A stretch of DNA of 64,000 nucleotides from Henricia sp. BOLD:AAB3569 (taxonomy: Eukaryota > Echinodermata > Asteroidea > Spinulosida > Echinasteridae): NCBI GenBank assembly GCA_037783545.1, contig JBBELK010000527.1:180202-244201 (forward strand), given 5' to 3'. The notes below the pieces were generated by a model. That model worked only from the letters and a program-made list of their open reading frames with translations, ran no database searches and was not told the DNA's origin. Position 1 is the stretch's first letter. Each line of letters opens with the position of its first letter. Shown here piece by piece: positions 1 through 64,000 of this stretch. Position numbers and translations under genes: made by a program.

Positions 1-102
1 TGAAGTTTGTCTGGAAATTCCTTCAGTTCCAAAATAGCGACCACTTCAAACGCAATGTTTCCCGAAAGCGGCGTCTGCTTGTGCAAAAACTGTGCCCGCA
101 AG

Positions 103-237
103 GAGTTTTTGCTAGATTCGACGATAACTCGGTCGGTTTAAACGGGAAATTGCTGAAATTTGCAGAACACGTTTGGGATATAGAGTTGTTTTAGCAGACA
201 AAAGTTGAAGTTTGTCTGGAAATTCCTTCAGTTCCAA
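103..237 (-). repeat. S205 segment homologous to S297 (one example)
   Basis: Read on the minus strand, these 135 bp align without any gap to the plus strand of S297, for example 19847-19981. By hand count 44 of the first 60 bases and 83 of all 135 are identical. The best-kept words are GAC.AACTTCAA, TTTTG, TGCT and ACTCTATAT, and a TAG followed by an A-rich run sits at the same distance (63 bases after CTATAT) in both. Differences are not concentrated at third codon positions, so the similarity does not look like a conserved coding sequence. Confidence 0.85.
131..147 (+). other. CENP-B-box-like motif (one example; in most S205 monomers)
   Basis: The established CENP-B box core is NTTCGNNNNANNCGGGN. 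The sequence here is GGTCGGTTTAAACGGGA, which matches eight of the nine fixed bases; only the first T of TTCG is G. The motif recurs every 205 bp. It drops to seven of nine in monomers with AACGAGAAA (for example at 205 and 820) or GGTTGG (7380). Function is inference: a CENP-B-like protein in this organism is not shown, and a one-mismatch hit could arise by chance in a monomer this size a few per cent of the time. Confidence 0.4.
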
Positions 238-3074
238 AATAGCGACCACTTCAGACGCAATGTTTCCCGAAAGCGGCGTCTGTTTGTGCGAAAACTGTTC
301 CGGCAAGGAGTTTTTGCTAGATTCGACGATAACTCGGTCGGTTTAAACGAGAAATTGCTAAAATTTGCAGAACACGTTTGGGATATAGAGTTGTTTTAGC
401 AGACAAAAGTTGAAGTTTGTCTGGAAATTCCGTCAGTTCCAAAATAGCGACCACTTCAAACGCAATGTTTCCCGAAAGCGGCGTCTGTTTGTGCGAAAAC
501 TGTTCCGGCAAGGAGTTTTTGCTAGATTCGACGATAACTCGGTCGGTTTAAACGGGAAATTGCTAAAATTTGCAGAACACGTTTGGGATATAGAGTTGTT
601 TTAGCAGACAAAAGTTGAAGTTTGTCTGGAAATTCCTTCAGTTCCAAAATAGCGACCACTTCAGACGCAATGTTTCCCGAAAGCGGCGTCTGTTTGTGCG
701 AAAACTGTTCCGGCAGAGAGTTTTTGCTAGATTCGACGATAACTCGGTCGGTTTAAACGGGAAATTGCTGAAATTTGCAGAACACGTTTGGGATATAGAG
801 TTGTTTTAGCAGACAAAAGTTGAAGTTTGTCTGGAAATTCCTTCAGTTCCAAAATAGCGACCACTTCAGACGCAATGTTTCCCGAAAGCGGCGTCTGTTT
901 GTGCGAAAACTGTTCCTGCAAGGAGTTTTTGCTAGATTCGACGATAACTCGGTCGGTTTAAACGAGAAATTGCTAAAATTTGCAGAACACGTTTGGGATA
1001 TAGAGTTGTTTTAGCAGACAAAAGTTGAAGTTTGTCTGGAAATTCCGTCAGTTCCAAAATAGCGACCACTTCAAACGCAATGTTTCCCGAAAGCGGCGTC
1101 TGCTTGTGCGAAAACTGTGCCGGCAAGGAGTTTTTGCTAGATTCGACGATAACTCGGTCGGTTTAAACGGGAAAATGCTAAAATTTGCAGAACACGTTTG
1201 GGATATAGAGTTGTTTAAGCAGGCAAAATTTGAAGTTTGTTTGGAAATTCCTTCAGTTCCAAAATAGCGACCACTTCAAACGCAATGTTTCCCGAAAGCG
1301 GCGTCTGTTTGTGCGAAAACTGTTCCGGCAGAGAGTTTTTGCTAGATTCGACGATAACTCGGTTGGTTTAAACGAGAAATTGCTAAAATTTGCAGAACAC
1401 GTTTAGGATATAGAGTTGTTTAAGCAGGCAAAATTTGAAGTTTGTTTGGAAATTCCTTCAGTTCCAAAATAGCGACCACTTCAAACGCAATGTTTCCCGA
1501 AAGCGGCGTCTGCTTGTGCGAAAACTGTGCCGGCAAGGGGTTTTTGCTAGATTCGACGATAACTCGGTCGGTTTAAACGGGAAATTGCTAAAATTTGCAG
1601 AACACGTTTGGGATATAGAGTTGTTTTAGCAGACAAAAGTTGAAGTTTGTCTGGAAATTCCTTCAGTTCCAAAATAGTGACCACTTCAGACGCAATGTTT
1701 CCCGAAAGCGGCGTCTGCTTGTGCAAAAACTGTGCCGGCAAGGAGTTTTTGCTAGATTCGACGATAACTCGGTCGGTTTAAACGGGAAAATGCTAAAATT
1801 TGCAGAACACGTTTGGGATATAGAGTTGTTTAAGCAGGCAAAATTTGAAGTTTGTTTGGAAATTCCTTCAGTTCCAAAATAGCGACCACTTCAAACGCAA
1901 TGTTTCCCGAAAGCGGCGTCTGTTTGTGCGAAAACTGTTCCGGCAAGGAGTTTTTGCTAGATTCGACGATAACTCGGTCGGTTTAAACGGGAAATTGCTA
2001 AAATTTGCAGAACACGTTTGGGATATAGAGTTGTTTTAGCAGACAAAAGTTGAAGTTTGTCTGGAAATTCCTTCAGTTCCAAAATAGCGACCACTTCAGA
2101 CGCAATGTTTCCCGAAAGCGGCGTCTGTTTGTGCGAAAACTGTGCCGGCAAGGAGTTTTTGCTAGATTCGACGATAACTCGGTCGGTTTAAACGGGAAAT
2201 TGCTGAAATTTGCAGAACACGTTTGGGATATAGAGTTGTTTTAGCAGACAAAAGTTGAAGTTTGTCTGGAAATTCCTTCAGTTCCAAAATAGCGACCACT
2301 TCAAACGCAATGTTTCCCGAAAGCGGCGTCTGTTTGTGCGAAAACTGTTCCGGCAGAGAGTTTTTGCTAGATTCGACGATAACTCGGTCGGTTTAAACGG
2401 GAAATTGCTGAAATTTGCAGAACACGTTTGGGATATAGAGTTGTTTAAGCAGGCAAAATTTGAAGTTTGTCTGGAAATTCCTTCAGTTCCAAAATAGCGA
2501 CCACTTCAAACGCAATGTTTCCCGAAAGCGGCGTCTGCTTGTGCAAAAACTGTGCCGGCAAGGAGTTTTTGCTAGATTCGACGATAACTCGGTCGGTTTA
2601 GACGGGAAATTGCTGAAATTTGCAGAACACGTTTGGGATATAGAGTTGTTTTAGCAGACAAAAGTTGAAGTTTGTCTGGAAATTCCTTTAGTTCCAAAAT
2701 AGCGACCACTTCAAACGCAATGTTTCCCGAAAGCGGCGTCTGTTTGTGCGAAAACTGTTCCGGCAGAGAGTTTTTGCTAGATTCGACGATAACTCGGTTG
2801 GTTTAAACGAGAAATTGCTAAAATTTGCAGAACACGTTTGGGATATAGAGTTGTTTAAGCAGGCAAAATTTGAAGTTTGTTTGGAAATTCCTTCAGTTCC
2901 AAAATAGCGACCACTTCAAACGCAATGTTTCCCGAAAGCGGCGTCTGCTTGTGCGAAAACTGTGCCGGCAAGGGGTTTTTGCTAGATTCGACGATAACTC
3001 GGTCGGTTTAAACGGGAAATTGCTAAAATTTGCAGAACACGTTTGGGATATAGAGTTGTTTTAGCAGACAAAAG

Positions 3075-3279
3075 TTGAAGTTTGTCTGGAAATTCCTTCA
3101 GTTCCAAAATAGCGACCACTTCAGACGCAATGTTTCCCGAAAGCGGCGTCTGTTTGTGCGAAAACTGTTCCGGCAGAGAGTTTTTGCTAGATTCGACGAT
3201 AACTCGGTCGGTTTAAACGGGAAATTGCTGAAATTTGCAGAACACGTTTGGGATATAGAGTTGTTTTAGCAGACAAAAG
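3075..3279 (+). repeat. Representative S205 monomer
   Basis: This unit shows the commonest form of the right half of the array: AGACGC, TGTTTG, GTTCCGGCAGAG, GCTGAAA and the TTAGCAGACAAAAG tail. Landmarks are the inverted repeat at 3122-3152, a single PmeI site (GTTTAAAC) about two thirds along, and the CENP-B-box-like motif overlapping that site. The start at TTGAAG is arbitrary, since a tandem repeat has no natural start. Confidence 0.9.
3122..3152. other. Inverted repeat in S205 (7-bp stem, 17-nt loop; one example)
   Basis: CAGACGC at 3122-3128 pairs perfectly with GCGTCTG at 3146-3152. Monomers with AAACGC in place of AGACGC lose one pair (A opposite C). Stem-intact monomers dominate from about 7.9 kb rightwards, whereas both forms are mixed before that. 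The structure could be a hairpin in DNA or transcript; no function is shown. Confidence 0.6.
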
Positions 3280-6200
3280 TTGAAGTTTGTCTGGAAATTC
3301 CTTCAGTTCCAAAATAGCGACCACTTCAAACGCAATGTTTCCCGAAAGCGGCGTCTGCTTGTGCAAAAACTGTGCCCGCAAGGAGTTTTTGCTAGATTCG
3401 ACGATAACTCGGTCGGTTTAAACGGGAAATTGCTGAAATTTGCAGAACACGTTTGGGATATAGAGTTGTTTTAGCAGACAAAAGTTGAAGTTTGTCTGGA
3501 AATTCCTTCAGTTCCAAAATAGCGACCACTTCAGACGCAATGTTTCCCGAAAGCGGCGTCTGTTTGTGCGAAAACTGTTCCGGCAAGGAGTTTTTGCTAG
3601 ATTCGACGATAACTCGGTCGGTTTAAACGAGAAATTGCTAAAATTTGCAGAACACGTTTGGGATATAGAGTTGTTTTAGCAGACAAAAGTTGAAGTTTGT
3701 CTGGAAATTCCGTCAGTTCCAAAATAGCGACCACTTCAAACGCAATGTTTCCCGAAAGCGGCGTCTGCTTGTGCGAAAGCTGTGCCGGCAAGGAGTTTTT
3801 GCTAGATTCGACGATAACTCGGTCGGTTTAAACGGGAAAATGCTAAAATTTGCAGAACACGTTTGGGATATAGAGTTGTTTAAGCAGGCAAAATTTGAAG
3901 TTTGTTTGGAAATTCCTTCAGTTCCAAAATAGCGACCACTTCAAACGCAATGTTTCCCGAAAGCGGCGTCTGTTTGTGCGAAAACTGTTCCGGCAAGGAG
4001 TTTTTGCTAGATTCGACGATAACTCGGTCGGTTTAAACGGGAAATTGCTAAAATTTGCAGAACACGTTTGGGATATAGAGTTGTTTTAGCAGACAAAAGT
4101 TGAAGTTTGTCTGGAAATTCCTTCAGTTCCAAAATAGCGACCACTTCAGACGCAATGTTTCCCGAAAGCGGCGTCTGTTTGTGCGAAAACTGTGCCGGCA
4201 AGGAGTTTTTGCTAGATTCGACGATAACTCGGTCGGTTTAAACGGGAAATTGCTGAAATTTGCAGAACACGTTTGGGATATAGAGTTGTTTTAGCAGACA
4301 AAAGTTGAAGTTTGTCTGGAAATTCCTTCAGTTCCAAAATAGCGACCACTTCAAACGCAATGTTTCCCGAAAGCGGCGTCTGTTTGTGCGAAAACTGTTC
4401 CGGCAGAGAGTTTTTGCTAGATTCGACGATAACTCGGTCGGTTTAAACGGGAAATTGCTGAAATTTGCAGAACACGTTTGGGATATAGAGTTGTTTAAGC
4501 AGGCAAAATTTGAAGTTTGTCTGGAAATTCCTTCAGTTCCAAAATAGCGACCACTTCAAACGCAATGTTTCCCGAAAGCGGCGTCTGCTTGTGCAAAAAC
4601 TGTGCCGGCAAGGAGTTTTTGCTAGATTCGACGATAACTCGGTCGGTTTAGACGGGAAATTGCTGAAATTTGCAGAACACGTTTGGGATATAGAGTTGTT
4701 TTAGCAGACAAAAGTTGAAGTTTGTCTGGAAATTCCTTTAGTTCCAAAATAGCGACCACTTCAAACGCAATGTTTCCCGAAAGCGGCGTCTGTTTGTGCG
4801 AAAACTGTTCCGGCAGAGAGTTTTTGCTAGATTCGACGATAACTCGGTTGGTTTAAACGAGAAATTGCTAAAATTTGCAGAACACGTTTGGGATATAGAG
4901 TTGTTTAAGCAGGCAAAATTTGAAGTTTGTTTGGAAATTCCTTCAGTTCCAAAATAGCGACCACTTCAAACGCAATGTTTCCCGAAAGCGGCGTCTGCTT
5001 GTGCGAAAACTGTGCCGGCAAGGGGTTTTTGCTAGATTCGACGATAACTCGGTCGGTTTAAACGGGAAATTGCTAAAATTTGCAGAACACGTTTGGGATA
5101 TAGAGTTGTTTTAGCAGACAAAAGTTGAAGTTTGTCTGGAAATTCCTTCAGTTCCAAAATAGCGACCACTTCAGACGCAATGTTTCCCGAAAGCGGCGTC
5201 TGTTTGTGCGAAAACTGTTCCGGCAGAGAGTTTTTGCTAGATTCGACGATAACTCGGTCGGTTTAAACGGGAAATTGCTGAAATTTGCAGAACACGTTTG
5301 GGATATAGAGTTGTTTTAGCAGACAAAAGTTGAAGTTTGTCTGGAAATTCCTTCAGTTCCAAAATAGCGACCACTTCAAACGCAATGTTTCCCGAAAGCG
5401 GCGTCTGCTTGTGCAAAAACTGTGCCCGCAAGGAGTTTTTGCTAGATTCGACGATAACTCGGTCGGTTTAAACGGGAAATTGCTGAAATTTGCAGAACAC
5501 GTTTGGGATATAGAGTTGTTTTAGCAGACAAAAGTTGAAGTTTGTCTGGAAATTCCTTCAGTTCCAAAATAGCGACCACTTCAGACGCAATGTTTCCCGA
5601 AAGCGGCGTCTGTTTGTGCGAAAACTGTTCCGGCAAGGAGTTTTTGCTAGATTCGACGATAACTCGGTCGGTTTAAACGAGAAATTGCTAAAATTTGCAG
5701 AACACGTTTGGGATATAGAGTTGTTTTAGCAGACAAAAGTTGAAGTTTGTCTGGAAATTCCGTCAGTTCCAAAATAGCGACCACTTCAAACGCAATGTTT
5801 CCCGAAAGCGGCGTCTGCTTGTGCGAAAGCTGTGCCGGCAAGGAGTTTTTGCTAGATTCGACGATAACTCGGTCGGTTTAAACGGGAAAATGCTAAAATT
5901 TGCAGAACACGTTTGGGATATAGAGTTGTTTAAGCAGGCAAAATTTGAAGTTTGTTTGGAAATTCCTTCAGTTCCAAAATAGCGACCACTTCAAACGCAA
6001 TGTTTCCCGAAAGCGGCGTCTGTTTGTGCGAAAACTGTTCCGGCAAGGAGTTTTTGCTAGATTCGACGATAACTCGGTCGGTTTAAACGGGAAATTGCTA
6101 AAATTTGCAGAACACGTTTGGGATATAGAGTTGTTTTAGCAGACAAAAGTTGAAGTTTGTCTGGAAATTCCTTCAGTTCCAAAATAGCGACCACTTCAGA

Positions 6201-6764
6201 CGCAATGTTTCCCGAAAGCGGCGTCTGTTTGTGCGAAAACTGTGCCGGCAAGGAGTTTTTGCTAGATTCGACGATAACTCGGTCGGTTTAAACGGGAAAT
6301 TGCTGAAATTTGCAGAACACGTTTGGGATATAGAGTTGTTTTAGCAGACAAAAGTTGAAGTTTGTCTGGAAATTCCTTCAGTTCCAAAATAGCGACCACT
6401 TCAAACGCAATGTTTCCCGAAAGCGGCGTCTGTTTGTGCGAAAACTGTTCCGGCAGAGAGTTTTTGCTAGATTCGACGATAACTCGGTCGGTTTAAACGG
6501 GAAATTGCTGAAATTTGCAGAACACGTTTGGGATATAGAGTTGTTTAAGCAGGCAAAATTTGAAGTTTGTCTGGAAATTCCTTCAGTTCCAATATAGCGA
6601 CCACTTCAAACGCAATGTTTCCCGAAAGCGGCGTCTGCTTGTGCAAAAACTGTGCCGGCAAGGAGTTTTTGCTAGATTCGACGATAACTCGGTCGGTTTA
6701 GACGGGAAATTGCTGAAATTTGCAGAACACGTTTGGGATATAGAGTTGTTTTAGCAGACAAAAG

Positions 6765-7584
6765 TTGAAGTTTGTCTGGAAATTCCTTCAGTTCCAAAAT
6801 AGCGACCACTTCAGACGCAATGTTTCCCGAAAGCGGCGTCTGTTTGTGCGAACACTGTTCCGGCAGAGAGTTTTTGCTAGGTTCGACGATAACTCGGTCG
6901 GTTTAAACGGGAAATTGCTGAAATTTGCAGAACACGTTTGGGATATAGAGTTGTTTTAGCAGACAAAAGTTGAAGTTTGTCTGGAAATTCCTTCAGTTCC
7001 AAAATAGCGACCACTTCAGACGCAATGTTTCCCGAAAGCGGCGTCTGTTTGTGCGAAAACTGTTCCGGCAAGGAGTTTTTGCTAGATTCGACGATAACTC
7101 GGTCGGTTTAAACGGGAAATTGCTAAAATTTGCAGAACACGTTTGGGATATAGAGTTGTTTTAGCAGACAAAAGTTGAAGTTTGTCTGGAAATTCCGTCA
7201 GTTCCAAAATAGCGACCACTTCAAACGCAATGTTTCCCGAAAGCGGCGTCTGCTTGTGCGAAAACTGTGCCGGCAAGGAGTTTTTGCTAGATTCGACGAT
7301 AACTCGGTCGGTTTAAACGGGAAAATGCTAAAATTTGCAGAACACGTTTGGGATATAGAGTTGTTTTAGCAGGCAAAATTTGAAGTTTGTTTGGAAATTC
7401 CTTCAGTTCCAAAATAGCGACCACTTCAAACGCAATGTTTCCCGAAAGCGGCGTCTGCTTGTGCGAAAACTGTGCCGGCAAGGAGTTTTTGCTAGATTCG
7501 ACGATAACTCGGTTGGTTTAAACGGGAAATTGCTGAAATTTGCAGAACACGTTTGGGATATAGAGTTGTTTAAGCAAGCAAAAT
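6765..7584. repeat. S205 zone 3: transition monomers
   Basis: Four monomers lie between the two block repeats. They include private changes (GCGAACACTG and GCTAGGTTCG near 6850-6890) and, at 7380, a monomer with GGTTGG and a TAAGCAAGCAAAATT tail. That tail recurs only near 18871 at the far right of the array, which suggests an exchange between distant parts of the array. Confidence 0.8.
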
Positions 7585-9956
7585 TTGAAGTTTGTCTGGA
7601 AATTCCTTCAGTTCCAAAATAGCGACCACTTCAGACGCAATGTTTCCCGAAAGCGGCGTCTGCTTGTGCGAAAACTGTGCCGGCAAGGAGTTTTTGCTAG
7701 ATTCGACGATAACTCGGTCGGTTTAAACGGGAAATTGCTAACATTTGCAGAACACGTTTGGGATATAGAGTTGTTTTAGCAGACAAAAGTTGAAGTTTGT
7801 CTGGAAATTCCGTCAGTTCCAAAATAGCGACCACTTCAAACGCAATGTTTCCCGAAAGCGGCGTCTGTTTGTGCGAAAACTGTTCCGGCAGAGAGTTTTT
7901 GCTAGATTCGACGATAACTCGGTCGGTTTAAACGTCCAAAATAGCGACCACTTCAGACGCAATGTTTCCCGAAAGCGGCGTCTGTTTGTGCGAAAACTGT
8001 TCCGGCAGAGAGTTTTTGCTAGATTCGACGATAACTCGGTCGGTTTAAACGGGAAATTGCTGAAATTTGCAGAACACGTTTGGGATATAGAGTTGTTTTA
8101 GCAGACAAAAGTTGAAGTTTGTCTGGAAATTCCTTCAGTTCCAAAATAGCGACCACTTCAGACGCAATGTTTCCCGAAAGCGGCGTCTGTTTGTGCGAAA
8201 ACTGTTCCGGCAGAGAGTTTTTGCTAGATTCGACGATAACTCGGTCGGTTTAAACGGGAAATTGCTGAAAATTGGAGAACACGTTTGGGATATAGAGTTG
8301 TTTTAGCAGACAAAAGTTGAAGTTTGTCTGGAAATTCCTTCAGTTCCAAAATAGCGACCACTTCAGACGCAATGTTTCCCGAAAGCGGCGTCTGTTTGTG
8401 CGAAAACTGTTCCGGCAGAGAGTTTTTGCTAGATTCGACGATAACTCGGTCGGTTTAAACGGGAAATTGCTGAAATTTGCAGAACACGTTTGGGATATAG
8501 AGTTGTTTAAGCAGACAAAAGTTGAAGTTTGTCTGGAAATTCCTTCAGTTCCAAAATAGCGACCACTTCAGACGCAATGTTTCCCGAAAGCGGCGTCTGT
8601 TTGTGCGAAAACTGTTCCGGCAGAGAGTTTTTGCTAGATTCGACGATAACTCGGTCGGTTTAAACGGGAAATTGCTGAAATTTGCAGAACACGTTTGGGA
8701 TATAGAGTTGTTTTAGCAGACAAAAGTTGAAGTTTGTCTGGAAATTCCTTCAGTTCCAAAATAGCGACCACTTCAGACGCAATGTTTCCCGAAAGCGGCG
8801 TCTGTTTGTGCGAAAACTGTTCCGGCAGAGAGTTTTTGCTAGATTCGACGATAACTCGGTCGGTTTAAACGGGAAATTGCTGAAAATTGGAGAACACGTT
8901 TGGGATATAGAGTTGTTTTAGCAGACAAAAGTTGAAGTTTGTCTGGAAATTCCTTCAGTTCCAAAATAGCGACCACTTCAGACGCAATGTTTCCCGAAAG
9001 CGGCGTCTGTTTGTGCGAAAACTGTTCCGGCAGAGAGTTTTTGCTAGATTCGACGATAACTCGGTCGGTTTAAACGGGAAATTGCTAAAATTTGCAGAAC
9101 ACGTTTGGGATATAGAGTTGTTTAAGCAGGCAAAATTTGAAGTTTGTTTGGAAATTCCTTCAGTTCCAAAATAGCGACCACTTCAGACGCAATGTTTCCC
9201 GAAAGCGGCGTCTGCTTGTGCGAAAACTGTTCCGGCAGAGAGTTTTTGCTAGATTCGACGATAACTCGGTCGGTTTAAACGGGAAATTGCTGAAATTTGC
9301 AGAACACGTTTGGGATATAGAGTTGTTTTAGCAGACAAAAGTTGAAGTTTGTCTGGAAATTCCTTCAGTTCCAAAATAGCGACCACTTCAGACGCAATGT
9401 TTCCCGAAAGCGGCGTCTGTTTGTGCGAAAACTGTTCCGGCAGAGAGTTTTTGCTAGATTCGACGATAACTCGGTCGGTTTAAACGGGAAATTGCTGAAA
9501 TTTGCAGAACACGTTTGGGATATAGAGTTGTTTTAGCAGACAAAAGTTGAAGTTTGTCTGGAAATTCCTTCAGTTCCAAAATAGCGACCACTTCAGACGC
9601 AATGTTTCCCGAAAGCGGCGTCTGTTTGTGCGAGAACTGTTCCGGCAGAGAGTTTTTGCTAGATTCGACGATAACTCGGTCGGTTTAAACGGGAAATTGC
9701 TAAAATTTGCAGAACACGTTTGGGATATAGAGTTGTTTAAGCAGGCAAAATTTGAAGTTTGTTTGGAAATTCCTTCAGTTCCAAAATAGCGACCACTTCA
9801 GACGCAATGTTTCCCGAAAGCGGCGTCTGTTTGTGCGAAAACTGTTCCGGCAGAGAGTTTTTGCTAGATTCGACGATAACTCGGTCGGTTTAAACGGGAA
9901 ATTGCTGAAATTTGCAGAACACGTTTGGGATATAGAGTTGTTTTAGCAGACAAAAG
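7585..9956. repeat. S205 zone 4: 12-monomer block, copy 1 (2372 bp)
   Basis: This block equals twelve monomers minus an 88-bp deletion (12 x 205 - 88 = 2372). Its marks in order are GCTAACATT in the first monomer, the deleted pair at 7790-8111, and GAAAATTGGAGAAC in the monomers at 8112 and 8727, 615 bp (three monomers) apart. The next 2372 bp repeat the same order. Confidence 0.93.
7790..8111. repeat. S205 deletion junction, copy 1 (322-bp fused pair)
   Basis: A monomer runs 145 bp, to AAACG at 7934, and then continues at TCCAAAATAGCG, position 29 of the next monomer. The last 60 bp of one unit and the first 28 bp of the next are missing, an 88-bp deletion. I see no more than a base of shared sequence at the break. 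The CENP-B-box-like motif is lost here because the break removes its CGGG. Confidence 0.95.
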
Positions 9957-12328
9957 TTGAAGTTTGTCTGGAAATTCCTTCAGTTCCAAAATAGCGACCA
10001 CTTCAGACGCAATGTTTCCCGAAAGCGGCGTCTGCTTGTGCGAAAACTGTGCCGGCAAGGAGTTTTTGCTAGATTCGACGATAACTCGGTCGGTTTAAAC
10101 GGGAAATTGCTAACATTTGCAGAACACGTTTGGGATATAGAGTTGTTTTAGCAGACAAAAGTTGAAGTTTGTCTGGAAATTCCGTCAGTTCCAAAATAGC
10201 GACCACTTCAAACGCAATGTTTCCCGAAAGCGGCGTCTGTTTGTGCGAAAACTGTTCCGGCAGAGAGTTTTTGCTAGATTCGACGATAACTCGGTCGGTT
10301 TAAACGTCCAAAATAGCGACCACTTCAGACGCAATGTTTCCCGAAAGCGGCGTCTGTTTGTGCGAAAACTGTTCCGGCAGAGAGTTTTTGCTAGATTCGA
10401 CGATAACTCGGTCGGTTTAAACGGGAAATTGCTGAAATTTGCAGAACACGTTTGGGATATAGAGTTGTTTTAGCAGACAAAAGTTGAAGTTTGTCTGGAA
10501 ATTCCTTCAGTTCCAAAATAGCGACCACTTCAGACGCAATGTTTCCCGAAAGCGGCGTCTGTTTGTGCGAAAACTGTTCCGGCAGAGAGTTTTTGCTAGA
10601 TTCGACGATAACTCGGTCGGTTTAAACGGGAAATTGCTGAAAATTGGAGAACACGTTTGGGATATAGAGTTGTTTTAGCAGACAAAAGTTGAAGTTTGTC
10701 TGGAAATTCCTTCAGTTCCAAAATAGCGACCACTTCAGACGCAATGTTTCCCGAAAGCGGCGTCTGTTTGTGCGAAAACTGTTCCGGCAGAGAGTTTTTG
10801 CTAGATTCGACGATAACTCGGTCGGTTTAAACGGGAAATTGCTGAAATTTGCAGAACACGTTTGGGATATAGAGTTGTTTAAGCAGACAAAAGTTGAAGT
10901 TTGTCTGGAAATTCCTTCAGTTCCAAAATAGCGACCACTTCAGACGCAATGTTTCCCGAAAGCGGCGTCTGTTTGTGCGAAAACTGTTCCGGCAGAGAGT
11001 TTTTGCTAGATTCGACGATAACTCGGTCGGTTTAAACGGGAAATTGCTGAAATTTGCAGAACACGTTTGGGATATAGAGTTGTTTTAGCAGACAAAAGTT
11101 GAAGTTTGTCTGGAAATTCCTTCAGTTCCAAAATAGCGACCACTTCAGACGCAATGTTTCCCGAAAGCGGCGTCTGTTTGTGCGAAAACTGTTCCGGCAG
11201 AGAGTTTTTGCTAGATTCGACGATAACTCGGTCGGTTTAAACGGGAAATTGCTGAAAATTGGAGAACACGTTTGGGATATAGAGTTGTTTTAGCAGACAA
11301 AAGTTGAAGTTTGTCTGGAAATTCCTTCAGTTCCAAAATAGCGACCACTTCAGACGCAATGTTTCCCGAAAGCGGCGTCTGTTTGTGCGAAAACTGTTCC
11401 GGCAGAGAGTTTTTGCTAGATTCGACGATAACTCGGTCGGTTTAAACGGGAAATTGCTAAAATTTGCAGAACACGTTTGGGATATAGAGTTGTTTAAGCA
11501 GGCAAAATTTGAAGTTTGTTTGGAAATTCCTTCAGTTCCAAAATAGCGACCACTTCAGACGCAATGTTTCCCGAAAGCGGCGTCTGCTTGTGCGAAAACT
11601 GTTCCGGCAGAGAGTTTTTGCTAGATTCGACGATAACTCGGTCGGTTTAAACGGGAAATTGCTGAAATTTGCAGAACACGTTTGGGATATAGAGTTGTTT
11701 TAGCAGACAAAAGTTGAAGTTTGTCTGGAAATTCCTTCAGTTCCAAAATAGCGACCACTTCAGACGCAATGTTTCCCGAAAGCGGCGTCTGTTTGTGCGA
11801 AAACTGTTCCGGCAGAGAGTTTTTGCTAGATTCGACGATAACTCGGTCGGTTTAAACGGGAAATTGCTGAAATTTGCAGAACACGTTTGGGATATAGAGT
11901 TGTTTTAGCAGACAAAAGTTGAAGTTTGTCTGGAAATTCCTTCAGTTCCAAAATAGCGACCACTTCAGACGCAATGTTTCCCGAAAGCGGCGTCTGTTTG
12001 TGCGAGAACTGTTCCGGCAGAGAGTTTTTGCTAGATTCGACGATAACTCGGTCGGTTTAAACGGGAAATTGCTAAAATTTGCAGAACACGTTTGGGATAT
12101 AGAGTTGTTTAAGCAGGCAAAATTTGAAGTTTGTTTGGAAATTCCTTCAGTTCCAAAATAGCGACCACTTCAGACGCAATGTTTCCCGAAAGCGGCGTCT
12201 GCTTGTGCGAAAACTGTTCCGGCAGAGAGTTTTTGCTAGATTCGACGATAACTCGGTCGGTTTAAACGGGAAATTGCTGAAATTTGCAGAACACGTTTGG
12301 GATATAGAGTTGTTTTGGCAGACAAAAG
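9957..12328. repeat. S205 zone 4: 12-monomer block, copy 2 (2372 bp)
   Basis: Every mark of copy 1 recurs 2372 bp later: GCTAACATT at about 10110, the deleted pair at 10162-10483, GAAAATTGGAGAAC in the monomers at 10484 and 11099, and GCGAGAACTG in the monomer at 11919 (9547 in copy 1). Only the last monomer, at 12124, departs: it has TGCTTG and ends in TTGGCAG, so the exact right limit is uncertain by one monomer. Confidence 0.92.
10162..10483. repeat. S205 deletion junction, copy 2 (322-bp fused pair)
   Basis: The same 145 + 177 bp fusion recurs, with the break between 10306 and 10307, exactly 2372 bp from the first. An identical breakpoint implies one deletion followed by block duplication, not two events. 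Confidence 0.95.
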
Positions 12329-14378
12329 TTGAAGTTTGTCTGGAAATTCCTTCAGTTCCAAAATAGCGACCACTTCAGACGCAATGTTTCCCGAAAGCGG
12401 CGTCTGTTTGTGCGAAAACTGTTCCGGCAGAGAGTTTTTGCTAGATTCGACGATAACTCGGTCGGTTTAAACGGGAAATTGCTGAAATTTGCAGAACACG
12501 TTTGGGATATAGAGTTGTTTTAGCAGACAAAAGTTGAAGTTTGTCTGGAAATTCCTTCAGTTCCAAAATAGCGACCACTTCAGACGCAATGTTTCCCGAA
12601 AGCGGCGTCTGTTTGTGCGAAAACTGTTCCGGCAGAGAGTTTTTGCTAGATTCGACGATAACTCGGTCGGTTTAAACGGGAAATTGCTGAAATTTGCAGA
12701 ACACGTTTGGGATATAGAGTTGTTTTAGCAGACAAAAGTTGAAGTTTGTCTGGAAATTCCTTCAGTTCCAAAATAGCGACCACTTCAGACGCAATGTTTC
12801 CCGAAAGCGGCGTCTGTTTGTGCGAAAACTGTTCCGGCAGAGAGTTTTTGCTAGATTCGACGATAACTCGGTCGGTTTAAACGGGAAATTGCTAAAATTT
12901 GCAGAACACGTTTGGGATATAGAGTTGTTTAAGCAGGCAAAATTTGAAGTTTGTTTGGAAATTCCTTCAGTTCCAAAATAGCGACCACTTCAGACGCAAT
13001 GTTTCCCGAAAGCGGCGTCTGCTTGTGCGAAAACTGTTCCGGCAGAGAGTTTTTGCTAGATTCGACGATAACTCGGTCGGTTTAAACGGGAAATTGCTGA
13101 AATTTGCAGAACACGTTTGGGATATAGAATTGTTTAAGCAGGCAAAATTTGAAGTTTGTCTGGAAATTCCTTCAGTTCCAAAATAGCGACCACTTCAGAC
13201 GCAATGTTTCCCGAAAGCGGCGTCTGCTTGTGCGAAAACTGTGCCGGCAAGGAGTTTTTGCTAGATTCGACGATAACTCGGTCGGTTTAAACGGGAAATT
13301 GCTAAAATTTGCAGAACACGTTTGGGATATAGAATTGTTTAAGCAGGCAAAATTTGAAGTTTGTTTGGAAATTCCTTCAGTTCCAAAATAGCGACCACTT
13401 CAAACGCAATGTTTCCCGAAAGCGGCGTCTGCTTGTGCAAAAACTGTGCCGGCAAGGAGTTTTTGCTAGATTCGACGATAACTCGGTCGGTTTAAACGGG
13501 AAATTGCTAAAATTTGCAGAACACGTTTGGGATATAGAGTTGTTTAAGCAGGCAAAATTTGAAGTTTGTTTGGAAATTCCTTCAGTTCCAAAATAGCGAC
13601 CACTTCAGACGCAATGTTTCCCGAAAGCGGCGTCTGCTTGTGCGAAAACTGTTCCGGCAGAGAGTTTTTGCTAGATTCGACGATAACTCGGTCGGTTTAA
13701 ACGGGAAATTGCTGAAATTTGCAGAACACGTTTGGGATATAGAGTTGTTTTAGCAGACAAAAGTTGAAGTTTGTCTGGAAATTCCTTCAGTTCCAAAATA
13801 GCGACCACTTCAGACGCAATGTTTCCCGAAAGCGGCGTCTGTTTGTGCGAAAACTGTTCCGGCAGAGAGTTTTTGCTAGATTCGACGATAACTCGGTCGG
13901 TTTAAACGGGAAATTGCTGAAATTTGCAGAACACGTTTGGGATATAGAGTTGTTTTAGCAGACAAAAGTTGAAGTTTGTCTGGAAATTCCTTCAGTTCCA
14001 AAATAGCGACCACTTCAGACGCAATGTTTCCCGAAAGCGGCGTCTGTTTGTGCGAAAACTGTTCCGGCAGAGAGTTTTTGCTAGATTCGACGATAACTCG
14101 GTCGGTTTAAACGGGAAATTGCTGAAATTTGCAGAACACGTTTGGGATATAGAGTTGTTTTAGCAGACAAAAGTTGAAGTTTGTCTGGAAATTCCTTCAG
14201 TTCCAAAATAGCGACCACTTCAGACGCAATGTTTCCCGAAAGCGGCGTCTGTTTGTGCGAAAACTGTTCCGGCAGAGAGTTTTTGCTAGATTCGACGATA
14301 ACTCGGTCGGTTTAAACGGGAAATTGCTGAAATTTGCAGAACACGTTTGGGATATAGAGTTGTTTTAGCAGACAAAAG
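12329..14378. repeat. S205 zone 5a: start of the 17-monomer register
   Basis: The series from 12739 (TAAGCAGG tail; AGAATTG in the monomers at 12944 and 13149; GTGCAAAAACTG in the monomer at 13354) recurs 3485 bp (17 monomers) later, from 16224. Most monomers here are of the AGACGC / TTCCGGCAGAG type. No unique sequence is present. Confidence 0.85.
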
Positions 14379-16838
14379 TTGAAGTTTGTCTGGAAATTCC
14401 TTCAGTTCCAAAATAGCGACCACTTCAGACGCAATGTTTCCCGAAAGCGGCGTCTGTTTGTGCGAAAACTGTTCCGGCAGAGAGTTTTTGCTAGATTCGA
14501 CGATAACTCGGTCGGTTTAAACGGGAAATTGCTGAAAATTGGAGAACACGTTTGGGATATAGAGTTGTTTTAGCAGACAAAAGTTGAAGTTTGTCTGGAA
14601 ATTCCTTCAGTTCCAAAATAGCGACCACTTCAGACGCAATGTTTCCCGAAAGCGGCGTCTGTTTGTGCGAAAACTGTTCCGGCAGAGAGTTTTTGCTAGA
14701 TTCGACGATAACTCGGTCGGTTTAAACGGGAAATTGCTAAAATTTGCAGAACACGTTTGGGATATAGAGTTGTTTAAGCAGGCAAAATTTGAAGTTTGTT
14801 TGGAAATTCCTTCAGTTCCAAAATAGCGACCACTTCAGACGCAATGTTTCCCGAAAGCGGCGTCTGCTTGTGCGAAAACTGTTCCGGCAGAGAGTTTTTG
14901 CTAGATTCGACGATAACTCGGTCGGTTTAAACGGGAAATTGCTGAAATTTGCAGAACACGTTTGGGATATAGAGTTGTTTTAGCAGACAAAAGTTGAAGT
15001 TTGTCTGGAAATTCCTTCAGTTCCAAAATAGCGACCACTTCAGACGCAATGTTTCCCGAAAGCGGCGTCTGTTTGTGCGAAAACTGTTCCGGCAGAGAGT
15101 TTTTGCTAGATTCGACGATAACTCGGTCGGTTTAAACGGGAAATTGCTGAAATTTGCAGAACACGTTTGGGATATAGAGTTGTTTAAGCAGGCAAAATTT
15201 GAAGTTTGTTTGGAAATTCCTTCAGTTCCAAAATAGCGACCACTTCAGACGCAATGTTTCCCGAAAGCGGCGTCTGCTTGTGCGAAAACTGTTCCGGCAG
15301 AGAGTTTTTGCTAGATTCGACGATAACTCGGTCGGTTTAAACGGGAAATTGCTGAAATTTGCAGAACACGTTTGGGATATAGAGTTGTTTTAGCAGACAA
15401 AAGTTGAAGTTTGTCTGGAAATTCCTTCAGTTCCAAAATAGCGACCACTTCAGACGCAATGTTTCCCGAAAGCGGCGTCTGTTTGTGCGAAAACTGTTCC
15501 GGCAGAGAGTTTTTGCTAGATTCGACGATAACTCGGTCGGTTTAAACGGGAAATTGCTGAAATTTGCAGAACACGTTTGGGATATAGAGTTGTTTTAGCA
15601 GACAAAAGTTGAAGTTTGTCTGGAAATTCCTTCAGTTCCAAAATAGCGACCACTTCAGACGCAATGTTTCCCGAAAGCGGCGTCTGTTTGTGCGAAAACT
15701 GTTCCGGCAGAGAGTTTTTGCTAGATTCGACGATAACTCGGTCGGTTTAAACGGGAAATTGCTGAAAATTGGAGAACACGTTTGGGATATAGAGTTGTTT
15801 TAGCAGACAAAAGTTGAAGTTTGTCTGGAAATTCCTTCAGTTCCAAAATAGCGACCACTTCAGACGCAATGTTTCCCGAAAGCGGCGTCTGTTTGTGCGA
15901 AAACTGTTCCGGCAGAGAGTTTTTGCTAGATTCGACGATAACTCGGTCGGTTTAAACGGGAAATTGCTAAAATTTGCAGAACACGTTTGGGATATAGAGT
16001 TGTTTAAGCAGGCAAAATTTGAAGTTTGTTTGGAAATTCCTTCAGTTCCAAAATAGCGACCACTTCAGACGCAATGTTTCCCGAAAGCGGCGTCTGCTTG
16101 TGCGAAAACTGTTCCGGCAGAAAGTTTTTGCTAGATTCGACGATAACTCGGTCGGTTTAAACGGGAAATTGCTGAAATTTGCAGAACACGTTTGGGATAT
16201 AGAGTTGTTTTAGCAGACAAAAGTTGAAGTTTGTCTGGAAATTCCTTCAGTTCCAAAATAGCGACCACTTCAGACGCAATGTTTCCCGAAAGCGGCGTCT
16301 GTTTGTGCGAAAACTGTTCCGGCAGAGAGTTTTTGCTAGATTCGACGATAACTCGGTCGGTTTAAACGGGAAATTGCTGAAATTTGCAGAACACGTTTGG
16401 GATATAGAGTTGTTTAAGCAGGCAAAATTTGAAGTTTGTTTGGAAATTCCTTCAGTTCCAAAATAGCGACCACTTCAGACGCAATGTTTCCCGAAAGCGG
16501 CGTCTGCTTGTGCGAAAACTGTTCCGGCAGAGAGTTTTTGCTAGATTCGACGATAACTCGGTCGGTTTAAACGGGAAATTGCTGAAATTTGCAGAACACG
16601 TTTGGGATATAGAATTGTTTAAGCAGGCAAAATTTGAAGTTTGTCTGGAAATTCCTTCAGTTCCAAAATAGCGACCACTTCAGACGCAATGTTTCCCGAA
16701 AGCGGCGTCTGCTTGTGCGAAAACTGTGCCGGCAAGGAGTTTTTGCTAGATTCGACGATAACTCGGTCGGTTTAAACGGGAAATTGCTAAAATTTGCAGA
16801 ACACGTTTGGGATATAGAATTGTTTAAGCAGGCAAAAT
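14379..16838. repeat. S205 zone 5b: 6-monomer HOR, 1230-bp period, two copies
   Basis: The monomers at 14379 and 15609 both carry GAAAATTGGAGAAC. The next five units follow largely the same order of TGCTTG/TGTTTG and TTAG/TAAG variants, 1230 bp apart. One private change in copy 2 is GGCAGAAAG in the monomer at 16019. This 6-mer is nested inside the 17-monomer register. Confidence 0.85.
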
Positions 16839-19206
16839 TTGAAGTTTGTTTGGAAATTCCTTCAGTTCCAAAATAGCGACCACTTCAAACGCAATGTTTC
16901 CCGAAAGCGGCGTCTGCTTGTGCAAAAACTGTGCCGGCAAGGAGTTTTTGCTAGATTCGACGATAACTGGTCGGTTTAGACGGGAAATTGCTAAAATTTG
17001 CAGAACACGTTTGGGATATAGAGTTGTTTAAGCAGGCAAAATTTGAAGTTTGTTTGGAAATTCCTTCAGTTCCAAAATAGCGACCACTTCAGACGCAATG
17101 TTTCTCGAAAGCGGCGTCTGCTTGTGCGAAAACTGTTCCGGCAGAGCGTTTTTGCTAGATTCGACGATAACTCGGTCGGTTTAAACGGGAAATTGCTGAA
17201 ATTTGCAGAACACGTTTGGGATATAGAGTTGTTTTAGCAGACAAAAGTTGAAGTTTGTCTGGAAATTCCTTCAGTTCCAAAATAGCGACCACTTCAGACG
17301 CAATGTTTCCCGAAAGCGGCGTCTGTTGTGCGAAAACTGTTCCGGCAGAGAGTTTTTGCTAGATTCGACGATAACTCGGTCGGTTTAAACGGGAAATTGC
17401 TGAAATTTGCAGAACACGTTTGGGATATAGAGTTGTTTTAGCAGACAAAAGTTGAAGTTTGTCTGGAAATTCCTTCAGTTCCAAAATAACGACCACTTCA
17501 GACGCAATGTTTCCCGAAAGCGGCGTCTGTTTGTGCGAAAACTGTTCCGGCAGAGAGTTTTTGCTAGATTCGACGATAACTCGGTCGGTTTAAACGGGAA
17601 ATTGCTGAAATTTGCAGAACACGTTTGGGATATAGAGTTGTTTTAGCAGACAAAAGTTGAAGTTTGTCTGGAAATTCCTTCAGTTCCAAAATAGCGACCA
17701 CTTCAGACGCAATGTTTCCCGAAAGCGGCGTCTGTTTGTGCGAAAACTGTTCCGGCAGAGAGTTTTTGCTAGATTCGACGATAACTCGGTCGGTTTAAAC
17801 GGGAAATTGCTGAAATTTGCAGAACACGTTTGGGATATAGAGTTGTTTTAGCAGACAAAAGTTGAAGTTTGTCTGGAAATTCCTTTAGTTCCAAAATAGC
17901 GACCACTTCAGACGCAATGTTTCCCGAAAGCGGCGTCTGTTTGTGCGAAAACTGTTCCGGCAGAGAGTTTTTGCTAGATTCGACGATAACTCGGTCGGTT
18001 TAAACGGGAAATTGCTGAAAATTGGAGAACACGTTTGGGATATAGAGTTGTTTTAGCAGACAAAAGTTGAAGTTTGTCTGGAAATTCCTTCAGTTCCAAA
18101 ATAGCGACCACTTCAGACGCAATGTTTCCCGAAAGCGGCGTCTGTTTGTGCGAAAACTGTTCCGGCAGAGAGTTTTTGCTAGATTCGACGATAACTCGGT
18201 CGGTTTAAACGGGAAATTGCTAAAATTTGCAGAACACGTTTGGGATATAGAGTTGTTTAAGCAGGCAAAATTTGAAGTTTGTTTGGAAATTCCTTCAGTT
18301 TCAAAATAGCGACCACTTCAGACGCAATGTTTCTCGAAAGCGGCGTCTGCTTGTGCGAAAACTGTTCCGGCAGAGCGTTTTTGCTAGATTCGACGATAAC
18401 TCGGTCGGTTTAAACGGGAAATTGCTGAAATTTGCAGAACACGTTTGGGATATAGAGTTGTTTTAGCAGACAAAAGTTGAAGTTTGTCTGGAAATTCCTT
18501 CAGTTCCAAAATAGCGACCACTTCAGACGCAATGTTTCCCGAAAGCGGCGTCTGTTGTGCGAAAACTGTTCCGGCAGAGAGTTTTTGCTAGATTCGACGA
18601 TAACTCGGTCGGTTTAAACGGGAAATTGCTGAAATTTGCAGAACACGTTTGGGATATAGAGTTGTTTTAGCAGACAAAAGTTGAAGTTTGTCTGGAAATT
18701 CCTTCAGTTCCAAAATAGCGACCACTTCAGACGCAATGTTTCCCGAAAGCGGCGTCTGCTTGTGCGAAAACTGTTCCGGCAGAGAGTTTTTGCTAGATTC
18801 GACGATAACTCGGTTGGTTTAAACGGGAAATTGCTGAAATTTGCAGAACACGTTTGGGATATAGAGTTGTTTAAGCAAGCAAAATTTGAAGTTTGTCTGG
18901 AAATTCCTTCAGTTCCAAAATAGCGACCACTTCAGACGCAATGTTTCCCGAAAGCGGCGTCTGCTTGTGCGAAAACTGTGCCGGCAAGGAGTTTTTGCTA
19001 GATTCGACGATAACTCGGTCGGTTTAAACGGGAAATTGCTAAAATTTGCAGAACACGTTTGGGATATATAATTGTTTAAGCAGGCAAAATTTGAAGTTTG
19101 TCTGGAAATTCCTTCAGTTCCAAAATAGCGACCACTTCAAACGCAATGTTTCCCGAAAGCGGCGTCTGCTTGTGCGAAAACTGTGCCGGCAAGGAGTTTT
19201 TGCTAG
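16839..19206. repeat. S205 zone 5c: right edge of the array, with small indels
   Basis: Single-base deletions appear here that are absent elsewhere: ATAACTGGTCGG (near 16968), and GTCTGTTGTGCG in place of GTCTGTTTGTGCG near 17325 and again near 18555, about 1230 bp apart. The monomers at 17043 and 18272 share TTTCTCG and GGCAGAGCG, confirming the 6-monomer register. The last three monomers switch back to the GTGCCGGCAAGG type and carry ATATATAATTG before the array is cut. Decay near an array edge is typical of satellites. Confidence 0.85.
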
Positions 19207-19207
19207 T
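19205..19207. other. Junction between S205 and S297 arrays
   Basis: S205 reads GTTTTTGCTAG up to 19206 and the next base begins TTTGGGACGGG of S297. Normal S205 would continue ATTCGACG, and normal S297 would be preceded by GGCCCAG. The two share only AG at 19205-19206. Both monomers are cut mid-unit (S205 after 116 of 205 bp), no target-site duplication or unique filler is visible, and the pattern fits end joining with 2-bp microhomology. Confidence 0.92.
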
Positions 19208-19846
19208 TTGGGACGGGATTTTGGTCAAAGTGTAGTCCAAACGTCGGCAAATTTGGAGGTCGAAAAATTTTCCGACGAACTTCAAATTTTGCATGCTCCA
19301 AACACTCTATATTGCGCATTGTCCTAAAAAATTGACAGACTTTCGCCGGGAAATGGCAGAGAAATTTCAGAGTTTAGAAAAAAAAACTGGGTTGGGGCTT
19401 CCTGGATGCTCCCGCAACCTGTGGCTGTCTGTACGCACCTCTTTGGTGTACTCCTGACTCCTGCGCATGTTCAGTCCTTCGGACTGTCGTTGACACGGCC
19501 CAGTTTGGGACGGGATTTTGGTCAAAGTGTGGTCCAAACGTCGGCAAATTTGGAGGTCGAAAAATTTTCCGACGAACTTCAAATTTTGCATGCTCCAAAC
19601 ACTCTATATTGCGCACTTGTCCTAAAAAATTGACAGACTTTCCCTGGGAAATGGCAGAGAAATTTCAGAGTTTAGAAAAAAAACTGGGTTGGGTCTTCCT
19701 GGATGCTCCCGCAACCTGTGGCTGTCTGTACGCACCTCTTTGGTGTACTCCTGACTCCTGCGCATGCTCAGTCCTTCGGACTGTCGTTGACACGGCCCAG
19801 TTTAGGAAGGGATTTTGGTCAAAGTGTGGTCCAAACGTCGGCAAAT

Positions 19847-19981
19847 TTGGAGGTCGAAAAATTTTCCGACGAACTTCAAATTTTGCATGCTCCAAACACT
19901 CTATATTGCGCACTTGTCCTAAAAAATTGACAGACTTTCGCCGGGAAATGGCAGAGAAATTTCAGAGTTTAGAAAAAAAAC
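19847..19981 (+). repeat. S297 segment homologous to S205 (one example)
   Basis: This is the partner of the S205 segment at 103-237 (minus strand). The remaining part of the unit is 162 bp in S297 and 70 bp in S205, so the whole 92-bp length difference lies in one interval. Within that interval CGGGA and GTGGTC occur in the same order in both, suggesting the outer parts are also related and that about 90 bp with the hairpins was gained by S297 or lost by S205. Confidence 0.85.
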
Positions 19982-22887
19982 TGGGTTGGGGCTTCCTGGA
20001 TGCTCCCGCAACCTGTGGCTGTCTGTACGCACCTCTTTGGTGTACTCCTGACTCCTGCGCATGCTCAGTCCTTCGGACTGTCGTTGACACGGCCCAGTTT
20101 GGGACGGGATTTTGGTCAAAGTGTGGTCCAAACGTCGGCAAATTTGGAGGTCGAAAAATTTTCCGACGAACTTCAAATTTTGCATGCTCCAAACACTCTA
20201 TATTGCGCACTTGTCCTAAAAAATTGACAGACTTTCGCCGGGAAATAACAGAGAAATTTCAGAGTTTAGAAAAAAAACTGGGTTGGGGCTTCCTGGATGC
20301 TCCCGCAACCTGTGGCTGTCTGTACGCACCTCTTTGGTGTACTCCTGACTCCTGCGCATGCTCAGTCCTCCGGACTGTCGTTGACACGGCCCAGTTTGGG
20401 ACGGGATTTTGGTCAAAGTGTAGTCCAAACGTCGGCAAATTTGGAGGTCGAAAAATTTTCCGACGAACTTTAAATTTTGCATGCTCCAAACACTCTATAT
20501 TGCGCACTTGTCCTAAAAAATTGACAGACTTTCGCCGGGAAATGGCAGAGAAATTTCAGAGTTTAGAAAAAAAACTGGGTTGGGGCTTCCTGGATGCTCC
20601 CGCAACCTGTGGCTGTCTGTACGCACCTCTTTGGTGTACTCCTGACTCATGCGCATGCTCAGTCCTTCGGACTGTCGTTGACACGGCCCAGTTTGGGACG
20701 GGATTTTGGTCAAAGTGTGGTCCAAACGTCGGCAAATTTGGAGGTCGAAAAATTTTCCGACGAACTTCAAATTTTGCATGCTCCAAACACTCTATATTGC
20801 GCACTTGTCCTAAAAAATTGACAGACTTTCGCCGGGAAATAACAGAGAAATTTCAGAGTTTAGAAAAAAAACTGGGTTGGGGCTTCCTGGATGCTCCCGC
20901 AACCTGTGGCTGTCTGTACGCACCTCTTTGGTGTACTCCTGACTCCTGCGCATGCTCAGTCCTCCGGACTGTCGTTGACACGGCCCAGTTTGGGACGGGA
21001 TTTTGGTCAAAGTGTAGTCCAAACGTCGGCAAATTTGGAGGTCGAAAAATTTTCCGACGAACTTTAAATTTTGCATGCTCCAAACACTCTATATTGCGCA
21101 CTTGTCCTAAAAAATTGACAGACTTTCGCCGGGAAATGGCAGAGAAATTTAAGAGTTTAGAAAAAAAACTGGGTTGGGGCTTCCTGGATGCTCCCGCAAC
21201 CTGTGGCTGTCTGTACGCACCTCTTTGGTGTACTCCTGACTCCTGCGCATGCTCAGTCCTTCGGACTGTCGTTGACACGGCCCAGTTTGGGACGGGATTT
21301 TGGTCAAAGTGTGGTCCAAACGTCGGCAAATTTGGAGGTCGAAAAATTTTCCGACGAACTTCAAATTTTGCATGCTCCAAACACTCTATATTGCGCACTT
21401 GTCCTAAAAAATTGACAGACTTTCGCCGGGAAATGGCAGAGAAATTTCAAAGTTTAGAAAAAAAACTTGGTTGGGGCTTCCTGGATGCTCCCGCAACCTG
21501 TGGCTGTCTGTACGCACCTCTTTGGTGTACTCCTGACTCCTGCGCATGCTCAGTCCTTCGGACTGTCGTTGACACGGCCCAGTTTGGGACGGGATTTTGG
21601 TCAAAGTGTGGTCCAAACGTCGGCAAATTTGGAGGTCGAAAAAATTTCCGACGAACTTCAAATTTTGCATGCTCCAAACACTCTATATTGCGCACTTGTC
21701 CTAAAAAATTGACAGACTTTCGCCGGGAAATGGCAGAGAAATTTCAGAGTTTAGAAAAAAAACTCGGTTGGGGCTTCCTGGATGCTCCCGCAACCTGTGG
21801 CTGTCTGTACGCACCTCTTTGGTGTACTCCTGACTCCTGCGCATGCTCAGTCCTTCGGACTGTCGTTGACACGGCCCAGTTTGGGACGGGATTTTGGTCA
21901 AAGTGTGGTCCAAACGTCGGCAAATTTGGAGGTCGAAAAATTTTCCGACGAACTTCAAATTTTGCATGCTCCAAACACTCTATATTGCGCACTTGTCCTA
22001 AAAAATTGACAGACTTTCCCTGGGAAATGGCAGAGAAATTTCAGAGTTTAGAAAAAAAACTGGGTTGGGTCTTCCTGGATGCTCCCGCAACCTGTGGCTG
22101 TCTGTACGCACCTCTTTGGTGTACTCCTGACTCCTGCGCATGCTCAGTCCTTCGGACTGTCGTTGACACGGCCCAGTTTAGGAAGGGATTTTGGTCAAAG
22201 TGTGGTCCAAACGTCGGCAAATTTGGAGGTCGAAAAATTTTCCGACGAACTTCAAATTTTGCATGCTCCAAACACTCTATATTGCGCACTTGTCCTAAAA
22301 AATTGACAGACTTTCGCCGGGAAATGGCAGAGAAATTTCAGAGTTTAGAAAAAAAACTGGGTTGGGGCTTCCTGGATGCTCCCGCAACCTGTGGCTGTCT
22401 GTACGCACCTCTTTGGTGTACTCCTGACTCCTGCGCATGCTCAGTCCTTCGGACTGTCGTTGACACGGCCCAGTTTGGGACGGGATTTTGGTCAAAGTGT
22501 GGTCCAAACGTCGGCAAATTTGGAGGTCGAAAAATTTTCCGACGAACTTCAAATTTTGCATGCTCCAAACACTCTATATTGCGCACTTGTCCTAAAAAAT
22601 TGACAGACTTTCGCCGGGAAATAACAGAGAAATTTCAGAGTTTAGAAAAAAAACTGGGTTGGGGCTTCCTGGATGCTCCCGCAACCTGTGGCTGTCTGTA
22701 CGCACCTCTTTGGTGTACTCCTGACTCCTGCGCATGCTCAGTCCTCCGGACTGTCGTTGACACGGCCCAGTTTGGGACGGGATTTTGGTCAAAGTGTAGT
22801 CCAAACGTCGGCAAATTTGGAGGTCGAAAAATTTTCCGACGAACTTTAAATTTTGCATGCTCCAAACACTCTATATTGCGCACTTGT

Positions 22888-23184
22888 CCTAAAAAATTGA
22901 CAGACTTTCGCCGGGAAATGGCAGAGAAATTTCAGAGTTTAGAAAAAAAACTGGGTTGGGGCTTCCTGGATGCTCCCGCAACCTGTGGCTGTCTGTACGC
23001 ACCTCTTTGGTGTACTCCTGACTCCTGCGCATGCTCAGTCCTTCGGACTGTCGTTGACACGGCCCAGTTTGGGACGGGATTTTGGTCAAAGTGTGGTCCA
23101 AACGTCGGCAAATTTGGAGGTCGAAAAATTTTCCGACGAACTTCAAATTTTGCATGCTCCAAACACTCTATATTGCGCACTTGT
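22888..23184 (+). repeat. Representative S297 monomer (subfamily A, 297 bp)
   Basis: This is a consensus-like unit from CCTAAAAAATTG to the base before the next one. Two small inverted repeats lie in its middle: GTACGCACC (22995-23003) with GGTGTAC (23009-23015), imperfect, and CAGTCC-TTC-GGACTG (23036-23050), a perfect 6-bp stem with a 3-nt loop. Both sit in the part of the unit that has no counterpart of equal length in S205. Confidence 0.9.
23036..23050. other. Perfect small inverted repeat in S297 (one example)
   Basis: CAGTCC and GGACTG are exact reverse complements around TTC. Variants: CAGTCCTCCGGACTG keeps the stem (near 20366); CAATCCTTCGGACTG loses one pair (near 51430, 52022, 52617); subfamily B has CAGTACTTCGGACTG, which also breaks one pair. 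The stem is too short and lacks the U run of a bacterial terminator. Confidence 0.6.
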
Positions 23185-24010
23185 CCTAAAAAATTGACAG
23201 ACTTTCGCCGGGAAATGGCAGAGAAATTTCAGAGTTTAGAAAAAAAACTGGGTTGGGGCTTCCTGGATGCTCCCGCAACCTGTGGCTGTCTGTACGCACC
23301 TCTTTGGTGTACTCCTGACTCCTGCGCATGCTCAGTCCTTCGGACTGTCGTTGACACGGCCCAGTTTGGGACGGGATTTTGGTCAAAGTGTGGTCCAAAC
23401 GTCGGCAAATTTGGAGGTCGAAAAATTTTCCGACGAACTTCAAATTTTGCATGCTCCAAACACTCTATATTGCGCACTTGTCCTAAAAAATTGACAGACT
23501 TTCGCCGGGAAATAACAGAGAAATTTCAGAGTTTAGAAAAAAAACTGGGTTGGGGCTTCCTGGATGCTCCCGCAACCTGTGGCTGTCTGTACGCACCTCT
23601 TTGGTGTACTCCTGACTCCTGCGCATGCTCAGTCCTCCGGACTGTCGTTGACACGGCCCAGTTTGGGACGGGATTTTGGTCAAAGTGTAGTCCAAACGTC
23701 GGCAAATTTGGAGGTCGAAAAATTTTCCGACGAACTTTAAATTTTGCATGCTCCAAACACTCTATATTGCGCACTTGTCCTAAAAAATTGACAGACTTTC
23801 GCCGGGAAATGGCAGAGAAATTTCAGAGTTTAGAAAAAAAACTGGGTTGGGGCTTCCTGGATGCTCCCGCAACCTGTGGCTGTCTGTACGCACCTCTTTG
23901 GTGTACTCCTGACTCCTGCGCATGCTCAGTCCTTCGGACTGTCGTTGACACGGCCCAGTTTGGGACGGGATTTTGGTCAAAGTGTGGTCCAAACGTCGGC
24001 AAATTTGGAG

Positions 24011-24028
24011 GTCGAAAAATTTTTCGAC
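24011..24028. other. 18-bp perfect palindrome variant of the GTCGAAAAATTTTCCGAC element
   Basis: Most S297 units carry GTCGAAAAATTTTCCGAC, an imperfect dyad. One C-to-T change makes GTCGAAAAATTTTTCGAC, a perfect 18-bp palindrome, here and at 43798-43815 and 46468-46485. Palindromes like this can bind dimeric proteins or extrude; no function is shown. Confidence 0.6.
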
Positions 24029-27000
24029 GAACTTCAAATTTTGCATGCTCCAAACACTCTATATTGCGCACTTGTCCTAAAAAATTGACAGACTTTCGCC
24101 GGGAAATAACAGAGAAATTTCAGAGTTTAGAAAAAAAACTGGGTTGGGGCTTCCTGGATGCTCCCGCAACCTGTGGCTGTCTGTACGCACCTCTTTGGTG
24201 TACTCCTGACTCCTGCGCATGCTCAGTCCTCCGGACTGTCGTTGACACGGCCCAGTTTGGGACGGGATTTTGGTCAAAGTGTAGTCCAAACGTCGGCAAA
24301 ATTGGAGGTCGAAAAATTTTCCGACGAACTTCAAATTTTGCATGCTCCAAACACTCTATATTGCGGACTTGTCCTAAAAAATTGACAGACTTTCGCCGGG
24401 AAATGGCAGAGAAATTTCAGAGTTTAGAAAAAAAACTGGGTTGGGGCTTCCTGGATGCTCCCGCAACCTGTGGCTGTCTGTACGCACCTCTTTGGTGTAC
24501 TCCTGACTCCTGCGCATGCTCAGTCCTTCGGACTGTCGTTGACACGGCCCAGTTTGGGACGGGATTTTGGTCAAAGTGTGGTCCAAACGTCGGCAAATTT
24601 GGAGGTCGAAAAAATTTCCGACGAACTTCAAATTTTGCATGCTCCAAACACTCTATATTGCGCACTTGTCCTAAAAAATTGACAGACTTTCGCCGGGAAA
24701 TGGCAGAGAAATTTCAGAGTTTAGAACAAAAACTGGGTTGGGGCTTCCTGGATGCTCCCGCAACCTGTGGCTGTCTGTACGCACCTCTTTGGTGTACTCC
24801 TGACTCCTGCGCATGCTCAGTCCTTCGGACTGTCGTTGACACGGCCCAGTTTGGGACGGGATTTTGGTCAAAGTGTGGTCCAAACGTCGGCAAATGTGGA
24901 GGTCGAAAAATTTTCCGACGAACTTCAAATTTTGCATGGTCCAAACACTCTATATTGCGCACTTGTCCTAAAAAATTGACAGACTTTCGCCGGGAAATGG
25001 CAGAGAAATTTCAGAGTTTAGAAAAAAAACTGGGTTGGGGCTTCCTGGATGCTCCCGCAACCTGTGGCTGTCTGTACGCACCTCTTTGGTGTACTCCTGA
25101 CTCCTGCGCATGCTCAGTCCTTCGGACTGTCGTTGACACGGCCCAGTTTGGGACGGGATTTTGGTCAAAGTGTGGTCCAAACGTCGGCAAATTTGGAGGT
25201 CGAAAAATTTTCCGACGAACTTCAAATTGTGCATGCTCCAAACACTCTATATTGCGCACTTGTCCTAAAAAATTGACAGACTTTCGCCGGGAAATGGCAG
25301 AGAAATTTCAGAGTTTAGAAAAAAAACTGGGTTGGGGCTTCCTGGATGCTCCCGCAACCTGTGGCTGTCTGTACGCACCTCTTTGGTGAACTCCTGACTC
25401 CTGCGCATGCTCAGTCCTTCGGACTGTCGTTGACACGGCCCAGTTTGGGACGGGATTTTGGTCAAAGTGTGGTCCAAACGTCGGCAAATTTGGAGGTCGA
25501 AACATTTTCCGACGAACTTCAAATTTTGCATGCTCCAAACACTCTATATTGCGCACTTGTCCTAAAAAATTGACAGACTTTCGCCGGGAAATGGCAGAGA
25601 AATTTCAGAGTTTAGAAAAAAAACTGGGTTGGGGCTTCCTGGATGCTCCCGCAACCTGTGGCTGTCTGTACGCACCTCTTTGGTGTACTCCTGACTCCTG
25701 CGCATGCTCAGTCCTTCGGACTGTCGTTGACACGGCCCAGTTTGGGACGGGAGTTTGGTCAAAGTGTGGTCCAAACGTCGGCAAATTTGGAGGTCGAAAA
25801 ATTTTCCGACGAACTTCAAATTTTGCATGCTCCAAACACTCTATATTGCGCACTTGTCCTAAAAAATTGACAGACTTTCGCCGGGAAATGGCAGAGAAAT
25901 TTCAGAGTTTAGAAAAAAAACTGGGTTGGGGCTTCCTGGATGCTCCCGCAACCTGTGGCTGTCTGTACGCACCTCTTTGGTGTACTCCTGACTCCTGCGC
26001 ATGCTCAGTCCTTCGGACTGTCGTTGACACGGCCCAGTTTGGGACGGGATTTTGGTCAAAGTGTGGTCCAAACGTCGGCAAATTTGGAGGTCGAAAAATT
26101 TTCCGACGAACTTCAAATTGTGCATGCTCCAAACACTCTATATTGCGCACTTGTCCTAAAAAATTGACAGACTTTCGCCGGGAAATGGCAGAGAAATTTC
26201 AGAGTTTAGAAAAAAAACTGGGTTGGGGCTTCCTGGATGCTCCCGCAACCTGTGGCTGTCTGTACGCACCTCTTTGGTGTACTCCTGACTCCTGCGCATG
26301 CTCAGTCCTTCGGACTGTCGTTGACACGGCCCAGTTTGGGACGGGATTTTGGTCAAAGTGTGGTCCAAACGTCGGCAAATTTGGAGGTCGAAAAATTTTC
26401 CGACGAACTTCAAATTTTGCATGCTCCAAACACTCTATATTGCGCACTTGTCCTAAAAAATTGACAGACTTTCGCCGGGAAATGGCAGAGAAATTTCAGA
26501 GTTTAGAAAAAAAACTGGATTGGGGCTTCCTGGATGCTCCCGCAACCTGTGGCTGTCTGTACGCACCTCTTTGGTGTACTCCTGACTCCTGCGCATGCTC
26601 AGTCCTTCGGACTGTCGTTGACACGGCCCAGTTTGGGACGGGATTTTGGTCAAAGTGTGGTCCAAACGTCGGCAAATTTGGAGGTCGAAAAATTTTCAGA
26701 CGAACTTCAAATTTTGCATGCTCCAAACACTCTATATTGCGCACTTGTCCTAAAAAATTGACAGACTTTGGCCGGGAAATGGCAGAGAAATTTCAGAGTT
26801 TAGAAAAAAAACTGGGTTGGGGCTTCCTGGATGCTCCCGCAACCTGTGGCTGTCTGTACGCACCTCTTTGGTGTACTCCTGACTCCTGCGCATGCTCAGT
26901 CCTTCGGACTGTCGTTGACACGGCCCAGTTTGGGACGGGATTTTGGTCAAAGTGTGGTCCAAGCGTCGGCAAATTTGGAGGTCGAAAAATTTTCCGACGA

Positions 27001-28222
27001 ACTTCAAATTTTGCATGCTCCAAACACTCTATATTGCGCACTTGTCCTAAAAAATTGACAGACTTTCGACGGGAAATGGCAGAGAAATTTCAGAGTTTAG
27101 AAAAAAAACTGGGTTGGGGCTTCCTGGATGCTCCCGCAACCTGTGGCTGTCTGTACGCACCTCTTTGGTGTACTCCTGACTCCTGCGCATGCTCAGTCCT
27201 TCGGACTGTCGTTGACACGGCCCAGTTTGGGACGGGATTTTGGTCAAAGTGTGGTCCAAACGTCGGCAAATTTGGAGGTCGAAAAATTTTCCAACGAACT
27301 TCAAATTTTGCATGCTCCAAACACTCTATATTGCGCACTTGTCCTAAAAAATTGACAGACTTTCGACGGGAAATGGCAGAGAAATTTCAGAGTTTAGAAA
27401 AAAAACTGGGTTGGGGCTTCCTGGATGCTCCCGCAACCTGTGGCTGTCTGTACGCACCTCTTTGGTGTACTCCTGACTCCTGCGCATGCTCAGTCCTTCG
27501 GACTGTCGTTGACACGGCCCAGTTTGGGACGGGATTTTGGTCAAAGTGTGGTCCAAACGTCGGCAAATTTGGAGGTCGAAAAATTTTCCGACGAACTTCA
27601 AATTTTGCATGCTCCAAACACTCTATATTGCGCACTTGTCCTAAAAAATTGACAGACTTTCGCCGGGAAATGGCAGAGAAATTTCAGAGTTTAGAAAAAA
27701 AACTGGGTTGGGGCTTCCTGGATGCTCCCGCAACCTGTGGCTGTCTGTACGCACCTCTTTGGTGTACTCCTGACTCCTGCGCATGCTCAGTCCTTCGGAC
27801 TGTCGTTGACACGGCCCAGTTTGGGACGGGATTTTGGTCAAAGTGTGGTCCAAACGTCGGCAAATTTGGAGGTCGAAAAATTTTCCGACGAACTTCAAAT
27901 TTTGCATGCTCCAAACACTCTATATTGCGCACTTGTCCTAAAAAATTGACAGACTTTCGCCGGGAAATGGCAGAGAAATTTCAGAGTTTAGAAAAAAAAA
28001 CTGGGTTGGGGCTTCCTGGATGCTCCCGCAACCTGTGGCTGTCTGTACGCACCTCTTTGGTGTACTCCTGACTCCTGCGCATGCTCAGTCCTTCGGACTG
28101 TCGTTGACACGGCCCAGTTTGGGACGGGATTTTGGTCAAAGTGTGGTCCAAACGTCGGCAAATTTGGAGGTCGAAAAATTTTCCGACGAACTTCAAATTT
28201 TGCATGCTCCAAACACTCTATA

Positions 28223-30611
28223 TTGCGCACTTGTCCTAAAAAATTGACAGACTTTCGCCGGGAAATGGCAGAGAAATTTCAGAGTTTAGAAAAAAAACTG
28301 GGTTGGGGCTTCCTGGATGCTCCCGCAACCTGTGGCTGTCTGTACGCACCTCTTTGGTGTACTCCTGACTCCTGCGCATGCTCAGTCCTTCGGACTGTCG
28401 TTGACACGGCCCAGTTTGGGACGGGATTTTGGTCAAAGTGTGGTCCAAACGTCGGCAAATTTGGAGGTCGAAAAATTTTCCGACGAACTTCAAATTTTGC
28501 ATGCTCCAAACACTCTATATTGCGCACTTGTCCTAAAAAAGTGACAGACTTTCGCCGGGAAATGGCAGAGAAATTTCAGAGTTTAGAAAAAAAAATGGGT
28601 TGGGGCTTCCTGGATGCTCCCGCAACCTGTGGCTGTCTGTACGCACCTCTTTGGTGTACTCCTGACTCCTGCGCATGCTCAGTCCTTCGGACTGTCGTTG
28701 ACACGGCCCAGTTCTGGACGGAATTTTGGTCAAAGTGTGGTCCAAACGTCGGCAAATTTGGAGGTCGAAAAATTTTCCGACGAACTTCAAATTTTGCATG
28801 CTCCAAACACTCAATATTGCGCACTTGTCCTAAAAAATTGACAGACTTTCGCCGGGAAATGGCAGAGAAATTTCAGAGTTTAGAAAAAAAACTGGGTTGG
28901 GGCTTCCTGGATGCTCCCGCAACCTGTGGCTGTCTGTACGCACCTCTTTGGTGTACTCCTGACTCCTGCGCATGCTCAGTCCTTCGGACTGTCGTTGACA
29001 CGGCCCAGTTTGGGACGGGATTTTGGTCAAAGTGTGGTCCAAACGTCGGCAAATTTGGAGGTCGAAAAATTTTCCGACGAACTTCAAATTTTGCATGCTC
29101 CAAACACTCTATATTGCGCACTTGTCCTAAAAAAGTGACAGACTTTCGCCGGGAAATGGCAGAGAAATTTCAGAGTTTAGAAAAAAAACTGGGTTGGGGC
29201 TTCCTGGATGCTCCCGCAACCTGTGGCTGTCTGTACGCACCTCTTTGGTGTACTCCTGACTCCTGCGCATGCTCAGTCCTTCGGACTGTCGTTGACACGG
29301 CCCAGTTCTGGACGGAATTTTGGTCAAAGTGTGGTCCAAACGTCGGCAAATTTGGAGGTCGAAAAATTTTCCGACGAACTTCAAATTTTGCATGCTCCAA
29401 ACACTCTATATTGCGCACTTGTCCTAAAAAATTGACAGACTTTCGCCGGGAAATGGCAGAGAAATTTCAGAGTTTAGAAAAAAAACTGGGTTGGGGCTTC
29501 CTGGATGCTCCCGCAACCTGTGGCTGTCGGTACGCACCTCTTTGGTGTACTCCTGATTCCTGCGCATGCTCAGTCTTTCGGACTGTCGTTGACACGGCCC
29601 AGTTTGGGACGGGATTTTGGTCAAAGTGTGGTCCAAACGACGGCAAATTTAGAGGTCGAAAAATGTTTCGTCGAACTTCAAATTTTGCATGCTCCAAACA
29701 CTCTATATTGCGCACTTGTCCTAAAAAATTGACAGACTTTCGCCCGGAAATGGCAGAGAAATTTCAGAGTTTAGAAACAAAACTAGGTTGGGGCTTCCTG
29801 GATGCTCCCGAAACCTGTGGCTGTCTGTACGCACCTCTTTGGTGTACTCCTGACTCCTGCGCATGCTCAGTCCTTCGGACTGTCGTTGACACGGCCCAGT
29901 TTAGGACGGGATTTTTGTCAAAGTGTGGTCCAAACGTCGGCAAATTTGGAGGTCGAAAAAATTTTCGACGAACTTCAAATCTTGCATGCTCCAAACACTC
30001 TATATTGCGCACTTGTCCTAAAAAATTGACAGACTTTCGCTGGGAAATGGCAGTGAAATTTCAGAGTTTAGAAAAAAAACTAGGTTGGGGCTTCCTGGAT
30101 GCTCCCGCAACCTGTGGCTGTCTGTACGCACCTCTTTGGTGTACTCCTGACTCCTGCGCATGCTCAGTCCTTCGGACTGTCGTTGACACGGCCCAGTTTG
30201 GGACGGGATTTTGGTCAAAGTGTGTTCCAAACGTCGGCAAATTTAGAGGTCGAAACATTTTCCGACGAACTTCAAATTTTGCATGCTCCAAACACTCTAT
30301 ATTGCGCACTTGTCCTAAAAAATTGACAGACTTTCGCCGGGAAATGGCAGAGAAATTTCAGAGTTTAGAAAAAAAACTGGGTTGGGGCTTCCTGGATGCT
30401 CCCGCAACCTGTGGCTGTCGGTACGCACCTCTTTGGTGTACTCCTGATTCCGGCGCATGCTTAGTCTTTCGGACTGTCGTTGACACGGCCCAGTTTGGGA
30501 CGGGATTTTGGTCAAAGTGTGGTCCAAACGACGGCAAATTTAGAGGTCGAAAAATGTTTCGTCGAACTTCAAATTTTGCATGCTCCAAACACTCTATATT
30601 GCGCACTTGTC
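28223..30611 (+). repeat. S297 zone II: dimer and trimer HORs
   Basis: Two units with AAAAAAGTGACAG and TTCTGGACGGAATTT, starting near 28520 and 29114, are 594 bp apart and alternate with consensus units. Then units with GTCGGTACGC, CTGATTCC, GACGGC and AAAATGTTTCGTC, starting near 29421 and 30312, are 891 bp apart. The latter type recurs in zone III. Confidence 0.85.
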
Positions 30612-31500
30612 CTAAAAAATTGACAGAATTTCGCCGGGAAATGGCAGAGAAATTTCAGAGTTTAGAAAAAAACTGGGTTGGGGCTTCCTGGATGCTCCCG
30701 CAACCTGTGGCTGTCTGTACGCACCTCTTTGGTGTACACCTGATTTCTGCGCATGCTCAGTCCTTCGGACTGTCGTTGACACGGCCCAGTTTGGGACGGG
30801 ATTTTGGTCAAAGTGTGGTCCAAACGTCGGCAAATTTGGAGGTCGATAAATTTGTCGACGAACTTCAAATTTTGCATGCTCCAAACACTCTATATTGCGC
30901 ACTTGTCCTAAAAAATTGACAGACTTTCGCCGGGAAATGGCAGAGAAATTTCAGAGTTTAGAAAAAAAACTGGGTTGGGGCTTCCTGGATGCTCCCGCAA
31001 CCTGTGGCTGTCTGTACGCACCTCTTTGGTGTACTCCTGACTCCTGCGCATGCTCAGTCCTTCGGACTGTCGTTGACACGGCCCAGTTTGGGACGGAATT
31101 TTGGTCAAAGTGTGGTCCAAACGTCGGCAAATTTGGAGGTCGAAAAATTGTCCGACGAACTTCAAATTTTGCATGCTCCAAACACTCTATATTGCGCACT
31201 TGTCCTAAAAAATTGACAGACTTTCGTGGGGAAATGGCAGAGAAATTTCAGAGTTTAGAAAAAAAACTGGGTTGGGGCTTCCTGGATGCTCCCGCAACCT
31301 GTGGCTGTCGGTACGCACCTCTTTGGTGTACTCCTGATTCCTGCGCATGCTCAGTCTTTCGGACTGTCGTTGACACGGCCCAGTTTGGGACGGGATTTTG
31401 GTCAAAGTGTGGTCCAAACGACGGCAAATTTAGAGGTCGAAAAATGTTTCGTCGAACTTCAAATTTTGCATGCTCCAAACACTCTATATTGCGCACTTGT

Positions 31501-31764
31501 CCTAAAAAATTGACAGAATTTCGCCGGGAAATGGCAGAGAGCTTCCTGGATGCTCCCGCAACCTGTGGCTGTCTGTACGCACCTCTTTGGTGTACTCCTG
31601 GCTCCTGCGCATGCTCAGTCCTTCGGACTGTCGTTGACACGGCCCAGTTTGGGACGGGATTTTGGTCAAAGTGTGGTCCAAACGTCGGCAAATTTGGAGG
31701 TCGAAACATTTTCCGACGAACTTCAAATTTTGCATGCTCCAAACACTCTATATTGCGCACTTGT
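31501..31764 (+). repeat. Truncated S297 unit, 264 bp, copy 1
   Basis: GGCAGAGA is joined directly to GCTTCCTGG, removing 33 bp that include the A run and CTGGGTTGG. The loss is in frame, so the neighbouring open frame continues through it. It follows a unit with AAAATGTTTCGTC and GACAGAATTTC. Confidence 0.93.
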
Positions 31765-32951
31765 CCTAAAAAATTGACAGACTTTCGCCGGAAAATGGCA
31801 GAGAAATTTCAGAGTTTAGAAAAAAACTGGGTTGGGGCTTCCTGGATGCTCCCGCAACCTGTGGCTGTCTGTACGCACCTCTTTGGTGTACTCCTGACTC
31901 CTGCGCATGCTCAGTCCTTCGGACTGTCGTTGACACGGCCCAGTTTGGGACGGAATTTTGGTCAAAGTGTGGTCCAAACGTCGGCAAATTTGGAGGTCGA
32001 ACAATTTTCCGACGAACTTCAAATTTTGCATGCTCCAAACACTCTATATTGCGCACTTGTCCTAAAAAATTGACAGACTTTCGCCGGGAAATGGCAGAGA
32101 AATTTCAGAGTTTAGAAAAAAAACTGGGTTGGGGCTTCCTGGATGCTCCCGCAACCTGTGGCTGTCTGTACGCACCTCTTTGGTGTACTCCTGGCTCCTG
32201 CGCATGCTCAGTCCTTCGGACTGTCGTTGACACGGCCCAGTTTGGGACGGGATTTTGGTCAAAGTGTGGTCCAAACGTCGGCAAATTTGGAGGTCGAAAC
32301 ATTTTCCGACGAACTTCAAATTTTGCATGCTCCAAACACTCTATATTGCGCACTTGTCCTAAAAAATTGACAGACTTTCGCCGGAAAATGGCAGAGAAAT
32401 TTCAGAGTTTAGAAAAAAACTGGGTTGGGGCTTCCTGGATGCTCCCGCAACCTGTGGCTGTCTGTACGCTCCTCTTTGGTGTACTCCTGACTCCTGCGCA
32501 TGCTCAGTCCTTTCGGACTGTCGTTGACACGGCCCAGTTCTGGACGGAATTTTGGTCAAAGTGTGGTCCAAACGTCGGCAAATTTGGAGGTCGAAAAATT
32601 TTCCGACGAACTTCAAATTTTGCATGCTCCAAACACTCTATATTGCGCACTTGTCCTAAAAAATTGACAGACTTTCGCCGGGAAATGGCAGAGAAATTTC
32701 AGAGTTTAGAAAAAAAACTGGGTTGGGGCTTCCTGGATGCTCCCGCAACCTGTGGCTGTCGGTACGCACCTCTTTGGTGTACTCCTGATTCCTGCGCATG
32801 CTCAGTCTTTCGGACTGTCGTTGACACGGCCCAGTTTGGGACGGGATTTTGGTCAAAGTGTGGTCCAAACGACGGCAAATTTAGAGGTCGAAAAATGTTT
32901 CGTCGAACTTCAAATTTTGCATGCTCCAAACACTCTATATTGCGCACTTGT

Positions 32952-33215
32952 CCTAAAAAATTGACAGAATTTCGCCGGGAAATGGCAGAGAGCTTCCTGG
33001 ATGCTCCCGCAACCTGTGGCTGTCTGTACGCACCTCTTTGGTGTACTCCTGGCTCCTGCGCATGCTCAGTCCTTCGGACTGTCGTTGACACGGCCCAGTT
33101 TGGGACGGGATTTTGGTCAAAGTGTGGTCCAAACGTCGGCAAATTTGGAGGTCGAAACATTTTCCGACGAACTTCAAATTTTGCATGCTCCAAACACTCT
33201 ATATTGCGCACTTGT
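32952..33215 (+). repeat. Truncated S297 unit, 264 bp, copy 2
   Basis: It has the same 33-bp deletion and the same preceding unit as copy 1, 1451 bp later. The interval equals five units less the 33-bp deletion and one A. Confidence 0.93.
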
Positions 33216-35589
33216 CCTAAAAAATTGACAGACTTTCGCCGGAAAATGGCAGAGAAATTTCAGAGTTTAGAAAAAAACTGGGTTGGGGCTTCCTGGATGC
33301 TCCCGCAACCTGTGGCTGTCTGTACGCACCTCTTTGGTGTACTCCTGAGTCCTGCGCATGCTCAGTCCTTCGGACTGTCGTTGACACGATCCAGTTCTGG
33401 ACGGAATTTTGGTCAAAGTGTGGTCCAAACGTCGGCAAATTTGGAGGTCGAAAAATTTTCCGACGAACTTCAAATTTTGCATGCTCCAAACACTCTATAT
33501 TGCGCACTTGTCCTAAAAAATTGACAGACTTTCGCCGGGAAATGGCAGAGAAATTTCAGAGTTTAGAAAAAAAACTGGGTTGGGGCTTCCTGGATGCTCC
33601 CGCAACCTGTGGCTGTCTGTACGCACCTCTTTGGTGTACTCCTGATTCCTGCGCATGCTCAGTCCTTCGGACTGTCGTTGACACGGCCCAGTTTGGGACG
33701 GGATTTTGGTCAAAGTGTGGTCCAAACGTCGGCAAATTTGGAGGTCGAAACATTTTCCGACGAACTTCAAATTTTGCATGCTCCAAACACTCTATATTGC
33801 GCACTTGTCCTAAACAATTGACAGACTTTCGCCGGGAAATGGCAGAGAAATTTCAGAGTTTAGAAAAAAACTGGGTTGGGGCTTCCTGGATGCTCCCGCA
33901 ACCTGTGGCTGTCTGTACGCACCTCTTTGGTGTACTCCTGACTCCTGCGCATGCTCAGTCCTTCGGACTGTCGTTGACACGGCCCAGTTTGGGACGGAAT
34001 TTTGGTCAAAGTGTGGTCCAAACGTCGGCAAATTTGGAGGTCGAACAATTTTCCGACGAACTTCAAATTTTGCATGCTCCAAACACTCTATATTGCGCAC
34101 TTGTCCTAAAAAATTGACAGACTTTCGCCGGGAAATGGCAGAGAAATTTCAGAGTTTAGAAAAAAAACTGGGTTGGGGCTTCCTGGATGCTCCCGCAACC
34201 TGTGGCTGTCTGTACGCACCTCTTTGGTGTACTCCTGGCTCCTGCGCATGCTCAGTCCTTCGGACTGTCGTTGACACGGCCCAGTTTGGGACGGGATTTT
34301 GGTCAAAGTGTGGTCCAAACGTCGGCAAATTTGGAGGTCGAAACATTTTCCGACGAACTTCAAATTTTGCATGCTCCAAACACTCTATATTGCGCACTTG
34401 TCCTAAAAAATTGACAGACTTTCGCCGGAAAATGGCAGAGAAATTTCAGAGTTTAGAAAAAAACTGGGTTGGGGCTTCCTGGATGCTCCCGCAACCTGTG
34501 GCTGTCTGTACGCTCCTCTTTGGTGTACTCCTGACTCCTGCGCATGCTCAGTCCTTTCGGACTGTCGTTGACACGGCCCAGTTCTGGACGGAATTTTGGT
34601 CAAAGTGTGGTCCAAACGTCGGCAAATTTGGAGGTCGAAAAATTTTCCGACGAACTTCAAATTTTGCATGCTCCAAACACTCTATATTGCGCACTTGTCC
34701 TAAAAAATTGACAGACTTTCGCCGGGAAATGGCAGAGAAATTTCAGAGTTTAGAAAAAAAACTGGGTTGGGGCTTCCTGGATGCTCCCGCAACCTGTGGC
34801 TGTCTGTACGCACCTCTTTGGTGTACACCTGATTCCTGCACATGCTCAGTCCTTCGGACTGTCGTTGACACGGCCCAGTTTGGGACGGGATTTTGGTCAA
34901 AGTGTGGTCCAAACGTCGGCAAATTTGGAGGTCGATAAATTTGTCGACGAACTTCAAATTTTGCATGCTCCAAACACTCTATATTGCGCACTTGTCCTAA
35001 AAAATTGACAGACTTTCGCCGGGAAATGGCAGAGAAATTTCAGAGTTTAGAAAAAAAACTGGGTTGGGGCTTCCTGGATGCTCCCGCAACCTGTGGCTGT
35101 CTGTACGCACCTCTTTGGTGTACTCCTGACTCCTGCGCATGCTCAGTCCTTCGGACTGTCGTTGACACGGCCCAGTTTGGGACGGAATTTTGGTCAAAGT
35201 GTGGTCCAAACGTCGGCAAATTTGGAGGTCGAAAAATTGTCCGACGAACTTCAAATTTTGCATGCTCCAAACACTCTATATTGCGCACTTGTCCTAAAAA
35301 ATTGACTGACTTTCGTGTGGAAATGGCAGAGAAATTTCAGAGTTTAGAAAAAAAACTGGGTTGGGGCTTCCTGGATGCTCCCGCAACCTGTGGCTGTCGG
35401 TACGCACCTCTTTGGTGTACTCCTGATTCCTGCGCATGCTCAGTCTTTCGGACTGTCGTTGACACGGCCCAGTTTGGGACGGGATTTTGGTCAAAGTGTG
35501 GTCCAAACGACGGCAAATTTAGAGGTCGAAAAATGTTTCGTCGAACTTCAAATTTTGCATGCTCCAAACACTCTATATTGCGCACTTGT

Positions 35590-35853
35590 CCTAAAAAATT
35601 GACAGAATTTCGCCGGGAAATGGCAGAGAGCTTCCTGGATGCTCCCGCAACCTGTGGCTGTCTGTACGCACCTCTTTGGTGTACTCCTGGCTCCTGCGCA
35701 TGCTCAGTCCTTCGGACTGTCGTTGACACGGCCCAGTTTGGGACGGGATTTTGGTCAAAGTGTGGTCCAAACGTCGGCAAATTTGGAGGTCGAAACATTT
35801 TCCGACGAACTTCAAATTTTGCATGCTCCAAACACTCTATATTGCGCACTTGT
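35590..35853 (+). repeat. Truncated S297 unit, 264 bp, copy 3
   Basis: The identical deletion lies 2638 bp after copy 2. Its left neighbours match those of copy 1 (CGTGTGGAAATGG here against CGTGGGGAAATGG) and its right neighbours match those of copy 2 (GATCCAG unit). It therefore looks like a recombinant of the two contexts. Confidence 0.93.
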
Positions 35854-38228
35854 CCTAAAAAATTGACAGACTTTCGCCGGAAAATGGCAGAGAAATTTCA
35901 GAGTTTAGAAAAAAACTGGGTTGGGGCTTCCTGGATGCTCCCGCAACCTGTGGCTGTCTGTACGCACCTCTTTGGTGTACTCCTGAGTCCTGCGCATGCT
36001 CAGTCCTTCGGACTGTCGTTGACACGATCCAGTTCTGGACGGAATTTTGGTCAAAGTGTGGTCCAAACGTCGGCAAATTTGGAGGTCGAAAAATTTTCCG
36101 ACGAACTTCAAATTTTGCATGCTCCAAACACTCTATATTGCGCACTTGTCCTAAAAAATTGACAGACTTTCGCCGGGAAATGGCAGAGAAATTTCAGAGT
36201 TTAGAAAAAAAACTGGGTTGGGGCTTCCTGGATGCTCCCGCAACCTGTGGCTGTCTGTACGCACCTCTTTGGTGTACTCCTGATTCCTGCGCATGCTCAG
36301 TCCTTCGGACTGTCGTTGACACGGCCCAGTTTGGGACGGGATTTTGGTCAAAGTGTGGTCCAAACGTCGGCAAATTTGGAGGTCGAAACATTTTCCGACG
36401 AACTTCAAATTTTGCATGCTCCAAACACTCTATATTGCGCACTTGTCCTAAACAATTGACAGACTTTCGCCGGGAAATGGCAGAGAAATTTCAGAGTTTA
36501 GAAAAAAACTGGGTTGGGGCTTCCTGGATGCTCCCGCAACCTGTGGCTGTCTGTACGCACCTCTTTGGTGTACTCCTGACTCCTGCGCATGCTCAGTCCT
36601 TCGGACTGTCGTTGACACGGCCCAGTTTGGGACGGAATTTTGGTCAAAGTGTGGTCCAAACGTCGGCAAATTTGGAGGTCGAACAATTTTCCGACGAACT
36701 TCAAATTTTGCATGCTCCAAACACTCTATATTGCGCACTTGTCCTAAAAAATTGACAGACTTTCGCCGGGAAATGGCAGAGAAATTTCAGAGTTTAGAAA
36801 AAAAACTGGGTTGGGGCTTCCTGGATGCTCCCGCAACCTGTGGCTGTCTGTACGCACCTCTTTGGTGTACTCCTGGCTCCTGCGCATGCTCAGTCCTTCG
36901 GACTGTCGTTGACACGGCCCAGTTTGGGACGGGATTTTGGTCAAAGTGTGGTCCAAACGTCGGCAAATTTGGAGGTCGAAACATTTTCCGACGAACTTCA
37001 AATTTTGCATGCTCCAAACACTCTATATTGCGCACTTGTCCTAAAAAATTGACAGACTTTCGCCGGAAAATGGCAGAGAAATTTCAGAGTTTAGAAAAAA
37101 ACTGGGTTGGGGCTTCCTGGATGCTCCCGCAAACTGTGGCTGTCTGTACGCTCCTCTTTGGTGTACTCCTGACTCCTGCGCATGCTCAGTCCTTTCGGAC
37201 TGTCGTTGACACGGCCCAGTTCTGGACGGAATTTTGGTCAAAGTGTGGTCCAAACGTCGGCAAATTTGGAGGTCGAAAAATTTTCCGACGAACTTCAAAT
37301 TTTGCATGCTCCAAACACTCTATATTGCGCACTTGTCCTAAAAAATTGACAGACTTTCGCCGGGAAATGGCAGAGAAATTTCAGAGTTTAGAAAAAAAAC
37401 TGGGTTGGGGCTTCCTGGATGCTCCCGCAACCTGTGGCTGTCTGTACGCACCTCTTTGGTGTACTCCTGGCTCCTGCGCATGCTCAGTCCTTCGGACTGT
37501 CGTTGACACGGCCCAGTTTGGGACGGGATTTTGGTCAAAGTGTGGTCCAAACGTCGGCAAATTTGGAGGTCGAAACATTTTCCGACGAACTTCAAATTTT
37601 GCATGCTCCAAACACTCTATATTGCGCACTTGTCCTAAAAAATTGACAGACTTTCGCCGGAAAATGGCAGAGAAATTTCAGAGTTTAGAAAAAAACTGGG
37701 TTGGGGCTTCCTGGATGCTCCCGCAACCTGTGGCTGTCTGTACGCTCCTCTTTGGTGTACTCCTGACTCCTGCGCATGCTCAGTCCTTTCGGACTGTCGT
37801 TGACACGGCCCAGTTCTGGACGGAATTTTGGTCAAAGTGTGGTCCAAACGTCGGCAAATTTGGAGGTCGAAAAATTTTCCGACGAACTTCAAATTTTGCA
37901 TGCTCCAAACACTCTATATTGCGCACTTGTCCTAAAAAATTGACAGACTTTCGCCGGGAAATGGCAGAGAAATTTCAGAGTTTAGAAAAAAAACTGGGTT
38001 GGGGCTTCCTGGATGCTCCCGCAACCTGTGGCTGTCTGTACGCACCTCTTTGGTGTACTCCTGATTCCTGCGCATGCTCAGTCCTTCGGACTGTCGTTGA
38101 CACGGCCCAGTTTGGGACGGGATTTTGGTCAAAGTGTGGTCCAAACGTCGGCAAATTTAGAGGTCGAAAAATTTTTCGTCGAACTTCAAATTTTGCATGC
38201 TCCAAACACTCTATATTGCGCACTTGTC

Positions 38229-41200
38229 CTAAAAAATTGACAGACTTTCGCCGGGAAATGGCAGAGAAATTTCAGAGTTTAGAAAAAAAATGGGTTGGGG
38301 CTTCCTGGATGCTCCCGCAACCTGTGGCTGTCTGTACGCACCTCTTTGGTGTACACCTGATTCCTGCGCATGCTCAGTCCTTCGGACTGTCGTTGACACG
38401 GCCCAGTTTGGGACGGGATTTTGGTCAAAGTGTGGTCTAAACGTCGGCAAATTTGGAGGTCGAACAATTTTTCGACGAACTTCAAATTTTGCATGCTCCA
38501 AACACTCTATATTGCGCACTTGTCCTAAAAAATTGACAGACTTTCGCCGGGAAATGGCAGAGAAATTTCAGAGTTTAGAAAACAAACTAGGTTGGGGCTT
38601 CCTGGATGCTCCCGCAACCTGTGGCTGTCTGTACGCACCTCTTTGGTGTACTCCTGACTCCTGCGCATGCTCAGTCCTTCGGACTGTCGTTGACACGGCC
38701 CAGTTTGGGACGGAATTTTGGTCAAAGTGTGGTCCAAACGTCGGCAAATTTGGAGGTCGAACAATTTTCCGACGAACTTCAAATTTTGCATGCTCCAAAC
38801 ACTCTATATTGCGCACTTGTCCTAAAATATTGACAGACTTTCGCCGGGAAATGGCAGAGAAATTTCAGAGTTTAGAAAACAAACTGGGTTGGGGTTTCCT
38901 GGATGCTCCCGCAACCTGTGGCTGTCTGTACGCACCTCTTTGGTGTACTCCTGACTCCTGCGCATGCTCAGTCCTTCGGACTATCGTTGACACGGCCCAG
39001 TTTGGGACGGGATTTTGGTCAAAGTGTGGTCCAAACGTCGGCAAATTTAGAGGTCGAAAAATTGTTCGTCGAACTTCAAATTTTGCATGCTCCAAACACT
39101 CTATATTGCGCACTTGTCCTAAAAAATTGACAGACTTTCGCCGGGAAATGGCAGAGAAATTTAAGAGTTTAGAAAAAAAATGGGTTGGGGCTTCCTGGAT
39201 GCTCCCGCAACCTGTGGCTGTCTGTACGCACCTCTTTGGTGTACTCCTGACTCCTGCGCATGCTCAGTCCTTCGGACTGTCGTTGACACGGCCCAGTTTG
39301 GGACGGAATTTTGGTCAAAGTGTGGTCCAAACGTCGGCAAATTTGGAGGTCGAAAAATTTTCCGACGAACTTCAAATTTTGCATGCTCCAAACACTCTAT
39401 ATTGCGCACTTGTCCTAAAAAGGTGACAGACTTTCGTCGGGAAATGGCAGAGAAATTTCAGAGTTTAGAAAAAAAAACTGGGTTGGGGCTTCCTGGATGC
39501 TCCCGCAACCTGTGGCTGTCTGTACGCACCTCTTTGGTGTACTCCTGGCTCCTGCGCATGCTCAGTCCTTCGGACTGTCGTTGACACGGCCCAGTTTGGG
39601 ACGGGATTTTGGTCAAAGTGTGGTCCAAACGTCGGCAAATTTGGAGGTCGAAACATTTTCCGACGAACTTCGAATTTTGCATGCTCCAAACAATCTATAT
39701 TGCGCACTTGTCCTAAAAAATTGACAGACTTTCGCCGGAAAATGGCAGAGAAATTTCAGAGTTTAGAAAAAAACTGGGTTGGGGCTTCCTGGATGCTCCC
39801 GCAACCTGTGGCTGTCTGTACGCACCTCTTTGGTGTACTCCTGACTCCTGCGCATGCTCAGTCCTTCGGACTGTCGTTGACACGGCCCAGTTTGGGACGG
39901 GATTTTGGTCAAAGTGTGGTCCAAACGTCGGCAAATTTAGAGGTCGAAAAATTGTTCGTCGAACTTCAAATTTTGCATGCTCCAAACACTCTATATTGCG
40001 CACTTGTCCTAAAAAATTGACAGACTTTCGCCGGGAAATGGCAGAGAAATTTCAGAGTTTAGAAAAAAAATGGGTTGGGGCTTCCTGGATGCTCCCGCAA
40101 CCTGTGGCTGTCTGTACGCACCTCTTTGGTGTACACCTGATTCCTGCGCATGCTCAGTCCTTCGGACTGTCGTTGACACGGCCCAGTTTGGGACGGGATT
40201 TTGGTCAAAGTGTGGTCTAAACGTCGGCAAATTTGGAGGTCGAACAATTTTTCGACGAACTTCAAATTTTGCATGCTCCAAACACTCTATATTGCGCACT
40301 TGTCCTAAAAAATTGACAGACTTTCGCCGGGAAATGGCAGAGAAATTTCAGAGTTTAGAAAACAAACTAGGTTGGGGCTTCCTGGATGCTCCCGCAACCT
40401 GTGGCTGTCTGTACGCACCTCTTTGGTGTACTCCTGACTCCTGCGCATGCTCAGTCCTTCGGACTGTCGTTGACACGGCCCAGTTTGGGACGGAATTTTG
40501 GTCAAAGTGTGGTCCAAACGTCGGCAAATTTGGAGGTCGAACAATTTTCCGACGAACTTCAAATTTTGCATGCTCCAAACACTCTATATTGCGCACTTGT
40601 CCTAAAATATTGACAGACTTTCGCCGGGAAATGGCAGAGAAATTTCAGAGTTTAGAAAACAAACTGGGTTGGGGCTTCCTGGATGCTCCCGCAACCTGTG
40701 GCTGTCTGTACGCACCTCTTTGGTGTACTCCTGACTCCTGCGCATGCCCAGTCCTTCGGACTATCGTTGACACGGCCCAGTTTGGGACGGGATTTTGGTC
40801 AAAGTGTGGTCCAAACGTCGGCAAATTTAGAGGTCGAAAAATTGTTCGTCGAACTTCAAATTTTGCATGCTCCAAACACTCTATATTGCGCACTTGTCCT
40901 AAAAAATTGACAGACTTTCGCCGGGAAATGGCAGAGAAATTTAAGAGTTTAGAAAAAAAATGGGTTGGGGCTTCCTGGATGCTCCCGCAACCTGTGGCTG
41001 TCTGTACGCACCTCTTTGGTGTACTCCTGACTCCTGCGCATGCTCAGTCCTTCGGACTGTCGTTGACACGGCCCAGTTTGGGACGGAATTTTGGTCAAAG
41101 TGTGGTCCAAACGTCGGCAAATTTGGAGGTCGAAAAATTTTCCGTCGAACTTCGAATTTTGCATGCTCCAAACAATCTATATTGCGCACTTGTCCTAAAC

Positions 41201-44200
41201 AATTGACAGACTTTCGCCGGAAAATGGCAGAGAAATTTCAGAGTTTAGAAAAAAACTGGGTTGGGGCTTCCTGGATGCTCCCGCAACCTGTGGCTGTCTG
41301 TACGCACCTCTTTGGTGTACTCCTGACTCCTGCGCATGCTCAGTCCTTCGGACTGTCGTTGACACGGCCAGTTTGGGACGGGATTTTGGTCAAAGTGTGG
41401 TCCAAACGTCGGCAAATTTAGAGGTCGAAAAATTTTTCGTCGAACTTCAAATTTTGCATGCTCCAAACACTCTATATTGCGCACTTGTCCTAAAAAATTG
41501 ACAGACTTTCGCCGGGAAATGGCAGAGAAATTTCAGAGTTTAGAAAAAAAAATGGGTTGGGGCTTCCTGGATGCTCCCGCAACCTGTGGCTGTCTGTACG
41601 CACCTCTTTGGTGTACACCTGATTCCTGCGCATGCTCAGTCCTTCGGACTGTCGTTGACACGGCCCAGTTTGGGACGGGATTTTGGTCAAAGTGTGGTCT
41701 AAACGTCGGCAAATTTGGAGGTCGAACAATTTTTCGACGAACTTCAAATTTTGCATGCTCCAAACACTCTATATTGCGCACTTGTCCTAAAAAATTGACA
41801 GACTTTCGCCGGGAAATGGCAGAGAAATTTCAGAGTTTAGAAAACAAACTAGGTTGGGGCTTCCTGGATGCTCCCGCAACCTGTGGCTGTCTGTACGCAC
41901 CTCTTTGGTGTACTCCTGACTCCTGCGCATGCTCAGTCCTTCGGACTGTCGTTGACACGGCCCAGTTTGGGACGGAATTTTGGTCAAAGTGTGGTCCAAA
42001 CGTCGGCAAATTTGGAGGTCGAACAATTTTCCGACGAACTTCAAATTTTGCATGCTCCAAACACTCTATATTGCGCACTTGTCCTAAAATATTGACAGAC
42101 TTTCGCCGGGAAATGGCAGAGAAATTTCAGAGTTTAGAAAACAAACTGGGTTGGGGCTTCCTGGATGCTCCCGCAACCTGTGGCTGTCTGTACGCACCTC
42201 TTTGGTGTACTCCTGACTCCTGCGCATGCTCAGTCCTTCGGACTATCGTTGACACGGCCCAGTTTGGGACGGGATTTTGGTCAAAGTGTGGTCCAAACGT
42301 CGGCAAATTTAGAGGTCGAAAAATTGTTCGTCGAACTTCAAATTTTGCATGCTCCAAACACTCTATATTGCGCACTTGTCCTAAAAAATTGACAGACTTT
42401 CGCCGGGAAATGGCAGAGAAATTTAAGAGTTTAGAAACAAAATGGGTTGGGGCTTCCTGGATGCTCCCGCAACCTGTGGCTGTCTGTACGCACCTCTTTG
42501 GTGTACTCCTGACTCCTGCGCATGCTCAGTCCTTCGGACTGTCGTTGACACGGCCCAGTTTGGGACGGAATTTTGGTCAAAGTGTGGTCCAAACGTCGGC
42601 AAATTTGGAGGTCGAAAAATTTTCCGACGAACTTCAAATTTTGCATGCTCCAAACACTCTATATTGCGCACTTGTCCTAAAAAGGTGACAGACTTTCGTC
42701 GGGAAATGGCAGAGAAATTTCAGAGTTTAGAAAAAAAACTGGGTTGGGGCTTCCTGGATGCTCCCGCAACCTGTGGCTGTCTGTACGCACCTCTTTGGTG
42801 TACTCCTGGCTCCTGCGCATGCTCAGTCCTTCGGACTGTCGTTGACACGGCCCAGTTTGGGACGGGATTTTGGTCAAAGTGTGGTCCAAACGTCGGCAAA
42901 TTTGGAGGTCGAAACATTTTCCGACGAACTTCGAATTTTGCATGCTCCAAACAATCTATATTGCGCACTTGTCCTAAAAAATTGACAGACTTTCGCCGGA
43001 AAATGGCAGAGAAATTTCAGAGTTTAGAAAAAAACTGGGTTGGGGCTTCCTGGATGCTCCCGCAATCTGTGGCTGTCTGTACGCACCTCTTTGGTGTACT
43101 CCTGACTCCTGCGCATGCTCAGTCCTTCGGACTGTCGTTGACACGGCCCAGTTCTGGACGGAATTTTGGTCAAAGTGTGGTCCAAACGTCGGCAAATTTG
43201 GAGGTCGAAAAATTTTCCGACGAACTTCAAATTTTGCATGCTCCAAACACTCTATATTGCGCACTTGTCCTGAAAAATTGACAGACTTTCGCCGGGAAAT
43301 GGCAGAGAAATTTCAGAGTTTAGAAAAAAAACTGGGTTGGGGCTTCCTGGATGCTCCCGCAACCTGTGGCTGTCTGTACGCACCTCTTTGGTGTACTCCT
43401 GATTCCTGCGCATGCTCAGTCCTTCGGACTGTCGTTGACACGGCCCAGTTTGGGACGGGATTTTGGTCAAAGTGTGGTCCAAACGTCGGCAAATTTAGAG
43501 GTCGAAAAATTTTTCGTCGAACTTCAAATTTTGCATGCTCCAAACACTCTATATTGCGCACTTGTCCTAAAAAATTGACAGATTTTCGCCGGGAAATGGC
43601 AGAGAAATTTCAGAGTTTAGAAAAAAAACTGGGTTGGGGCTTCCTGGATGCTCCCGCAACCTGTGGCTGTCTGTACGCACCTCTTTGGTGTACACCTGAT
43701 TCCTGCGCATGCTCAGTCCTTCGGACTGTCGTTGACACGGCCCAGTTTGGGACGGGATTTTGGTCAAAGTGTGGTCTAAACGTCGGCAAATTTGGAGGTC
43801 GAAAAATTTTTCGACGAACTTCAAATTTTGCATGCTCCAAACACTCTATATTGCGCACTTGTCCTAAAAAATTGACAGACTTTCGCCGGGAAATGGCAGA
43901 GAAATTTCAGAGTTTAGAAAAAAAACTAGGTTGGGGCTTCCTGGATGCTCCCGCAACCTGTGGCTGTCTGTACGCACCTCTTTGGTGTACTCCTGACTCC
44001 TGCGCATGCTCAGTCCTTCGGACTGTCGTTGACACGGCCCAGTTTGGGACGGAATTTTGGTCAAAGTGTGGTCCAAACGTCGGCAAATTTGGAGGTCGAA
44101 CAATTTTCCGACGAACTTCAAATTTTGCATGCTCCAAACACTCTAAATTGCGCACTTGTCCTAAAAAATTGACAGACTTTCGCCGGGAAATGGCAGAGAA

Positions 44201-47200
44201 ATTTCAGAGTTTAGAAAAAAAATGGGTTGGGGCTTCCTGGATGCTCCCGCAACCTGTGGCTGTCTGTACGCACCTCTTTGGTGTACACCTGATTCCTGCG
44301 CATGCTCAGTCCTTCGGACTGTCGTTGACACGGCCCAGTTTGGGACGGGATTTTGGTCAAAGTGTGGTCTAAACGTCGGCAAATTTGGAGGTCGAACAAT
44401 TTTTCGACGAACTTCAAATTTTGCATGCTCCAAACACTCTATATTGCGCACTTGTCCTAAAAAATTGACAGACTTTCGCCGGGAAATGGCAGAGAAATTT
44501 CAGAGTTTAGAAAACAAACTAGGTTGGGGCTTCCTGGATGCTCCCGCAACCTGTGGCTGTCTGTACGCACCTCTTTGGTGTACTCCTGACTCCTGCGCAT
44601 GCTCAGTCCTTCGGACTGTCGTTGACACGGCCCAGTTTGGGACGGAATTTTGGTCAAAGTGTGGTCCAAACGTCGGCAAATTTGGAGGTCGAACAATTTT
44701 CCGACGAACTTCAAATTTTGCATGCTCCAAACACTCTATATTGCGCACTTGTCCTAAAATATTGACAGACTTTCGCCGGGAAATGGCAGAGAAATTTCAG
44801 AGTTTAGAAAACAAACTGGGTTGGGGCTTCCTGGATGCTCCCGCAACCTGTGGCTGTCTGTACGCACCTCTTTGGTGTACTCCTGACTCCTGCGCATGCT
44901 CAGTCCTTCGGACTATCGTTGACACGGCCCAGTTTGGGACGGGATTTTGGTCAAAGTGTGGTCCAAACGTCGGCAAATTTAGAGGTCGAAAAATTGTTCG
45001 TCGAACTTCAAATTTTGCATGCTCCAAACACTCTATATTGCGCACTTGTCCTAAAAAATTGACAGACTTTCGCCGGGAAATGGCAGAGAAATTTAAGAGT
45101 TTAGAAAAAAAATGGGTTGGGGCTTCCTGGATGCTCCCGCAACCTGTGGCTGTCTGTACGCACCTCTTTGGTATACTCCTGACTCCTGCGCATGCTCAGT
45201 CCTTCGGACTGTCGTTGACACGGCCCAGTTTGGGACGGAATTTTGGTCAAAGTGTGGTCCAAACGTCGGCAAATTTGGAGGTCGAAAAATTTTCCGACGA
45301 ACTTCAAATTTTGCATGCTCCAAACACTCTATATTGCGCACTTGTCCTAAAAAGGTGACAGACTTTCGTCGGGAAATGGCAGAGAAATTTCAGAGTTTAG
45401 AAAAAAAAACTGGGTTGGGGCTTCCTGGATGCTCCCGCAACCTGTGGCTGTCTGTACGCACCTCTTTGGTGTACTCCTGGCTCCTGCGCATGCTCAGTCC
45501 TTCGGACTGTCGTTGACACGGCCCAGTTTGGGACGGGATTTTGGTCAAAGTGTGGTCCAAACGTCGGCAAATTTGGAGGTCGAAACATTTTCCGACGAAC
45601 TTCGAATTTTGCATGCTCCAAACAATCTATATTGCGCACTTGTCCTAAAAAATTGACAGACTTTCGCCGGAAAATGGCAGAGAAATTTCAGAGTTTAGAA
45701 AAAAACTGGGTTGGGGCTTCCTGGATGCTCCCGCAACCTGTGGCTGTCTGTACGCACCTCTTTGGTGTACTCCTGACTCCTGCGCATGCTCAGTCCTTCG
45801 GACTGTCGTTGACACGGCCCAGTTCTGGACGGAATTTTGGTCAAAGTGTGGTCCAAACGTCGGCAAATTTGGAGGTCGAAAAATTTTCCGACGAACTTCA
45901 AATTTTGCATGCTCCAAACACTCTATATTGCGCACTTGTCCTGAAAAATTGACAGACTTTCGCCGGGAAATGGCAGAGAAATTTCAGAGTTTAGAAAAAA
46001 AACTGGGTTGGGGCTTCCTGGATGCTCCCGCAACCTGTGGCTGTCTGTACGCACCTCTTTGGTGTACTCCTGATTCCTGCGCATGCTCAGTCCTTCGGAC
46101 TGTCGTTGACACGGCCCAGTTTGGGACGGGATTTTGGTCAAAGTGTGGTCCAAACGTCGGCAAATTTAGAGGTCGAAAAATTTTTCGTCGAACTTCAAAT
46201 TTTGCATGCTCCAAACACTCTATATTGCGCACTTGTCCTAAAAAATTGACAGATTTTCGCCGGGAAATGGCAGAGAAATTTCAGAGTTTAGAAAAAAAAT
46301 GGGTTGGGGCTTCCTGGATGCTCCCGCAACCTGTGGCTGTCTGTACGCACCTCTTTGGTGTACACCTGATTCCTGCGCATGCTCAGTCCTTCGGACTGTC
46401 GTTGACACGATCCAGTTTGGGACGGGATTTTGGTCAAAGTGTGGTCTAAACGTCGGCAAATTTGGAGGTCGAAAAATTTTTCGACGAACTTCAAATTTTG
46501 CATGCTCCAAACACTCTATATTGCGCACTTGTCCTAAAAAATTGACAGACTTTCGCCGGGAAATGGCAGAGAAATTTCAGAGTTTAGAAAAAAAACTAGG
46601 TTGGGGCTTCCTGGATGCTCCCGCAACCTGTGGCTGTCTGTACGCACCTCTTTGGTGTACTCCTGACTCCTGCGCATGCTCAGTCCTTCGGACTGTCGTT
46701 GACACGGCCCAGTTTGGGACGAAATTTTGGTCAAAGTGTGGTCCAAACGTCGGCAAATTTGGAGGTCGAACAATTTTCCGACGAACTTCAAATTTTGCAT
46801 GCTCCAAACACTCTATATTGCGCACTTGTCCTAAAAAATTGACAGACTTTCGCCGGGAAATGGCAGAGAAATTTCAGAGTTTAGAAAAAAAATGGGTTGG
46901 GGCTTCCTGGATGCTCCCGCAACCTGTGGCTGTCTGTACGCACCTCTTTGGTGTACTCCTGACTCCTGCGCATGCTCAGTCCTTCGGACTGTCGTTGACA
47001 CGGCCCAGTTTGGGACGGAATTTTGGTCAAAGTGTGGTCCAAACGTCGGCAAATTTGGAGGTCGAACAATTTTCCGACGAACTTCAAATTTTGCATGCTC
47101 CAAACACTCTATATTGCGCACTTGTCCTAAAATATTGACAGACTTTCGCCGGGAAATGGCAGAGAAATTTCAGAGTTTAGAAAACAAACTGGGTTGGGGC

Positions 47201-47762
47201 TTCCTGGATGCTCCCGCAACCTGTGGCTGTCTGTACGCACCTCTTTGGTGTACTCCTGACTCCTGCGCATGCTCAGTCCTTCGGACTATCGTTGACACGG
47301 CCCAGTTTGGGACGGGATTTTGGTCAAAGTGTGGTCCAAACGTCGGCAAATTTAGAGGTCGAAAAATTGTTCGTCGAACTTCAAATTTTGCATGCTCCAA
47401 ACACTCTATATTGCGCACTTGTCCTAAAAAATTGACAGACTTTCGCCGGGAAATGGCAGAGAAATTTAAGAGTTTAGAAAAAAAATGGGTTGGGGCTTCC
47501 TGGATGCTCCCGCAACCTGTGGCTGTCTGTACGCACCTCTTTGGTGTACTCCTGACTCCTGCGCATGCTCAGTCCTTCGGACTGTCGTTGACACGGCCCA
47601 GTTTGGGACGGAATTTTGGTCAAAGTGTGGTCCAAACGTCGGCAAATTTGGAGGTCGAAAAATTTTCCGACGAACTTCAAATTTTGCATGCTCCAAACAC
47701 TCTATATTGCGCACTTGTCCTAAAAAATTGACAGACTTTCGCCGGGAAATGGCAGAGAAATT
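38229..47762 (+). repeat. S297 zone IV: recurring 4-unit module (about 1.19 kb)
   Basis: A four-unit module occurs at 38229-39414, 40009-41194, 41490-42676 and 44161-45346. It consists of a unit with AAAATGGGTTGG and GTGGTCTAAACG; a unit with AAACAAACTAGG and GAACAATT; a unit beginning CCTAAAATATTGACAG with GGACTATCG and AAATTGTTCGTC; and a unit with AAATTTAAGAG. Spacers of two, one and five other units separate the copies. The last two or three units also recur from 46831 and again from 48614. A single missing C (ACACGGCCAG) marks 41366. Confidence 0.87.
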
Positions 47763-50098
47763 TCAGAGTTTAGAAAAAAAAACTGGGTTGGGGCTTCCTG
47801 GATGCTCCCGCAACCAGTGGCTGTCTGTACGCGCCTCTTTGGTGTACTCCTGACTCCTGCGCATGCTCAGTCCTTCGGACTGTCGTTGACACGGCCCAGT
47901 TTGGGACGGGATTTTGGTCAAAGTGTGGTCCAAACGTCGGCAAATTTGGAGGTCGAAAAATTTTCCGACGAACTTCAAATTTTGCATGCTCCAAACACTC
48001 TATATTGCGCACTTGTCCTAAAAAATTGACAGACTTTCGCCGGGAAATGGCAGAGAAATTTCAGAGTTTAGAAAAAAAACTGGGTTTGGGGCTTCCTGGA
48101 TGCTCCCGCAACCTGTGGCTGTCTGTACGCGCCTCTTTGGTGTACTCCTGACTCCTGCGCATGCTCAGTCCTTCGGACTGTCGTTGACACGGCCCAGTTT
48201 GGGACGGGATTTTGGTCAAAGTGTGGTCCAAACGTCGGCAAATTTGGAGGTCGAAAAAATTTCCGACGAACTTCAAATTTTGCATGCTCCAAACACTCTA
48301 TATTGCGCACTTGTCCTAAAAAATTGACAGACTTTCGCCGGGAAATGGCAGAGAAATTTCAGAGTTTAGAAAAAAAACTGGGTTTGGGGCTTCCTGGATG
48401 CTCCCGCAACCTGTGGCTGTCTGTACGCGCCTCTTTGGTGTACTCCTGACTCCTGCGCATGCTCAGTCCTTCGGACTGTCGTTGACACGGCCCAGTTTGG
48501 GACGGGATTTTGGTCAAAGTGTGGTCCAAACGTCGGCAAATTTGGAGGTCGAAAAAATTTCCGACGAACTTCAAATTTTGCATGCTCCAAACACTCTATA
48601 TTGCGCACTTGTCCTAAAAAATTGACAGACTTTCGCCGGGAAATGGCAGAGAAATTTCAGAGTTTAGAACAAAACTGGGTTGGGGCTTCCTGGATGCTCC
48701 CGCAACCTGTGGCTGTCTGTACGCACCTCTTTGGTGTACTCCTGACTCCTGCGCATGCTCAGTCCTTCGGACTGTCGTTGACACGGCCCAGTTTGGGACG
48801 GAATTTTGGTCAAAGTGTGGTCCAAACGTCGGCAAATTTGGAGGTCGAACAATTTTCCGACGAACTTCAAATTTTGCATGCTCCAAACACTCTATATTGC
48901 GCACTTGTCCTAAAATATTGACAGACTTTCGCCGGGAAATGGCAGAGAAATTTCAGAGTTTAGAAAACAAACTGGGTTGGGGCTTCCTGGATGCTCCCGC
49001 AACCTGTGGCTGTCTGTACGCACCTCTTTGGTGTACTCCTGACTCCTGCGCATGCTCAGTCCTTCGGACTATCGTTGACACGGCCCAGTTTGGGACGGGA
49101 TTTTGGTCAAAGTGTGGTCCAAACGTCGGCAAATTTAGAGGTCGAAAAATTGTTCGTCGAACTTCAAATTTTGCATGCTCCAAACACTCTATATTGCGCA
49201 CTTGTCCTAAAAAATTGACAGACTTTCGCCGGGAAATGGCAGAGAAATTTAAGAGTTTAGAAAAAAAATGGGTTGGGGCTTCCTGGATGCTCCCGCAACC
49301 TGTGGCTGTCTGTACGCACCTCTTTGGTGTACTCCTGACTCCTGCGCATGCTCAGTCCTTCGGACTGTCGTTGACACGGCCCAGTTTGGGACGGAATTTT
49401 GGTCAAAGTGTGGTCCAAACGTCGGCAAATTTGGAGGTCGAAAAATTTTCCGACGAACTTCAAATTTTGCATGCTCCAAACACTCTATATTGCGCACTTG
49501 TCCTAAAAAATTGACAGACTTTCGCCGGGAAATGGCAGAGAAATTTCAGAGTTTAGAAAAAAAAACTGGGTTGGGGCTTCCTGGATGCTCCCGCAACCAG
49601 TGGCTGTCTGTACGCGCCTCTTTGGTGTACTCCTGACTCCTGCGCATGCTCAGTCCTTCGGACTGTCGTTGACACGGCCCAGTTTGGGACGGGATTTTGG
49701 TCAAAGTGTGGTCCAAACGTCGGCAAATTTGGAGGTCGAAAAATTTTCCGACGAACTTCAAATTTTGCATGCTCCAAACACTCTATATTGCGCACTTGTC
49801 CTAAAAAATTGACAGACTTTCGCCGGGAAATGGCAGAGAAATTTCAGAGTTTAGAAAAAAAACTGGGTTTGGGGCTTCCTGGATGCTCCCGCAACCTGTG
49901 GCTGTCTGTACGCGCCTCTTTGGTGTACTCCTGACTCCTGCGCATGCTCAGTCCTTCGGACTGTCGTTGACACGGCCCAGTTTGGGACGGGATTTTGGTC
50001 AAAGTGTGGTCCAAACGTCGGCAAATTTGGAGGTCGAAAAAATTTCCGACGAACTTCAAATTTTGCATGCTCCAAACACTCTATATTGCGCACTTGTC
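47763..50098 (+). repeat. S297 zone V: block with 1783-bp register and a G-tract insertion
   Basis: Units with GGGTTTGGGGC (one extra T) start near 48061, 48359 and 49844, and a unit with CAACCAGTGG and a 9-base A run recurs near 47763 and 49546, 1783 bp (six units) apart. Units here also share GTACGCGCC in place of GTACGCACC. Copy 1 has two extra-T units in a row and copy 2 has one, a one-unit length difference as expected from unequal exchange. Confidence 0.85.
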
Positions 50099-53000
50099 CT
50101 AAAAAATTGACAGACTTTCGCCGGGAAATGGCAGAGAAATTTCAGAGTTTAGAACAAAACTGGGTTGGGGCTTCCTGGATGCTCCCGCAACCTGTGGCTG
50201 TCTGTACGCACCTCTTTGGTGTACTCCTGACTCCTGCGCATGCTCAGTCCTTCGGACTGTCGTTGACACGGCCCAGTTTGGGACGGGATTTTGGTCAAAG
50301 TGTGGTCCAAACGTCGGCAAATTTGGAGGTCGAAAAATTTTCCGACGAACTTCAAATTTTGCATGCTCCAAACACTCTATATTGCGCACTTGTCCTAAAA
50401 AATTGACAGACTTTCGCCGGGAAATGGCAGAGAAATTTCAGAGTTTAGAACAAAACTGGGTTGGGGCTTCCTGGATGCTCCCGCAACCTGTGGCTGTCTG
50501 TACGCACCTCTTTGGTGTACTCCTGACTCCTGCGCATGCTCAGTCCTTCGGACTGTTGTTGACACGGCCCAGTTTGGGACGGGATTTAGGTCAAAGTGTG
50601 GTCCAAACGTCGGCAAATTTGGAGGTCGAAAAATTTTCCGACGAACTTCAAATTTTGCATGCTCCAAACACTCTATATTGCGCACTTGTCCTAAAAAATT
50701 GACAGACTTTCGCCGGGAAATGGCAGAGAAATTTCAGAGTTTAGAACAAAACTGGGTTGGGGCTTCCTGGATGCTCCCGCAACCTGTGGCTGTCTGTACG
50801 CACCTCTTTGGTGTACTCCTGACTCCTGCGCATGCTCAGTCCTTCGGACTGTCGTTGACACGGCCCAGTTTGGGACGGAATTTTGGTCAAAGTGTGGTCC
50901 AAACGTCGGCAAATTTGGAGGTCGAACAATTTTCCGACGAACTTCAAATTTTGCATGCTCCAAACACTCTATATTGCGCACTTGTCCTAAAAAATTGACA
51001 GACTTTCGCCGGGAATTGGCAGAGAAATTTAAGAGTTTAGAACAAAACTGGGTTGGGGCTTCCTGGATGCTCCCGCAACCTGTGGCTGTCTGTACGCACC
51101 TCTTTGGTGTACTCCTGACTCCTGCGCATGCTCAGTCCTTCGGACTGTCGTTGACACGGCCCAGTTTGGGACGGAATTTTGGTCAAAGTGTGGTCCAAAC
51201 GTCGGCAAATTTGGAGGTCGAAAAATTTTCCGACGAACTTCAAATTTTGCATGCTCCAAACACTCTATATTGCGCACTTGTCCTAAAAAAATGACAGACT
51301 TTCGCCGGGAAATGGCAGAGAAATTTCAGAGTTTAGAACAAAACTGGGTTGGGGCTTCCTGGATGCTCCCGCAACCTGTGGCTGTCTGTACGCACCTCTT
51401 TGGTGTACTCCTGACTCCTGCGCATGCTCAATCCTTCGGACTGTCGTTGACACGGCCCAGTTTGGGACGGAATTTTGGTCAAAGTGTGGTCCAAACGTCG
51501 GCAAATTTGGAGGTCGAAAAATTTTCCGACGAACTTCAAATTTTGCATGCTCCAAACACTCTATATTGCGCACTTGTCCTAAAAAATTGACAGACTTTCG
51601 CCGGGAAATGGCAGAGAAATTTCAGAGTTTAGAAAAAAACTGGGTTGGGGCTTCCTGGATGCTCCCGCAACCTGTGGCTGTCTGTACGCACCTCTTTGGT
51701 GTACTCCTGACTCCTGCGCATGCTCAGTCCTTCGGACTGTCGTTGACACGGCCCAGTTTGGGACGGGATTTTGGTCAAAGTGTGGTCCAAACGTCGGCAA
51801 ATTTGGAGGTCGAAAAATTTTCCGACGAACTTCAAAATTTGCATGCTCCAAACACTCTATATTGCGCACTTCTCCTAAAAAATTGACAGACTTTCGCCGG
51901 GAAATGGCAGAGAAATTTCAGAGTTTAGAAAAAAAACTGGGTTGGGGCTTCCTGGATGCTCCCGCAACCTGTGGCTGTCTGTACGCACCTCTTTGGTGTA
52001 CTCCTGACTCCTGCGCATGCTCAATCCTTCGGACTGTCGTTGACACGGCCCAGTTTGGGACGGAATTTTGGTCAAAGTGTGGTCCAAACGTCGGCAAATT
52101 TGGAGGTCGAAAAATTTTCCGACGAACTTCAAATTTTGCATGCCCCAAACACTCTATATTGCGCACTTGTCCTAAAAAATTGACAGACTTTCGCCGGGAA
52201 ATGGCAGAGAAATTTCAGAGTTTAGAAAAAAAAACTGGGTTGGGGCTTCCTGGATGCTCCCGCAACCTGTGGCTGTCTGTACGCACCTCTTTGGTGTACT
52301 CCTGACTCCTGCGCATGCTCAGTCCTTCGGACTGTCGTTGACACGGCCCAGTTTGGGACGGGATTTAGGTCAAAGTGTGGTCCAAACGTCGGCAAATTTG
52401 GAGGTCGAAAAATTTTCCGACGAACTTCAAATTTTGCATGCTCCAAACACTCTATATTGCGCACTTGTCCTAAAAAATTGACAGACTTTCGCCGGGAAAT
52501 GGCAGAGAAATTTCAGAGTTTAGAACAAAACTGGGTTGGGGCTTCCTGGATGCTCCCGCAACCTGTGGCTGTCTGTACGCACCTCTTTGGTGTACTCCTG
52601 ACTCCTGCGCATGCTCAATCCTTCGGACTGTCGTTGACACGGCCCAGTTTGGGACGGAATTTTGGTCAAAGTGTGGTCCAAACGTCGGCAAATTTGGAGG
52701 TCGAAAAATTTTCCGACGAACTTCAAATTTTGCATGCTCCAAACACTATATATTGCGCACTTGTCCTAAAAAATTGACAGACTTTCGCCGGGAAATGGCA
52801 GAGAAATTTCAGAGTTTAGAAAAAAAACTGGGTTGGGGCTTCCTGGATGCTCCCGCAACCTGTGGCTGTCTGTACGCACCTCTTTGGTGTACTCCTGACT
52901 CCTGCGCATGCTCAGTCCTTCGGACTGTCGTTGACACGGCCCAGTTTGGGACGGGATTTAGGTCAAAGTGTGGTCCAAACGTCGGCAAATTTGGAGGTCG

Positions 53001-53623
53001 AAAAATTTTCCGACGAACTTCAAATTTTGCATGTTCCAAACACTCTATATTGCGCACTTGTCCTAAAAAATTGACAGACTTTCGCCGGGAAATGGCAGAG
53101 AAATTTCAGAGTTTAGAACAAAACTGGGTTGGGGCTTCCTGGATGCTCCCGCAACCTGTGGCTGTCTGTACGCACCTCTTTGGTGTACTCCTGACTCCTG
53201 CGCATGCTCAGTCCTTCGGACTGTCGTTGACACGGCCCAGTTTGGGACGAGATTTTGGTCAAAGTGTGGTCCAAACGTCGGCAAATTTGGAGGTCGCAAA
53301 ATTTTCCGACGAACTTCAAATTTTGCATGCTCCAAACACTCTATATTGCGCACTTGTCCTAAAAATTTGACAGACTTTCGCCGGGAAATGGCAGAGAAAT
53401 TTCACAGTTTAGAAAAAAACTGGGTTGGGGCTTCCTGGATGCTCCCGCAACCTGTGGCTGTCTGTACGCACCTCTTTGGTGTACTCCTGACTCCTGCGCA
53501 TGCTCAATCCTTCGGACTGTCGTTGACACGGCCCAGTTTGGGACGGAATTTTGGTCAAAGTGTGGTCCAAACGTCGGCAAATTTGGAGGTCGAAGAATTT
53601 TCCGACGAACTTCAAATTTTGCA
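50099..53623 (+). repeat. S297 zone VI: 296-bp units with TTTAGAACAAAACTGGG
   Basis: Twelve units. Most have the A run interrupted by C (GAACAAAACTGG). CTCAATCCTTCGG marks units near 51430, 52022, 52617 and 53505; GGATTTAGGTC marks units near 50585, 52364 and 52958. The last three units (52753-53623) form a module that recurs near 55711 and 59551. Confidence 0.85.
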
Positions 53624-54180
53624 TGCTCCTAACACTCTATATTGCGCACTTGTCCTAAAAAATTGACAGACTTTCGCGGGAAATTGCAGAGAAATTTCAA
53701 AGTTTAGGAAAAAAGGGGTTGGGGCTTCCTGGATGCTCCCGCAACCTGTGGCTGTCTGTACACACCTCTTTGGTGTACTCCTGATTCGTGCGCATGCTCA
53801 GTACTTCGGACTGTCGTAGATACGGCCCAGTTTGGGACGGGATTTTGGTCAAAGTGTGGTCCAAACGTCGGCAAATTTGGAGGTCGAATAATTTTCCGAC
53901 GAACTTCAAATTTTGCATGCTCCTAACACTCTATATTGCGCACTTGTCCTAAAAATTGACAGACTTTCGCCGGGAAATTGCAGAGAAATTTCAAAGTTTA
54001 GGAAAAAAAGGGGTTGGGGCTTCCTGGATGCTCCCGCAACCTGTGGCTGTCTGTACACACCTCTTTGGTGTACTCCTGATTCGTGCGCATGCTCAGTACT
54101 TCGGACTGTCGTAGATACGGCCCAGTTTGGGACGGGATTTGGTCAAAGTGTGGTCCAAACGTCGGCAAATTTGGAGGTCG
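53624..54180 (+). repeat. S297 subfamily B block 1 (about 2 units)
   Basis: Subfamily B differs from A at linked sites: AAATTGCAGAG, CAAAGTTTAGG, AAAAAGGGGTTGG, GTACACACC, GATTCGTGCGC, CAGTACTTCGG, GTAGATACGG, GTCGAATAATT and CTCCTAACAC. All appear together in this block. It returns to A at GTCGAACAATT (54179) and CTCCAAACAC. Confidence 0.9.
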
Positions 54181-56548
54181 AACAATTTTCCGACGAACTT
54201 CAAATTTTGCATGCTCCAAACACTCTATATTGCGCACTTGTCCTAAAAAATTGACAGACTTTCGCCGGGAATGGCAGAGAAATTTCAGAGTTTAGAACAA
54301 AACTGGGTTGGGGCTTCCTGGATGCTCCCGCAACCTGTGGCTGTCTGTACGCACCTCTTTGGTGTACTCCTGACTCCTGCGCATGCTCAGTCCTTCGGAC
54401 TGTCGTTGACACGGCCCAGTTTGGGACGGAATTTTGGTCAAAGTGTGGTCCAAACGTCGGCAAATTTGGAGGTCGAAAAATTTTCCGACGAACTTCAAAT
54501 TTTGCATGCTCCAAACACTCTATATTGCGCACTTGTCCTAAAAAATTGACAGACTTTCGCCGGGGGAAATGGCAGAGAAATTTCAGAGTTTAGAACAAAA
54601 CTGGGTTGGGGCTTCCTGGATGCTCCCGCAACCTGTGGCTGTCTGTACGCACCTCTTTGGTGTACTCCTGACTCCTGCGCATGCTCAATCCTTCGGACTG
54701 TCGTTGACACGGCCCAGTTTGGACGGAATTTTGGTCAAAGTGTGGTCCAAACGTCGGCAAATTTGGAGGTCGAAAAATTTTCCGACGAACTTCAAATTTT
54801 GCATGCTCCAAACACTCTATATTGCGCACTTGTCCTAAAAAATTGACAGACTTTCGCCGGGAAATGGCAGAGAAATTTCAGAGTTTAGAAAAAAACTGGG
54901 TTGGGGCTTCCTGGATGCTCCCGCAACCTGTGGCTGTCTGTACGCACCTCTTTGGTGTACTCCTGACTCCTGCGCATGCTCAGTCCTTCGGACTGTCGTT
55001 GACACGGCCCAGTTTGGGACGGGATTTTGGTCAAAGTGTGGTCCAAACGTCGGCAAATTTGGAGGTCGAAAAATTTTCCGACGAACTTCAAATTTTGCAT
55101 GCTCCAAACACTCTATATTGCGCACTTGTCCTAAAAAATTGACAGACTTTCGCCGGGAAATGGCAGAGAAATTTCAGAGTTTAGAAAAAAAACTGGGTTG
55201 GGGCTTCCTGGATGCTCCCGCAACCTGTGGCTGTCTGTACGCACCTCTTTGGTGTACTCCTGACTACTGCGCATGCTCAGTCCTTCGGACTGTCGTTGAC
55301 ACGGCCCAGTTTGGGACGGGATTTAGGTCAAAGTGTGGTCCAAACGTCGGCAAATTTGGAGGTCGAAAAATTTTCCGACGAACTTCAAATTTTGCATGCT
55401 CCAAACACTCTATATTGCGCACTTGTCCTAAAAAATTGACAGACTTTCGCCGGGAAATGGCAGAGAAATTTCAGAGTTTAGAACAAAACTGGGTTGGGGC
55501 TTCCTGGATGCTCCCGCAACCTGTGGCTGTCTGTACGCACCTCTTTGGTGTACTCCTGACTCCTGCGCATGCTCAATCCTTCGGACTGTCGTTGACACGG
55601 CCCAGTTTGGGACGGAATTTTGGTCAAAGTGTGGTCCAAACGTCGGCAAATTTGGAGGTCGAAAAATTTTCCGACGAACTTCAAATTTTGCATGCTCCAA
55701 ACACTCTATATTGCGCACTTGTCCTAAAAAATTGACAGACTTTCGCCGGGAAATGGCAGAGAAATTTCAGAGTTTAGAAAAAAAACTGGGTTGGGGCTTC
55801 CTGGATGCTCCCGCAACCTGTGGCTGTCTGTACGCACCTCTTTGGTGTACTCCTGACTCCTGCGCATGCTCAGTCCTTCGGACTGTCGTTGACACGGCCC
55901 AGTTTGGGACGGGATTTAGGTCAAAGTGTGGTCCAAACGTCGGCAAATTTGGAGGTCGAAAAATTTTCCGACGAACTTCAAATTTTGCATGTTCCAAACA
56001 CTCTATATTGCGCACTTGTCCTAAAAAATTGACAGACTTTCGCCGGGAAATGGCAGAGAAATTTCAGAGTTTAGAACAAAACTGGGTTGGGGCTTCCTGG
56101 ATGCTCCCGCAACCTGTGGCTGTCTGTACGCACCTCTTTGGTGTACTCCTGACTCCTGCGCATGCTCAGTCCTTCGGACTGTCGTTGACACGGCCCAGTT
56201 TGGGACGGGATTTTGGTCAAAGTGTGGTCCAAACGTCGGCAAATTTGGAGGTCGCAAAATTTTCCGACGAACTTCAAATTTTGCATGCTCCAAACACTCT
56301 ATATTGCGCACTTGTCCTAAAAAATTGACAGACTTTCGCCGGGAAATGGCAGAGAAATTTCACAGTTTAGAAAAAAACTGGGTTGGGGCTTCCTGGATGC
56401 TCCCGCAACCTGTGGCTGTCTGTACGCACCTCTTTGGTGTACTCCTGACTCCTGCGCATGCTCAATCCTTCGGACTGTCGTTGACACGGCCCAGTTTGGG
56501 ACGGAATTTTGGTCAAAGTGTGGTCCAAACGTCGGCAAATTTGGAGGT
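54181..56548 (+). repeat. S297 subfamily A block between B blocks 1 and 2
   Basis: Eight units of type A carry small indels (CCGGGAATGG near 54268, CCGGGGGAAATGG near 54560, TTTGGACGG near 54719). It ends with the three-unit module GGATTTAGG / GGTCGCAAAATT / TTTCACAG that also precedes B blocks 1 and 3. Confidence 0.87.
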
Positions 56549-58020
56549 CGAATAATTTTCCGACGAACTTCAAATTTTGCATGCTCCTAACACTCTATAT
56601 TGCGCACTTGTCCTAAAAAATTGACAGACTTTCGCCGGGAATTGCAGAGAAATTTCAAAGTTTAGGAAAAAAAGGGGTTGGGGCTTCCTGGATGCTCCCG
56701 CAACCTGTGGCTGTCTGTACACACCTCTTTGGTGTACTCCTGATTCGTGCGCATGCTCAGTACTTCGGACTGTCGTAGATACGGCCCAGTTTGGGACGGG
56801 ATTTTGGTCAAAGTGTGGTCCAAACGTCGGCAAATTTGGAGGTCGAATAATTTTCCGACGAACTTCAAATTTTGCATGCTCCTAACACTCTATATTGCGC
56901 ACTTGTCCTAAAAAATTGACAGACTTTCGCCGGGAAATTGCAGAGAAATTTCAAAGTTTAGGAAAAAAAGGGGTTGGGGCTTCCTGGATGCTCCCGCAAC
57001 CTGTGGCTGTCTGTACACACCTCTTTGGTGTACTCCTGATTCGTGCGCATGCTCAGTACTTCGGACTGTCGTAGATACGGCCCAGTTTGGGACGGGATTT
57101 TGGTCAAAGTGTGGTCCAAACGTCGGCAAATTTGGAGGTCGAATAATTTTCCGACGAACTTCAAATTTTGCATGCTCCTAACACTCTATATTGCGCACTT
57201 GTCCTAAAAAATTGACAGACTTTCGCCGGGAAATTGCAGAGAAATTTCAAAGTTTAGGAAAAAAAGGGGTTGGGGCTTCCTGGATGCTCCCGCAACCTGT
57301 GGCTGTCTGTACACACCTCTTTGGTGTACTCCTGATTCGTGCGCATGCTCAGTACTTCGGACTGTCGTAGATACGGCCCAGTTTGGGACGGGATTTTGGT
57401 CAAAGTGTGGTCCAAACGTCGGCAAATTTGGAGGTCGAATAATTTTCCGACGAACTTCAAATTTTGCATGCTCCTAACACTCTATATTGCGCACTTGTCC
57501 TAAAAAATTGACAGACTTTCGACGGGAAATTGCACAAAGTTAAGGAAAAAAAGGGGTTGGGGCTTCCTGGATGCTACCGCAACCTGTGGCTGTCTGTACA
57601 CACCTCTTTGGTGTACTCCTGATTCGTGCGCATGCTCAGTACTTCGGACTGTCGTAGATACGGCCCAGTTTGGGACGGGATTTTGGTCAAAGTGTGGTCC
57701 AAACGTCGGCAAATTTGGAGGTCGAATAATTTTCCGACGAACTTCAAATTTTGCATGCTCCTAACACTCTATATTGCGCACTTGTCCTAAAAAATTGACA
57801 GACTTTCGCCGGGAAATTGCAGAGAAATTTCAAAGTTTAGGAAAAAAAGGGGTTGGGGCTTCCTGGATGTTCCCGCAACCTGTGGCTGTCTGTACACACC
57901 TCTTTGGTGTACTCCTGATTCGTGCGCATGCTCAGTACTTCGGACTGTCGTAGATACGGCCCAGTTTGGGACGGGATTTTGGTCAAAGTGTGGTCCAAAC
58001 GTCGGCAAATTTGGAGGTCG
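56549..58020 (+). repeat. S297 subfamily B block 2 (about 5 units)
   Basis: All B marks are present. It contains a 287-bp unit starting near 57499 (GGGAAATTGCACAAAG, 9 bp short) and a unit with GGATGTTCCCGC near 57868. Both recur 3841 bp later in block 3. Confidence 0.9.
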
Positions 58021-60390
58021 AACAATTTTCCGACGAACTTCAAATTTTGCATGCTCCAAACACTCTATATTGCGCACTTGTCCTAAAAAATTGACAGACT
58101 TTCGCCGGGAATTGGCAGAGAAATTTCAGAGTTTAGAACAAAACTGGGTTGGGGCTTCCTGGATGCTCCCGCAACCTGTGGCTGTCTGTACGCACCTCTT
58201 TGGTGTACTCCTGACTCCTGCGCATGCTCAGTCCTTCGGACTGTCGTTGACACGGCCCAGTTTGGGACGGAATTTTGGTCAAAGTGTGGTCCAAACGTCG
58301 GCAAATTTGGAGGTCGAAAATTTTCCGACGAACTTCAAATTTTGCATGCTCCAAACACTCTATATTGCGCACTTGTCCTAAAAAATTGACAGACTTTCGC
58401 CGGGAAATGGCAGAGAAATTTCAGAGTTTAGAACAAAACTGGGTTGGGGCTTCCTGGATGCTCCCGCAACCTGTGGCTGTCTGTACGCACCTCTTTGGTG
58501 TACTCCTGACTCCTGCGCATGCTCAATCCTTCGGACTGTCGTTGACACGGCCCAGTTTGGGACGGAATTTTGGTCAAAGTGTGGTCCAAACGTCGGCAAA
58601 TTTGGAGGTCGAAAAATTTTCCGACGAACTTCAAATTTTGCATGCTCCAAACACTCTATATTGCGCACTTGTCCTAAAAAATTGACAGACTTTCGCCGGG
58701 AAATGGCAGAGAAATTTCAGAGTTTAGAAAAAAAACTGGGTTGGGGCTTCCTGGATGCTCCCGCAACCTGTGGCTGTCTGTACGCACCTCTTTGGTGTAC
58801 TCCTGACTCCTGCGCATGCTCAGTCCTTCGGACTGTCGTTGACACGGCCCAGTTTGGGACGGGATTTTGGTCAAAGTGTGGTCCAAACGTCGGCAAATTT
58901 GGAGGTCGAAAAATTTTCCGACGAACTTCAAATTTTGCATGCTCCAAACACTCTATATTGCGCACTTGTCCTAAAAAATTGACAGACTTTCGCCGGGAAA
59001 TGGCAGAGAAATTTCAGAGTTTAGAAAAAAAACTGGGTTGGGGCTTCCTGGATGCTCCCGCAACCTGTGGCTGTCTGTACGCACCTCTTTGGTGTACTCC
59101 TGACTCCTGCGCATGCTCAGTCCTTCGGACTGTCGTTGACACGGCCCAGTTTGGGACGGGATTTAGGTCAAAGTGTGGTCCAAACGTCGGCAAATTTGGA
59201 GGTCGAAAAATTTTCCGACGAACTTCAAATTTTGCATGCTCCAAACACTCTATATTGCGCACTTGTCCTAAAAAATTGACAGACTTTCGCCGGGAAATGG
59301 CAGAGAAATTTCAGAGTTTAGAACAAAACTGGGTTGGGGCTTCCTGGATGCTCCCGCAACCTGTGGCTGTCTGTACGCACCTCTTTGGTGTACTCCTGAC
59401 TCCTGCGCATGCTCAATCCTTCGGACTGTCGTTGACACGGCCCAGTTTGGGACGGAATTTTGGTCAAAGTGTGGTCCAAACGTCGGCAAATTTGGAGGTC
59501 GAAAAATTTTCCGACGAACTTCAAATTTTGCATGCTCCAAACACTCTATATTGCGCACTTGTCCTAAAAAATTGACAGACTTTCGCCGGGAAATGGCAGA
59601 GAAATTTCAGAGTTTAGAAAAAAAACTGGGTTGGGGCTTCCTGGATGCTCCCGCAACCTGTGGCTGTCTGTACGCACCTCTTTGGTGTACTCCTGACTCC
59701 TGCGCATGCTCAGTCCTTCGGACTGTCGTTGACACGGCCCAGTTTGGGACGGGATTTAGGTCAAAGTGTGGTCCAAACGTCGGCAAATTTGGAGGTCGAA
59801 AAATTTTCCGACGAACTTCAAATTTTGCATGTTCCAAACACTCTATATTGCGCACTTGTCCTAAAAAATTGACAGACTTTCGCCGGGAAATGGCAGAGAA
59901 ATTTCAGAGTTTAGAACAAAACTGGGTTGGGGCTTCCTGGATGCTCCCGCAACCTGTGGCTGTCTGTACGCACCTCTTTGGTGTACTCCTGACTCCTGCG
60001 CATGCTCAGTCCTTCGGACTGTCGTTGACACGGCCCAGTTTGGGACGGGATTTTGGTCAAAGTGTGGTCCAAACGTCGGCAAATTTGGAGGTCGCAAAAT
60101 TTTCCGACGAACTTCAAATTTTGCATGCTCCAAACACTCTATATTGCGCACTTGTCCTAAAAAATTGACAGACTTTCGCCGGGAAATGGCAGAGAAATTT
60201 CACAGTTTAGAAAAAAACTGGGTTGGGGCTTCCTGGATGCTCCCGCAACCTGTGGCTGTCTGTACGCACCTCTTTGGTGTACTCCTGACTCCTGCGCATG
60301 CTCAATCCTTCGGACTGTCGTTGACACGGCCCAGTTTGGGACGGAATTTTGGTCAAAGTGTGGTCCAAACGTCGGCAAATTTGGAGGTCG
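58021..60390 (+). repeat. S297 subfamily A block between B blocks 2 and 3
   Basis: Eight type A units match those of 54181-56548 with an offset of about 3840 bp (13 units), including CATGTTCCAAAC (near 55990 and 59830) and TTTCACAG (near 56362 and 60202). Confidence 0.88.
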
Positions 60391-63300
60391 AATAATTTTC
60401 CGACGAACTTCAAATTTTGCATGCTCCTAACACTCTATATTGCGCACTTGTCCTAAAAAATTGACAGACTTTCGCCGGGAAATTGCAGAGAAATTTCAAA
60501 GTTTAGGAAAAAAAGGGGTTGGGGCTTCCTGGATGCTCCCGCAACCTGTGGCTGTCTGTACACACCTCTTTGGTGTACTCCTGATTCGTGCGCATGCTCA
60601 GTACTTCGGACTGTCGTAGATACGGCCCAGTTTGGGACGGGATTTTGGTCAAAGTGTGGTCCAAACGTCGGCAAATTTGGAGGTCGAATAATTTTCCGAC
60701 GAACTTCAAATTTTGCATGCTCCTAACACTCTATATTGCGCACTTGTCCTAAAAAATTGACAGACTTTCGCCGGGAAATTGCAGAGAAATTTCAAAGTTT
60801 AGGAAAAAAAGGGGTTGGGGCTTCCTGGATGCTCCCGCAACCTGTGGCTGTCTGTACACACCTCTTTGGTGTACTCCTGATTCGTGCGCATGCTCAGTAC
60901 TTCGGACTGTCGTAGATACGGCCCAGTTTGGGACGGGATTTTGGTCAAAGTGTGGTCCAAACGTCGGCAAATTTGGAGGTCGAATAATTTTCCGACGAAC
61001 TTCAAATTTTGCATGCTCCTAACACTCTATATTGCGCACTTGTCCTAAAAAATTGACAGACTTTCGCCGGGAAATTGCAGAGAAATTTCAAAGTTTAGGA
61101 AAAAAAGGGGTTGGGGCTTCCTGGATGCTCCCGCAACCTGTGGCTGTCTGTACACACCTCTTTGGTGTACTCCTGATTCGTGCGCATGCTCAGTACTTCG
61201 GACTGTCGTAGATACGGCCCAGTTTGGGACGGGATTTTGGTCAAAGTGTGGTCCAAACGTCGGCAAATTTGGAGGTCGAATAATTTTCCGACGAACTTCA
61301 AATTTTGCATGCTCCTAACACTCTATATTGCGCACTTGTCCTAAAAAATTGACAGACTTTCGACGGGAAATTGCACAAAGTTAAGGAAAAAAAGGGGTTG
61401 GGGCTTCCTGGATGCTACCGCAACCTGTGGCTGTCTGTACACACCTCTTTGGTGTACTCCTGATTCGTGCGCATGCTCAGTACTTCGGACTGTCGTAGAT
61501 ACGGCCCAGTTTGGGACGGGATTTTGGTCAAAGTGTGGTCCAAACGTCGGCAAATTTGGAGGTCGAATAATTTTCCGACGAACTTCAAATTTTGCATGCT
61601 CCTAACACTCTATATTGCGCACTTGTCCTAAAAAATTGACAGACTTTCGCCGGGAAATTGCAGAGAAATTTCAAAGTTTAGGAAAAAAAGGGGTTGGGGC
61701 TTCCTGGATGTTCCCGCAACCTGTGGCTGTCTGTACACACCTCTTTGGTGTACTCCTGATTCGTGCGCATGCTCAGTACTTCGGACTGTCGTAGATACGG
61801 CCCAGTTTGGGACGGGATTTTGGTCAAAGTGTGGTCCAAACGTCGGCAAATTTGGAGGTCGAATAATTTTCCGACGAACTTCAAATTTTGCATGCTCCTA
61901 ACACTCTATATTGCGCACTTGTCCTAAAAAATTGACAGACTTTCGCCGGGAAATTGCAGAGAAATTTCAAAGTTTAGGAAAAAAAGGGGTTGGGGCTTCC
62001 TGGATGCTCCCGCAACCTGTGGCTGTCTGTACACACCTCTTTGGTGTACTCCTGATTCGTGCGCATGCTCAGTACTTCGGACTGTCGTAGATACGGCCCA
62101 GTTTGGGACGGGATTTTGGTCAAAGTGTGGTCCAAACGTCGGCAAATTTGGAGGTCGAATAATTTTCCGACGAACTTCAAATTTTGCATGCTCCTAACAC
62201 TCTATATTGCGCACTTGTCCTAAAAAATTGACAGACTTTCGCCGGGAAATTGCAGAGAAATTTCAAAGTTTAGGAAAAAAAGAGGTTGGGGCTTCCTGGA
62301 TGCTCCCGCAACCTGTGGCTGTCTGTACACACCTCTTTGGTGTACTCCTGATTCGTGCGCATGCTCAGTACTTCGGACTGTCGTAGATACGGCCCAGTTT
62401 GGGACGGGATTTTGGTCAAAGTGTGGTCCAAACGTCGGCAAATTTGGAGGTCGAATAATTTTCCGACGAACTTCAAATTGTGCATGCTCCTAACACTCTA
62501 TATTGCGCACTTGTCCTAAAAAATTGACAGACTTTCGCCGGGAAATTGCAGAGAAATTTCAAAGTTTAGGAAAAAAGGGGTTGGGGCTTCCTGGATGCTC
62601 CCGCAACCTGTGGCTGTCTGTACACACCTCTTTGGTGTACTCCTGATTCGTGCGCATGCTCAGTACTTCGGACTGTCGTAGATACGGCCCAGTTTGGGAC
62701 GGGATTTTGGTCAAAGTGTGGTCCAAACGTCGGCAAATTTGGAGGTCGAATAATTTTCCGACGAACTTCAAATTTTGCATGCTCCTAACACTCTATATTG
62801 CGCACTTGTCCTAAAAATTGACAGACTTTCGCCGGGAAATTGCAGAGAAATTTCAAAGTTTAGGAAAAAAAGGGGTTGGGCTTCCTGGATGCTCCCGCAA
62901 CCTGTGGCTGTCTGTACACACCTCTTTGGTGTACTCCTGATTCGTGCGCATGCTCAGTACTTCGGACTGTCGTAGATACGGCCCAGTTTGGGACGGGATT
63001 TTGGTCAAAGTGTGGTCCAAACGTCGGCAAATTTGGAGGTGGAATAATTTTCCAACGAACTTCAAATTTTGCATGCTCCTAACACTCTATATTGCGCACT
63101 AGTCCTAAAAAATTGACAGACTTTCGCCGGGAAATTGCAGAGAAATTTCAAAGTTTAGGAAAAAAAGGGGTTGGGGCTTCCTGGATGCTCCCGCAACCTG
63201 TGGCTGTCTGTACACACCTCTTTGGTGTACTCCTGATTCGTGCGCATGCTCAGTACTTCGGACTGTCGTAGATACGGCCCAGTTTGGGACGGGATTTTGG

Positions 63301-63928
63301 TCAAAGTGTGGTCCAAACGTCGGCAAATTTGGAGGTCGAATAATTTTCCGACGAACTTCAAATTTTGCATGCTCCTAACACTCTAAATTGCGCACTTGTC
63401 CTAAAAAATTGACAGACTTTCGCCGGGAAATTGCAGAGAAATTTCAAAGTTTAGAAAAAAAGGGGTTGGGGCTTCCTGGATGCTCCCGCAACCTGTGGCT
63501 GTCTGTACACACCTCTTTGGTGTACTCCTGATTCGTGCGCATGCTCAGTACTTCGGACTGTCGTAGATACGGCCCAGTTTGGGACGGGATTTTGGTCAAA
63601 GTGTGGTCCAAACGTCGGCAAATTTGGAGGTCGAATAATTTTCCGACGATCTTCAAATTTTGCATGCTCCTAACACTCTATATTGCGCACTTGTCCTAAA
63701 AAAATGACAGACTTTCGCCGGGAAATTGCAGAGAAATTTCAAAGTTTAGGAAAAAAAGGGGTTGGGGCTTCCTGGATGCTCCCGCAACCTGTGGCTGTCT
63801 GTACACACCTCTTTGGTGTACTCCTGATTCGTGCGCATGCTCAGTACTTCGGACTGTCGTAGATACGGCCCAGTTTGGGACGGGATTTTGGTCAAAGTGT
63901 GGTCCAAACGTCGGCAAATTTGGAGGTC
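60391..63928 (+). repeat. S297 subfamily B block 3 (about 12 units)
   Basis: This is the longest run of B units. The first five copy block 2; the next seven are near-consensus B with scattered changes (AAAAAAGAGGTTGG near 62280, GGTGGAATAATT near 63038, CACTAGTCC near 63099, CTCTAAATTGCG near 63383). Block length grows from about 2 to 5 to 12 units along the window. Confidence 0.9.
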
Positions 63929-64000
63929 GAACAATTTTCCGACGAACTTCAAATTTTGCATGCTCCAAACACTCTATATTGCGCACTTGTCCTAAAAAAT
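63929..64000 (+). repeat. Return to subfamily A at the window edge
   Basis: The last 72 bases read GTCGAACAATT and CTCCAAACAC, the A-type marks, after the GTAGATACGG B mark upstream. The B-to-A switch is at the same place in the monomer as at 54180 and 58020. The array continues past the window. Confidence 0.75.

Follow-up and report, generated by a model that had tools for sequence, protein, structure and literature searches.

Two satellite arrays abut in this stretch of DNA, and the locus raises the question of whether their units derive from a common monomer, and of whether the opposite orientation in which they meet follows a rule. The window, by which we mean the whole stretch that was analysed, comprises the last 64 kb of the 244,201-bp contig C527, which belongs to an assembly of 740.7 Mb in 2104 contigs. 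Labelling with BLAST divides it into an array of 205-bp units (S205; 1..19204, minus strand) and an array of 297/296-bp units (S297; 19205..64000, plus strand), the latter reaching the contig end, and TRF returns a period of 205 spanning 1-19206 and a period of 297 spanning 19205-64000. The minus strand of S205 is here the strand homologous to S297 plus, and S205 plus corresponds to S297 minus. Leftward, the S205 array of the window extends in C527 to about 11.2 kb, giving the contig a layout of S297(-) from 1 to ~11,213, S205(+) up to 199,405 and S297(+) from there to the end. S205 in a single orientation (+) is found in all ten one-kb samples taken between 25 and 148 kb (one of which also holds an insert), and within the sampled parts C527 is almost entirely satellite. 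In both S205 and S297, homogenised units are repeated head to tail over long distances, as is expected of a satellite.

The arrays carry some structure of their own. Within S205, the stretch 7936-10306 and the next 2371 bases, offset by 2372 bp, are 99.6% identical and constitute a local higher-order repeat, with a 117-bp partial unit near each of the two stretches. Open frames in the S297 array are as long as 1926 codons (19609-25389), a length made possible by 297 being divisible by three; we take them as by-products, broken at units of 296 or 298 bp.

The case for common descent begins with single units. The reverse complement of 103-237, the aligned stretch of one S205 unit, gives 83 identities over the 135 positions of an ungapped alignment with 19847-19981, 44 of them in the best 60-base stretch. 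These are exactly the coordinates and counts reported in the first-pass annotation, and the TAG followed by an A-rich run, which it had placed at equal distance in the two units, does occupy identical columns of the ungapped 135-bp alignment of S205(-) with S297(+). The expectation of 35-40 identities against which that annotation had judged the match applies to one fixed pairing, but the alignment had been picked as the best among offsets and orientations, which makes that expectation too lenient; shuffles with a free offset average 55.

Consensus monomers were accordingly derived from the window, using 62 copies of exactly 205 bp out of 78 between-anchor intervals for S205 and 30 copies of exactly 297 bp out of 76 intervals for S297, where the anchor missed many copies, and these were circularised and compared in both orientations against dinucleotide shuffles. 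The gapped reverse-complement score of 260 is reached by none of 2000 shuffles (mean 96, maximum 189), so that the relationship proposed from single copies also holds for consensus monomers under circular permutation. The best ungapped match between the consensuses (61/88 identities) has a +1/-1 score of 34, compared with a maximum of 17 in 1000 shuffles, none of which reaches it, and an extrapolated P of about 1e-10. With any offset around the circle and either strand allowed, the best 135-base segment contains 84 identities, against a mean of 55 and a maximum of 61 in 500 shuffles. Nor is there an equally good match in the same orientation, which the first-pass annotation had named as a possible objection: the gapped score of 107 is equalled or passed by 484 of 2000 shuffles, which is chance level, the best 135-base window holds 56 identities, and the two original stretches agree on the same strand at 32 of 135 positions (18/60 in the shorter comparison). 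Homology in the same orientation is ruled out by these values.

Short runs of A and T are abundant in both units, and the similarity might on that account be attributed to chance, as the product of A- and T-rich runs. Such an explanation is barely conceivable, given that no dinucleotide shuffle, whatever the offset and strand, attains the observed scores (0/2000, 0/1000 and 0/500) and that the same-orientation comparison sits at chance level. The two families are confirmed to be related beyond chance, and in reverse-complement orientation only.

The relationship does not extend over the entire units. Most of the homology falls within the first 100 bp of the shared core, which score 195 against a shuffle maximum of 100 (n=1000), and the 3' 55 bp of the core, tested alone, are marginal, with 39 of 1000 shuffles as good. 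In one S297 unit the core occupies 19818..19981 on the plus strand, homologous to the S205 minus strand, and is followed by a G+C-rich part (19982..20093, plus strand) without a counterpart in S205. When the remaining 55 bp of S205 are compared with the remaining 137 bp of S297, no homology is found, 855 of 1000 shuffles scoring at least as high, and homology of these family-specific blocks is thereby ruled out. What the analysis supports is the common origin of a core some 100 bp long, and marginally of one reaching about 140-155 bp; the shared origin read from the sequence at the outset stands for the ~100-bp core and fails for whole monomers, the remainders of which are unrelated. Larger consensuses, built from 462 S205 and 609 S297 monomers, give 95/139 identities (68%) in a gapped alignment, and the divergence between the cores of the two families is about 31%. 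Compared with this value of 68% between families, mean pairwise identities within families are high, at 95.9% for S205 and 97.3% for S297 (100 random pairs each).

No signal of internal sub-repeats as building units was obtained, the self-alignment scores being reached by 72/300 shuffles for the S205 core, 121/300 for the S297 core and 250/300 for the whole S297 unit. Likewise, as regards an origin from a structured RNA, no Rfam match was found in the window at gathering scores, nor at 18700-20700 up to E = 5, and the single-strand folds lie at shuffle level (z -0.65 and -0.25).

Both families occur in high copy number. Core words, allowing up to 2 mismatches, have 44,497 matches for S205 and 236,736 for S297 across the assembly, and reversed core words give 0 matches assembly-wide for either family. 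At 205 bp per unit S205 amounts to ~9.1 Mb (1.2%) of the 740.7 Mb, and at ~296 bp per unit S297 amounts to ~70 Mb (9.5%), in an assembly that may hold both haplotypes and with counts that miss more diverged copies; together they make up about a tenth of the assembly. Among the matches listed, S297 is present on at least 18 contigs, and both families are present on C527, C67, C16 and C296.

The abundance of copies offers an opportunity to look for a direction of descent. At sites that differ between the consensuses, variants carried by at least three copies point towards the other family in 7 of 17 cases in S205 and in 14 of 37 cases in S297, no clear excess over the one third or so that is expected; the corresponding figures are 16/34 and 26/69 for all variants, and 3/5 and 2/10 for variants with ten or more copies. 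A probe pattern for intermediates, TTTTGNNTGCTNNANNNACTCTATATR, designed to skip the usual form of both families, matches 295 times, and among the 89 readable matches no intermediate is found, 66 being plainly S297 and 23 plainly S205. The copy that comes nearest to one is the S297 copy that borders non-satellite DNA at the end of an array on contig C917 (L031:4762-5054), the core of which is the closest to S205 among 302 distinct S297 cores, with a score of 283 as against 169-266 for the 15 other copies of that locus. At six family-differing sites it carries five substitutions towards S205 and one that is not, although two of them, one in either direction, are variants common in S297, and it differs from both families at four sites where the families agree. 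This array-end copy is a weak hint that S297 was once more like S205, and is counted as a hint only because it was chosen as the best match.

The relative orientation of the arrays was assessed at three S205/S297 junctions. That of the window (19200..19212), at the right end of the C527 S205 array, is the sole one of the three in which the families meet in opposite orientation. At the left end of the same array, at ~11.2 kb, S297 and S205 are in homologous orientation, and the same is true of contig C67, where S297(+) is present in samples at 2, 40, 45 and 50 kb, with a piece of retrotransposon at 20 kb, switches at ~55,096 to S205(-) and is followed by S205(-) still at 185 kb; five samples from 190-330 kb of C67 are unlike either family. 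The proposal that the families sit as inverted neighbours consequently describes the junction in the window and not the other two.

S297 is divided into subfamilies, one of which adjoins S205 in both relative orientations. S297 of the window type is found on C67 at 40 kb, where two monomers are 0.993-0.997 identical to the window consensus versus 0.966-0.973 for the other subfamilies tested, and at the C67 junction itself, where 96/96 S297 bases match the window consensus and the next best groups match at 94/95. The left S297 block of C527 matches instead C67 at 2 kb (three monomers, consensus identity 1.000). The units are broken at three different positions in the three junctions, which share AG (2 bp, in the window), GCGG (C527 left) and GT (C67) between the joined units, and an in-register crossover inside the shared core is seen at none of the three. 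A change of orientation also occurs within one family, ~1.5 kb of S297 on C855 being inverted inside an S297 array (L029:5184-6708).

At the window junction the inverted arrangement is a local event rather than a rule, the result either of one inversion or of an assembly join. A join of two non-neighbouring arrays during assembly would account for the fact that the 24-base word across the window junction has a single occurrence in the 740.7-Mb assembly, up to 2 mismatches, in a contig that is almost wholly satellite where sampled. We nevertheless regard this as rather unlikely, as the two arrays meet cleanly, sharing 2 bp, much as they do at the other two junctions, and inversions in S297 arrays, such as that on C855, do exist.

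Several inserts were encountered in the arrays. A 359-bp element with inverted ends lies inside S205 with TTAA flanks on both sides (L004:1797-2155, at ~178 kb of C527), flanks that we take to be as after a piggyBac-like insertion, and it recurs in L005-L007 and L046 (C527 ~25.4 kb); its recurrence along the array suggests that the element spread together with S205. In S297, an insert of ~697 bp with short internal repeats is present on C390 (L019:2193-2890, 6739-7435 and 8622-9317) and on C541 (L023:9873-10000), the latter contig also holding three copies of a SINE-like 234-bp insert within the S297 array (L023:4786-5019, 5623-5856 and 8242-8475), the start of which is tRNA-like in our own reading. 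Inside the S297 block of C67, L037 (C67:20001-21000) contains a 333-aa open frame with an Exo_endo_phos endonuclease/exonuclease domain, as would be found in non-LTR retrotransposons. In the same assembly, the 48.6-kb contig C955 contains three COX1 copies 16,221 bp apart, a mitochondrial genome assembled as a tandem, presumably as the artefact of a circle. The COX1 gene reads with the echinoderm code, and NADH dehydrogenase subunit 1 (Pfam NADHdh, E 5e-52) and five of the six tRNAs found in the mitochondrial fragment lie on the strand opposite to COX1, an arrangement that we take to be that of sea stars; on these features the host appears to be a sea star.

Considering these results together, S205 and S297 are very probably two families of one satellite superfamily, with a core from one ancestral monomer and with the orientation in the window produced by inversion or inverted insertion. 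The core of ~100 bp (possibly 140-155 bp) would have been inherited by both families from that monomer, and the sequence outside it would have been gained, lost or replaced separately in the two. Unequal exchange and amplification, the processes by which satellites are generally homogenised, presumably keep the copies of each family alike within its arrays. The arrays, which probably lie in heterochromatin, may have come to abut through breakage and joining, out of register and with 2-4 bp of shared sequence. Because the S297 subfamily of the window lies beside S205 in homologous orientation on C67, a single inversion of an S297 block, or its insertion in inverted form, would explain how the two arrays face each other in the window.

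Only part of each unit is homologous, and mobile elements do occur inside S205 and S297 arrays, both of which would also be compatible with a core that came from one transposable element (e.g. a MITE or a SINE tail) and seeded two satellites independently, in which case the families would not be sisters as tandem repeats. This origin appears quite improbable, the inserts found being unlike the core and a model of the core having no convincing match, at E up to 10, in ~10 kb of non-satellite samples (L037, L041-L045 and L033). As neither intermediates nor a direction were found, the data do not discriminate between a single tandem monomer as ancestor and two captures from the same source. We give little credence to the suggestion that the core has been kept alike, in two satellites that are otherwise unrelated, by function, perhaps as the binding site of a chromatin or centromere protein; if true, the pair would identify a functional module within a highly abundant sea-star satellite, with the rest of the unit replaceable. 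With its conserved core, the pair offers a handle for testing binding sites, the position of the centromere and the turnover of satellites in echinoderms.

The relation between S205 and S297 is itself of a familiar, ordinary kind. Related monomers in neighbouring arrays, with switches of orientation between blocks, are features of the Drosophila 1.688 and primate alpha satellites, which S205 and S297 resemble in both respects, by description rather than by sequence. For sea stars, searches of the accessible text of open papers turned up no description of satellite families by sequence. In that text, mentions of the spiny starfish in PMC10153287 are limited to its references and one data table, the word satellite is absent from the genome papers PMC10394057 and PMC10625585, and a further sea-star genome paper gives a satellite total of 1.80% and nothing more on satellites (PMC11090083). 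According to the available text of a study of grasshopper satellitomes, subfamilies are >95%, families >80% and superfamilies >40% identical (PMC8822648). Set against this rule, the identity of S205 and S297 is 68% (95/139) on the aligned part, between the 40% and 80% limits, and on this part the pair would rank as two families of one superfamily; the 95 identities amount to 46% of the full S205 unit and 32% of the full S297 unit, the counting of partial matches being unstated in that text. Judged from the same text, S205 and S297 differ from the grasshopper superfamilies in that their homology is partial and their arrays directly abut, and are like them in comprising recognisable families of low identity, with different unit lengths, in one genome (PMC8822648).
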